Positions 1-64,000 of a DNA stretch of 64,000 bases are shown here, piece by piece (position 1 is the stretch's first letter; the number at the start of each line of letters is the position of its first letter). Source of the DNA: Tenrec ecaudatus. Taxonomy: Eukaryota; Chordata; Mammalia; Afrosoricida; Tenrecidae. The notes under the pieces were generated by a model, which was given only the letters and a program-made list of their open reading frames with translations, searched no databases and had not been told where the DNA came from. Made by a program: the position numbers and the translations under genes. Location of the stretch: positions 13,096,995 to 13,160,994 of the forward strand of contig NC_134541.1 in NCBI RefSeq assembly GCF_050624435.1, in the 5' to 3' direction.

Positions 1-193
1 CTCCCGCTGTGGCTTCTGTAACCGCCCAGGCGCCACCCACACCTGCACGCAGTGCTCAAAAGTTTCCTGTGACGCCTGCCTCAGCGCCTACCATTACGAC
101 CCCTGCTGCAAGCAGAGCGAGTTGCACAAGTTCATGCCCAACCACCAGCTGAACTACAAGTCCGCCTCGTTCTCCCACCTCGTGTACAGATAG
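1..193 (+). CDS. SPATA2: SPATA2, 3' end of last coding exon (partial)
   Basis: The frame starting at base 2 reads 63 codons and ends at TAG (191-193). It contains a cysteine-rich zinc finger beginning [10 protein letters not shown], with further Cys pairs in TCTQC, CDAC and DPCC, and ends SFSHLVYR before the stop. This matches the C-terminus of spermatogenesis-associated protein 2 as I know it. SPATA2 is a cytosolic adaptor that links the deubiquitinase CYLD to the HOIP subunit of the linear ubiquitin ligase LUBAC in TNF-receptor signalling. Only the terminal zinc-finger part is in the window; the N-terminal PUB-type region lies to the left. The neighbour on the opposite strand is SLC9A8, the expected mammalian order. 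The reading is open and intact, with no sign of decay. Confidence 0.93.
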
Positions 194-896
194 ACCTGAC
201 CCAGCCCCTTCCTGCCACAAGGGCTACACCACTGACCTGCTTTCCCAGTGACCAGGGCCTACCCTTGCACACACATGTAGGGGCCAGGGGCACACGGGGG
301 TGCCACGCCACGTCATGTCATGCCACGCCATGTAGTTCACTCAGCTACCGGTGACTTCAACTGAGGCTGCTTTGTCATTTGACAAGGGAGAGAAGAGAGG
401 GTGGCACTTCCGTTCAGAGTCATTTTTTTTTGGCTTATTACTCCTTACTCAGATTTTGTGTGTGGTTGTTGCTTTTTGTTTAAGAAGAGGATTTTGATCT
501 CTGGGCCTCTCTGCCCCTCCCCGTCTCTCCGTGAAGCTACCTTGGACTGAGAAGGGCCCTTCAGGTCACTTCTGAGTGACCACCTGGGGAGTCGAGTTAG
601 CTAGAGGCCTGCTGGCTTGTGAAATGAGCCCTCCTGCCACACTGGGGCCTCTTCAATGGCTCACCCCTTCTCCGCCCAGTCCTGAGCCCAGCACCCTGAC
701 CTGGCCTCCCCGCCCCGGGCTTGAGAGGCCGCACAGAGCTCAGTGTTACCGAAGGTCCTGCTGTGGCCCGCTCAGCTGGTAGGTGCCCCACATCATCAGG
801 TGGACTTTCCACCACAGGATGAGCTCGCCTCCTCCCATTGTTTGCACATCCTAGTCTTACTGTACTGTAAATAGAGGTTTTTGAAATTTATTTTTA

Positions 897-902
897 AATA
901 AA
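897..902 (+). promoter_or_regulatory. SPATA2: Proximal poly(A) signal of SPATA2
   Basis: Canonical AATAAA in an A/T-rich stretch about 700 bases after the stop. It could give a short-UTR isoform. Use of this site is inferred from the hexamer alone. Confidence 0.5.
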
Positions 903-1341
903 TATTCAACTTGCCGCGTGTTTCAAAGTGGTTAAGAAAATTAATGATGTAGCTATTTATAAAGATGCCCTGGGTTCTTCTGTCTTCCGAGCGAGGGTCT
1001 CCGCCCTCTCGTATCATAGCCTCCACTCACTGCAGCCCGAGAGTCAAGGTGAATAATGGTTTGGGGCTGGGGAGGACCTGAGAAGATGTCCCTTTTTCTT
1101 GAGCTGGTGGAGCCACTCCGTCTCCCTTCCAGTAACTATACACCTACCTCCAGTGTGCATGGACCCTCAGCCTCGGTCCCAGCCTCTCCAGAGTCCTGGA
1201 GTCTTGTCAGAAGAATCATTCGAGATTCCCTCCACCCCTCCACTCAGCCCTCCTCTCGCCATGCCCGGGACTCACCTGCAGCAAGCTTTACCATCGTTTT
1301 GCACCAAAAGTCAGGAGTTGGCGTGCGTCCTTTAGTGAGAC

Positions 1342-1379
1342 GTCTCAGACACAGAACGGAGTCTCAGACACAGAGCGGA
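1342..1379 (+). repeat. 19-bp tandem duplication in SPATA2 3' UTR
   Basis: Two adjacent 19-base units beginning GTCTCAGACACAG differ at a single base (AACGGA versus AGCGGA). Only two units are present. Confidence 0.85.
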
Positions 1380-1716
1380 GCGTAAGCATTTCCCGGCCAC
1401 CACCTCGGGTGAATGAGTGACCCGGGTTCCCTCCTGGGGGTGCAGAACAGAAGTGAGGCAAGAGCTTGAAAAGAGAACGGCTCCCTGTAGACTAAGAAGA
1501 ACCGTGTTCCAGCACTCGGTGCTCGTGACGGACAGCATGTCAGCGGAACTCATGGGCAGAGGGTTTGCCAGTGGGATGCGGCTGTTTCATTCTGGAGCAA
1601 GTTCCAATCGGAGGTCACTGCTCATTTGCCCATGTCCTCCCAACTCAGCCGAATGATTTTAAGATTTCTCAGCTCTTCTATGGCTCTTTTAACTCTCATC
1701 TTGTAGAACATAACAT

Positions 1717-1920
1717 GGGAGCCCTGGTGGCACAGTCTTTAAAACATTTGGTGGCTGGCCTAAAGGTTGCCAGTTCCAACCCATCAGCCGCCCTCCGGGA
1801 GAAAGATGGCAGTCTGCTCCTGTTACGGTGACCGCCTTGGAAATCCTGTGGGGCAGTTCCACTCTGTCCTAGAGGGCCATGCTAAGTTGGCCTCCACTCG
1901 GCTCGACAGCACCAGCCCAG
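1717..1920 (+). repeat. AfroSINE, full-length, in SPATA2 3' UTR
   Basis: Begins GGAGCCCTGGTGGCACAG, has a tRNA-like B-box region (GGTTGCCAGTTCCAACC), then the afrotherian body ending near GGCTCGACAGCACCAGCC. It lies between the two SPATA2 poly(A) signals, so it is part of the long 3' UTR. Confidence 0.88.
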
Positions 1921-2362
1921 GTCGAGTACCTATAGACACACAAGGTGTACACACAGCTGAGTTTCAGCCAACTTGATCACGAAGACCAGCTCATTGCAGG
2001 GGACTCATCTTCGATGGTCGCACTTTCCATGTTCTTGGAGTGCCCATGCCTGTCCCGCTCCTGAGAGCTCTAGTGCCCTGGTTTTCCACTTTGTTTGTTC
2101 CTGCAGCACCCCTCCGACTCTCCCTCCCACCTGGAAGCCACGTAGCTCACAGTGACCAGCGCAGGAGTGAGGAGAGAACTCCAGCTGGGAGCGAGCAGAG
2201 TGCCCCATGCCCACGGAATGCTCTGACCACCTCCCTCTGGGTGTTTAGCTTGTTGAAGAGGTCGCTGTGATCGAGATAGTTAAATGTATGCTCATTTTAA
2301 AATGCACATGTTTTACATTTGGTTTATACCAATAGTTGCAGTGTTGAGATGATTTAAAAAAC

Positions 2363-2368
2363 AATAAA
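2363..2368 (+). promoter_or_regulatory. SPATA2: Distal poly(A) signal of SPATA2
   Basis: AATAAA inside an A-rich run, followed within 30-40 bases by T/G-rich sequence as expected for a cleavage site. It is the likelier main end because it gives the usual UTR length. Confidence 0.6.
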
Positions 2369-2605
2369 AATGTCTTCCATTGTTCAACACTGGGTTTGGG
2401 CATTCTGTTCCTGCTTCTCCGTCGTGCTTCCTGGTTAGCGTCGTGCCAGCCTGCTCTCGTTCCTGAGTTGCACGACGCACGTCTCCTACCGGGTGGGACA
2501 GAGTAACCTACCAGCCAGTGTGGACGGCTGACTCCGCGCCAGGCTCCGTGCACACTGCGGATCAGCCTCATCCCCTGTCCCTGATTCGGTCATCCTGGGA
2601 AGCAG

Positions 2606-2850
2606 GAGGGGCTCTGGTGGCACAAGGGTGAAGCGCTTGACTCCTAACCAAACGCCACACTCCTAGCGGCTCCACCACTCGAGCAGCCTGCTGCCATCGG
2701 CTCCCATAAAGATCCCAGAACCAGAGAAACCACCCTCTCTGCGCTCCATTCACTTCCGGCTCCGAGCCACCCTCGAGGCCCAGGGAAACTGCCCCTGCGG
2801 GTTTCTGAGGCGGTGAATCCTTACCAGAGCAGAGGCCTCATCTTTCCTAT
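2606..2850 (+). repeat. Degenerate AfroSINE fragments
   Basis: A forward fragment starts GGGGCTCTGGTGGCACAAGG near 2607. A reverse-type fragment (AACTGCCCCTGCGGGTTTCTGAGG) follows from about 2787. Together they look like two old, partly deleted copies in opposite orientations. Confidence 0.6.
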
Positions 2851-4329
2851 GGCAGTTCTGCTGGGTGCCACGGAGTCTCTGGGACGGCAGGCGGGCCGGG
2901 ATGACAAAGAAGCAGGTCTTTCCCTGCCTTAGCTAGTCTCCTTTTCCCAGTCCTCCCTCCCCCCCACCCCCGCTGGCTGGCATGAGAGGTGGGTCCTAAG
3001 TCATGCTGAATGACAGTTGGCGCTATAGAAAGATGGATTCCATCTGTAGTTCCGATCCACTTCACGGTCTCCCGAAGATGCCTCTGTTTACAGTGCTTTA
3101 ATGTGGAGAGCGTGGCCTCAGGCCCCCCCACTTTGGACAGAAGGTTCGCCAGCACCTTGATTCACGTCTCCTCAGGGCAGGCCAGCCTGCATTTCCCAGC
3201 CCCACAGCGCCAGGGATGACTTTGGAGAACCAGTGTAAGGTGAAGGTTCACTAAAAGCGAATGAGGGGCAGGTGTCCCCTGGCTGGCAGCAAGGGACCCA
3301 GTCTCTTCCTCCAACTCCTGTCGTGACAGACCCAATGTCCAGGCCTGGGCCCACCAAGGCCAGGTGCTGGGTTTGGCTGACACTGGCATAGGAAATGGTG
3401 TCTGTGCTCTCCACTGCTGACCCCAGGGCGTCTGCTCAGACAGGAGCCTCCTAGTGATGAACCCAAGCTGAGAGCATATGGTCTCATTTGCATGTGTAAA
3501 TGACACATATTTAAACATCATCAGGCCCACCAGCTTACTGCGCTGGCACTGGCCCTGCAGACTGCTCTGAGCCCCAGCCCATGTACCAGCAGGCTGTGTC
3601 TGAGGGTGGGGCGGGGGAGTTGAGAGCTGGGGCGGACACTGCATCCCGATCTCACTTAGCCCTGCTTCCTTGGGCAATAGGAAGCCTGAGCTTTGGTCGG
3701 AGACAGGCACCCCGACTCAAGACTGCATTTCCCAGCCTCTGTGCACCCGACCCAGCTTGTCAGTCTCCCCCAGGATGCACAGGGGGAGGGCAGGCTCCCT
3801 TCCTGGCTGTGAGGAGGGTGGAGCCACTGTCTGAAACCTGAGGGAGAGCCAGGTGAAGAGGATGTGGGGGCTCTGGGGCTTCAGAATGTTCTTCACTAAA
3901 GAAAAAGCATATATGAGCAACGAGGTGTTAAAATGACCCATCTTCAAAGAGAACCCAAGTTAAAACATGACACCTGTCCTTCCAGTCAGTTCTTCTTCCC
4001 TGTCTGTGAAAACGTGCCACTCAGCCAGTCAGACGCAAAAGCCTGCCACTCAGCCAGTCAGACGCAGTGACCGGTGTAGGGCCCGGGCTGTCAGTCTTTA
4101 CCGACTCAGGCAGCCTCATCCGTCCACTGTGGGGCCCAGTGCATATCTCCGAGCCTGGGAGGCCGGCACGGGGTTTTGAAGTCTGCTCCTCTGACTCCAT
4201 GTGGATATGTCAGACTCACTGTTGTCAGAAGGTAAAAGCCAACTTCTGGAGACTGCTTGTTTTCATTTGTTGGGGTATGAAAACCAGGGCAGATGACCTT
4301 ATGAGTCATCAAGTGGCGTAAGGGCTTGG
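2851..4329. other. Intergenic, no gene seen
   Basis: Between the SPATA2 end and a LINE remnant. All open frames here are short, lack recognisable protein features and overlap on both strands. The only structure noted is a 23-bp direct repeat at 4015-4037 and 4044-4066 (unit spacing 29 bases). Confidence 0.6.
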
Positions 4330-4490
4330 GGGGAGGGGCCACAGAGGTGAAGGAGATGATGCCAAGGGGTCCATGTAGAAAAAGAATGGAAACCGATTGT
4401 GGCAGCAAATGTACAATTCTGCTGGACGTGATTGAACTATGGGATGATTTATGTATTAACCCCAATTCATTAAAAATAAAGTGTAAAATG
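4330..4490 (+). repeat. LINE 3'-end fragment (tenrec-type AATAAA tail), diverged
   Basis: Matches in order the 3' end seen more fully at 42297-43088: a GATGCCAAGGGG segment, CAGCAAATGTACAA, then a T-rich segment and an AATAAAG tail. It is old and interrupted by small indels. Confidence 0.5.
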
Positions 4491-4504
4491 TGAAAGAAAA
4501 AAGC

Positions 4505-4897
4505 CAACCTCAAAAACTGAAAACTCACCGCCAATTCTGACTCGTAGCTAGAACGAGGGTAAAACTGCCCCTGTGGATTTCTGAGGCTCAGTCTTTACAG
4601 GAGTGGAAAGCCTTAGTTTTTGCTCATGGAGAGGCTGGTGGTTTCAAACTGTTGACCTTGCAGCTCAACATGTAACCCAGTATGACACCAAAAAACCCAA
4701 AACCAAATTCATTGCCATCAAGTTGATTGATGTCAGCTCACAGCACCCCTTAGGACAGGGCAGAACTGTGGCTTTCCGCGATGAGCTGTTTACAGTAGTA
4801 GAAAGCCCTGACTTTTCCTTATGGAGGGGCTGGTGGTTTTGAACTGCTGACCTTGCAGTTAGCAACCCAATGTGTAACCACTGTACCACCAGGGAGT
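4505..4897 (-). repeat. Two AfroSINEs in tandem, same orientation
   Basis: Copy one spans about 4505-4688 and copy two about 4699-4897. Both show the reverse-complement signature: a CATCAAGTTGATT-like start, GGGCAGAACTG, a TAGAAAGCC segment, GCTGACCTTGCAG (B-box region) and an end near CCACCAGGGAG. Confidence 0.85.
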
Positions 4898-5437
4898 TTT
4901 TTTAAAAACCCAACTGGAAACAAACCCAACTGGAAGTGGTGTGAACAATAAGGGCGTTTATTGCCTCACATGTGAACTCAGGAGGAAGGCAGTTCTGGGA
5001 TTGGTTAATGCATTGGTGCTACCCCTGGGACAATCTATTTCTGCAAAGTTGGCCATGGGAGCACAGCCGTCCTGACACACACAGGGCCCGGGAATTGGCC
5101 TTGGGGGTCGTTTTTTAGCCTTCAAGACCAGAGGCAGGAGCGTGGAGAAGGTGGCATGTGGTGCTGATGGGTGCCCCGGTCAGTGACCTGTGTACACTAG
5201 GAGGAAGCAGCCCGGTCCCGTGCCGTCAGCACAGCTGCTCTCCCGTGGGAGCCATGGGAGCAGGGGAGTGTCCAGGGCCAGCCAGGACGTTGAAAGGACC
5301 TGCTACACAGCGTGGGTTCTCTGAGCGAAGGCGATGACCGGCACAGGGAGAAATATGGCCGGTGGACAAGTAGCAGGTCTGCCACATTAGGGACTCATGG
5401 GCGCGTGTCTGGGGAGAGCTGTGTGAAGGCTGAAAAG

Positions 5438-5563
5438 CCACCAAACTCACTGCCGTCAAGTTGGTTCTGACGCACCGCGACTGGATAGGGGAGGGTAGAC
5501 CTGCCCGTGGGTTTGCGAGACTCTAAGTGGTCACGGGCCAAGAGGGTAAGCACTGTGCCACCG
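5438..5563 (-). repeat. AfroSINE with central deletion
   Basis: Starts CCAAACTCACTGCCGTCAAG and ends CACTGTGCCACC, but lacks the middle third of the element. Confidence 0.7.
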
Positions 5564-8524
5564 TTTGATTGCTCAGCCTTTCAGAGGGTGAAGTTCTTGT
5601 CTGCCAATAAGGTGGTGTGGAGCTGGCCTGATCTAGATGGAACCTCGTTAATAGCCAGCCCATGCTCTGCCCTTCCTTATCTGTCACCGATCCTGTGGAC
5701 GGGCAGAGATGCTCTCTATTTTCCACCGTTTCCATGGGCTGCCAGGGTAACCATTTTGGAGTCAGGCTTTACATACCTGTCATCTTGCCCTCAGAGTCGG
5801 CTCCCGAGTGGGACTGCTACACCCAAACGGGTCCCAGCATTTGATAGGCTGTCAGGTCACCATGCCGACCTCTGGAAAGTTTGAACACGTGGACCCTGCC
5901 ATAGTCAACCCAGGGTGTATTTGTGTGTGCACGTTTGGTTGATAACCAATGACCCAGTGTCTTCCCGACTCATGTTTGGATGAAGAGAACCAGGTCTGTC
6001 TAGACTGAGGGCAAAATCCAGGGTTTCCTGTGTGGCCTCCCTGAGCAGGGAGGGTTGGCAGAGGCCAGCCTGCTCTCCGGCAGGCCCATGAATAGCCATT
6101 AAGAGGACCCTCCCACTGCCCACCAGCTGGCCCTCTACCGTTGAGATTGCCTTTGATCAACAAGAAAGGCTGTTGAGGCCAGAGAAGGGAGGTACCTGCT
6201 GAGCGGGGTAACAGTCTGAGCTGGACCAGGACTCAGGTGGCCTGGGTTCTGGCTTTTCAGTGGCCTCACAGTGACAGGAGGAGGTCACATAGTACATCTC
6301 AGAAAGGGGTCTGAGGCAAATGCTGGCTGGGAATTCTCCCCAGCTGCCTCTGCAGAAAGCCCATCAGGGTGGGAAGACAATTTCGTGGACCCCCGTTTTG
6401 CCATCTTTAAAATGGGGCCTTGACTAGCATGCCTCCTGTGAACCACCCCTGAAAGATTCTGGCGGACCCCTACTGCCAGGCCCTGCTGGCCTGGGCATAA
6501 ACCCTGGCAAACTGCTGCTCAGAGCAGTGTGGTCCAGCCGCCCCGCCTCTAGGGCAAGCATGGCAGCACTCGGTGCTCCGAGGGCCTCACAGCATCACTT
6601 GGAAAGCAGGAGCCTGGAGACAGGTGCCCGCCGTGTCCCCCAAGGACGGCCCTGTAGCTGCTGGCTATGGGGAATGACCCCAGAAAGACCGTTAAAAGGA
6701 AAACCATGCCGGGGGGCAGCTGCTGGAGGGGTGGGGAGGGAACTGGCTGGAGGGGGTGGGCAGACTTTACATGGCACACCCTGTTCTAGGTGTTTCAGGG
6801 GACAAAAGACCCCAAATCTCAAATAGGATTTAAGGAAGATATTAAATCTTAACAGGGCAAAGGCACGAAAGACTATCCCCTGGAGGAGGGAGACCATTGG
6901 CACGGGGTCTTCATTGTGTCCCAGGATTTCCAGAAAGTCGGCCCCAGGTGGAAGGCAATAAACTGCCACGAAAGCATGACTGACAGCTGAACAAGAGGTC
7001 ATGTGGCAGGCGAGACCGCCACAACCCGGGAATGAGACCATGACTGGGACACACGCATGATGTTAGACAAGAGCTTAGAAGATTGGTCCAAGGCCCTCTG
7101 ACCAGTCAGGAGTGACGACCATGGGACCCTAGCACCCTTCTCACTAGGGGAACTCTCTGGCAAGTCCCCAGACCCTGGTGGTTTTCCCCTGGCAGTAGTC
7201 CACTGTCTGAGAGCAGAGCCATTGAGACTGCTGGTTCAGGGTCAGAAGGAATTCAACGGAGGCTTGAACGTATGCGGAGACTTGAAAATGGATGAAATGT
7301 AAGCCACAGTGACCTGCAAACTGAGTGCTCACAAATTCAGCCCTAATTCAAGGGCACCCATTGCTTCTTACCTATTGAAAACGGAGAGCCTACAGCCCTG
7401 GTCTCAGCCCCAGGCTGTGTCTTTCTGGGCTCTGAAGGAAGGTCTTAGGTTTTTAATTTTTAGAAAAATGAATTAATTTACTTAAGTGTTTGCGTGCGCG
7501 TGCGTGTGTAGACGGGGTGTCCCAGAGGGCCTGCTCCACCAGCCAGACTAAGGTCAAGGATCACGTGGCCATTTTCCCCCTAGCTCCCCTATGGGCTGAC
7601 TCATCAGTGACCCTCTCCAGACTTCCTGGCCTTAGGAAAACCCTCCTCCCTCGCTAGCACTTTCCACGAGGCTCTCGGAGCTGGGAAGATGGATGTGTGT
7701 GAAAGTACCCAGTTCCCTCTGTGGCAGGCCAACTTCCATCATCCCTGACCCTAGCCTCCCTCGTTGCCAGCACCCCCAACACCCCCTCAAGTCTGTGTCA
7801 TTGTCCTGCAGTTTCTTGGAGCCCTGGCCTCTCAAGTGAACATGGGCCACTGGCTCCCGTGGGCAGTGTGTTCTCCTGAAGAACCTGTGATGTGGCATCA
7901 AAGTAAACTAGGAAGGCAGACCAGACATGGACGGAGCTATTTGGGAATTGTTGGTTAATGAACATGCACACCACACACGGCGCTGGAAGCAGAGTGGCCC
8001 ATCTTCACCCAGCCCTGGGTCCCCTCCTCCTGCTCCTACTGACCCACCTGTGGAAAGGCAGGCAGGCAAGCAGGCTGTGCGCTTCCTGCGTTGGCTGTGG
8101 AAGGGGAGGCAGCCCTGGAGGGTGCCTGGGGCAGGATGGGGCCTTGCTGCTTTTACTTTGACTGCCTGTGCCTTTTCTGTGTTACTGCGAGCAGCTCCAG
8201 ACATCTTCTGGGAGCATGGGCTCTCAACAAATCAATGCCCCGGTCATTGGATGGTGCAGCCCTGTGGGTCCAGTGGGCAGGTCCCCAGGGGCTGAGGGCT
8301 GGCCCTTCCAGCAGGGGCCAGACACAGGTGGGTACTGCCCCGAGCCCCTCTGCTTGATCTCAAGTGCTCCTCCCAAGCCTGCTGACCCACAGCCGGGCTT
8401 CTCGTCAATGCATGTTGCTGGGGTTGCCCTCTCAGCTGGCCTGTGCAAGGTGCCCTGGGAACTCGTCAGCGCTCGTGCCTCACGGGCACTGCAGCTCTTA
8501 CCAGTGAGAAGATAGAGACGGGCG
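5564..8524. other. Intergenic between convergent SPATA2 and SLC9A8
   Basis: No exon or conserved frame is recognised. A MIR-like tail (CCATCTTTAAAATGGGG) lies near 6400-6420, and a short alternating GCGTGCGCGTGCGTGTG run sits near 7490-7507. The rest is unassigned unique-looking sequence. Confidence 0.55.
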
Positions 8525-11227
8525 GTTCTGAACGTTCACTTTTATTCCTAAATAAATACATAAATACCCAGTGGCACGACTGTTCCTTCCAGTTCTGAAA
8601 GCTCTCCAGATTCAGAGTGACTGTGTCCGCAGTCATGTCCCGACTCCAGCTCACAGGCCAAGGGGGGCACGCCTGCTTACAGGTCCGTAAAACAGTACTG
8701 TAAACAATCCTCTCCTCTGACAAACAAACAAAATACCCAGAAAGGTTCTGACTGACCTTGTGGACAGGTCAAGTTCTGCGGGAGCCATGTCGGCAGGAAG
8801 TGACAAGTCCTTTGGTATAACTGAGGACAGTCACCTGCCCGGTAAGGAGCTGCCTCAGGGCTAACGGCTTTCCTGAGGGCCCATCTACATGCATCTGCAT
8901 TGTCCACAACCTCCACCCCCAGCAGACCTGAGACCTGCACACAGGCACCTGCAGCGGTGTCCCCTGCAGGGGATGATGGGGAGTGGGTGAGATGATGGTG
9001 GGGGGCAGGAAAGGCTGCAAACATCGGGCGAGGTCATGTTTGCCTCAGCCAGCTGCCTGGGCTATGGAGACTGGGTTCTTGGCGGGCTCTGTCAGATTCC
9101 CTTTGCCTTTCCTGCCAGCAGAGAGCCTGAGGCGCAGGGGGAGAGGCAGGGGTGGGGGTGGCAGCTGGGCCTCCCTACTGCCTTTGAAGACCTCCTAGGC
9201 AGAACTAGGGCTCTCAGAGCCCCTGCTGGGGACCAGCTTAGAGCAGGTGCCTCGCCAGTCCCACTGCACTCAGGCTGTGCCAGGTGCCAAACCCCACGGA
9301 AGCGTGGGCCTGGATTCTGATTCTGTGTGGTCAAACCCTGCTGATGGTACCCTGATGTAGGTGGAGGAGGAACCCCATGCCCCAGCCCTGCATTCTGCTT
9401 GGCACACAGGACCTGCCTGCCACCTGCCAGCCAGTCAGGGCCAGCTGGCGCGGGTAGCACTCCCAAATGCAGAGCCTGGCAGGTTTGGGGGAGAGTTGGG
9501 TGTTGTTTTGCCCCTGGGCTGGGTGTCTGAGCTACCCAGCCTGGCCCTGTGGGCAGTCAGTGTGAGGCCACACACCTTCAACAGCCAGACGACAGAATGC
9601 TACTCCAGGGGTTCCAAGTCACAGGACTGCTGTGGTAAAGAGGCCAGCTTTCCCAAAGGCCGAGTGGCTTCTCCACGCCCTTCAGCTCCCCAGCAGGCTG
9701 CCTCACCCTTACTGTGCGCTAGAACCCCTCCCACGGCCTAGCCTGAGTCGATGGCGGCCCTCACATGACAGATTTCCTGGGCATGCTGACGGTGGATGGC
9801 AACCAGTTTGGATCTGCAGTCAGATTTTAGAAATCCACCAGCAAAATAAGTTGCTGAGGCCTTTCCTTGCAAACCTTTAAAGAAACCCTCCTACCTGCTG
9901 CTGAGTCCGCACTTGGCCAGCAGAGGGCAGAAGAGGCCTCTAGGAAGGTGCCCACAGCAAAGCCCAGCCCACAGTGACACCTGGCAGCACCCCAGACCCT
10001 GGCCAAGATATAAGGGGGACACAAACCTAACAAGCTAGTGAATTTTCAAGGCCACTTCCATCTCTGAGATCATCCCAACAGCAAGTGGCTCCTGAACTGG
10101 CCTGTGGGAGAACAATCCCGAGGACAGGCCTCCTACCGGGCAGACTCTGCCCCTGCCCCCAAACCCACCTGGATCCCCTGCGATGGGGTTCTTCCCCCAC
10201 TTCTTTCTTCTGAGAGGACCTGGTGGAGACCCAATTATGACTTCAGGTCCCTGAGGCGCGGGGTTGGGGATGGGGTGTACACGTGGGAGGGAGGGGGGCA
10301 GCAGGCATGGCCACTGTCCCAGGGCTGACCTCTGCCCAGCGCCTTGTTGAGCTGGGCTCCAGTCTGCAGATGGCCGGGTACCAGACAGCAGCTAATGGGG
10401 CAGAGGAGGACGATGAAGGAAACCCCAATGAACCGAGGCGGTGGCGGCAGGCCAATGGTAGACAGCTGAATAATCAAGAACACTTGGACAGGGGACAATC
10501 GTGTGTGTGTGTGTTTAGGGGGCAGTGGTAGAGGTGTGTGATGGCTGGGCACGGGCACGCACTACCACATAAACGTGCAAGAATGTGAACTGGATTGAGA
10601 GCAGCTCAGACCTGCAGGAGTGCTGTAGCGCTGGCATTTCCCTCTAGAGGGCGCTCTGACCCCACGGGCCAGGCGCTCTCCTCCAGTAGGTTCTAGAAAA
10701 TGCCAGTCTGCCATGCGCCCTGGGTTAAGCCAGGATGAGCCTTCACAGATTCACAGAGAAAGGCTGCCACTTGGCGAGCCAGTCCGACAGAGTTGGAAAA
10801 GCCACTCTGTTGTCGTCCTTGGGAGTGTGAGGGCTCGAGGTTTCTGCGCCCCTCCCAGCTTGTTCCCACAGGGAGGTGCCCTGGTGGCACTGCGGAGGGA
10901 CTCTTCCTCTCTGCACCCCAGCACCCACACAGAAGCCGAAGGCAGCGTCTGACCTGGGTCGGGGTCGCCCCAATCTGTGGGCTGCGTGCGAGGTGATGCT
11001 GAGAGCAGAGACCAACCTGACCTGGTAAGGATGGGGAGGGGGCGCTGGCATCAGAAGCCCCTGACTCCACAGGCCTGGGGGCCCGTGGCCTTCCCTCACT
11101 GGTGCTGTCCCTCTGGGCAGAGGCTGCCTCCCGTGGTCCTTGCAGGCTGGCTGTCCAAGGGCAGCACGCACCCCTCTTGGGAGCGGGAGGGTGGTGGGGG
11201 GCAGCCTGTGGCCCCGGCGACCGTGGG
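8525..11227 (-). other. SLC9A8: SLC9A8 3' UTR
   Basis: Follows the TGA stop (11228-11230) on the - strand and runs to an AATAAA at 8541-8546, the first convincing signal with A/T-rich surroundings. The cleavage point is estimated. No recognisable SINE is seen in these 2.7 kb, in contrast to the intergenic DNA on its left; this is weak support for its being retained UTR. Confidence 0.6.
8541..8546 (-). promoter_or_regulatory. SLC9A8: Poly(A) signal of SLC9A8
   Basis: TTTATT on the + strand is AATAAA on the - strand. Just upstream in the transcript (8549-8565) are three ATTTA pentamers, an AU-rich element arrangement. Confidence 0.6.
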
Positions 11228-11335
11228 TCAGAGCAGCTCCTGCTCGTCGTCCTCAGAGCCCGAGGGGCCCTGGCGCACCTCCTCGTACCACTTGTTGGTG
11301 AGGGTTTTCATCTGGATGCGTCCATGGTGGAGGTC
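11228..11335 (-). CDS. SLC9A8: SLC9A8 exon 16 (last coding exon)
   Basis: Encodes about residues 547-581, starting DLHHGRIQMKTLTNKWYEE and ending in the acidic tail SEDDEQELL, then TGA. The acceptor is AG at 11336-11337 after CTTGCCCC. The cytoplasmic C-terminus carries the acidic cluster and a terminal Leu-Leu, a composition often linked to Golgi/endosome sorting (inference). Phase 0 at its 5' edge. Confidence 0.95.
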   Translation of the reverse strand, partial: DLHHGRIQMKTLTNKWYEEVRQGPSGSEDDEQELL

Positions 11336-11939
11336 CTGGGGCAAGAGACACAATTAGTGTCCGGGGGGCAGTGCCTAGGCAGGGGGGAGGCCTGGAGAGG
11401 GAGGGTGTGTGGGTGTGGTGTAAGAGTGCGAGTGTGAGAGACAGATCTATGAGGTGCCGGGGGTCGTTAAGAAGTTGAGCCTGGGCGGCAGGGTGGTGTG
11501 GCCTCAGGAGCACGCTTCTAGTACCAGAAGGGCTCAGCCTCAGTTTGGCAGTGTGACCTCGGGGGACTCCCTCACCTCTCTGGGTAGCATGGGCTGTTGG
11601 GAGAATTAATGGAAGCCACCAGTGGGTGGGGAGATGGCAGCTGGGATAGTGCTGACAATGTGCTCTGACTGCCAGCAGCCAGGGAGGCAACGTTACCCCC
11701 TTGCTTCCACCCAAGGTAGGCTAAGCATCTGAGCTAAGCTTGCCCTAGTTTGGCCCTGTCCCTGCAAGGGACATCAGTCACTGACACCCAGAGGGACAGA
11801 CCACCAGGCCCAGGGCCCTGGCTAGGCTGGAGAGCCCTGGGACCCACATCCTAGTGGGTCACCAGGAGAAGCACGCTGTGCCTCGAGAGCAGGCGCCCTT
11901 TCCCCAGCACTGAACAGGGCAGTCAGGGAAAGCACCCAC
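11336..11939 (-). other. SLC9A8 intron 15
   Basis: GT-AG intron. It contains a MIR-like stretch near 11500-11600 (CAGTGTGACCTCGGGGGACT, then CTCACCTCTCTGGGTA). Nothing else is recognised. Confidence 0.7.
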
Positions 11940-12086
11940 CTCCTGGGTGAGCCTCCGGGTGAAGAAGGGGTTCAGGTACTTCACGTCCAGCCACATGAAG
12001 CCTTTGAGGTCCTGCCGCCGGATGTAGTGGGCCTCGTACTCCTCCTCCGTGAGCTCTGACAGGTGCTCCGCCTCCACAGTGTTGCC
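11940..12086 (-). CDS. SLC9A8: SLC9A8 exon 15
   Basis: 147 nt, phase 0 at both ends, residues about 498-546: GNTVEAEHLSELTEEEYE at the start and FFTRRLTQE at the end. This is the cytosolic regulatory tail, rich in Glu, and has no membrane segment. Donor GTGGGT; acceptor after CCCCCCTCAG. Compared with the human protein from memory, FVWLDAK reads FMWLDVK here, conservative changes. Confidence 0.95.
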
Positions 12087-13701
12087 CTGAGGGGGGTTGG
12101 CAGGTGTCAGGCATCAGCCGCCAGTGCTCTGGCCTCTGCCTCCCCACTTCTGCTGCTCAGAGGAGGCAGTCTCCTGGCAGGCACCATGCTCCTGGAATTG
12201 GGAATTGGCCCCGCCATCAACCCCACCCCCCATGCTTCGTTTGGGTGCCGCCGACGGCAGAGTTCTGCAGGGCCTCTAGCTCGAAGCCAGGCCTGGCCAC
12301 TTTCTACCAGCCCTTTCCCAGGGGCAGGCCTCTCAGACCCTTGGCTCAACCAGCACTGGTGTCCCCTCTGAGCGGGGTGTTTGAAGATCAAGGCCCTGCA
12401 GGGGTGGAAGCAGGCAGGGGTGAGATGACTGGGTGTGAAGACTGGGCCCAGGCCTCCACGCCCCACCTCTCTGCTGTGAATGCTTGCTGTAGTCCTTTCT
12501 AGGTGGCTCTCCACTGGGGGGCGGGGGGCGGGGCGGTGTTGAGGTGGGCAGGGGAGGCAGGGTGACTTCTGGCCTATGCCAGGCTCATCATGGGAACAGA
12601 CTGTGGGGCCCACCCACAAGGTCTGATTCTGTCGGTGGGGCGGGGCCCACTGCATTTCTGGCCAGTTTCCTGGGATGCTGTTGGCCCAGGGGCCTCACTC
12701 AGCAACCACTGACACAGGACACGGCTGGTGCGGGGCTCAGCAGCCTTGTTCTGACTGCCACCGGTCAGCTCTCTGGTCTGCAAAACTGGGGATGGAGGGA
12801 CCCCTACTTGCAGCAGGTTGTTGGGGTGACTGGAGGCAGTCCAAGTGCCAGCAGCCCAGAAGACAGCTAACAGTAGCCACTCGTTCAGAGTGACAGCAGG
12901 GCTCAACAGAGCCTCCTTGCTCTGCCTGACGGGACTGCAAGACCCACAGCAGACGGAGGCAGCACCTGGCGACTCAGAAGCCAGGTCCTACTGGCGGCCA
13001 GCTGGTCACTGTGGTGGCCCAGCAGTCAGGTGGGCCAGATGACCCAACCGGGGGCTTGAGGCTCGAGCTATGGTACAGCAGGGTTTGGGGGCTGCTCTCT
13101 GTGTGTGTGTGTGTGCGCGTGCGCGCACATATGCTTCCGACAGGAGGCAGATCTGTGGGGACAGGCCTGGAGGGTGAGCCTAGGGCTCTGTCCAGCCACC
13201 GCTGCGCTGCCCGTGGGCCGGGCTGGCTGAGTGTCAGCAGTGTCTCTTGTCAGAAAGCTCACACCCCTTCCTCTCAGCCTCTTCTGGCTGAGGAGCTCTG
13301 TGCTCTCAATCACGACCGACACCACCAATGATCTCGAGTGACTGAGATGCACTGTGGGAGTGCCCAGGTGTGCAGCAGGCAGGCAGGTGAGGGCCTGGCC
13401 CAGCACGTGGGGGCTGCAGGTGGCAGGGCAGCTGGGAGAAATGGGTGGGACGACAAGCCTCAACTCCAATCAGTCCCAGCTAGGCCCTAATCATGCCCTT
13501 GCCTGTGTTCAATGGAAGGCACTTCTTGGGGACCCCAGTCACTACAGGTCCTGTCCCCTCAGACCTTCTACTCCTGGGGCCTGAGGGCTCCCGGCAGGGG
13601 AAGAGTTGGCTCTGAGCCCCCCGAGCCCCAGATGAACTGGGTGCCCACCACCCATGGCTTTCTTGGCTCCAGCCCTACCCCCCACCCCCACCCCCACTCG
13701 C
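12087..13701 (-). other. SLC9A8 intron 14, GC-AG type
   Basis: The donor reads AAGATG/GCGAGT, so the intron begins GC rather than GT and ends CAG at 12087-12088. A G-rich block follows the donor at once. A GT-rich microsatellite with GC steps lies near 13097-13128. No SINE copy is clear in it. Confidence 0.8.
13673..13697 (-). promoter_or_regulatory. G-run block next to the GC splice donor
   Basis: On the - strand four G-runs of 5, 5, 6 and 3 are separated by single T or TA. Such runs can form a G-quadruplex and are known as intronic splicing enhancers when close to a donor. The role here is inferred from position only. Confidence 0.5.
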
Positions 13702-13922
13702 CATCTTCTCTGTCTTGCTGAGGTTGACGTCCTTCCTGTTCCTGCGGCGCGCCTTGGTGTCCTCGATGTCCACGAGGCGGATGAGCGGCATGGTGCTGCC
13801 GCCCAGCAGCAGGATGGTGAAGAGTACGATGACGATGGTGGTGGTGCCGATGAGCTGCCGCTTCTCCAGCGGCTCCAGGTCCAAGTGCAGGCTCAGCGCA
13901 TAGGGAATGGCTCCCCGCAGGC
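13702..13922 (-). CDS. SLC9A8: SLC9A8 exon 14
   Basis: 221 nt, residues about 424-497. It completes the split Gly of FSG and continues LRGAIPYALSLHLDLEP, the conserved Arg-Gly-Ala motif of the late core helix needed for folding and transport in NHE proteins. A long hydrophobic helix follows (IVIVLFTILLLGG), then a basic linker (KARRRNRKDVN) and KTEKM. Acceptor after GTGCCCGCAG. The donor is GC (13701-13700). The exon end is fixed because exon 15 begins GGCAACACT in phase 0, and the nearest GT would shift the frame. Confidence 0.95.
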
Positions 13923-14179
13923 CTGCGGGCACACGGGGCCCCACTGTGAGCCTGGACTCACCCACGAGGCTCTAGGCTGGGAGAAAGGCTGGCTGCAGAG
14001 AAGTGGGGCTGGCTGCAACTCACCTCAGCACTTGTGTGCGTGTGCTAACTAACCCCACCCTCCCATGTTAGAAGTAGCAGTGGGGTGTGTGTGTGTGCAC
14101 CAACCCCACCCTCCCATGTGAGGGGCAGAAGGGGTGTAGGCATGTGTGTGTGTGCCTGTGAGCAGCAGCAGTGGCAGCA

Positions 14180-14375
14180 ATGCTGTAGCAGACCCCATGC
14201 TGAATGCTTTACATGCCTAATCGCACACGACCTTCACAGGTGATCTTACAAAGCAGGCATGATGATTCTCCACTTGAGTACACCTGAGGCACTGAGGCTG
14301 GGTGGATCCAGCACCCGGCCAGAGCCAAGCAGCTCACCCAGGGAAGTGGGTGCCTCCCCAGGATTGACTGTACCC
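14180..14375 (+). repeat. MIR
   Basis: Shows the MIR order: CATGCTGAATGCTTTACATG, a TTCACAGGTGATCTTACAAAG region, ACCTGAGGCACTGAGGCTG, then GAGCCAAGCAGCTCACCCAGG. Confidence 0.65.
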
Positions 14376-15150
14376 TGGCAGGGCAAGAGGCTTCGAATGC
14401 ACCATCAACTCTCACTGCACAGTGCTGCTGGGCTCAGAACAGCAGCAGGGCAGTCCCAGCCCTGCCCTCTTGGTGCTCCCAGGGAGCCTGGGAGACTGCG
14501 TTGGCATCTGTTTGGAAAGGCCAGGCTGGCTGGCTGGCCGGCCGAAAAATACATGCTGGGCATCTCAGCTGAAGCCTCAGTTCAGCCTGGGAGTGGGGTG
14601 GGGGCAGGAGACCAGCATTCCAACCAGGAGCCCTTGCTGCTCTTCACAGAAGAAAAACAATTTAGGAATTGGGAAACACACACAATTTTTTTCTTCATTG
14701 GCAAAGAAAATAAAAAGCTTTCAAAGAGAAGATACATTGGAGACAAATTTACAGATCTGCTGCTGGAGAGAACAGCTTTAGAAAGCATGCTCTTATACCC
14801 CAACCCATGTGGAAATACTTTAAATTATAATACTGAAACGGAAAGCCTGGAGAACTGTCGCATATTGCTCACAAGTAAAGTTACCTACGGATGCGGGTCT
14901 CCAAGCGCCAAAGCTTTCAGCAACCCTTCCCACCCGGAAACTCCCACACAGGCAGCGGCCTTCAGAGCGGCAGAGCTGCCTGACGGGTCAAATCGGCCCT
15001 GTCCAGCACGGAGCAGGAAAGGGTCACACGCACACATGCCCCTGGCTGCTCTGAGCAGTCCAGGCTACACCCTCAGACCACGGAGACAGCCAGGGCTCAA
15101 AGCAAGCCCGCTCCCTTTGGAAGCCGGGGTCCATCCCCCTGGAAGAGGCC

Positions 15151-15305
15151 TGCTGTGAGGGTTGTTGCCTGCCAGGCCTAGCCCAGGGCCTGCTGGATGG
15201 GGGCCAAGCAGGCGAGTACCCCTCACACTGCTGTGAGGGTTGTTGCCTGCCAGGCCTAGCCCAGGGCCTGCTGGATGGGGACCAAGCAGGCGAGTACCCC
15301 TCACA
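15151..15305. repeat. 78-bp tandem duplication (2 units)
   Basis: Unit one is 15151-15228 and unit two 15229-15305 (one base short). Each begins TGCTGTGAGGGTTG and ends near GAGTACCCCTCACA. They differ at one position (GGGGG versus GGGGA). The ends of each unit form a short inverted repeat, TGTGAGGG against CCCTCACA. Confidence 0.9.
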
Positions 15306-15326
15306 GTGGTCCCGCAGGACAGCCTA

Positions 15327-15451
15327 GAACTGCCCCCCTGGGCGGCCACGACTGTACATCTTCCTGCCTCTGCGTGGCTGGTGGTGGGTTCAAACCACTG
15401 ACCCCGTGGTCAGCAGCCCAGTGCTTCACCTCTGTGCTACCAGGGCAGCTT
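15327..15451 (-). repeat. AfroSINE, truncated
   Basis: Retains AACTGCCCCCCTGGG, GGCTGGTGGTGGGTTCAAAC and CTGTGCTACCAGGG; the distal part is missing. Confidence 0.75.
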
Positions 15452-15663
15452 TGCTTATCATGAACCAGCCCACACAAAGCCCGCTCCTTAGGTTTCTGAG
15501 ACTTCACATCTGGATACGGGAGCGGCTGGGGAAGGAGGCGTCCTCGCTGTTTGGGGTTCATGTGCGAATCTGTTGTGGAAGGGCTCCTCCAGAAGGCGTG
15601 TGGAATGCGGTGGAGTGTGTATCCCTTCCCGGGCTCTATGTGTTTATTTGAGATGGCACTTAC

Positions 15664-15775
15664 CACTAAACCACATGATGAACATCATCTTCGGAGTGAT
15701 TTTATGATCCCGGAAGAAATTCAGGAGGTAGGAAAGAGGGAAAATGTTCACCGCTCTGCCAAACAGGACGAGCAC
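15664..15775 (-). CDS. SLC9A8: SLC9A8 exon 13
   Basis: 112 nt, residues about 387-424: VLVLFGRAVNIFPLSYLLNF, then FRDHKITPKMMFIMWFS, with the first base of the next Gly. It covers a transmembrane helix with the conserved Gly-Arg-Ala and a following short loop, then the start of the next helix. Acceptor after TCGCTGTCCCCAG; donor GTAAGT. Confidence 0.95.
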
Positions 15776-18700
15776 CTGGGGACAGCGACACAGCCAGCCT
15801 CAGACGGAAAGCTCTTCAAGCTGCAGCCGGTACAGGGGCTGGACCACACCAGCGTGGGTTTCCCAGTGCACGCGGCGGTAAATGCGGGCTCACTTACTAC
15901 TCTGTCCTGGACAGCTGCACTTGAAGTGGCAGAAACACATGAAACTGCCCAACAAAAATTACTAGGGAAGCACAAGTCAGCCTATTCTTATCTGGCTGAC
16001 TGGGGATGCCACCCCTGTCGGACTGTGCGTCTGAAAGAAGGCTTTGATTCAATCTACAGGGAGGGACTGTGAGGTCAGGGGGGAGAGAGATGCCAGCAGA
16101 CCGGGAAGCAGAACCTGGGTGTGGAGAAGCACCATGAGACTGATCTTGGCAGATGCACGAGTCAGTCTGTGCTTCACGTTACTGGGTCGCCCGACAGTGC
16201 TAAAAGTACTCACTGAGTGCTCTGGCGATGGCAGGAAACGAAGGCCAAGGCCAAGCGGCCCACACTCCTGAGACTAATTCACAGTCCACCTGCTTCACCC
16301 TGGGATGGGGCTGTGCTAATCATCCTCAAGGGGCCAGCTCTGAAGGGACAGGGCAGGTGTTACTGCTCCGCCGGGGCTCTCTGTGCACTGGTAGACGCTG
16401 CTCACTGAGCACATGGCACATGCCAGATGGGGGCTAAAAGGCCCCATCCTTGCCTTGCCAGTGGCTGGCCATGGCCTTGGTGACTTAAATAGGCGACTGT
16501 GGTCAATACGTGCAACTCGTAACCCCTCTCCCAGGGGCTATGGCTCTAGTCCGGAAGCCTGTCTGCTGTCACGCTGTGGGACAGCATGAGTGTAGGGGTG
16601 TGTGTTTTAAGCCAACCACCTTTGAGCTATTAGGTAGAGAGAAGGCAGCAGAGATGGGGAAAAAGGGCACGCTCCAGGGAGCAGGGATCACAAGAGGCGA
16701 GGGCTTTCCCCCAGAGCCAACGGAGAGAAAGCTTTCCAAGGTTGGTGCCCTGGTTTCAGACGTCTGGTCCCTCCAGGGAGGGACGGCGTCTGTCTGAGGC
16801 CCCACTGTGGAGATTCTGCGAGAGCAGCCCCTGAGGACGACCGAGAAAGGCTTAGCAAGAGAAGGCTTCAGGTCAAGTTTCATGCAGATGATCCAAGGGG
16901 ATTCTTAAGGACCATTAAATTAATCCTCCTTCGTTTCTCTGACGGGGACCATTTGAGAAGCCTCATGTGCCTGTGCGCGCTCTCTGGGCATGGATGGAGC
17001 GGGCTTGGCTGCCTGGGGAGACCTAGTGAGTAACAATCTGTGACGTCTCTGCCTGCGGCTGTGCGGAGCGCTGTGCAGACACCATCTTGTGAATTTCAAT
17101 CCCCGCAGCGCTCTCAGGAAGCTATGTATGCTTGTCCCCAGTTGATAGACAAAGACTGGAGATGGACGTGAAGTTTCCTTTCAGGACGGCCCAGGCAGGA
17201 AGTGGCTCAGACCCAGAGCCCACACTGCTGCCCGCGGTGCCACTGGTGCGACGAGGAGTGGACGAGTCACTGTTGGGTTTACTTTCCTCCCAGCCCCAGG
17301 CTGAGACGCCCTGGAACCCAAGCCCACACCCAAGTTTCTGGAATGGCTACCTGGGGCTCCTCCCACCCTGGGACCCCTCTGAAGACCATGACACTTGCTG
17401 CGGGTGGCTCATCCCGAAACCTGAGTTTGGAGGACAGACAGAGAATGGGGACAACTGACAAGGAGCTGTTGGGGACTGAGGGGGGGATGTGTCCAGATTT
17501 TCCTCAGGATTTCTTGCTTTTCCCTGCTTCAGGCTGCCCACACCCCCACAGGTCGGCCTCGCTGTCTGTTGTGGTCGGTACAACACGGTTCCTTCCAAGA
17601 GTCGGGTCTGCTCACGGGGCCGGGGCCCTAAGAGCCGACTGAGGATGAATGACGATATCTTGGCAAGACAAGGTGCGCCTCTGAGCCACTGTCACCCAGG
17701 CAGTTCTCACTCACAGCCGCCTGCCCTGCCAGCACCTGCAATCTGCAGAGGGTCTGAAGGGAAAGTAGATCCCAAGGAGATCCAGGAGAAAGGGAGGCTC
17801 TGCAGCCATGTGTCAACAGCAGGGACAGAGCTGGGAGGCAGTAAAAAGGAGGCTGAGGGAGGAACGCAGACCAGAGGCCTGCGCACACCACAATCAACAG
17901 CCATTCCGGGGGGCCTCGGGCCAATAAGATGCCAGAGAGCCCAGGCAGGGCCTCATTCATTTTCTCTCCATCCCAGTCCCCAGACACGTTTCTCTACTGC
18001 CAATGCGACTCCTTGTCCCTTCTCAAAGGTCTACTTTAATCCTGTCTGTTCCCGCACCCCCCAGTCCACTTAGAACACTGTCTCCCAGACTTTGATCATG
18101 AGAGGCATCTGAGCAGAGATTCCAGGGGGTCCTTCTGGCTCGACCCCCTGCCAACAATTTGCCTTTCCACCCCAGAGAGAGGGAGCCAGAAGCAACACTT
18201 TAACAAGGCCCCCAGGTGGTTCTGACGTGTGTGTGTGTGTGTGTGTGTGTTCAGTTACAATGATCATTCCGATTCAGTCTTTCCGGAGTGGGAAGGTCTG
18301 TCTCTGGGATGAGTCCCCTGGGTGGGTCTGGGGTGCAGGCAAGGGCCTGCCAGTCTTCACTGTCAACACGTGCCCAAGGTCACATGGAGACGCACTGAGG
18401 GGGGCAGGGGAGCAGAGCAGTGAAAACCAAGCGAGCTCATTATGAGTTGTCCCAAAGGGTGGGAAAGCGCGATCTGTCCCACAGTTGGCGGTTTTGCGCA
18501 GACGCATTATCTTTGTTTCTGTGCATGATTCTCTGACATGAGATGACCCATGACAAGACTCATCTAACATGAAAACACAGGAGGCGTGCACACATCAAAG
18601 CAGATCCCAACGTACCAGCACACTGGAAAATTAAAAGCCAACAAGAATCCTTTCCGAGGGCTCTCCGTTCACTCATTCCCTTCTTCCCCTCCCCTCCACG

Positions 18701-18861
18701 TTTATATGTGTATGATCCCCCCCAACAAACTCAGGTTGAGCAGAAGGTCTATGTATCTGTTGACTCTGAACAGGAAGCAGTTACAGAAATGAATCAAGAA
18801 CATGTGATTATCAACCTACAAGTAAGTAATTTAAATAAAAAAAAACAAGGCAAATACTTAC
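15776..18861 (-). other. SLC9A8 intron 12
   Basis: GT-AG intron. A MIR fragment is likely at 17065-17165 (ATCCCCGCAGCGCTCTCAGG, then TTGTCCCCAGTTGATAGAC), and a (GT)12 run lies at 18227-18250. No AfroSINE is evident. The rest is unassigned. Confidence 0.65.
18227..18250. repeat. (GT)12 microsatellite
   Basis: Uninterrupted dinucleotide run on the + strand. Confidence 0.95.
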
Positions 18862-18944
18862 TATGCACCAGATGACAAAGGAAATTTCAAACTTGTGAGG
18901 GAAACTGAAAATGGACAGGCCAAGAAAGGCGAACACACACGTTT
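18862..18944 (-). CDS. SLC9A8: SLC9A8 exon 12
   Basis: 83 nt, residues about 359-386. It completes Glu and reads TCVFAFLGLSIFSF, then PHKFEISFVIWCI. It encodes one membrane segment, a short loop and the start of the next segment. Acceptor after CTTTGTTTCAG; donor GTAAGTAT. Phases fit exons 11 and 13. Confidence 0.95.
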
Positions 18945-21339
18945 CTGAAACAAAGAATATGTATTATGCAGACCCTGCCACCTGTGCCACCCCCCCACCC
19001 CCCAAATAGGGCATGACGTTGTTAAGCAGGTAAGCATTCCGAAGGAAGTTGGAATCCACCACAACACTTGGCTTATTTTCTGAAAATCTTGCAACCAGTG
19101 TACTGGGACCCTCTCCTCTGCTCTTTAGAACCTCCTGGCTGAAGGCGACTTAGGTAAGCAAATGCCAGCTGCCCAGGGAAGATGGCGGCGACAGCGATCT
19201 GCCCATTGAGGGCTGTTACCAGCTTTCTTGCCAGTCGGAGTGCGCAGTGAGGGAAGACACACGCCTGCCAGGCTCAGAGCGGGGCTCCCGCCCAGGAGTG
19301 ACATGAATGTAACTTTCTGGAGGAGCGAACATGTCCAGTTCTTGGCTCGGGCTGCAAGCGACAGTCTGGTGGATTCCACTTTGCTGTAGGAGTCACAGGT
19401 GGATTTTAAGAAGCGCACCTTGTACGTTTCTGATGCCACGCTCCCTGCTCAAATGGTGACATCCTAAGTAACTAGAGAGGGGCAAAGATCGCATTTTAAA
19501 GTAGGCCATCACCATAAAACGGTAAAGCGGCTGTTTTGCAAATGTCTGTCTTTTTAACGAGGAGCCGTGATGGCACTGTTAATTAGGGTCACGGGTTGGG
19601 CTAACTGTGACCAAGGTCAGCAGTCAGAAACTACCAGGCGCTCTGCGGTGCAAACAGGCGGCTTTCTGTTCCCACACCGAGTCACAGTCTCGGAACCTGT
19701 CCCACCGGGTGCCTGGGAGTCCGACTGACTGGACAGCAGTGAGTCCTTTGAACCAAAGTGCAGACGCTGGACCACGAACTCCCGTCTCTCCCTGAGCTTG
19801 TCTCTTAGCTAATACATGTGTCTGAGCACTGTCAGAGGGGCCGTAGGGGTTTCCCAGGAGGCGTCTCTACGCCCTGGACAATTTACCCATCCTCAGTGAA
19901 AGGACTTTCAGCTTGTGCCTGGTTCTGCTATCACCACCACAAGTAGCTCAGACCAAGGGAAGATTCCTGATGGGGGGAGTTGGGGTGAAAGAGCCAGTTC
20001 AGACAGATGGTACCAAGAACCTCCCACCTGCCCGATTCGGGATGGTGCCAGCACACACTCCCATCCGCACGACCCGCTGTGCACACACCCTGGCGGGAGG
20101 GGATATCGTCAAACTCAGACTGCGCCAATCTGGTGGGTAAATGTCTGATGCACCTTTTGCTTTACATTCTTTTCATGGTGAGGGTCAGAATCGCTAGGCC
20201 TGGTTTGTTTCCTTCGTTCGTAATGTGTTTGCTGTGTTGAGATGCCCCACAGAACATGTCTGTGTGCAGAATCCAGTGGCCACGATGACATCTTCACCCA
20301 TGCTCCTCGTCTGAGCGGTCTAAACCTCTCTCCTCCCAAGTGTCCTAGCTCGTCTTGCCAGTCGGATGTGGTCAATTTGATCCCCGAGAGACGTTCCTCA
20401 GAGAGCACAGTGCTCAAGGCAGACTTTGTTTAACTAGTTAGGCCAGACTTGTCTGGTTTACAAAGACACTGTCAAGGTTTCAGGTTTGGGGGCACCCTCC
20501 AGCTTCTGTGGCGCCAGAAAGTCTGAGTTCCATTAGCTGTGGCTTTCTGAGGGCCGTGCTCTGACGAGATACCCACGTGACCAGGCATGAAGAGACGGCT
20601 TCCAGCGGTGTCCCTTGGTTAGGGGACCGTGGGTAGGCAATTCGACTCCAACGCCTCAGCTTCCCTGTCTGCAGGTGGGGCCGAAACCTCTGTGTGGCCT
20701 GCCCCCTGGACACAACAGCAGGGAGCTAGCGCTTCAGAACTGGGCAGATCCCCCTGCGATGCCAGGGGACACTGATGCCCATAGCGAGGACCTAGTCACT
20801 TTGGGACCAGCTTAAAGAGACAGTGTGCGGGTGGCTCCTCCACGCCCAGGTCTGAACGAGGGAACAAGTGCCTGTGCACACGTGTGCGCAGGAGGGGAGT
20901 GCGCTCAGGTAACGGGGGTTCTCCAAGCTAGGCCCTTCAAGATGCTCTTGTGAACACAGGTAGGGCCTGTAGACAGGTTTGGGAAATGGTCTCACCAAGT
21001 CCTCAGAAAGGCACACGCACAACCTTCCCGCTGATAAACTCATTCCGCTTCAGTTAACCCAACGTTCCCCAGGCTTCTTTCTACCCCCACCCATAGACTA
21101 CATTTTTTGGGATTGTTACTCTACCACTCGAAAAATGCACGCACCTCAAATGTTCCTAACTTGTCGTTCTTCTTGGCTCTGGTCTTAGAACTGGAGGCGT
21201 CTGTCTACAGCCTCAGGGGTCACGGTTAAGAGGAGCAGACAGAGGACGAGAGTGAGGATTTCAGGTGCCTGCTAGAAGCCCTGGCTGACTCCTACGGGAG
21301 GCGAGGAGGGAAGGTGAGCCCCGCCGGGGCAGCACTCAC
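18945..21339 (-). other. SLC9A8 intron 11
   Basis: GT-AG intron with one AfroSINE at 19559-19747; no other recognised element. Confidence 0.7.
19559..19747 (+). repeat. AfroSINE
   Basis: Starts CGAGGAGCCGTGATGGCACT, contains AAGGTCAGCAGTCAGAAACT and ends GACTGACTGGACAGCAGTG. Diverged but near full length. Confidence 0.8.
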
Positions 21340-21456
21340 CACACATGAAGGCCACACTCCGCAGGGTCTGCTGCATCAGGATCTGGGTGACCGGGGAGAG
21401 GTTGTGGTGTGTGTAGTGGGACATGACGATGCCGGAGAACAGGATGGCCATAATGC
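21340..21456 (-). CDS. SLC9A8: SLC9A8 exon 11
   Basis: 117 nt, residues about 320-359. It completes Gly and reads IMAILFSGIVMSHYTHHNL, then SPVTQILMQQTLRSVAFMC. It contains the conserved helix with FSGIVMSHY, typical of the cation/proton antiporter fold. Acceptor after CCCCCCAG; donor GTGAGT. Confidence 0.96.
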
Positions 21457-22429
21457 CTGGGGGGGACATGGGGACCAAGAGCACAGATGTGAACAGTAGG
21501 CCAGCACCATCACGAGGCACCAACTAACACCTCACCCTTCTTCACTCGGGGAGCAAGTGTTTTACAAACGTGAAGAAGGGACTGCGGCCTGTGGTTCTCC
21601 CGGGGGCTTCAGAGGAAGGTCCAGGGCCTCTCTCTGGCAGCTTCCTGGACGGCTGGGTGGCCCTGAACCGACCGACTGCCCCTCTCCAGTCCTGTCCTGT
21701 ACTTCGCCAGAGAGGCTGGCACAGAGGGACGGACTGGCCACTTGCTCTGCTGCCCTAGGTGGTGGACGGGGATGAAGGCTCCTTGGTGGGCAGCCACCTG
21801 TGGGATTGGAGGCCTAAGGCTGACCAGTCTTATTTCTGTTTTTTTAAGAGATGCCAGAGTACGTTTCTCATGGGCCACCTCCCAGCTCTCAATGATAGCA
21901 GCCAGCTCAAGTGCTGGGATGTTCCTGGATAGATGCACACCCCCTCTGGGTGCTGAGTTGGGACCACGCTCTCACTTGTGCCCTGGACCTACTGGTGCTA
22001 GAAATGAACATCTAGCCAAGCACACACTATCACGCCCCCCAGGCCTGTCTGGAGGTTAGGGCACCTCTCAAGTTCTGGGGGTCAAAGGAGAGAGTCAGGG
22101 GCAGTCGTGGGTCCAGAAGTCTGAGGAACAGCTCCAGGGTCTGCCCTCCATGCCCTCCCCGAGCAGAGAAAACATCTCCATCCCCAATCCACCTTCTTCC
22201 ACTGCAGCTGCCATGGAATAGGCCACCGACACCACAGAAGGGTCCCCGGGCAACCTGGGCATTTAAAAACTGTCCTGTTAGGAGGCATTCCTGACGTGTC
22301 TAGCTTTTGAAGAAGGCACAGTCACTCGGGCAAGCAGGCAACAACAGAGTCAAATGTTCAGCCTTCTGGAGGGGAGGAGGGTGGGAGTGCATCCTTGTCT
22401 CTAAAATAAACACACCCACCGACTCGGGC

Positions 22430-22575
22430 GACCCTGGACTCGGGCCCAGGGGGTTCCCAGACCAACTCTTTACGAGAATAGAAAGCCTTGTCTCTCTCTT
22501 TAGGGGTGACTGGTGGTTTAGAACTGCTGGCCCATCAGTTATCGGCCCAACCTGCAACCACTATGCCACCTTGTA
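22430..22575 (-). repeat. AfroSINE, partial
   Basis: Shows ACGAGAATAGAAAGCC, GACTGGTGGTTTAGAACTGC and CAACCACTATGCCACC. Confidence 0.75.
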
Positions 22576-24679
22576 ACTTCTTTAACTTTATGTGTAAACT
22601 TATCTAAAGTCCCCTTCTAGTTGCCGTGTCACGACAGAAGCAGATGCCAACCACGACACGGTGTGCTTACCACTGCCTGCGCCACTCCCCGGGGGACCTG
22701 CCAGTCTCGTCCCAAGCTTCTGATGTCATGCACACTCATCCTCTGTCCCCACACGTCCTGTCCTCTGTCCTCCACTCGATAGCCACTGCCCGCCGGCCCC
22801 TGTGTTTATAAAGCGGTGTCTGCACAGGGCCAGGATGGAGTGGGGACACAGCGAGTCCTCTGAGCCAGGGGCAAAGTGGCCCTCACAGCCCCTTTATAAA
22901 GGACTCAGCCGGTACAACCTGAACAATGATTCTGAGAAGAGGCAACGCCTGCTGGGCAAGAATTCGGGAGATGATCGAGAATTTTCTGTTTTCTAAAATC
23001 GGGACATTTTCAGGGTGAAAGGCAGTGTTGCTAAGTTACTAAGCTAGAACGAAAGGGGCAACCAGGGCAGGTGCCCGAGGGGATGTGGTCACCCTGGTGG
23101 CACGCCAGGCACTGCTGCCCCTGCCGAGTCTTCCCCACACCAGTGCCTGTGCGCCTGCACACTAGGCTGGCACTTTCACGGGCTCTACTGTATAGGAAGA
23201 AGTGGTTAGGTCTGTTGCCGGAGGTCCTGTAGCCAAAGAGGCGGGGCTGGGACCCAGACCTGCGTCTGTCCGGTTCCACAGCCTCAGTTCATCACCACGG
23301 TGTCTCGAGCATGTGGTTTCAGGTGAGTGAGTCACAGGGAGGGGGTGCCCAGCCTCCTGTGACCATCAGAAGACGGGGGCAGGGGACACACAAAGGCAGC
23401 AAGAGCACCATGCTCTCCCATCTTTGTCCTCGTCCCTCTGGGAGCCTGCGTGCCTGTGTGCACTCCGGGGCGCCCCCAGCAGGTACAGCCACGGTCCCCA
23501 AGGAAAGGGACAGTCTCAGGACAGGACCAGCAACATGCTCTCGGTGGGCCTTCGCCACCAGATGTAGCTTCACCTCAGAGTTCAGAAAAACATGAAGTGA
23601 CAAAAGTGAGGCTAGCCCAGTGACTCACAAGTAGATATATATGTGAGCACCACAACTCAGTACAGACAAAAGGGAACTGGATGCAGCTACTGAATGAAAC
23701 TGCCCTGGCGATGACCTGGTTTGGGATTTAAGCCCAACAAAACCCTGAGGTGTACAGAGGGTGCTCACTTGCTTACTCACTCGCTCAGGGAGCGGAGACT
23801 GGCCAGCTGCCCTGGGCTCCCTGCGAGCGGGATCTGCCCACAGCGCCCCTGACGTGACGGAGGTGGTGAGACGTGGGAAGAGAACACCCAACCCCGTCAT
23901 CTGAGCACCAGCTGGGCCTTCCACTTGGCCCATGAAGGACCCCATCCTGCCACAAGCAACAACAAAACCGGAAGAAGCGATGGAACAAGACAGTTTCCCC
24001 ACACTAGCCACCACGCAGGGTTGCCTGGAGATGCCCAACAGAAGGGGACCCACCGGAACCCTGGAGGCTGAGGCTCAGGGAAGGGAAACCAACACAGAGC
24101 TGGGCGGTCTGTCTTGCTGAGACAGACTGAGGGATGGGTTCCAGCTGCAGGAGGCCAAGGCTGAGAAGAGCAAGCGAATCTCCCTGAACCTGTGAGCACT
24201 GAGTCCACACACGTGTGGGATAAAAATCCTGAGGAAGAGCCACTCAAAAGGAAATTGGCCAAGCAATTCCCCACACTCTGGTCTGGCAAAGGGAGTTTGT
24301 GTTCCCACAGCCTGTAATGACCTCGCAGGACACTGGGGCCAGGGGAGGGTCATCGGAAGGGCACAGTCACCGAGCAAGTCGGTGTAGAAGTCTTGGACTA
24401 CTCTGGGCATGCCCAACAAAGCTAATAAATGAGCCCGGAGAGGATTCAACAGCTTCTAACAACAGAGACCAGAGCTCTCCAAAGGAACACAAGCAAATCT
24501 CGTGCTTAACAATCTAAAACTCCCAATCCAGTCTCTTCCAGGCACAGCACGGGGCCAGAGGATTTCCACGCACAAAAGCGCCAGGCTGGCCTCCTAGCTC
24601 ACTTCATACACAAAAGTTGACTTGGAATGTTGTAAGAGCGACAGCCCTAAAAACCCCAGGAGAAAACATCGGAGGAAGT

Positions 24680-25930
24680 CTTTGTCGATGGGTCCCTAGA
24701 AACAGCACCAAGAGCCCGAGCCACACAAGAAAAACATGGGTGCGCTGGACGCCATCACATTTACAAACCAACCAACCTGTGAATCCAAGAGCATTATTGT
24801 CAAGCAATGAAAGGGGAGCCCACCGAAGAGGAGGACTCGTACAGGAGAGTACTTTCCAGAACTCTCAGGGCCCCACACCACAAAGCTCCAACATGGCCAT
24901 TTAGAGCTGATGAAGCACTTGCACAGCCACTTCCACCAGGGAGGTGCACGAAGGGCCCACAAGCACAGGAGAAAAAGGCTCGACACCATCTGCGCTCAGG
25001 GAGACGTGAAACAAGCCCCCAGGGCAAGGCACTTCCCTCCCCCAGGGTGGCCCTTAGACAACAAAACTGAACACCAGTGCTGGCGCGGATGTGGAGAAAC
25101 TGGGGACTGAGTATGCTGTGGAGCGCTAGGGTGCGACTGCAATGGGAGGACCTAGAGTGTCCACAGGAGAGGAGGGAGCAAACGACGGCGGCAGCAGTTT
25201 CAGGACTGGGCAAGAATGTATTCCATTTGACGAGAACTCCGTACAAGCATCAGCCGTCCACCCACCCAAGCAGCTCAACAAACCACCAACCGACCGTAAC
25301 GAGAGGCACTCGGAAGCACAGTATCACGGCATTCCATCAGGACAGCTGGCTTACACAGAGGGGAAAAGCAGCGCCGGGAGGATGAGGAACATCGGCACTC
25401 CCTCGGACATTCCGGCCGGGGGGGATGAATGCCAAACGGCATAGGCCCTTTGGACCAGAGCTGGCAGTTTTTCCTTATCCTATGACCTAGCTACCTCACG
25501 CCTAGCATTTACTCCAGGCTACGGAAAACAAATGCACACATGTTCACAGCTGAAATCCGGAAATAACCCGAAGTCCACTGACTGGTGAAGGGGCGAGTGT
25601 CGCGGTATTTGAAAAATGTCTGTAACTAGAGGTACGTGCAAGAATACAAGTGAGTGAGAGGGATCAGATGCTGAGGCTGTGTGCTACAAGATTGCCATTT
25701 ATCCGGCTTTGGGGAACGTGCAAACTACAGTAACTGAACACCGAGAAGTGGGGGTCAGGGCAGGTAGGGCTGAGATGCAGCACAGGGACAAGGGAATGTT
25801 TAGGGGAGGGAAATGTTTACCTCTTGACTGTGGTGGCAGTCACATGACTGTACCTGTGTCAGAAGTGCAACTTAGGATGAGTGCACTGACTGTAGGTAGA
25901 TTAGCCCTCAACCAACTTTATATAAAATCG
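24680..25930 (+). repeat. L1 LINE, 3' part of ORF2 and 3' UTR, decayed
   Basis: Carries phrases common to mammalian L1 3' ends in order: a TGGCCATTTAGAGCTGATGA-like region, GCGCGGATGTGGAGAAACTGG, a tail with GGAAATGTTTACCTCTTGAC, then TGTGTCAGAAGTGCAACTTA. Frames are broken by many stops. The 5' limit is uncertain. Confidence 0.6.
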
Positions 25931-25974
25931 CATAGCAGAGATCAAAATCTCACTGCCCAGAACAAGGTTCTGCC

Positions 25975-26165
25975 CTGTGGTGTAGTAGGTTACGAGCCCA
26001 CAAGGTAACCCCACTCAGCAGTGTGGGCCCTCCAGCTTGCTCTGCAGAGGAGGCTTTTCGCTCCGGTAAAGATTTACAGTCTTGGCAACCCACAGGGGCA
26101 GTTCTACCCCGTGACTGCACAGACTCACAGGAGTCACACTGACTCGATGGCAGTGAGTTTGGTTT
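25975..26165 (+). repeat. AfroSINE
   Basis: Near full length: CTGTGGTGTAGTAGGTTACG, GTAAAGATTTACAGTCTTGG, GGGGCAGTTCTACCC and TGACTCGATGGCAGTGAG. Confidence 0.85.
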
Positions 26166-26565
26166 CTTTTGTTGCTGTTCTTCACCGACGGGAAGGGGTC
26201 AAACATGGAAGGTCAGCTCCCTGTTCAGCGCGGCTCCCTCCCTCCCTGTTGGAGAAGAGTCCAAGCTCCACATCCCTTCTGTTTCAGGCCGCTGCCCTCA
26301 CCACTCAACAAACCAGAGAAACTGTCGACTGTGGGCAGGAAGACTGAAGACCAGCTGAGCCAAGGCTGGCAAACAAGGGTGGGGTGAATGATTGGGGTGG
26401 GGTACCCAGGAACCATGACTCTTTGAGTGGCCCCTCCCTCCCCAGCCCCGATTTGGGTATCTTCGCTTGTCCTGTGCAAGGCCCTCAGTCCGCTGGGGAG
26501 CGGCGGCACTGGAGGGTGGAGTGGGGAAGCATGAACTAGCTGGAATGCCAGGTCCATCCCTTGCA

Positions 26566-26650
26566 GCTGTGACCACGGACCACTGACTTGGTCTCCCTGA
26601 ACTTTGGGTTCCTCACTAGTAAAATAAGGACCTTCCCAGTCCCTCCCTCC
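26566..26650 (+). repeat. MIR fragment
   Basis: Contains the MIR core order: CAGCTGTGACCACGGACCAC, then CCTGAACTTTGGGTTCCTCA and TAGTAAAATAAGGA. Confidence 0.6.
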
Positions 26651-26869
26651 TCAGACTGATGGGCGGGGGTGGGAGTGTCGTCAATGACAGACACGGTTTT
26701 GAATGTCTGGACCCCACCAGGCCTGAATCCAGATGCTTCCTTAAAGAGCCAACAGAGCCCCCTAAGGCTTAAGCTCTTCTGGGTCTCTGCTTCCTGGGAC
26801 TAGAAACGGCCTGATAGAACCTCCTTCACCAGGCAGGACAACACCCCCCACCCCCCAACTGCCACTTAC

Positions 26870-26975
26870 CCGAGAGGGAGATCCCTTCTGCGAGGCCATA
26901 CGGAAGATACGCAAAAATGATCATCATGCCAAACTCCAAGGAGGGCGTCTTCCTCAGGTCAATGTGCTTCAACAC
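26870..26975 (-). CDS. SLC9A8: SLC9A8 exon 10
   Basis: 106 nt, residues about 285-320: VLKHIDLRKTPSLEFGMMII, then FAYLPYGLAEGISLS and one base of Gly. Its acceptor is AC (26976-26977), not AG. It follows a U12 branch-like CCTTGAC at 26988-26994, about 13 bases upstream. This places the 3' end of the AT-AC intron here. Donor GTAAGT. Confidence 0.96.
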
Positions 26976-28261
26976 GTGAATGCCGTGGTCAAGGAGAGAG
27001 ACGCTAGGGACAGCTGACGAGAGACTACGGAGGGCACAGGACTGCTGCCTTCTGGTCTCCAGGGGAAACAGTGGGGACAGGAGGTGTCAGGACCCAAGAT
27101 GATGGCTGAAAACGCGTCACCACCAGCTCTTCTTTGTTGGGAGCCTGACGCCACTCGGCAGGGACTCTGCTCTGGAGATGTCACCTCCTCAGTTAAAAAT
27201 GGGGAGGGGGGATCAACTCCTTAGAAATGCTGGCTTGGAAACCGGGAGTGGACAGTCCCCCTGCCAGGCACCTGGCTTTCCTCAGCAGGAAGTCACTAGT
27301 GGGCACCCGCCAACCTGTTTCTAGAACTCTGGGGCTGGGGGCAGGGCACAAGGCCCCATCAAAGAGCCCTTTCCTGTTCTTGGAGACGGCCGCACGCAAG
27401 CCCTTGAAAGGAGAGAACAAGCCACTCGTTCAAGTGTCTTCTTCGCCTGCCCGCTGAATTCGCTTCATTCAAATAGGTGATCCTTTCCCTTCCTTTGAAA
27501 AGGGCAAGTAAAATAGGGTGGCAAATGCTGAACTGGAAACTGTCCTTTCCCCCCACCCCCCATTCTCCCATTCTGTTGATCGGTACTGTAAGAGAAGCTG
27601 TGAGCCAATTCAATAGCACCATTAGGCTTCTGGACAGCAAGGTTTTTGGGAAACGGAGCAGGATGGCACAGAGCCTCTTTTGGCCAAAGGCGGTGGCTCC
27701 CAGTTCCTATTGTAAGTGCGGGTCTGTCTCAGTGGGGTTGGCCTTAAGAGGGAGCCTCTCCCCTGCTCTAGCTGGGAAAGCTCCCAGGTTTGTTCAGTAT
27801 CAAACTCGGCAAGTCAGTGGGAAGGAGCTGCCTTTCCAAAGTTCCTTCTCCAGCCCTGCCAGATACCCACTTTGGTGTGATCACCATTTTCTCAACTTGA
27901 CATTTTCGGAGAAAACTAACTCCCAATTTTCAGAGTGTGAAAGGGAGGGGCTGCCGTGGCCGTCGCATGACCGAGGTTCTCGGTCTGGGAACTGAGAGCC
28001 CCTCAGAACCAAGGTTGACAGCCAACAAGGCACACACTTTTAAAGCCGGGGAGAGTCCTTCACGTTAAACGAAGAAACTTTGAGTTTCCACTAACGTGTT
28101 CCAAAGCCAAAACCGAGCATACCACTCCCACTCTTCTCCGAGGAAAGCCCTGACCAGTCAGCCGGTCCAGGGACTGAAGGTGGCGAGTGGGGCACATGGG
28201 TCAAGGACCATCTACGCTGCCAGGCCTGTGTCCTGGTGGTTCTGTCACATGAAAAGGATAT
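26976..28261 (-). other. SLC9A8 intron 9, U12-type AT-AC intron
   Basis: The donor on the - strand is ATATCCTTTT (from 28261 leftwards), identical to the U12 AT-AC consensus. The branch element is CCTTGAC and the intron ends CAC. Splicing in phase 0 joins GCATTA to GTGTTG (ALVLK). Minor introns have been described in several Na+/H+ exchanger genes (memory). It also contains one copy of a local direct repeat at 27508-27862. Confidence 0.93.
27508..27862 (+). repeat. Diverged direct repeat, copy A
   Basis: Shares its order with copy B at 29538-29902: TAAGAGAAGCTGTGA, CAATAGCACC, GCCTCTTTTGGCCA, GTGGGGTTGGCCTTA, CCTCTCCCCTGCTCT and CCCTGCCAGATA. Identity is perhaps 75-80 percent by eye, with indels. 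It is not a family I can name. Confidence 0.8.
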
Positions 28262-28400
28262 TAATGCGGAAATTAAGCCCGTGAGAGTGCCGAGAGCTGC
28301 CGAGCCGAAGAACATTTTGAGGAAGTAGCCAAGGGCTTGTAAAAACGTCTGCCACCCACTGACATCTGACATGTTTTTCCTGGTTAAGCCTTCAGCTGTG
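28262..28400 (-). CDS. SLC9A8: SLC9A8 exon 9
   Basis: 139 nt, residues about 238-284. It completes Asn, then TAEGLTRKNMSDVSGWQTF, LQALGYFLKMFFGSAALG and TLTGLISAL. It has a large loop with an NMS glycosylation-type sequon, followed by a membrane helix. Acceptor after TTCCTAG. Donor is ATATCC (U12). I recall Asp in human where Gly stands in LQALGYFLK. The length is not a multiple of three, so skipping it would shift the frame. Confidence 0.95.
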
Positions 28401-29344
28401 CTAGGAAGTCAAAAAGAGACAGGAGTTATGATGTTACAGAGATTGAGACCATTTCCTGTGAGTGTGTGTGTTCATTTATTTGTCCTGCCGGCCGGCTGGC
28501 TAGCCAGCCCCACAAGTAACTGCTCACCGACTGCACACAGCCACCGCCATTCCTGTTTGCTGGCTCAGAGACAGGCGCGCTGTGACTGCCCTCAGGGAGC
28601 GTCCCAGAGCCTCATTTGGGTGCCTAACAAGGCATGCACTGATGGCCACTGGGTGGCAGGCAAAGGGCTGTGCAGACACTGGTTCTCCCTCAAGCTGAAA
28701 GGGCGTCTTGATGGGCTAGGGGCTGGGTTTCAGCTCACGACAAGGCGGAGTGCCCCAGGCGATGAAATGAGGCGGCCAGGTAGAGGGCCCATCACATGCA
28801 GAGGAGAGCGGGCAGGGCCCCGCACATGGGGTGCACTCTGGAGCCCGTCAAGGACACGGGTCAGAGAAGTGGGGGTGGGTGGGGAGCGGGAGTCACAGCC
28901 GAGACAGTGGCAGGACACAGCTAGAGAAGCAGGCAGGGAGCAGCGGGTGTCTGGTGAACCAAGGTGAGGAGCAGGCCTTTCCTCTGCTGGCCCTGGGGAG
29001 TCCGTGCGTGTGCTCCGTGGAAGACACCTGGGAGAAAACCTGAAACAGAGGCTACAGCCTGAGGTCAGGTCTGAAGTGAGCTACTTGGAGAGGAGGGAGC
29101 TGGGACCCCAGCTAAGGGTGGCTCCGGGAGGCAGAAGAATGGACAGGACTTCCTTTTCATGACAGCAGAACACCTCTGAAAGGTCAGATGCCATTATGTT
29201 CCGTGGCTAGTTTTATCCTCAAAGAGAAAACCAGGACACCGTTCACATCAGGGGCTATGCTCATTAAATCTCCTCCGATCCAAGTCCCACCATGTTGCTT
29301 CCTCCAGTCCTGAGCTCTCTCCAGACACACATTTAGGCTTCTTA

Positions 29345-29510
29345 GAAACAGCCCTGGTAGTGCAGTGGTTTAGTGCTCTGCCACGAACCAAGAGGTCAGT
29401 GGTTCAAACCGCCAGCAGCACTGTGGGAAAGATTACAGCCTAGGGAACCCCGCTGGGGCAGTTCTACTCTGCCTATGGGATCTCTGTGAATCGGAAGGGA
29501 TGCCATGCCA
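29345..29510 (+). repeat. AfroSINE
   Basis: Begins AACAGCCCTGGTAGTGCAGT, with GAGGTCAGTGGTTCAAACC and GGGGCAGTTCTACTCTGCC. Confidence 0.85.
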
Positions 29511-29537
29511 ACCAACAGGTTAGTCTTCCTGTACGAG

Positions 29538-29902
29538 TAAGAAAATAAGGTGGGAAACACTGAACTGAAAGTTCCCCCCGCCACCCCAATTCTCTAAGAG
29601 AAGCTGTGAACCACTTCAATAGCACCTTTAGACTTTTAGGCAGAAAGGATGGGAAACAGACAGGACGGCACAAGGCCTCTTTTGGCCATCTTTACAACTA
29701 GCGGCTGGAGGCCGCGGCGTGCCCAGAAGCACCGGTGCCTGTTCCTACTGTGAGTGTGGGTACGTCTCGGTGGGGTTGGCCTTATGAGAGAGCCTCTCCC
29801 CTGCTCTGGCTGGGAAAGCTTCCAGGTTTTGTTTCAGCACCAACTGGGGCAGTTGTTAGAAGGAGCTGCATTTTCCAGTTTTGTCTGCGACCCTGCCAGA
29901 TA
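29538..29902 (+). repeat. Diverged direct repeat, copy B
   Basis: Same order of blocks as copy A, with an extra segment after GCCTCTTTTGGCCA. It lies directly after an AfroSINE, on the other side of exon 9 from copy A. Confidence 0.8.
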
Positions 29903-31439
29903 GCCCCTCTGTACCCGAAAATACCCCCTCACCTTTTCCTCACAGTTCAGTCAATGCCACTTCCTCAGAAACCCCTGCCTGGACCCCTTTACACAGGCCG
30001 ACCCCTTTCAGAGGGTCTGCTGCCCACTTTGCCCCTGCAGTGCCGCTGCTACAGAGCCCTTTGTGCTGGGCCAGCAGGGGCAGCATGCGGCCATCTGAGG
30101 GCAGGGGGCTAGGCCAGCCACAGGCAGCTGTCAAAGCAGCACACCATTGTCATCACGGTCCTGAGAAGTCCCGCCCAGAGCAAAACTGACCTTTCTGTAC
30201 AATCTCCTCCTCTAGCCCTGGGACGACGTGCCGCACCATGAGGAATGCTGGCAGTCAGCATTCCAACTCTTAGGGAAAAATGCTTTCTTTTACTGGACCA
30301 GATCACCGTAGCACACAGGAATGCGGGCACAAGCCGGGGCTGGAGCTAGCAGTCTGAAAGTCAAGGTAGTGAAAGCAGAATCCAGCCTGAGCCGGGTCTG
30401 TGTCATTTTCCCACATTTTTCCCTCTGGGGTCTTGTTTGCTGCGCTTCCATCACCGCTCTTATTATGCCGGTCAATGGTCACAGTGACAAATCTAAGCTG
30501 GAAAGACTTTCTTTCACAAGTGAATGAAGACACAGGACAGGGCACTGTCCGCCACTTGGGATGGTGAAAACATGAAACTGGGATAGTGCACACACTCAGC
30601 TGCCAAAAAGGGGGAAACAATTTTTTATGAACTCTCAAGACCATGGCGGACTTGACCTTCTAACCAAGGAGAGCTGACACAGCTCCTCCCAGGGCTCCCT
30701 CTCTGCTGCTCAAGGCAAAAGGGAGACAGGTTCACACTCCCCCCACCCCACCGACCCTCAAGGCCCAGCTCAGGGGCCAACTGGTCTGTCCTTCACAGGG
30801 GTGTCTTTGCGTTGCAGCGTGTGTCTCAGCACTTGATTTCCTAGAGGCTGGGGTTCACAGTAGGAAAGCCTAACTCACTCCTTTTTGAGCCGTAATGTAA
30901 AATCAGTCTCCACTGAGTTCACTCTGACCTTTGAGCGGGCAGTGTGGAAAGCTTTGTCCACAGATCTCTGGGACCCCCTGGCCAGCCCAGATAGGGGCAC
31001 GCTCACCTTCGGGGACTTGCCTGGGTGTTCGCTTGGCACCTCACCACCTTGTTTAGAGGACCCCAAACAAATCCTGTGTTTCTCTTCAGCAACAGTAGAT
31101 GAATCTGCTGCTAATCACGATCTTGTCACAAATGTTCCTTGTTTTCTCTGCTCTATAATCAGCCATGTGGCCACCAACCCTCTGGACACCATGGTGGCTT
31201 CAGGCTGATGGCCTCCCTCATCAGGTGATCTCTCTCCCCCTTGTTTAAGACTTAGGACAAGGGGTATCTGTAAAATCCACTTGAAATTGGGTCTTTCTCT
31301 CTAAGAGTACAGCACCCAGCTCTTGCTTACTTCTCAATCAGCATCTTTCTCCAGCTTCAGTTTCTGTTCAAATCCACGTGGGGCTGAGTCCACGCCCTGT
31401 CCCCACCCTACTCCCACCCCCAGCAATATCTGGCACAAC

Positions 31440-31613
31440 AAATGCATTGCCTTCACAAGTCACTTCTGACTCACAAGACCCCACAGGACAAGCTGAACTG
31501 CCCCTGGGGAGGGGTTCCAAGATGACAACACCTTTCTCCCTCAGAGCAGCTGGTGGACTGGAACTGCAGACCTTGAGGTCAGCAGCCAGACGCCTCGCCC
31601 ACTACACCACCAG
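31440..31613 (-). repeat. AfroSINE
   Basis: ATTGCCTTCACAAGTCACTT, GAACTGCCCCTGGGGAGG, GCAGCTGGTGGACTGGAACT and ACTACACCACCAGG. Confidence 0.8.
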
Positions 31614-32689
31614 GTCTCGGAAGTCTGGCACACACACAGGGCCAAATGTTGATGGCTTGATGGCAGGCTGAGTGGCCTGGCTCATGGAGAGTTCAGGAGG
31701 CTGGGCTGGGTCTTAGGTTAGTGACATCCAACCCACTCTGTTACTAGCAGCAGTGATGGGAGTGGGGACTGGTCTTCAAAACCCAAACTAGCAATGACTC
31801 CTCCATTTTCACTGAAAAATATCTCCTAATCTCTAGCCTTTTTTTGTAGCAAAGGAGACCTGGGAAAATGTAGACATCCTCCTACCTCAGACAGATTTTT
31901 TTCTTTAAATAACTCAGAGACAAAGCAGCTGAGTTTCACTCTTAATATATAAAAATAGCTCAAGATGTCACCCCCAAATTGGGCAAAGTTCACAAATGTT
32001 CACTACGTGGAGCCAGGATGCGAGATGCAAGAGAAAAGCAGAAAGGGAAGCAGCCTTCAGCACGGACCTTAAATGAGAGAGACCAGCGCCGTGCAGCTTG
32101 GGCGAGGTTGGACGTGCACCGGGTGTGTTCACTTCTCAATGAAGGTACAGAAAAGACAATAATGGGGAACTGATTAAGTCAATCCACGAGAGGGAAATTT
32201 CAACAGCGGAATGGTGCCACCGACGAGCATTTTATCAATTCTGTGCAGCAGAAAAGAAAGTTACAGTCTGCTGTACGAGTGAGGTGGGGGGGGGGTGGAT
32301 CCGCGGAGCTGATTCTGGCTCCGAGCAGCCTCATGTAACCTTAGGCTGTAAGCCTGACCCCGTTATTTGGAAGCTTCTCAGTTAGTTCACTTTAGGATAA
32401 TACGCATTGAAAAAAAAAGAAGATGGAGAGGTCCCTGGGTTGGCATGTATATGTGTGTACATATTCTTATTCTGTACCATGTTCTGAGCCCAACAAAGGT
32501 AGAGATTTGAGAGATGAAGCATGTTTGTTGAGGAATCAAAAGTGCAGACCTGTGATTTCCTATGATGGGCAAGGAAGGCCCAGACAGACTGCGGCCTCCT
32601 GTGTCGCCTCACGGCTGGGACCAGTGTCCTCTGTGCGCATGAGATCTGTGCACAGGCTTGCTAGGAGTCAGCATCTCACAGCATCATAC

Positions 32690-32771
32690 CGCCAGCCCTT
32701 TCCTCCCCACGGGAGCCACAGGTGGGTTGGAACCACAGACCTTTTGGTTAATTAACCACTGCCCTACCAGG
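32690..32771 (-). repeat. AfroSINE 3' fragment
   Basis: GAGCCACAGGTGGGTTGGAA, CCTTTTGGTTAATTAACCAC and CCCTACCAGGG. Confidence 0.7.
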
Positions 32772-32863
32772 GTGTGGGGGGAGGTCAGGTGCTTGCAGGC
32801 ATCCTCTGTGAGGGCGGATCAGTTGCCAGACTGCAGTGAGCCCGCTCCTTGCAGTTAAGGAAA

Positions 32864-33450
32864 TGGACAAGCCTGCTATCATCGATTTGGTTCCTGTAGG
32901 TAGGGCTTACATCCTACTGATAAATGGTTGCTATGGAGATCCAGGAAACAGATCAAACCGGCTCCCTGACATCCAGTTATGCTGCCATCCTGAATCTAGG
33001 ATCCACCTATCTTGTCACATGTATACCCCCAATCCCTCCTCTTCCTATTAAGTGTATATCCCTAGATTGTCCCCCTCTGATTGCTGCATAACCTATAGTA
33101 CAGCCCCTTCCTGTGACGTAAGTCTGTACCTGTAATTAATGAGCTTGCACGCCCCCAAAGGTATATAGGCCTGGGTTAGCAATAGAGACCTCTCTCTCGG
33201 CCCCTCCCTTGTCCTCTTTTCCCCTGTTCCCTTTCCCCTTGTCCTCCTCCTCTTCCCCCTCTCTCCATGTGGACCACCAAGTGGGGCTGAGGTGAGCATG
33301 CTACCATGAAATGTGTCTGACTCCATTATTTTAACATCTCTTTTCTCTCTCATGCTCTCTATGACTTTATTATATCTCAACCGCACAATTGTGCCTATCG
33401 GACCCGTGATTAGTGGTGGGGGGCTGGCACCCACACCTCAAACTACACCA
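32864..33450 (+). mobile_element. Possible solo LTR of an old endogenous retrovirus
   Basis: A roughly 0.6-kb block has an LTR-like layout: an upstream U3-like part, a TATA-like GGTATATAGG at 33160-33169, a pyrimidine-rich leader-like stretch (33190-33270), and a T/A-rich 3' part. No internal viral coding sequence is present on either side. Exact ends and a target duplication could not be fixed, so it may be another retroelement. Confidence 0.4.
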
Positions 33451-33867
33451 GGGCTGAAGCATACATCTGCTTCAACCACACATGTATTTAAATAGATTCT
33501 CTGTGTAAATATGCCTTCTAGTAATGGATGATCTCTGGGTAGTGTGATTTTTAATTCCTGTTAATTTGCTTCTGAAGTTTGTTTTCTAAATTGTATGTGC
33601 AGAAAATACGTATTCCTTTCAGGATAACAAATGCCATTTCTGTACGTGTGACCATCAGGTTGGTGCTTCCGACCTGGCTTGGGTGGGTGAGTGGTGCCCC
33701 TACCCTGGTCTGCACAACTGCCGAGCACCCCTGGAAACGCAGCAACATTGGACAGGCTTTGGCCACAAGGGTGTAGTGTTCACAAAAGGCCACCAGGGGA
33801 AACAGAACCTGGGGCCACCACAGAAGAGGGCGGGGTGTCCAGCTGACTGCTGCTGGGGCCTTTTCAC

Positions 33868-34010
33868 ATAGTGTCATCCTTGACAATTCCTGCCTCACCT
33901 CTAATCCTCGGGAAGGAGACCCCTGTTTCCATTCTGGCCAAGGAGCTGGCCCAGGGCACACAGCTGTGAGACAGCACTGGACTCAGGTCAGTCTACTCTG
34001 AAGCTCGGGC
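33868..34010 (+). repeat. MIR
   Basis: CATAGTGTCATCCTTGACAA, then CCCAGGGCACACAGCTGTGA and CTGGACTCAGGTCAGTCTAC match the MIR order. Confidence 0.6.
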
Positions 34011-34552
34011 CCTCAGCCGAAGGCCGCTGTGTGTCCCACAGTCCAGCTTTGAGGAGGTCACCAGTTCCCACAGGGTGAGTGTGCTCAACAGCGATCCCAG
34101 CACAGAGGCATCACAGTGGCACGGAGCGAGAGAGCAACTGTGGAAATGCGCTTCTCCAGCAGAAGCCCCTACCCCGGGCTCCGTGCCCCAACCATTGCCA
34201 TCTCCGTTTGTTGGCATGGCTCTCTAGGTTGCTTGCCCACACAGGGCAGCAAGCAGTGCAAACAGAGTGCCAGAGAGTGGCTCTGTACCGCATAACCGCC
34301 CTTGAGAGGATCTCTGTCATTGAAGGTGAGTCATCAAACGGTCAGCGTTGGTCGGAAAAGGAAGCACATTTCTGATCCTGAAGGTTTACCATTTCCAGAG
34401 TCTCCTGAGAAGGTCCACACTAGTGGATATTAAGGCGGGGACACCTATTTACCCCCACTCTGTATGGTGCAGCTGTGACAACAGAGGCAGAGGCCAGAGC
34501 CAGGTGCTGGGTGGGGGGTGGGGTGGGCTGACTCCTGCTTTGGGCTACAACA

Positions 34553-34730
34553 GCGTTTCGTGTGGATTCCAACTCCTGGCGGCCTCGTGCGTGTCAGAGG
34601 AGGACTGTGCTCCAGGGGTGTTCAGTGGAGGGTTTCCCAGGAGCCGAGCACCAGGCCTTTCTTCTGCGACACCTCTGGGTGGACTAGAACCTCCAACTTC
34701 TAGGTCAGCAGCTGAGCACACCCACCGTCT
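34553..34730 (-). repeat. SINE fragment, AfroSINE-related
   Basis: GCGTTTCGTGTGGATTCCAA, AGGAGCCGAGCACCAGGCCT and CTAGGTCAGCAGCTGAGCAC resemble a second afrotherian SINE subtype also seen near 43430-43545. Confidence 0.55.
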
Positions 34731-35019
34731 GTCTGACCAAACTCTGATCCCTCAACCGGCTGCTGCTGCCCAGCGTCTGAGGAGCTGAAGAAAAACACCC
34801 CTTTCTGGGGCTCCCCCTAGACCATGCATCGGAGGCTCTCAGGGTGGACCTGGGAATGGTGCCCTCAACAAGCAGCCCAGGGAGTGCCAGTGAGAAGCCA
34901 GGTCCAGAAACCACAGCAACAAGGGACATCTCTCAAGGTGGCCTCTGCTCTCCTAATCACCCCTGGTCCCTGACAGCATTACTGGGGCAGGTCATGGCTC
35001 GGCAGGACAGGAGATCACA

Positions 35020-35460
35020 GACAGTAGTAGGTACATACTCTATCAATTTGAGCAAAGGGGTGGAGTCTAGCCTGTTAATCAGGTCGCAACCGGATGACCT
35101 CATTTGGGATAAATAACTCACGGGAGGTCAGACCCACTCTCCGCCGTCCCTTTCCTCTTACTGAGTCACTCGGAGAGCTGGTGGAGAGCTGTGCCCGTGC
35201 TGGGATGCTTCCACCGCCACCAGACCCACGAGACTGTCCACCCACCGGCCTGTGATCATCCTGCACTCGGCATCACTGCATGGCTGCGTGAGTCTAGAGG
35301 AATTTACGGGCTAGTATCAGACTTATGGCTAATATCAGACTCATCGACTTGATCTGGAGTGGGCTGGGATGTTTTCTCAACACACAATTGTTATTTTATA
35401 AAACTCTTTCTTATACATATATGAGTGTCCATGAAGTTGTTTCTCTAGTCACCCCAGATG
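35020..35460 (+). repeat. Unclassified interspersed repeat candidate
   Basis: Contains an internal near-repeat (ATCAGACTTATGG, then ATCAGACTCATCG) and a T/A-rich end (TTTTATAAAACTCTTTC). The composition suggests an LTR- or retroposon-type element, but I cannot name the family. Confidence 0.3.
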
Positions 35461-35554
35461 AACACGCGGACAGACGGCGATAAACCAGTCCCCCAGGGGA
35501 CAAGCTTTATCTTCTGGGAAGTATTTGCCCCTTTGTTTGAGACCCCACACTCAC

Positions 35555-35698
35555 TTAGTCAGGACAATTGACACGGCATCGTTGAGAATGCTCTCCCCAA
35601 AAACCAGCATGTTGAGCACTGGGTCCACGTGAAGGGCGTTGAAAATCGCAATCGTAGCCACGGGATCGACAGCAGATATCAGGGAGCCAAACGCAAAG
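35555..35698 (-). CDS. SLC9A8: SLC9A8 exon 8 (ion-binding core)
   Basis: 144 nt, residues about 190-238. [19 protein letters not shown] carries the Asp of the broken core helix (about D201). [16 protein letters not shown] carries the Glu and the Asn-Asp pair (about E225, N229, D230) that define electroneutral NHE exchangers. All key residues are present. Acceptor after GTGCCCCCAG; donor GTGAGT. Confidence 0.97.
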
Positions 35699-36591
35699 CT
35701 GGGGGCACAGAAAAGGCAGGGGGAGTTCTGTAGCCTGCATCACTTGGTCTAACTATCGAGAACAGTAAGGCCAGACACCGTGGTTATAAAACATAGCTGA
35801 AGAAGCTACAGAATAAGGTGTCCTTCTCTATGTGCAGTGCCCGCTCACTGACACTGTGGGTGAGATTGAACTGGGCCAACGGTGGGCTGGTGACCCCAGG
35901 CCGATTTCTCTGCTGCAGCCTGACCAACTGTGCACAACCACCGTCTATTAGGGAAGGCAGGGCCTGCACAGGGGCAGAGAAATGCTAGCTGGCTCACTCT
36001 CCCCTCGTCCAAGGCAAGTAATTCCTAGTTACGTGAGCCCTGAACATCTCCACCGTGGGCTCAACTCAATCTCACAGGAACAGGTCAAGCATGTGCTGTG
36101 TCGCCAGCCACCTGCTCCTGGATGATGCCCGGATGCCGGGGTGCCGCTACCCTCCATGGGGCTAGGAGCTCTCTTTTCCCCACAAGCTAGGCCCAGATAT
36201 GCTCGGCTGCCTTTGGCTTTCCTTCCGGTCAATTTGTTCATATGTCAAAACAATCTCCCAGCACAAGCTCCAAAATTTATGTCCTTGGGAAAACAGAAAT
36301 GGGATTATCAGAGGCTCATCCATCTCTTCAGGAAAGGGCACTAAGAATCTAGTTTCCAAGGGGCTGCTAGAGACTACGGAAAGACTTAAGGAAAGACCCC
36401 GGGGCTGAGCCCTGGGCCTTACCACCCAGCACTGTCCCAGCAGATAGACAGACAGAGATCGATAGGTATCAAGAGAATAGAGAAGTATGATTCTCCCCAC
36501 CCCCTCGGTCCTCCCTCCACCCCCACCCAAGAGGCAGTACAGAGAAAATGCCCCAGTCTGAGAAGTAGGCACATGATCATGAAGACTTTAC
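35699..36591 (-). other. SLC9A8 intron 7
   Basis: GT-AG intron of 893 bases; no repeat family recognised. Confidence 0.7.
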
Positions 36592-36626
36592 CTGTCAGTC
36601 ATGTTGAGTTTAGAGATTACATCGGC
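36592..36626 (-). CDS. SLC9A8: SLC9A8 exon 7 (35-nt small exon)
   Basis: Reads ADVISKLNMTD plus two bases of Ser. It encodes an extra-membrane loop with an NMT sequon. Acceptor TTTTATTTTACAG; donor GTAAAG. Too short to appear as an open frame, but phase and sequence fit exons 6 and 8 exactly. Confidence 0.95.
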
Positions 36627-37708
36627 CTGTAAAATAAAACACACGAACACGCACATTCAAAAAAACCCCAAAACTTCTTGGAGAACAGCCAAGAATATTA
36701 AAATACCCATTAGTGCCTTATTTCAAACTAATAAGGACATTAATCTTCAGTCCCCAGACCAGTTGGAAAATGAAGTCCCCAGGCTTATGCGTTTAAACGT
36801 GCGTTTCATCATCATCATCTGTCAAAAGGAGGGGAAAGAGTGCTACATTGTTTAAGCCCAATCAGCTGCCGTTTTCTTCTCTAACGTTTACTCCTATTTG
36901 CTACAAGGAGATGAGCAATGAAGAGGCCAGTTCCTTTTGTAGCCATATATCGAGGCACCAATAAAGGTGACAATCACAGGAATGGGCTTCAGGGGATACA
37001 ACGCCAGGCCTGACGCACATAAGAAAAGCCTGCCGGCTGCCCAGATGCCAGAACCTCCGAGTCAGCGAATTTCCTGTCCTCGATGGTGAAGCTGAACCAC
37101 CAGGCCTGGAGTCCCTTCAGGCACATTTGGTTACAGTGAGTTCAGACTCACTTGAATCCATGTACTGGGCATTTAGCGGACTGTGCTGGGAAGCGGCTTA
37201 GGAATGGCAGAAACCCTCAGAATCAAATCACACAGGTGGCCCGCCTAGCACCGAGTGGGCAGATTCAGAATCTTCTTTGGCTTTAAGAACATTTTACTAC
37301 ACTTGATCTCTGCCAAAAGGACGAGAAGCGATAATATACATTTTAATGAAAAAATTACAACAACAAAAAAGCCACATTTAACCCTGATTTGTTAACCTGA
37401 CAAGTGATGTCCTAGTTTGAGAGGGTTTGTGATATACATTTGATTTCCAGCTTTTCCAACACTTTTGATACCACTGGTTTTCAATGAAGGTAAGAGATTT
37501 TTAGATAACAGAAAAGATTCCCTCAATTCCAGATGCCATAGTTCTGGTGGGAGCCTGAGAATCCATTCCCTTGTCTCTACTGTGGCTGGATCGCCTTCCA
37601 GGAGGGTATTTTAGCCCGACAGTGCAGCTCAGGCCCTGTGGCCAGCCAGCCTCTCCAGTAGGTGGACAACGCAGGATTGCTGAAGTTATTCAAAGCTGGC
37701 TTTCTTAC
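36627..37708 (-). other. SLC9A8 intron 6
   Basis: GT-AG intron of 1,082 bases; A/T-rich, no repeat family recognised. Confidence 0.7.
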
Positions 37709-37810
37709 CTGACCCAGGAAATAAATGCCCCCACCAACGACAAATGCAGAAATCGCTGTGCCAAAAACAGCAAACAGGGTGATGGAGCCAATGTTTTGGA
37801 AGAAGTTACC
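37709..37810 (-). CDS. SLC9A8: SLC9A8 exon 6
   Basis: 102 nt, phase 0 on both sides, residues about 145-178: GNFFQNIGSITLFAVFGTAI, then SAFVVGGGIYFLGQ. It covers two membrane segments of the exchanger core with the Gly-rich turn. Acceptor after CTCTTTCAAACAG; donor GTAAGA. Confidence 0.96.
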
Positions 37811-38584
37811 CTGTTTGAAAGAGAATAAAAAAAATCGTTGAAGAAGCTGGTTCAGTCGGCAAGATGAATGAACTGCTTCATGTCTGAGCACGGTGCAAAT
37901 CCTCACCACAGTGTACATGTCAGTTAATTAACATGATGCCCCGTTAAAGAGCGTGTCAAGGGACGAAGGTTAGAGTGTACTGGAGACTTCTTTTTGCTGT
38001 CTAGGTGTTCGAATCGGTCTTCTGTTACACCGTTAGTATCACCATCAAATAGAATGGATGACAGTACTCTACACCTCACAACACGTAAGAGGAAACAGCT
38101 CCACACCTCTGACCCCGGCCCCTCCTCCCTCTGCATGGTGAACTTCAATCATTGTGGGCTTTGGGATCATTTTCAACTTTCCTTGGAATCAGCGGACATT
38201 AGGCTGTTCACTAGTGTCCTGGGGACTCCATTGGGAATAGCTGTCAAGGAGCCTGGGTGATGGTAGGTGATGGGTGCTGCCACGGATGCCTGTCTTTTGC
38301 TCAGAGTTGCTCAGAGTTGCAGACACGCAGGGTTGGTAGTCAGCTGCCTTCCACTCACAGCCCCACGTGCCTCGCTCCTTTGCAAGTTCCTTTGCCGCGG
38401 CCTTTACCCTTCTGACTGAGCTGCCCACAGTCTGACATCCTGGCCTTTCCTTTGGCCACAAGGAACGTCAGCAGAAAGCAAGGTCAACAGAGTGAGCTGT
38501 GATTTTTTTTAACCAAATGACTTTCATGTATTCTTTTCTTTAAAAGCATGGCCTTCATTTTGTGGCTGTACTGTGGTGGAAGCC

Positions 38585-38770
38585 GCTGTTCGCGTGCGCT
38601 GCAGTTGACCCCACTCGCGGTGACCCTGGGGGACTGGGGAGGACGGTCTCCAGAGGCTCCCAGGGCAGAAGCAGCGGGCTGCATTGTTCTCCACAGCGCA
38701 GCTGGTGGGTTTGAACCAGGTGCCTTTTAGTGAGCAGCTGGACACTTACCTACTGTGCTACCAGAACCCG
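38585..38770 (-). repeat. AfroSINE-related SINE
   Basis: GCGCTGCAGTTGACCCCACT, CAGCTGGTGGGTTTGAACCA and CTACTGTGCTACCAGAACCC. Confidence 0.7.
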
Positions 38771-38945
38771 TTTCGGTCTCCGCATGGGATCTAAGGTTGA
38801 TGTCTGCTAGCAAGCCTGGGAGAAAGCTGGGCGGGCTTTCTACTCCCGTGAAGAGGTTGTCTCAGAAATGTGCAAGGGCAGTTCTACCTTGTCCCACAGG
38901 TCACTATGAGCAGCAATGAGTGTCCCACAAGTCACTATGAAGGCA

Positions 38946-40008
38946 GTGAGAGAGTGAGTGAGTGAGAGTGAGTGAACGAGTGAGAGTGAGAGAGTGAGTG
39001 GGAGTGAGTGTGTGAGAGTAAGAGAGTGAGTGAGAGAGAATAAGTGAGTGAGTGAGAATGAGAGTGAGAGAGAGAATGAGTGACTGAATGAGTGAGTGAG
39101 AGTGAGAGAGTGAGAGAGAATAAGTGAGAGTGAGTGAGAGTGAGTGAGTGGGAGTGAGTGTGTGAGAGAGTGAGTGAGAGAATAGGTGAGTGAGAGAGAG
39201 TGAATGAGTGAGTGAGTGAGTGAGTGAGAGTGAGAGAGTGAGTGGGAGTGAGTGAGTGTGTGAGTGAGTGAGAGAATAAGTGAGAAAGTGAGTGAGTTAG
39301 AGAGAGTGAGTGTGTGAGAGTGAGTGAGAGAGAATAAGTGAGAGAGTGAGTGAGTTAGAGAGAGAGTGAGTGAGTGTGTGACAGAGTAAGAGAGTGAGTG
39401 AGTGAGTGAGAGAGTGAGTAGTGAGTGAGTGAGTGGGTGGGTGAGTGAGTGAGAGAGTGAGTGAGTGAGAGAGTGAGAGAGTGAGAGTGTGAGTGAGTGT
39501 GAGAGTGAGTGAGAATGAGAGAATGAGTGAGAGTGAGTGAGAGTGAGTGAGTGGGAGTGAGTGAGTGAGTGAGAGAGTGAGTGAGTGAGAGAGTGAGTGA
39601 GAGTGAGAGAGTGGGTGCGTGAGTGGGTGAGTGAGTGGGTGGGTGAGTGAGCGGGTGAGTGAGTGGGTGGGTGAGTGAGTGGGTGAGTGAGTGAGCGGGT
39701 GAGTGAGTGGGTGGGTGAATGGGTGAGTGAGTGGGTAAGTGGGTGCATGAGTGGGTGGGTGAGTGGGTAGGTGAGTGAGTGGGTGAGTGAGTAAGTGGGT
39801 AAGTGGGTGAGTGAGTGGGTGAGTGGGTGGGTGGGTAAGTGGGTGGGTGAGTGAATGAGTGAGTGGGTGGGTGAGTGGGTGGGTGAGTGAGTGAGCGGGT
39901 GAGTGAGTGGGTTGGGTGGGTGAGTGGGTGAGTGGGTGAGCGAGTGAGTGGGTGGGCGAGTGGGTGAGTGAATGGGTGGGTGAGTGGGCGAGTGGGCGGG
40001 TGAGTGAA
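38946..40008. repeat. GTGA-type tetranucleotide array, 1.06 kb
   Basis: Almost pure mixture of GAGT, GAGA and GGGT four-base units on the + strand. The left part (to about 39609) is rich in GAGA interruptions; the right part is rich in GGGT. On the - strand the CTCA-type unit has no stop in any frame and translates as Leu-Thr-His-Ser repeats, which explains long false open frames there. Confidence 0.97.
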
Positions 40009-40010
40009 TA

Positions 40011-40180
40011 CAGAGCCCTAGTGGCCCTGCTGTGGGGTAAGTGCTGGACTGCTAACCACTCATCAAACTTACAGCTACTCTGAGAGAAAGGAGGCTGGCT
40101 GACCCCCTGAAGACCCACAGCCTGGGAAACCCTCTACAGGGTTGCTATAGAGGTGCCATCTACTCCTACTCCGTGACAGT
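40011..40180 (+). repeat. AfroSINE next to the GTGA array
   Basis: ACAGAGCCCTAGTGGCCCTG at its start, and GAGAGAAAGGAGGCTGGCTG and GGGTTGCTATAGAGG within. It begins two bases after the array ends. Confidence 0.75.
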
Positions 40181-40523
40181 GCGTCAATGTTAACATAATG
40201 TACGTAGCTGGCTAATATTAATCTAGATCCTGAATTTGCATACAAATTAGTTACATAAAGCAACTGCTACACAGAGCACAGCAACATCTTGCTGGAGACA
40301 GAGAACAAGTGGTTGCCTCCCTGCTATGCGCCTATTGATGCGAATCTGACCCATGTTTGCACTCCACACCCAAATACACACAAGCAAACACAGCAGTATG
40401 AAACAAGCTAAACATTCAAAGTCAACTACTGATCCCCTCTGGAGGGAAGGAAGTAGGAAAGGCCTCTGAATTGGTATTTCCCAACATGATCCTATTTTTT
40501 GCTGGAAGGTCATCTTCAAAGAT

Positions 40524-40537
40524 CCCCCCCCCCCCCC
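40524..40537. repeat. C14 homopolymer
   Basis: Fourteen C in a row on the + strand. Confidence 0.9.
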
Positions 40538-41686
40538 AAGAACCGGTTGTTTTCCTCAAACGTTGAAGAACTTTCTCTCTACCTCCTTCCAGAAAAAAAC
40601 AAAGTGTAAAAACATTACCGGTCCTGACATAATATTCCAAACATCCAATACATTTAGGTAAAAATCGAATCGATGAGCTCCACATTGTTGCAAAATATCT
40701 GCATAATTTTCTGTTTACTGCTCTAAGCCCAGGAGACGTCCATTCCATTCAGTTTGACCTGTTCCCTCTAAGGCTTAGCTGAAGCCGTGTGGTCTGTAAG
40801 ACCTGGAGGGTCTTTGTTTTGGTTTTAATGTTAAACTTCCTTTTCATTATCACGTAATAAAAGAAGCACTTCAAAAAAACTGGATTCAACATCTCAGAAT
40901 AATTTCTGCTTTAAGACCCAGGCAGACAATGAAAAATTTAATGTGTGTGCTTTTAACCAGCGCTCTCTTGACACATTTAATTCGCAAGTTTAATAAGCGG
41001 TGATGTCATTTTTAAGCAAAGCAACAAGACAATGTTCTCCAGTATGCGCCATGTGGCGGTGCTGCTCAGTCCGTTCTACCTTCACAAGCAGCTTGCCAGA
41101 CCCACAACACAGCTGCTGATTAATGCCTAATTTAGTTGGATCACTTTTTACTTTAAAACTTAAATACGATTACATTTAAAGAAAACTCGTAGACAAGGAA
41201 GCCCCAAGACACAAACACATCACACACACACAACCACCACCCCTCACACACACACTGTCAAATGGGACATTCTTCCACCTAAGGCCGTGGCGCCATTGGG
41301 ATTGGTGGTGGGGCACCGGAGGGCCCGCGGTGCCACGTTCCAGGGCCAGGAGCAGTCGTGGGCAAGGCTACGAGCGAGGCACTGGGGGAGGAGCCACTGT
41401 AAGGGGGACGTAAGCTGGGGCAAGCAACGACCCAGGGCGCATGTCCTGCCCGCCAGCTCGCAGGGTGTCCTCTTCCTCTTCCTGTCAGCCTGTAAGGACC
41501 CTAGGCAATCTTTCTGGGCAAAGCACCCCTCTATGGAACACACTGACAGACTACACTGCCCGGCACTGTGAAAGCAGCCAACATGCTTACCTTTTCCCAA
41601 AGTCCAGCTTCTGTCACGCACCTCACAGACGATGCCCTTGTTGGAAAGAACCCAGACCCCAACACCAGCCTGTGCCCGAGCCTTAC

Positions 41687-41770
41687 CTTGTGCAGGGAAT
41701 AGCCCGACTCGAAAATAATGGGCGGCAGCAAGAGGAGAAAAAACATATTTGGACGAAACATTTCTTCTTC
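41687..41770 (-). CDS. SLC9A8: SLC9A8 exon 5
   Basis: 84 nt, phase 0 on both sides, residues about 117-144: EEEMFRPNMFFLLLLPPII, then FESGYSLHK. The FFLLLLPPIIFESG stretch is the hallmark core helix linked to amiloride-type inhibitor sensitivity in NHE proteins. Acceptor after CTCTTCGCAG; donor GTAAGG. Confidence 0.97.
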
Positions 41771-42079
41771 CTGCGAAGAGAAGACGAGCTCTCAGCCGCG
41801 GGTCTGTGCAACAGAGACCGACATGCCTCCGGGGCACTATAGAAGGTCCAGATGGAATGGGAGGACACTGGAGAATGACAATCACATTCCTACATCAGCC
41901 CAGGCCTCCTGGGCTGACAGGGCCCGGGGGAGCCCAGGAGACTCTATACTCAGAGAACCTTCGAGCTTGGGACTGAAGCGATTTCTCTGAGGTTGCCTTT
42001 TCACCAAATCACAGCTTGGTTTACAAATACTATCACCGTGAGTGATGCGCCCCCTTAAAACAATCAGCTGTAGGAGACC

Positions 42080-42296
42080 AAATGGTCAGCATTCACCCCA
42101 AAGCAGAGATGAGGAAGGGGCAAGAAGTGGAGGGAAGCTTGGTCAACAGGAGCAGAACAAACAGATCGGAGCCAGGCGGCGGTGGCGACCCCTTGTGAAC
42201 ACCACAGCGCAGCCCCTGGAGCGCAGCGATTCGTGAGAAAATCGCTAAGCGGGGACCTAATTTGCTGCATAAGCTTTCACCTAAAGTACAATAAAG
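42080..42296 (+). repeat. Retroelement 3' end, family ending CACCTAAAGTACAATAAAG
   Basis: Shares GTCAGCATTCACCCCA-like and AACTTTCACCTAAA-like ends with segments at 54320-54530, 59579-59735 and 61196-61395. It is interrupted by the element at 42297-43088, and its tail resumes after that element. Confidence 0.6.
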
Positions 42297-43088
42297 AGCC
42301 CACATGGAAGAAGCACACCAGCCAGTGCGATCACGAGGTGCCAAAGGGACCAGGTATAAGGCATCATGCAAAAAAAAAAGATATATGTATGTATATGTAT
42401 ACGTGTGTGTGTGTACATACACACACACACACACACACCATATTGAATGAAGGGGGAAGTGCAGAGTGGAGACCCAAGGCCCAAGTGTCGGCCACTGGAG
42501 ATCCCCTCATAGAGGGGTTTAGGAGAGGAGATGGGTCAGTCAGGGTGCGAGGTAGTACCGATGAAGAACACAGCTTTCCCCCAGATCCTGGATGCTTCCT
42601 CCCCCCAACTACCATGATCCGAATTCTACCTTGCAGAGCTGGATAGGGCAGAGGTTGTACACTGGTGCATATGGGAGCTGGAGGCACAGGGAATCCAGGG
42701 TGGATGATACCTTCAGTACCAGGGGTGTGAGGGACGATGCTGGGAGAGTGGAGGGTGAGTGGGTTGGAAAGGAGGAACTGATTACAAGGATCCACATGTG
42801 ACCTCCTCCCTGGGAGATGGACGGCACAGAAGGGGGGGAAGGGAGACTCCGGATAGGGCAAGATATGACAAAATAATGTATAAATTACCAAGGGCACATG
42901 AGGGAGGGGGGAGCGGGGAGGGAGGGAAAAAAAAAGAGGACCTGATGCAAAGGGCTTAAGTGGAGAGCAAATGCTTTGAGAATGATTGGGGCAGGAAATG
43001 TATGGATGTGCTTTATACAATTGATGTATGTATATGTATGGATTGTGATAAGAGTTGTATGAGCCCCTAATAAAATGTTTTTTAAAAA
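42297..43088 (+). mobile_element. LINE-type 3' end with AATAAA and poly-A tail, inserted with target duplication
   Basis: Flanked by the 14-base direct repeat AAAGTACAATAAAG at 42283-42296 and 43089-43102. It contains an internal A-run, a TG/CA microsatellite, a G-rich tract (near 42900-42925) and a tail GAGCCCCTAATAAAATG followed by A-rich sequence. It has no usable open frame. The G-rich tract, tail and duplication point to L1-style retrotransposition of a 5'-truncated copy. Confidence 0.75.
42402..42439. repeat. (GT)n-(AC)n inverted microsatellite
   Basis: A GT run turns into an AC run around GTACAT, so the tract can pair with itself as a hairpin. Confidence 0.9.
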
Positions 43089-43429
43089 AAAGTACAATAA
43101 AGGGTTATTTTAAAAGAAGACAGACACACACCAACAAAGATCGCACGCCACTCCTTGAGGGCTGGCCCCGTGGAGCCGAGCGCTGTTCCTATTGGCCAGC
43201 TATCTGAGAGTAAAACGGGGCAGACAAACAAGCAGCATTTTGGATTGTAGCACACGCGATTTTCACAAAGGTAACCGGCTAAAGCAATCCCTGCATGAGC
43301 AGCTTCCTCTTCTGTGAAGAAATTCGCTCCGACACAGGGACAAACAGAACATGACAGAGAGCGAGCCTTCCCACCGGGACTCTCCCAGAAGGCACGGAAG
43401 GGTAAGCTCAGTGACAACCCACTCTGCCA

Positions 43430-43545
43430 AGTGCCGGTGCCAGGCGCCTACGGGGCGATTCCAGGTCACGGCGACCCCACAGGTTGCCAGCGGCTGGTTT
43501 TCCAGAAGCAGATTGCCAGGCCTTTCTTCCGAGGCAACACAAGGT
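43430..43545 (-). repeat. AfroSINE-related fragment
   Basis: ATTCCAGGTCACGGCGACCC and GCAGATTGCCAGGCCTTTCT. Confidence 0.6.
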
Positions 43546-44246
43546 GAATTAGAGCTGCCCGGTACTCGGCAAGGCTTCGTAACAGAGTCCCTGCCTGCCC
43601 CCAGACAGCTCTGGTAGTCCCCTAAACCAGACAGCGATGAATGTTTCCCCACCGGTGCCACTGCCACACGTAACCCAAACACAAAGGGACCCCTCTGGCT
43701 GGCTCTCTGAGTTGAATGTGCAAGTTCCATGAGGAAACGGGCATCTGGAACATGGCCATCTCTGGGGTCAATGAAAAGGCGGGAAGTTCATTTCCCACAC
43801 TAACAGAACCGACTCCATGGCGGTTGGCTGGTGTTGCTATTGCTGGTGGGATCTGGAGCAAACACGTACCGGCCCTCAAATCCAAATGACTGCCTGCAGG
43901 ACGACAGAAGCAGGTCGTTTTTCATGTGAGCGTTGTCATGCCACAGTCTCGGCCGTCTGATTTCCTGTCCAAGCCCCTTTCAAAAGAACAACTAAATGTA
44001 TCCTTATAAATGTACAGCTGCCACCACTAAGACTGAAATAACATTCAAAAAAGTCCTAAAATAGGAACAAATGATGACTTCTGAAAATGCCTTACTCAGT
44101 TTTAAAATAACTGCACGTGTAACAAGCACATGACTCAGACTGTGGTCCTGGGAAAGCAACGGCTCGTCTCGGCTTTGTGGGGCAACGTCGTCTCAGGATT
44201 TGTGTAGACCCCTTTGGAGCGATCTTGGGATAAGGAGAGCCAGCTG

Positions 44247-44269
44247 CCCCCCTCCCCCCCCCCCCCCCC
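44247..44269. repeat. Poly-C tract
   Basis: Twenty-three positions, all C except one T at 44253. Confidence 0.9.
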
Positions 44270-45432
44270 GCAAGGGAACATGACTTCAGAAAGGTTCCCC
44301 TGTGGCAGTCTCTTCTGCGGTGGTTTCCGGTGGTGTTGGAGCAGTGGGTGTCCAATACTGCTGACCCCACAGATGGAGAGAGAGCCCCTCTTTCAATTCT
44401 TTTTCAGTCCCAATGAGATCCCAGGCAGGCAGGCGGTGAACACCCCTCTACTGCGCTGGCCTCCCTCTCTGAGGCGGAGAGCAGCCGCCTGGATCTACTT
44501 ACGTAAGTCAGAGCTTCCAACTTAGCAGAGCATTATAATGGTTCCTCCCCAACTGCAGGCGTCAGACAAGACGCATCTTGGGAATTCGTGTGATACACAG
44601 ACCACTCCTCGGATGGGCTCTCTTTTTCCTTCTGGACTCTCAAAGGCATGGTTTGCACCCTGAGTACACTCCCGTTTATCCTAGCGCCCGGCCTAGACTA
44701 CAGCTGTGTGAAGTACAGGGGTGCACGCGCGTGGCTGTATGCTAGCCTCAATCTCTTACTTTTTGAAACTGGCCTTATAAGCGACTCCGATTTGTTTCCT
44801 ATAAAATCAGCTTGTAATAGCCATGCTAATCTCTCTCTACTCAGTGCGACGACTCCAGTGTCAATTGATATTCAAGACCTCAGACCACACGGGCCAGTGT
44901 GTGCAGCCGCACGGCGAGGGCACACCGTGGTCTAGGGACTCGGCCAGGTGGACGGACACCGTGCTTCTGGGAGCCACGGTGTCTTCCTCTGGTAAAACAG
45001 ACCAAGATGACCCCGCCGCCACGAAGACGCCCCGAGAGACAGCAGAGCAGGTGCTCCGGGACCCTGCCTGGCGGAGCACGCCCTCGCTGGCCCCAGCTGT
45101 CCAAGCAGTAAACACTGGGGAAGGTTGAGTGCTCATCAGTCTCCCTGGCCCTCCTTGAAGAAGTGGATTCGACTAGGACTGCAAACATGCAAAAATCATG
45201 CCCTTCTCTCTCTTTGAGAATATTTGAGGGCCTTATACAGGTGTGACTCGCTGGATTTCCACCTGTTTGGGGCCATCGCTGGGGGTGGGACCGGGAGTTT
45301 TCATTTGCAGAAATAGCATCTCAAACACTACATGGGACTGGATTCTCAGCATTTGACAAGCTGCGTTTAAATTTTAGATGGCTGGCCCTTCCCCTCCACA
45401 TGGTAATTCCCCAACAGTCAGTGTTGCCGAGC

Positions 45433-45435
45433 GTG

Positions 45436-45473
<38 letters not shown>
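45433..45473. repeat. GC/CA alternating microsatellite
   Basis: GTGCGCGCGCAC followed by a CA run of about 16 units. Confidence 0.9.
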
Positions 45474-45475
<2 letters not shown>

Positions 45476-45712
45476 GACAAGACCATGGAACGTGAGGCCA
45501 AGGGCCCCACGCTCACTGGACCCAGCGTGAGAGTAAGTCGCGCTTCCCGAAGCTCCGGTGTGGGCAGTGTAAAGAGAACAGGAGAGCGGGGAGTGGAGGG
45601 ACGGCAGACATGGATAACTGCGCCAACAGTCAGCCGAGCCATCCCCATTACTGACATCTAGAACCAACAAGACGTGGAAATACGCTGGACGTGAATGGCT
45701 GGGCAAACCTAC

Positions 45713-45771
45713 CTTCCAATTTGCCAGTTTCTTGAACTCTATAATCTTGATAACTGCTCCCATGAGAATTC
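45713..45771 (-). CDS. SLC9A8: SLC9A8 exon 4
   Basis: 59 nt, residues about 97-116. It completes Gly and reads ILMGAVIKIIEFKKLANWK. It encodes the end of a membrane helix and a basic loop. Acceptor after CTCTCCTAG; donor GTAGGT. Phases match exons 3 and 5. Confidence 0.95.
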
Positions 45772-46969
45772 CTAGGAGAGAAAGGAAGCCGGTGTGAAAG
45801 AAGGGAAAGACGACCCAGGTTGGGTCTTCTGGGGAAACGGAACACGCCTCGTGCCCCTGATGGCTCTCGTGGAGTTATAAAAACACAAGGAAGGGAGTGA
45901 GTGTGCCGTTTCATGAGTCATGTGGTCCTTTGCTTGTGTCCCAGGCAAACACGCTATCCTCAGTCTACAAACATCTGATGGGGCCGGGGGAGCTGTACAC
46001 AGTGACCCCGGGTTAGCGCCGGCCTGTCCGGGCACCAAGGAGCTGGCTCTCACATGCAGGCCGCAGCTCCCCACAGAACTGCAACCCCCGTGCTGCCAAC
46101 AACCTCAAGTGAAAATTCTGTGAAAATCCTGGAACTGAGCCGACCATCCAAGTTCAGGCATGTTTCCATAAAGCCGACAGGCTCATTATTCTCTCATAAA
46201 TTATCGACCAAAAATAATTCTCCCAGAAGCACCATGGGGCCAATTTATGACTGCTCTGCTACTCACTGGATAAATGGCTTCTAACTCTGCCAGCACCGCC
46301 GGGTCGCCATGGGAAGAAGTCCAACCAGCACCCCAGACCTGCTGGGTCACCAGGGGTGGGGTGTACGTGACAAAGCACACCAGAAGGCCACCTCCACAGA
46401 CCCTTTCCCCAGCCAAGGAGGAGCTTTCCTTTCCCCGTCAGCATGCAAAAAACTCCCCTCCCCAAACTCTCACTGGAATCCAGTGGATTCCAACTCATCG
46501 CCACCTCCACAGGGCTGCGGGAACGTCCTTCATTGAGACATGGGAGTTTACAAGTCAAAGGACCTGCGCATCAGCATGAGGTGTGTGTGTGTTTGGGGAG
46601 GGGGGAGAAGCCGGGTGAAGAGAGGAGATAATATTTATTTTTGCTACAAATCTCTGTACTATTTGAATGGTTCCATATTAGTAAGACAATAATACAATTT
46701 TTTTTTTCATTTTAAAGAGACCAACTTCACCTCACTGCTTGTGAGATTCCCAGAACTTGAAGGTAACACCAGGTTTGAGCACTTTTACCAAGGAGATGGG
46801 CAAGATGTGGTACTTTCGGTTTCAAACTGCACTTTCTTGAGTACTGTACTGCTAGGGAAGTGGGACCCCTTTTTATGGTTTCTGATTTCATTTTTAAGGC
46901 TAGTCTTTCTCTACTTAAAACCCCACTTTTCAGTTTCCTCTTCCTCTTGTAAATGAATAAAAGCAAACC

Positions 46970-47148
46970 TACTGGCAATGAGTCATAACAACCCGACAGA
47001 ACAGAGTCAGACTACCCGCTTCGGGTTTCTGAGACTCTACCTTCAAGAGAACAGAAAGTCCATCTTTCTCCAGAGTAGCTGGTAGCTGCGAACTGCTGAC
47101 CTTGCTGCTAGCAGCCCAAACATGTAACCTACCATGTCACCAGGCTCC
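46970..47148 (-). repeat. AfroSINE
   Basis: GGCAATGAGTCATAACAACC, AGAACAGAAAGTCCATCTTT, GCGAACTGCTGACCTTGCTG and CATGTCACCAGGCTCC. Confidence 0.85.
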
Positions 47149-47169
47149 TCTGGTAAATACATAACCTCC

Positions 47170-47320
47170 ACAAAGGCAAACCCATTGCTGTGCAATCCAC
47201 TTTACCCTGCAGCAGCGCTAGAGGGCTGCCATCCCACGGGAGCAAACAGCTGTCCCGCGCTTCTGTGGAGCTGCTTGCTGGTGGGTTCAAACCAAGTGCT
47301 TAACCCGGGAGGCACCTCTG
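47170..47320 (-). repeat. AfroSINE, diverged
   Basis: CATTGCTGTGCAATCCACTT, GCTTGCTGGTGGGTTCAAAC and CCGGGAGGCACCTCTGGC. Confidence 0.6.
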
Positions 47321-47335
47321 GCTACTGTATCTGTC

Positions 47336-47900
47336 ATCACAGCAGGCGCTGCCAGTTCGATGCACAACGGAACAAAACCCTGCCTGGTCCTGCCCCTTCC
47401 TCAGTCACTTCAGAGGGTGAGCACATTGCCGCAGCTACTTTGTCAATCCACTTCCTTGAGGGGCTGCTTCCTGTTGCTGACCCCTACTTTACTAGTTGGT
47501 CCCTCCTGAGAGGATGTCCACAATACACGAGATGGCGTCTTGCCATCCCTCCCTGCTGAGGAGCATTCTGGCTGTACTTCCTCCCAAAAAAATTTCTGTT
47601 CTTTTGTTAAAATTTTTACTGGGGGCTCGTACAAGTCTTATCACAATCCGTACATACATCCATTGCGTCAAGCACATTTGTACGTTTGTTACCATCATCA
47701 TTCTCAAAACATTTGCTTTCTACTTGAGCCCTTGGTATCAGCTCATTCCCCCACCCCGCTCCCCACTCCCTAGATTTTTGTTCTTCTGGCATTCCATGGT
47801 ATAGCTAATATCCTTGGCCGACACAGTAACTCAAGGACATCAACTCGTCATTGGTCCTCCTCATTTACTGTCTGGTTTTCACAACCCAACTTGAATGTGA
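47336..47900 (-). repeat. RTE-type LINE remnant, interrupted
   Basis: Afrotherian RTE phrases run in order: GAACAAAACCCTGCCTGGTC, GCATTCTGGCTGTACTTC, then after the interruption TTCTTCTGGCATTCCATGGT. The central part (47604-47774) is a later insertion. The coding sense is on the - strand and no open frame survives. Confidence 0.6.
47604..47774 (-). mobile_element. LINE-type 3' end inserted in the RTE remnant
   Basis: Reverse orientation of the family at 42297-43088: GGGGGCTCGTACAAGTCTTA, TCACAATCCGTACATACATC and CTCAAAACATTTGCTTTC. It is flanked by near-identical 11-base repeats TTTCTGTTCTT (47593-47603) and TTTTTGTTCTT (47775-47785). Confidence 0.7.
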
Positions 47901-48769
47901 TGATTAAGGCTTTTGTAACTACGCATCAAGCAGTTACACTTGGACATCAGTGATCAGTCTGGGGCTTAATGTCTGTTACTATTTATGACACACAAAGAAG
48001 CTTTGCAATGCATTGTGACATTCTTATTTATTATTATTACTTGGGAAAATCTTTTGATGCCCAGCGCTGAACTATGGTGTGGCAATCAATTGGGAAACGA
48101 CTCCTTTACCTTTCGAAACGGAGGTTCACTGCTAGGGCACATCAATCTGCCCACCAAGGAAATGAATTCATGCCCACACTGGCCAGCCACAGGGAATGAT
48201 GGCCCACGTACAAGGGGCTCCAATTTTGTTAGAAAGCTGTACCTTCCAATCAGTCAAAGAACTGGAGCAGTTTTATATATATAATTAATAGGCAGCCAAG
48301 TCAAAAAATCTTTGTTAAGAATGGTGTGGGTACAGTGTCTGATCTCTGACTTTACAGGAGGGAAAGGAGAATCGGACTCAGCATCAGCCCAAGGTGGACT
48401 GCTGTGAGAGAGAGGGTTACACATGCTCTGCCCTCCAACCTTCTTTACCAATCCTGATGCCACTGCCCTTCCCATCGCACGCTCTCCTTGTCTGCTGGGT
48501 TCCAGAGTAATCCAATGCACGGGTCACACCGAACTCACAGGCCACACTCAGGATTGAGGAATTCATTTGGGAAGTCAGCAGGTGACAAGGCAGGGTCAGA
48601 AATGTTCAGGGTACAGCCCTTTGGTCGAGAAGGTCTTCTCAGCAGTGCCTGAAAACACCCCTCTCTCTCGGCGGTCCCTGGCCCTCCAGCCCCTTGGCCT
48701 GGGCTTCTGAGATGTAAATCTTTTCTGGCGTAGAAAGCCTCCTCGTTCTCCCATGGAGCAGCGGACACT

Positions 48770-49290
48770 TCTGGGAGTCCACAGTATTTTCAATATTCTT
48801 TTCCAATAACTTAATTCAAATGCATCAAGTGCTCTCTGCTCTTCCTTCTACTCGCTGTCTGGCATTCACATGAATAGGAGGTGATTGAGACACAGGGCTT
48901 GAGTCTTCAAAGTGATGCCTCTGCTCTTTAACCCTTTAAAGAGGCCTCGTGCAGCAGAGCTGCACAATGCAGTAAGTCATTTGATCTTGCCTGCTTCGAT
49001 GAGCACTGATTATAGATCCAAGTAAAACAAAATTCTCAACCACTTCAATCTTTTCTCTATGAATCATGATGCTTTCTACTGCTCCAGTTGTGAGAATTTT
49101 GGTTTTCTTTTCAATGAGTTGCAATCCATACTGAGGGCCACAGTCTTTGATTTTCATCAGCAAGGGGACCACGGGCAATAAATAACTATTGAGCCCCTTC
49201 TTCCAGGATAAATCACATCACATAATTTCTAATCCTCCAAAGAAGGATGACTCGGAGTTTCTTGTTGGAGGGCACATCAAGCCTATCTGG
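48770..49290 (-). repeat. RTE-type LINE remnant, reverse transcriptase C-terminal part
   Basis: The frame at 49178-48936 (- strand) reads KDCGPQYGLQLIEKKTKIL, then IHREKIEVVENFVLLGSII, matching the distal reverse transcriptase region of RTE/BovB-type LINEs. Stops and frame loss on both sides show that it is decayed. Confidence 0.75.
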
Positions 49291-49492
49291 GGTCTAGCAA
49301 GTGACCCTGGACTGATGTGAAGTGCTACTTCTTACTCCATTCCATTCGGGCCTTTGCTTGCTCTGCAATAAAGCCTGGTTAGAATAAGGTTAATCTACTC
49401 CTGGTTTTGCATATACAACAGGTAAACTGGGCAATTTGATTCTTTCTTTTCTTTCTTTTTTTCCCTTTTGCTCAGAGTTCTGTCCAAGGTAA

Positions 49493-49569
49493 GAGGGAGC
49501 TTCAAACGTTCATGGAAAAATGGAATTAAATGATCGTGGAATTTCCCCCAAAATGTTCGAAGCCCTCTC
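49493..49569. mobile_element. Mariner-like MITE
   Basis: Terminal inverted repeats: AGAGGGAGCTTCAAACGTTC on the left pairs with GAACGTTTGAAG-like sequence in inverse on the right (ATGTTCGAAGCCCTCTCT). About 77 bp with no coding capacity. Confidence 0.65.
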
Positions 49570-51421
49570 TTCTGTACCAATGGTGACTCAGCACTATATA
49601 GTCAATGAGAATAAATACGTGAACTTAAATAATACAGGAAAAAGCACACACCCCCAAATTCAAAGTGAACCAACCATCCAGTCATCTGCTATAAAGGTGA
49701 GTGTCTGCACAGGCTCCTGAGAGAAGAAGCATGATTAAAAGGAGTTAAAGCATGATGAAAAAAGAGCTGAGAACTGGATCTTTCTTTCTTCTGTCTAGTT
49801 CTATAGGTGTGTAAAATCATTATTTCCAGAGGAAAAATAACGGGCCCAAATTACAGAATTCCATGAAGCATATAAAGTTACTGAGAACTCTGAACAAGGG
49901 CCAAGGAACTTGATTTAGGGCTTCAAGTTAAGGTTGGGTTTGTCTAAAGGAAAATAAAAAGCATGCACATCCATTTGAAGTAACAACGCAGTAGAAAGGA
50001 AAACGGAAAGTACGTTTTCAGAGCAGACAGCCACTGTCTACATCAGCACCATCTGAGGAGCGGGGACGCTCGGCCAGCACACGGCTTGCCACTGCTGCCT
50101 TTCTGTGACTGCGGACGGAGAAGCACCTCCGGGCTGCAAGAGGAAGGCTGCGAACACGCACTCTCCCCAAAAGAATGAAAAGCCCACACTGCTCTGGCAG
50201 CTCCATCTGGGTCCCTTTTCAGCACAGAACTTGGGAATTCTTGGAACTGTGGCTCTCTCACTATTTTGTTTCAGTGTGCTCCGCGAACAGCTGGAAGTTT
50301 CTCCTTCAATTTCCAGAGCTCAGTTGAACCCAGAGCTATTTTGACAGCTCTGTCAGCATTTCAAAACTCCAATGGAATGTCCTCTAACTGAATTAAAAAA
50401 TAGCTTTTGGACACCAGCTTGCTTTCCATGGAAGCACTCTTAGCTTTCCAATCCCCTGAGTTAGCAGCGATCGTATCTAAAGCAAGACCCATTTTCACTT
50501 CCAACGCCTCTCGTGGAGACTTGGCTATTTGGGCTGCAGTAGTTCCGCAAACCTATGGCCTGGGAGCTCTGGCTGCTGCCCCAACATTATCCCACCTCAC
50601 CCCAATTCTGGGGTGGCCCCCACCTGACCAGAGTCGGTCCTGTGACTTCTGGTGGCGACAGAGCGAGGGAGAGGCCACTGCTCCCTCGCACTTACTACTG
50701 TAAGGAGAAGCAGCTCACAGTTGAAGGGAGCGACCTTCTGGAGAGGGATATCCGAGAGCGAAGCTGAAGCAAAGGGAGGCATTGTTGAAAATGGAGAGGC
50801 ACACTTGATCCAGCTAAGCCTGGCGCTAGCCCAACCTGCAGTTTTTCAGTTATGTGAACCATGTATTAGGAATACCCAACCTTTCCTTGGACTCCATTTG
50901 AATTGGGCGTGGTCCCTAGAATGGGAAGACTCCTCCAACCGTTCAGACTTTAGGCAGCATGTAAAAGAACATGCATGTCGTTTAAACACAGATGTGCGCG
51001 TGTCATCTGAAAGTCACTGTCACGGGTAGCTCTATGGCAGATACTTCAACACAACGGCAATGCAAGCCAGAATGTGGGCTTCCCGCCTCTCCATTGGGTG
51101 AGCCGTAGCATTCTGGCTTTTGCCTTTTGAGTCAGTGGTTACTGGTGCTCGACAATCAAATCCTCACAGAAGAGCAGCACCAGGAGGGAGGGGGGATTCC
51201 TCTTTCTTGCAGGCCTCCCTAGCCCCAGGACACTTTCCTGTGCTCTTACTCCCAGAACTAGATCTCACACTGCCTTGTTGCCCTGACCTCTTCCAATCCC
51301 TAAACCAACTGGTCCCTGGCGGGGGAATTTCCATGACGGCAAAGGCCCCATGGTGTGGTGGGGTCCATCTTCTTTGAGCACACTGGGGTCAGACATTTGA
51401 TCAACGTCCTACATTTTAAAA

Positions 51422-51605
51422 TTCCACTGCCCTCGATTCCATTTCCGACGCATAACAACCCTACAGGGCAGGGCAGAGCTGCCTGGTTAATCTTTGTGGG
51501 AGGAGAAAGCCTCATTTTTCTCCCAAGGAGCGTATGGTAGGTTCCAACCGCTAACTCTTGCAGGTAGCAGCTCAATGCGTGACCCACTAAAGCCACCAGG
51601 GCTCT
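51422..51605 (-). repeat. AfroSINE
   Basis: ACTGCCCTCGATTCCATTTC, GGGCAGGGCAGAGCTGCC, GGAGAAAGCCTCATTTTTCT and AAAGCCACCAGGGCTC. Confidence 0.85.
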
Positions 51606-52732
51606 TTCTGGATCAACGTTAGGCGTCTAGTTCCAAGAAAGAAGAAGAACTGGCCTTTGGGGAGCCACCAAAGATGTCCTAACACATACGTACACACTGG
51701 TGTTCACTGACCTGCAGTTACCCAAGCATTCCCTCCGCATTCCAAACTAAATCGTAATTTTCATTTTCACACACTCGATACCTAAAGGCGCACTAACAAT
51801 ATAGCTCTCCTAGGAAATTTGAAACTGACCACAAAATGATGAACTCCTTGGGTGGGGTGTTTTAAAGCTTTTCCTGAATGCCACAGAATAATGGTGTATT
51901 AGCTACGGAGGTATTTTCAACATGCCTAAGAGCAGAAAAGGAATGTCAAGGATCCATGCTTTCTTAGAGCCAGACAGACAGCTATCTCATCAGTCAAGGT
52001 TGTTAGAACCTGTTACGTAGGAAACAGGTACTCTCAGGAGTAAAACCAGTTTCTAACTCTTGACCGAGGATCTGTAAAGCCTGGTAACCAAGCATCCTCA
52101 AAATGTGACATCACCTGGGGGTCAAGAAGCTTTAAAGCAATGCAATGGGAGAGATCAGCTGAAGGTGGCATAGAGTGGGTGGACCAATTCACGAGCCAAG
52201 TATTTACTAATGCTAGGCCGGACTGCAGGTCCTGGGCAGGCGGCAGTTGTCCTTGAAGCCTACACGTGGCTGGAACTCGGAGTGAAGCAGCCTGGAGGGC
52301 ATGGCTTACCAAGCAGAGACCACAAAGCTCTGGTACTTGCTTGATTAGAGAGCCGGAGAGTCATGGCATCAGCAGGCAGGAAGGATGAGAGACTCAGGTT
52401 GGTCTGCTGCAGAGGCAGGGAAGACAGGGTGCAAGGCAAGGTTTGGCTATGCTACGGATGGGTGACTTCCAGCAGGATCTTTCTCCTCTCTGTGCCTCGT
52501 ATCCCTCAAACTGCAGGGCAGCTCCCAGCTGTGCCCGAGTCACTCACTCCTAGAGCCACAACTGGCTCAGAGCAAGCATTCAGCAAATGACGACAATGAC
52601 GGTGACCAGTAACTCTGAGAACAGACTGATGCTGGTGATAACCTTTCATCATTGTATTTGAGACGGCTGAGCATTCAGAATCGGGTTCTACCACTCCAAA
52701 CTCTACCCCCACCCCAAAATAACAACAACAGC

Positions 52733-52857
52733 CAAACTCACAGCCATCAATTCATTACTGACTCACAGCAAGCCTAAAGGGCAGGGTAGAACGCCCCGTG
52801 AGGTTCCGAGGCCGTAACTCTTTATGGGAGTAGAAAGTCCGTCTTTCTCCCAAAGGA
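52733..52857 (-). repeat. AfroSINE, first half
   Basis: CCAAACTCACAGCCATCAAT, AGGGCAGGGTAGAACGCC and TATGGGAGTAGAAAGTCC. The second half may continue at 52975 after unrelated sequence. Confidence 0.8.
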
Positions 52858-52974
52858 CAGGGAAACTTAGAAACAGGTGCTCGACTTGGCTCTTCTCACT
52901 TCCGTTGTGGCTGCGTCCTGTGCCGGTGCGACTTTCTTTTCTACAGACGCCTGTTTTCAAACCCACTCATGTCC

Positions 52975-53075
52975 TATAGCTCCTCCGCCTTTCTCCTGCG
53001 GAGCCCCTGGCGGTTTCTAACTGCTGACCTTGCGGACCGCAGTCCAACGCGTAACCACTAGGCCAGGGCTCCTCC
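52975..53075 (-). repeat. AfroSINE, second half
   Basis: TCTCCTGCGGAGCCCCTGGC, AACTGCTGACCTTGCGGACC and GCGTAACCACTAGGCCAGGG. Confidence 0.8.
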
Positions 53076-54319
53076 AAGCTACAGGCCCCTTCTGTAAAGA
53101 AGAGAAACTTGAGATGAAGCAGGCAGTTGAAGGAGAGGAAAAAACAGGACTTTGGACTAAAGCGGCCCAGAACGGCATCCAGCCAGCCGTGATGCCACGT
53201 CAAGGAAGGGTTGGGTTTCAGAAGCCAAGTGTGTCTGAATTGTGTGCCTCCTTACAATGGCTCAGAGAAGCAGCCCGCTGACCCCACCCTTGTGACGTCA
53301 CCAGACACAGTTAGATCATCACACAAACTAACCTGCCATGACAAGGGGGCAAGTTGAGCTGGTCAGAGAGGCCCAGGGAGGCTTCTGGAGGAAGCACTAG
53401 GAGAGCTGAGATTGGAAAGCAAGTTACCGAGGTGAATGGCGGGAAGATAGGCTTCAGACAGAGAGAACGCCGAAGCAAAATCCTGGGGCCAGAGAAAAGG
53501 TGGCTCATCCAAACCACAGTACCCAACTCTAACCCCCCACCGGTGGCCTCCCCCATTCAGTGACCCTACTCACAGGTCAGTGGGTGGGAATCGATGAGGC
53601 CAGAGAGGCAGCCAGGGCTAGGGTGTGCAGGGCCCCATCGACCATAGTAGCATGGTCCTCTTCATTAGGGGGACAGCGAGAAGCCATTGTGTGTGTGGGG
53701 ACTGTGACATACTAGAGCCCTGATTTGGAGGCGATGGCTCTGGCTGCTGGGTGGTGATGGACAGAGGAGATGCGACTCTCTAGAGTTCAGTTCCACCGTC
53801 ACAGGGACGCTGTAACACAGGGGGCTGAGGCCTGTGCCCAGTGCCGGGGGAGAGGGCGGGCAGTCCTGTTCTTCAGCCCCATCAGCACCTACTGCGGAAG
53901 GTAGGCACGAACACTTGGGCCTGAAGGAGTACAGGTAGGCCGTCGGGACTCAGAAAGACACTGTGTGTTGGTGAGGCTGTGGAGGAATGAGAACCCTCAG
54001 AGAAGGCTAGGGTGCTGCGGGTAGGTGCGTGGAGGGGTATGACAGTGGTGAAGCCACTTTGAGAGCAGGCTGGCAGCCCCTCACCAAGTTATACACCGGG
54101 GTACCACATGCCCCAGCAATTCTATATGAAAACCTACGTGCACACAAAGCCTTCGCCGGAGCATGACTCATCAGAGCTAAAGGTTGGAATCCATCAGACG
54201 GTGGCCCTTCACTGGCCTTCATTCCTGGAGCGAAACTCACCCTGATGGCTCAACTTGAAAGCAAAGAAGAAATGAGACTATGAGGTGAACCGAAAGGGAG
54301 GCACTGGTTAGCACAAAAT

Positions 54320-54530
54320 CCAGAGGGCCACACTTGGCCAGGGATACAGCAGCTCAGAAGGCAGGAGGGAGAGGCAGAGGGCACAGGGAATCAGACAACA
54401 CACCGAGGAAGTGGAAAGAGCGCTGTCACATCAGGGGGGCTGCAGCCAGTGTCACGGATCAAAACGTGTGTGAATTGTTAAGTCAAATTCCAACCTGCTC
54501 CGTGAACTTTCATCCAAAGAAATAACATTT
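54320..54530 (+). repeat. Retroelement 3' end, CTTTCATCCAAAG family
   Basis: CCAGTGTCACGGATCAAAAC and CCGTGAACTTTCATCCAAAG align in order with 61196-61395 and 42080-42296. Confidence 0.45.
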
Positions 54531-54652
54531 TTTAACTAAAATGCATTCAACAAAAAATTAAATACTACAGCATGGATGAATCTGAGAGATATTCGATAGT
54601 CACAAAAGCCATCTATTGTCTGACTCAATTAGATGAAATAGCTACAGTAGGC

Positions 54653-54828
54653 CAGGAGTCCTGGTAGAACTGTCCAGTCAGCAGTGGACCACTCATCGCA
54701 GACTGATAGTTCGAAACCCACCATCCACTCCGGGGAAGAGAGATGAGGCTGTCCATAACAATTTACTGCCTTAGGAACTCAATGGAGGGTCTCTCTGAGT
54801 TAACAACCGCTGACAGTGGACACCCCAG
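54653..54828 (+). repeat. AfroSINE inserted in L1
   Basis: AGGAGTCCTGGTAGAACTGT, GATAGTTCGAAACCCACC and GAAGAGAGATGAGGCTGTCC. L1 3' UTR sequence lies on both sides. Confidence 0.75.
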
Positions 54829-54969
54829 TTGGCAATTCTAGAGATGGGAAATTGATTTGCGGTTGTCTAGGGCTGTGGAGGACGAGAGGATTGGGGGTGG
54901 AGTGGATATTTGGAGAATACATAATAAAGTAAACCAGCACATGACTTTCTTCCACCAAGGGAAGAAGGT

Positions 54970-55112
54970 GAGCCTTGTTGGCTAGTGGTTACAAGTTGGG
55001 CTGAAGGTTGCCAGTTCAAAACCACAGTGGCTTGTGGGACAAAACTGGGCTTTCGACTGAGTTACAGTCTCAGAAACACAAGGTCGGCACTGACTGGGCG
55101 GTAGTGAGTGAG
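54970..55112 (+). repeat. AfroSINE
   Basis: GCTAGTGGTTACAAGTTGGG, AAGGTTGCCAGTTCAAAACC and GTCGGCACTGACTGGGCGG. Confidence 0.8.
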
Positions 55113-55395
55113 TCTGTGGAAGGGAAGGAGAGAGATGATCACTAGTGTCTATTCTGGAAGTACTAAGAGGCGTGGATTCTGATGGGGGCTCTGGAGGCTT
55201 CACCAGGGAGATGGCCTGGATAAGTCACGGGCAGGCAGAGTGGACCAGGGGCACACCAAAGGCCAGAGAACGAAAGTGCCATTGCCGCCAGGACAAGGAG
55301 CAGTCCATCGGGACTGCAGAGTGAGGCAATGCTTCCCCAACACCAGCCTTTTACCTCCTGCCACTTCATTTTTGCCATCGAACCCCCAAAGCCTA

Positions 55396-55564
55396 CTGTT
55401 ATTGACTGGATTCTGACGCATGGTGACCCTATGTCGTTTCCATGGCGGTAAATCTTTATGGGAGCAACCAGCCTCAGCTTTCTCCTGAGGAGCGGCGGGT
55501 GGGTTTGAACCTGGGGCCTCAAGGTTAGCAGTCCTACACTTAGCCAACAGCACCACCAGGGTTC
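55396..55564 (-). repeat. AfroSINE
   Basis: TTATTGACTGGATTCTGACG, GTAAATCTTTATGGGAGCAA, GGGTGGGTTTGAACCTGG and CAGCACCACCAGGGTTCC. Confidence 0.85.
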
Positions 55565-55973
55565 CTTCATTTTGTCACGATGAATTTGACAAAACTATGC
55601 TCTACTTGAAATTTTTCTTTACATCAACATGCTGGAAAATGTTTATATAATTCCTACAAAATAGAAAACCAACGGCCCACGCCATCAAAAGGAGGCAACT
55701 AACCCTCGGCCCGCAAGCAGGACCACACTAACAAAACAATCAGGTTCACCAGGAAGTGTCTCAGGGGCCAGGTGAAACCTTCCTCTCGAAGATTAAAATA
55801 AAATAAAAACATTTCCTTACAGACAGCCCCCATGGCATTGGAATAGACTGGATGTAGCGACGTATGGGATTGGAGGCCAAAAGACCTGTCAGCGGAGGGC
55901 TGTGAAAACCAGGCAAAATCTAGGGAGGTGGTGATGTGTGTACGTGCGGGGCAGGAGGGGAAGAGTCCAAATG

Positions 55974-56010
55974 GTGTGTGTGTGTGTGCGCGCGCGCGCG
56001 CGCGCGCGCA
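55974..56010. repeat. (GT)n(GC)n alternating tract, Z-DNA type
   Basis: Thirty-seven bases of strict purine-pyrimidine alternation, GT steps followed by about eleven GC steps. Confidence 0.95.
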
Positions 56011-56824
56011 GAGTCCAGATGTTCACCTCCACAGCTAACCTTCACCACAGCCAGGTGGTAAAAGGATTTCAATTCTGTTCAATAAGGTCTTGAAGGGAGA
56101 GAACATGACCTTATAAAGCATCCGTGATGAAAAGGAGAAAGTACGCCTCCCCAGTGGGCAAGTGTGGAAAAAGTACAATGAGATAAACTGAAAAGTTCTA
56201 GCCACTGCCACCGCCACCACCACCACCCGTAACAATTTACCAATGTCACCGCCACGCTCTGGCTTTGAATCTGTGCTGACGGAAAAGGCAGGCCTTGGCT
56301 TCCTCCTTCAAACACCACTTCAAAGAACTGGCCCTTGAGTTTGCATCTGCTATGATGGGCTCATGCCCTCCCGATGCAGGTGCATTACTTTAGCTGTTAA
56401 TTGCCACAGGACATGAGAGAGACCTACAAGCAGAGTAGAACGGCTGCTCCTGGAAGACTCTGGATCTTGCTGTTGATTTAAGGTAGCCTCTCTTCTCAGC
56501 TGTAAAGTAGCCGTGGGGGACCCAGGGGGCGGGAGGCCTAGGAGGCATTGACAGCCTCAGAGATCTATGAGTCGGAACTAACTGGCTGCCAGTGCATCTG
56601 GGGTCTGAACTATAAAGGGAAATGCAGTCGCTCTAGGAATTAACTGCCAATGACTTGCCTTAGTTGAGCTGAATGTCAACACAGACTTAGTAGTCAAGGT
56701 CAGAGCACCTGGGTGTAGTTTTACTAGGCTGGGCAGGGTGGGCGGGGGACCCAATCCGGCCTCCACCATCAACACCAGCAGAAATCACAAGCCTCCCCAA
56801 AAAGAAGCAGTTTCAGCTATTATA

Positions 56825-57017
56825 TTCCAACATCAAGCCCATGCCGACCCACAGCGACCCTATAGGACAGGGCAGAACTGCCCCTGTGAGTTTCCCATTC
56901 TGTAACTGTTTTTCGGGAGTAGAAAGTCTTGTCTTCCTCCCAAGGAGTGGCTGGCGGTTTTGAACCGCTGACCTTGCAGAGATAACAGCCGAATGCGTAT
57001 GCCACCAGGAGCCCTGT
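56825..57017 (-). repeat. AfroSINE, full-length
   Basis: ATCAAGCCCATGCCGACCCA, CTATAGGACAGGGCAGAACT, GGGAGTAGAAAGTCTTGTC, GAACCGCTGACCTTGCAG and GCCACCAGGAGCCC. Confidence 0.9.
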
Positions 57018-57357
57018 CATCATATTAGAGGTGAGTTAATTTAACGTGTGACCCAGCATGGCCGGTGGGCGAAAGATGTTATAAAATCCAAATGGTTCTT
57101 GGCAGAAGAAAGTGTCCCCAGCCTTGGTCTAGAGTGCAGACAGAGAAAGGACCTCGGAGCTGTGTAGATGGGGTTCTCCATCACCTTTATGAGCACATCC
57201 CCCGTGCCTGAGTCCCCGTGTTCTCATCTGTAAAATGGGATCATCAGGGCCTTCTGGGAGGCTGCAGGGAGGATCCGGTAGACTCAGCTCTGGACCGCAC
57301 TCAGTGTGGCTCCTGGGCCTCTGAGAGGGGCAGCTGTCATTACCAATCGGCACTTAC

Positions 57358-57438
57358 CTAAGGAGACGACTGCAACGCTCTCCGGCAAGAAGTGTAACCT
57401 GTATCGGATGAGTAAGTGGACCAGGATGATGCAGATCG
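57358..57438 (-). CDS. SLC9A8: SLC9A8 exon 3
   Basis: 81 nt, residues about 70-97. It completes Ala and reads ICIILVHLLIRYRLHF, then LPESVAVVSL and one base of Gly. It contains the rest of the first core membrane helix and the conserved LPES start of the next one. Acceptor after TTCCCACAG; donor GTAAGT. Confidence 0.96.
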   Translation of the reverse strand, partial: RSASSWSTYSSDTGYTSCRRALQSSP

Positions 57439-58386
57439 CTGTGGGAAAGAACAAGTCGCCGTCAGAGCAGCCCGCCGCTGGGAAAGTCTAATTCGGAGAA
57501 ACACCTGACTCTGAGAAATGGCCTTCAATTTTTGGGGTTTTTTTTTTTGTTTTCTTGGAGGACATTTTCAACTGGAAAACACCCAATGATAAGAAGGAAG
57601 TCAAGGAAATCAACCACTTTTACAAAAACCCAAGCGCGATGGGGTATGCTGACCTGAGACGCATTCTTTTCACTCAGAAGGGAATGAGAGTAGTGGACAC
57701 ACAGGAAAAGGTCAGTGCTTTGGTTTGGTGACAAGAACACTGAAGAAACCTAAAACGGGGACCCCTGCTCTCCAGCCCCCAACCACTGTATCTGTGGCTG
57801 CCACTGGCTAAGGGCTTGCTGTCAGCCCGGCACTGAGCTCGGGGCACTGAGCTCGGGACGTGTACGTGCAGCTCACTGAACCCCAGCACTCTTTGGAGCT
57901 TTCCCTGCCATCGCCTCCTTTGACTACCGCCCACCCCCTTCATGGGGGACAACTTGGCTGGGCTGATTCTCAATGGTTGGACAGTTAATGTGGTGATAAA
58001 AGTCAACAGGTACGTAATGATACAGAACCCCCCCCACCCCCATTACCTGATCTGAAGCAGTCAGCCCACCAGCAGTACCAGGGTTAACTAAGTTCCGGGG
58101 GGGGGGGTTTCACTCTTACATTACAAGAGCAAAGGAGAGTGAGGGGAGTGGTTGAGAGGGACCTCAGTACCACCAAAAGAGAAGGGCCAGGAGCAGATCC
58201 TGGGGTCCCTGTGCTGAGAACCTCCTAGACTTGGGCCTGTTTGGGTGGGGTGCATGGAGGTTGTCACCAAGACACAATGGAGCTCTTCAAGAGTTGCTGG
58301 GCTCATAGATGCTGAAAAACAAAACCTTTCCATTTAAACTGGAGGGGGGAGGAGAGGGAGAGAGACAGACAAACACACAGACACAG

Positions 58387-58408
58387 ACACACACACACAC
58401 ACACACAC
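58387..58408. repeat. (CA)n microsatellite
   Basis: About eleven CA units after an ACAGACAC lead. Confidence 0.9.
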
Positions 58409-58489
58409 CTCTCACATGTTCAACTCACACAGTTCTTTTTAGCTTTACCAGTTACAAAGTTGAAACCTGTATCAACTGGGAGGACTAAA

Positions 58490-58592
58490 TATCTAGTCTT
58501 TACATTGCCGACCCATCTCTCCCTGGGGGTCTGAGCTGCCAAGCTTGCTGTTGGCAGCCCAACACTTAACCCATGGCACCACCAGGGCGCCT
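58490..58592 (-). repeat. AfroSINE 3' fragment
   Basis: GTTGGCAGCCCAACACTTAA and CCATGGCACCACCAGGGCGC. Confidence 0.65.
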
Positions 58593-59291
58593 TCCTAGCA
58601 CCCCAGTGACCTTGAAACAAAGTCCGAATGACCGGGCATGTGTATGTGCATCTGTCTGAGGCACACGTGCTGTCAAGTAGACTTGGGGAAAACAAAAACA
58701 AGACAGGACACAGCAGGAAGGGATTACAGGTTCTCTGTGGTAGGCAGGGTGTGTCTGCAGGCGCGGCTAATGGGCTTCCAATTTGCTAGGCCTGAAGTAG
58801 TCATTATGACAACAATCTCAAAACACAGATATGTAAATTTTAATAATTCCATCATACTTAATGGCCCATAAAATATATGTGCCAAATGATGCTAATTGTC
58901 CCCTCTCATGTATGTCAACAGTGATTCATGGTTGTTTCTTGGGAAGGTGAAGGTCAGCGAGAGTTACATGGAAGGAAACTGCTGATTCCAAGCTCCCGAG
59001 GAGCCCGGAATGCCAGCATGGATTCCAGACCACCTGGGGCCCGGCTGTCATCAGTGACCCAGAAGGGATAGCGTGTGGGCAGATGTGTTCCCAATCGAAA
59101 GGCATTCATTCACTACCTGGCAGGAATTCAATGTTAATGTTAAATACACACAGTCATTTCTTTGAACTCTATTACATTTGTATTCTTTAAACATCTACTA
59201 GGTATCACACAAAAACAGAAAGAAATAAAATGCTTTTTACTTAAAAAAAATCCCCCAACAATAAACCAACATCAAAAATAAATAAATAAAG

Positions 59292-59477
59292 CAACATCAA
59301 ACTCATTGCCATCAAGTGGATGCGGACTCACAACAACACTATGACAGGGTCCAACTGCCCCTTTGAAATTCCGAGACCGTAACCCCTCCCAGGGTAGAAA
59401 GCTTCATCTTTCTTGCATGGTGGTTTCAAAGTGCTGACTTTGCAGGTAGCATAACCACTATTCCCACCAGGGGTCCT
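59292..59477 (-). repeat. AfroSINE
   Basis: CATCAAACTCATTGCCATCA, TCCAACTGCCCCTTTGAAAT, GGTAGAAAGCTTCATCTTTC and CCACCAGGGGTCC. Confidence 0.88.
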
Positions 59478-59578
59478 TACCGTGCCCCTCCTGCTCTCCT
59501 TAGAACCTGCAGGTACTAGACACCTGAAAGGCGGACCCTGGCCCGGCCTGCTGCTCAGAAGGCAGGAAGTCCTCCACT

Positions 59579-59735
59579 GGGGGGCGGGGTGGGGGTGGGG
59601 GAGGTGGTGGGAAGAGTGCGGAACTGGTTGGCTGCAGTCACTTATAGGAAACAAAGGGTTGTGTCAATGGTGCACCGGGAAACCCACTTGCTCTGTAAAC
59701 TTTCAGCCAAACCACAACAAAACGTTCTAAAAAAG
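59579..59735 (+). repeat. Retroelement 3' end, AAACTTTCAGCCAAA family
   Basis: G-rich start, then CACTTGCTCTGTAAACTTTC and AGCCAAACCACAACAAAAC, in line with 42080-42296. Confidence 0.45.
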
Positions 59736-59893
59736 GAAGAAAAAGATAGGCATCTCCACTGTGCTAATGCATGCTGATCTATGCAGAGAAAGCGGAACTA
59801 GCAGCTCATAAAGTGCCAAGAATCTGAGGCGGTGAAACAGGACAGAATCTGCCTGATGTTAGCATGTCTCTAGAGACTGCAGGGGGATGGGGG

Positions 59894-60093
59894 CACAAAC
59901 TTACCGCCACTGGGTTGATTCTGACTCAGAGAGTGACCACCACAGGGCAGAGCAGAACGGCCACTGCCCCTGTGAGTTTCTGAGGCTGACAATGCAAAGC
60001 AGAAGAAAGGCGCCTTATCGGAGAGGTTGGTGGGTTCAAAGTGCTGACCTTGTAGTAAGCCAACTCGTAAGCCACTGTGCTACCAGGGCTCCG
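59894..60093 (-). repeat. AfroSINE, full-length
   Basis: TTACCGCCACTGGGTTGATT, GGGCAGAGCAGAACGGCC, AAAGTGCTGACCTTGTAG and TGTGCTACCAGGGCTCC. Confidence 0.9.
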
Positions 60094-60179
60094 CAAGGAT
60101 ACGGCAGTCAAAGATGCTAGGAACTTGTGTGTGGTCACACAGGTAGACATGCTCACTCACCACCAGAGAAATGCCCATG

Positions 60180-60310
60180 GATTGCAGAGAGTCTAACTCT
60201 TTACAGAAGTAGAAAGTCTCATCTTTCCTCCCTCAGAGTGAACAGCTGGTGATTTGAACTGCTGACCTTGCACTTAGCAGCCCAATGTGTAACCCACTAG
60301 ACCACCAGGT
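60180..60310 (-). repeat. AfroSINE, 3' two-thirds
   Basis: CTTTACAGAAGTAGAAAGTC, TGAACTGCTGACCTTGCAC and CACTAGACCACCAGG. Close behind the copy at 59894-60093, in the same orientation. Confidence 0.85.
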
Positions 60311-60316
60311 ATGTAA

Positions 60317-60399
60317 TTAGGAGGGAGCTCCCAAAAGTTCATGGAAAAACTTCTACAGTCTTCGTTTTCCCATGACTTTCTGCAAACCCCTCCTATGTA
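60317..60399. mobile_element. Mariner-like MITE with TA target duplication
   Basis: An inverted-repeat element: GGAGGGAGCTCCCAAAAGTT on the left mirrors AGTCATGGG...CCCCTCC on the right. TA stands directly outside both ends, the Tc1/mariner target signature. About 80 bp, non-coding. Confidence 0.65.
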
Positions 60400-60539
60400 T
60401 TTTGGAAGGCACATGTGAGCGTAGCTGTGCATGTCTCTGTAGGGATATGTACGTGCATATTAAGACGCAATGCATATACAAATTCATATTTATACATAAA
60501 ATAAACCTCAAAGGGGGCACAGTTAGAGAAACTACCTAG

Positions 60540-61185
60540 ACATAAATAGCTCACAGGACTGGTTCACTAGGTTAGAAAGCTTGGCTCATAGTCTCTTAAG
60601 GCAATGTGGTCAACTGGCATAACACGGTGCATGTAGACACTGTCTTCCCTTCAGGCTTAGGGGGCCTGCAAAGCCTCTGAACAGCTATCTAAGATACAAC
60701 TACTGATCTCTACTTGTCTGAGACAAAAGAAAGAAACTAAAGATTCAAAGAAGAAACTAGTCCCTAAAACTACAGTCTACAGGACCATAGCCTCACCTAG
60801 CCTGAGACCACAATACCAATAAGGCGCCCGATTGCCACGAACGACCACTCTGACACAGTAGGAGGTCCTGGACAGAAGGAGATTAAAACGTAGAACAAAA
60901 CTCAAATTCCTAAAACAAAAAGGCCAGACTGACTGGCCCGATGGAGACTTGAGGAACCCCAGAGACCATCACCCTACAGTCCCCTTCAGACATGGAACTC
61001 AAGTCCCTCCCAGTGGTCACCTTCCATCAGCAAACGACATCACCCATGTGTACCAACCACAAGGCGCTCAGGGAGAAGATGTTTTGGAAATGATGATGGC
61101 AACAAATGTACAAATAGGCTTGATACATCTGATGTCTGGAATGTTGTAAGAGCCCCCGATAAAATGATTTTTTAAAAAATCTTCC
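60540..61185 (+). repeat. LINE-type 3' region ending AGAGCCCCCGATAAAATG
   Basis: A longer 3' part of the family at 42297-43088. It contains GCTATCTAAGATACAACTAC, CTGGCCCGATGGAGACTTGA, ATGATGGCAACAAATGTACA and the AATAAA-like tail followed by T/A-rich sequence. No open frame. Confidence 0.6.
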
Positions 61186-61195
61186 ACTACATGAA

Positions 61196-61395
61196 GCCAA
61201 AAGGTCAACATTCACCCACCACGAAGACGAGGAGGTGGGAGGGGCAGGGAAGTCAGACGAATGGAGATCGTGAGAATACTGACACACGGAAATATGTAAC
61301 CAGTGTCACGGAGCAAGCTGTATAAAAACTGCTCAATGGGAATCTAATGGGCTATGTAAACTCTCATGTCAACACAGACTATTAAAAAAAAAAGT
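61196..61395 (+). repeat. Retroelement 3' end, AAACTCTCATGTCAACA family
   Basis: GTCAACATTCACCCACCACG, CCAGTGTCACGGAGCAAGC and an A11 tail. Confidence 0.55.
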
Positions 61396-62705
61396 ATCAC
61401 CAAAGATCAAGTTCTTGGCAGGATTAAAATTATAAAAACATTGTATTGTGGCCTTTGGAGCAAGCTAATCTTAAATGCTCCACACCCTGAAGAGTTACTT
61501 TGAAAGTTTTAATGCTTTTCATCCTCCTCTGAAAAAAGTGATTACAAAGCCAAAATGTGTTCTGGGCCTGTCTTTTACATGCTCTGGTGTCTCAAGCTGA
61601 CAGCAACACCCAAACGCTTGTGCGCGCCTTGATACTGGAGGAAGAGAGCAGATGCCAGAGTTCTTCCTCGAGGCTTCTCGTCTTTCTGTAGAGTCTGGTA
61701 AGATCTCAAACGGGGGTAAAACAAAAGAAATCCATGATTGCTAAGCTAATCCCTCAAGAACAGAATTCAAAGACATTTACAGGGTAAAGAATTACCATGG
61801 TGGATGATGTGGGAATTATCAATTTCTGGTCTGTGCATTTTTTCTGTAATTATTAAAAGTTTTGGTATTTTTTGTTCTTTATTTTTTTTCCCAATCTGCA
61901 AAGGACAAGGATGGGCCCAAGGGTCTCAAATAAAACGCTCTTTGACCACTTGAGTAACATCTGAACTGTAAGTGATGTGAAAAAAGTTACCCTTTTCCTC
62001 AGCAGAGTCTTTGTAGGCGTGAGCAGAGTAGTCGACACAAGCCCACCATTCGTTCATACTTCTGAGAAGATCTTACCTAATGAGGAACATGACTTCCGCG
62101 TCAATAAAGAGGGCCAAAGTCGTGACAGTGCCAACTTAAGGCTTGGGTCAAAGGCCAACAGGGTTTCTTCCTGAGTCGGCTGCTTCACAGTGCAGGTGCA
62201 ATTTCAATGACATTTTTTCCACAGAAACAACTGCCTGCTGACTACTGCATGCACGTTCTCGTCACTGGTCTCAATGACTCAATCACTTAGATCCCAGGCT
62301 CTGATCTGCCACCCAACCCGTGTGTCAATCGACCTCTTGGGCCTAAGCATCTTCTCCATGAAAGGAGGAGACTGCACTGGATCAGATTTCAAGTTTCAAA
62401 GAACCCATCATTTGTTTTTTTAATCAAATGCTTAAATGACAGATGACACACAGCAAAACTTGTGACCATGGCTGATGGTAATGACAGAACAAGAGGAAAA
62501 CATGGGAGCCTCAGTGAATCAATAGCCAAAAATGCCACTCTGGTTGAACCCTCACCTCCTACCACTCCCATCACTTATACACACACACACACACTTTCTT
62601 GAAGCACAGAATGAAATCCACTGAACTAGAAGCTCAAAGGTCCCTCCAAGCCAAACATTATCCAGTTCTTTCCTTCAGAAGGTGTCTAACATATGACTTC
62701 AAGGG

Positions 62706-62890
62706 TACTTCATGACATAACAGTGAAATGCTTGGCTGCCAACTGCGAGGTGGGCAGTTTGAACCCACTAGGGGCTGTGTGGCAGAATAGAACTGGCCAT
62801 TTGCTCCCGCTAAGAGTGCAGCCGTGGAAAACCCGTGGGGGGCAGTTCTACTCTGTCATTTAAGGTTGCTCTGAGTCTGAATCAACAGAA
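62706..62890 (+). repeat. AfroSINE
   Basis: AGTGAAATGCTTGGCTGCCA, GGTGGGCAGTTTGAACCC, GGGGGCAGTTCTACTCTGTC and TCTGAATCAACAG. Confidence 0.85.
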
Positions 62891-63037
62891 TGATCGGTGT
62901 AAGGGACAAAGGGCACCCTGTTAGGAAACGATCATTTTCCCTCAGAGTTTCAAGTGGGAAACCCATGAGAGGCGGACTCCTCAACGTCACAGAGCTGGGA
63001 GCCTTGGCCACAGGCTGGGGTGAAGAAGTGCATTCAC

Positions 63038-63216
63038 CTAGGACCAGGAGGCTGAAGAAAATGGTCATGCCACTGGACTGCTCTTCCTGCTGCGCCTGCT
63101 CCCCAGTCTGCACCGGGAGGATGGGCTTGGCAGGGGTCGGCAGCACCAGTTTCGTCGTGATGACCAGGGTGGTGTGGAGGGTGGCATTGAGACTCTCGTG
63201 AGTTGTGTTGGGGAAC
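63038..63216 (-). CDS. SLC9A8: SLC9A8 exon 2
   Basis: 179 nt, residues about 10-70. It completes Arg, then FPNTTHESLNATLHTTLVI, TTKLVLPTPAKPILPVQTGE and QAQQEEQSSGMTIFFSLLVL with one base of Ala. It encodes the N-terminal lumenal/extracellular segment with NTT and NAT sequons and the start of the first core helix. Acceptor after CTTCCCAACAG; donor GTGAAT. The start codon is not here: 29 coding nt remain in exon 1, outside the window. Confidence 0.96.
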
Positions 63217-64000
63217 CTGTTGGGAAGACGTAAAAAAGCAGCAGCATTAGAATTAGGCTGAAGAAAAAGGGCCCAGAAGCAAGCATGTGTGCGTGTGCAT
63301 GCGCACGTGCGTGCGCGCGGACGTTCTCGCGTCACAGCAGGAAGTCCCGGCAAAGAGCTTTATGGGAGGTCAACACATCCTGAACCCAACAGGCAGGTCA
63401 GAAAGACACGGGCATGAGACAATCCCTGCTGACCACAGTATGCCAATGGCTACAGTGCTTTTCCGATGGCCACCAGTGAGCGCCAACGCAAGGGGACCAG
63501 GGTCTTTGTGAAAACAAAATGCTGCCTTCTCTCTGCCACCTGTGGTGAACCCAAGGGGGTCGAACTGAAGTCTCACCACCTTCTACTTTCCACCATTACT
63601 GCCTGCCTCTATTTCTCCAGGTCAGTCTTCGTCCTGGATTATGTTCACCAGTGGAAGAGATCTGAAATATCCTCACCTCTCCTGACTACATCCTTCAGTG
63701 TTCTGAAGCCGCTAGGGTCACCTGTCTAGTTCCCAACCACCTCTCACCCCTCCCCACCATTTATCCACCCAGAGCTCTTGCCTCCCTGTGTGGGGATGGC
63801 AAGGTACTGAGGTCATAGAAACTGGGATGATCGCGCCGAGCATGTACTGAACACTTGCTTTGTTCCAGGGATTTGCTAGCAGGTAGCACCCAACCAGTTG
63901 TCAGTTAAGTCTGTCCCACCGCATGGTACGCCCATGTGTGTCAGAACAGGCCCGCTCCACTGGATTTTCTTGGGTGGTTTTCAGGAAACACACCTACTAG
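63217..64000 (-). other. SLC9A8 intron 1 (partial)
   Basis: Upstream of exon 2, running off the right edge. A GTGCGCGTGC-type alternating run lies near 63288-63320, and a MIR-like fragment (GCATGTACTGAACACTTGCT) near 63839. There is no CpG-rich promoter or exon 1 in the window. Confidence 0.75.

What the first reader, a model, noticed from the sequence alone, without database searches (positions are those of the whole stretch)
26976..28261. U12-type AT-AC intron between SLC9A8 exons 9 and 10
On the - strand the intron starts ATATCCTTTT and ends CAC. CCTTGAC lies about 13 bases before the end, matching the minor-spliceosome donor, branch site and acceptor. Splicing in phase 0 gives ALVLK, as in the known protein; no GT-AG alternative keeps the frame. 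Transport function of this gene therefore depends on the minor spliceosome.
Basis: partly seen in the sequence, partly recalled or inferred. Interest (0 to 1): 0.75.

Follow-up and report, generated by a model that had tools for sequence, protein, structure and literature searches.

The report
Minor-spliceosome intron in transporter gene SLC9A8
One intron of the SLC9A8 sodium/proton exchanger gene carries the signals of the rare minor splicing machinery; it is real and well formed, but it looks like a conserved feature of a gene already cited for having such an intron.

Summary
The window's minus strand carries SLC9A8 (NHE8) exons 2-16, giving a 571-residue protein up to 98% identical to listed NHE8 records. 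Intron 9 (28261-26976, 1286 nt) is AT-AC, phase 0. Its donor ATATCCTTTT is a near-perfect U12-type match. TCCTTGAC puts the branch A 13 nt before the intron end, within the published optimum of 11-13 nt. The other 13 introns modelled look U2-type (12 GT-AG, one GC-AG). The junction cannot be slid by a base, and 0 of 56 frame-keeping, stop-free GT-AG pairs restore the protein. Protein records agree: 93 of 120 listed homologues have the direct junction. Of 15 others that keep GLISAL and then diverge, 13 continue ISF, as ATATCCTTT would be read. A review says U12-type splicing of SLC9A8 can look unperturbed while cryptic U2-type sites are activated. That review already names the gene, so this is known and of low interest. 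The window is from, or close to, Echinops telfairi.

The parts
28262..28400 (-). SLC9A8 exon 9 (139 nt), ends ...TCC GCA TTA in phase 0
   Evidence: gene model; homology
26976..28261 (-). U12-type AT-AC intron 9, 1286 nt
28252..28261 (-). U12-type 5' splice site ATATCCTTTT
26988..26995 (-). U12-type branch-point sequence TCCTTGAC; 13 nt follow its A to the intron end
26976..26977 (-). AC acceptor
26870..26975 (-). SLC9A8 exon 10 (106 nt), begins GTG TTG AAG
11228..63216 (-). SLC9A8 exons 2-16 (15 exons modelled); exon 1 was not located and presumably lies beyond the window; the stop codon TGA ends at 11228

Best explanation
Intron 9 of SLC9A8 is a minor-class (U12-type, AT-AC subtype) intron. 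From established knowledge of this class, U11 and then U6atac pair with ATATCCTT, U12 pairs with TCCTTGAC, and the minor spliceosome joins GCATTA to GTGTTG. This restores the NHE8 reading frame inside the exchanger domain. It is probably ancestral in tetrapods, not specific to this species. If it is not removed, translation runs 56 codons into the intron and stops, losing much of the transport domain. The sequence anatomy, the junction and the pattern in protein records are shown here. Use of the minor spliceosome in this species and the effect on transport are inferred.
For: Donor 15.4 of 15.9 bits as U12 and -11.6 as U2; branch motif 11.4 of 14.9 (recalled matrices); the other 13 introns modelled look U2-type. 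13 nt follow the branch A; the published optimum is 11-13 nt, and the defining features are the 5' splice site and branch sequence (PMC3584512, passages). The boundaries cannot be slid by a base, and 0 of 56 stop-free in-frame GT-AG pairs restore the protein. The direct junction is in 93 of 120 listed homologues, including the Echinops telfairi record P0109, whose first 309 aligned residues are identical to the model. Of 15 other models that keep GLISAL and then diverge, 13 read on as ISF, consistent with a conserved ATA TCC TTT, in records named as mammals, birds, a turtle and a frog (names; residues). Three models read the acceptor side as SLT..(V/A)IY before VLK, consistent with TCCTTAAC upstream of a TAC end (P0044, P0071, P0115). 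SLC9A8 is named among genes with U12-type introns (PMC8329584). Retention gives a stop after 56 codons; the Na_H_Exchanger match spans residues 61-461 and the junction follows residue 274.
Against: No RNA reads were available. The scoring matrices are approximations recalled by me. ISF and SLT are protein footprints; the DNA in those species was not read, and the SLT readings imply 14 nt after the branch A, one more than here. Two of the 15 diverging models continue IVI, not ISF. The pyrimidine content before the acceptor (65%) does not separate this intron from the others (53-88%). For the dependence claim, PMC8329584 says that U12-type splicing of SLC9A8 can appear unperturbed.
Confidence: 0.97

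Rival explanations
1. A U2-type AT-AC intron, spliced by the major spliceosome, as some sodium-channel introns are.
For: AT-AC ends alone do not define the class (PMC3584512 passage), and U2-type AT-AC introns exist (PMC2831892 passage).
Against: The sodium-channel U2-type AT-AC introns all have G at +5 (PMC2831892 passage); here +5 is C in an exact ATATCCTT, with a U12-type branch motif 13 nt from the end.
Confidence: 0.01
2. The real junction uses nearby GT-AG sites and the AT-AC reading is only an apparent fit.
For: 56 of 1440 GT-AG pairs keep the frame without a stop. Several nearby AG acceptors have pyrimidine contents of 0.71-0.82, as good as real ones. 27 of 120 listed homologues lack the direct junction.
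Against: None of the 56 pairs restores ALVLKHIDL, and the best GT donor scores 6.4 bits against 7.0-11.2 for the gene's 12 GT-AG introns. The 27 odd models disagree with each other (13 ISF read-through, 9 five-residue skip, 5 acceptor-side only), whereas 93 agree on the direct junction. I take the odd ones to be mostly annotation pipelines forced to GT-AG ends; this is inference, and some may be real cryptic transcripts.
Confidence: 0.01
3. The donor also uses a second, proximal branch site (28207-28200), giving a 75-nt AT-AC mini-intron and an unproductive, truncated transcript.
For: The same TCCTTGAC 8-mer lies 54 nt from the donor, with AC ends 14 and 21 nt after its A. Removing 75 nt keeps the frame until the same intronic stop.
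Against: TCCTTRAC is not rare in this window (10 against 5.18 expected). No orthologous intron DNA was available to test conservation. A 75-nt intron is short. The bases just upstream of the motif (GCGTAGATGG) are not pyrimidine-rich.
Confidence: 0.04

Closest known systems
SLC9A8 U12-type intron in other vertebrates
   Same: Same gene; a review and an editorial name SLC9A8 in this context (passages: PMC8329584; PMC10565666). Same junction in 93 of 120 listed homologous proteins.
   Different: The species; TCCTTGAC rather than an apparent TCCTTAAC in three relatives, inferred from protein footprints only. The passages seen do not give the intron number or its ends.
AT-AC U12-type intron of SLC9A7 / Drosophila Nhe3
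   Same: Same transporter superfamily and AT-AC subtype (PMC2831892 table, passage).
   Different: I read the table's columns as fly intron 5 and human intron 12. I did not test whether it is at the homologous position.
Voltage-gated sodium and calcium channel U12-type introns
   Same: U12-type introns in ion-transport genes (PMC2831892 passage).
   Different: Unrelated gene family (recalled, not tested).

Membership tests
U12-type (minor) introns, AT-AC subtype | 5' splice site close to ATATCCTT | tested here: met
   ATATCCTTTT exactly at the exon 9 end; 15.4 of 15.9 bits with a recalled matrix
U12-type (minor) introns, AT-AC subtype | branch-point sequence close to TCCTTRAC, about 11-13 nt before the acceptor | tested here: met
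   TCCTTGAC with 13 nt after its A; optimum from PMC3584512 (passage)
U12-type (minor) introns, AT-AC subtype | no distinct polypyrimidine tract next to the acceptor | tested here: inconclusive
   65% pyrimidine in -20 to -4, against 53-88% in the gene's 13 other modelled introns
U12-type (minor) introns, AT-AC subtype | AT and AC ends at a homology-defined junction that cannot be slid | tested here: met
U12-type (minor) introns, AT-AC subtype | conservation in orthologues | tested here: met
   By protein footprints only, no intron DNA read: direct junction in 93 of 120; ISF read-through in 13 of the 15 that keep GLISAL and diverge
U12-type (minor) introns, AT-AC subtype | removal depends on U11, U12, U4atac, U6atac | not testable with these tools
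   needs RNA from cells with a minor-spliceosome defect
SLC9A8 / NHE8 gene | whole-length similarity to NHE8 and Na_H_Exchanger domain | tested here: met
   97-98% identity over 100% of the query to the five best records; PF00999 E=9.6e-67

The most novel reading that the evidence does not exclude
Intron 9 has two complete U12-type branch/acceptor units for one donor, one 13 nt before exon 10 and one that would excise a 75-nt AT-AC mini-intron. Choice of the proximal unit would give an unproductive transcript and so tune SLC9A8 output by competition within the minor spliceosome.
Probability: 0.03. Interest if true: 0.4.

Novelty: already known. Interest (0 to 1): 0.1.

Why it matters
It confirms that a raw-sequence reading of a minor intron can be exact. 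It also suggests a practical point: 27 of 120 listed homologues do not show the direct junction here, which I take mostly as automatic annotation stumbling on an AT-AC intron. For biology it adds one more species to a conserved, known case.

Tried and rejected
A Pfam scan of short exon pieces (most of exon 9; exon 10 plus 18 intron bases) gave no hit; the assembled protein hit clearly. Rfam (gathering threshold) and tRNA scans of the window gave nothing. The genome search for PF00999 in the window's own genome did not complete twice because the machine was busy; I then left it, since the tool's text says it holds prokaryote genomes, so whether this genome is held is unknown. A coordinate slip in a script gave a wrong exon 9 slice; it was corrected. 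In one search my pattern filed P0001 as 'other' for one substitution; one search counts it as direct. Paper search for NHE8 with U12 found 0 papers. SLC9A8 has 0 occurrences in the main text of PMC7968993, although the review cites that paper in the sentence about SLC9A8; supplements could not be read. Search listings show 0 occurrences of SLC9A8 in the CENATAC paper PMC8280824. Considered and rejected: a U2-type AT-AC intron and GT-AG alternatives.

Full report
What is there. The minus strand of the window carries SLC9A8 (NHE8) from exon 2 to the stop codon in exon 16. The result is one open frame of 571 residues plus a stop. Exon 1 was not located; exon numbers assume one upstream exon. Database comparison lists NHE8 proteins with up to 98% identity over the full length, and Pfam gives Na_H_Exchanger at E=9.6e-67. 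P0109, recorded as Echinops telfairi, matches with 2 differences in 532 aligned residues and lacks the residues of exon 11; the next closest records differ at 13 or more positions. Four matches to a recalled SINE-like pattern (0.01 expected) were also found.

The intron. Intron 9 runs from 28261 to 26976. It starts ATATCCTTTT, ends ATTCAC and is in phase 0. TCCTTGAC has 13 nt between its A and the intron end, inclusive of the AC. PMC3584512 (passages seen) gives 11-13 nt as the optimum and says that the 5' splice site and branch sequence define the class. With approximate matrices of mine, the donor is 15.4 of a possible 15.9 bits as U12 and -11.6 as U2. The other 13 introns modelled score -7.2 or lower as U12 and 4.0 or higher as U2; 12 are GT-AG and one, intron 14, is GC-AG. 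The pyrimidine content upstream of the AC is not distinctive (65%, others 53-88%).

Chance. The motifs taken singly are not rare in 64 kb: 2 ATATCCTT against 0.57 expected, 10 TCCTTRAC against 5.18 expected. The case rests on their exact placement at a junction fixed by protein homology. The junction cannot be slid by a base.

Alternatives. None of the 56 gives SALVLKHIDL, and the best donor reaches 6.4 bits, below the gene's 12 GT-AG introns (7.0-11.2). Some nearby AG sites have good pyrimidine content (up to 0.82), so cryptic use of them is possible. A U2-type AT-AC intron is disfavoured because the known sodium-channel cases have G at +5 (PMC2831892 passage), whereas this has C.

Orthologues. 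I had no vertebrate genome to search, so I used protein records. One search found 3059 proteins and listed the best 120. Among these 120, 93 show the direct exon 9/10 junction. The other 27 are 13 with ALISF read-through, 9 with a five-residue skip, and 5 with acceptor-side residues only. Of the 15 that keep GLISAL and then diverge, 13 continue ISF and 2 continue IVI. ISF is what ATATCCTTT encodes in this frame, and it appears in records named for four bats, a mole-rat, an elephant shrew, a bear, four birds, a turtle and Xenopus tropicalis (Latin names; common names are mine). Three acceptor-side readings contain SLT before (V/A)IY|VLK, as TCCTTAAC upstream of TAC would give, with 14 nt after the A. 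These may be footprints of gene predictors that disallow AT-AC ends, or of cryptic transcripts; the underlying DNA was not read. They suggest that the same donor exists across tetrapods.

Consequence and mechanism. Retention would add 56 codons and a stop, after residue 274 of a protein whose exchanger domain spans 61-461. Nonsense-mediated decay is expected from general knowledge. In human cells depleted of CENATAC, 92% of A-type minor introns showed increased retention, alternative major-site use, or both (PMC8280824 section 10), and A-type introns splice less efficiently (section 11). So sensitivity of this intron is plausible. Against strong dependence, PMC8329584 says that in cases such as SLC9A8 the U12-type splicing 'appears to be unperturbed' with only cryptic U2-type activation (passage).

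Known or new. SLC9A8 is named as a gene with a U12-type intron in PMC8329584 (passage) and in an editorial, PMC10565666 (passage). Searches on SLC9A8 with U12-type, minor intron, AT-AC and ZRSR2 found only these two papers. An AT-AC U12-type intron in another NHE gene, SLC9A7, is also in print (PMC2831892 passage). The finding is correct and ordinary.

Noticed in passing
28200-28207, minus strand: A second exact TCCTTGAC lies 54 nt from the AT-AC donor, with AC ends 14 and 21 nt after its A; use of the first would excise a 75-nt intron.
   Followed up: partly
13700-13701, minus strand: Intron 14 starts with GC (ATG|GCGAGT); it is the only GC-AG intron among the 14 modelled. The Echinops telfairi record P0109 is contiguous across this junction, with substitutions at residues 476 and 489.
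   Followed up: partly
36627-36668, minus strand: 29 of 120 listed homologues have a 14-16 residue insert before exon 7. Here the matching upstream stretch reads GFF-stop-MCVFVCFILQ, so that longer isoform looks unavailable in this animal.
   Followed up: partly
21340-21456, minus strand: The Echinops telfairi database isoform P0109 lacks exactly the residues of exon 11 (310-348), although the exon is intact here.
   Followed up: no
38907-40133, minus strand: A long simple repeat reads as HSLTHPLT... in overlapping open frames of 130 to 278 codons (whose output was cut).
   Followed up: no
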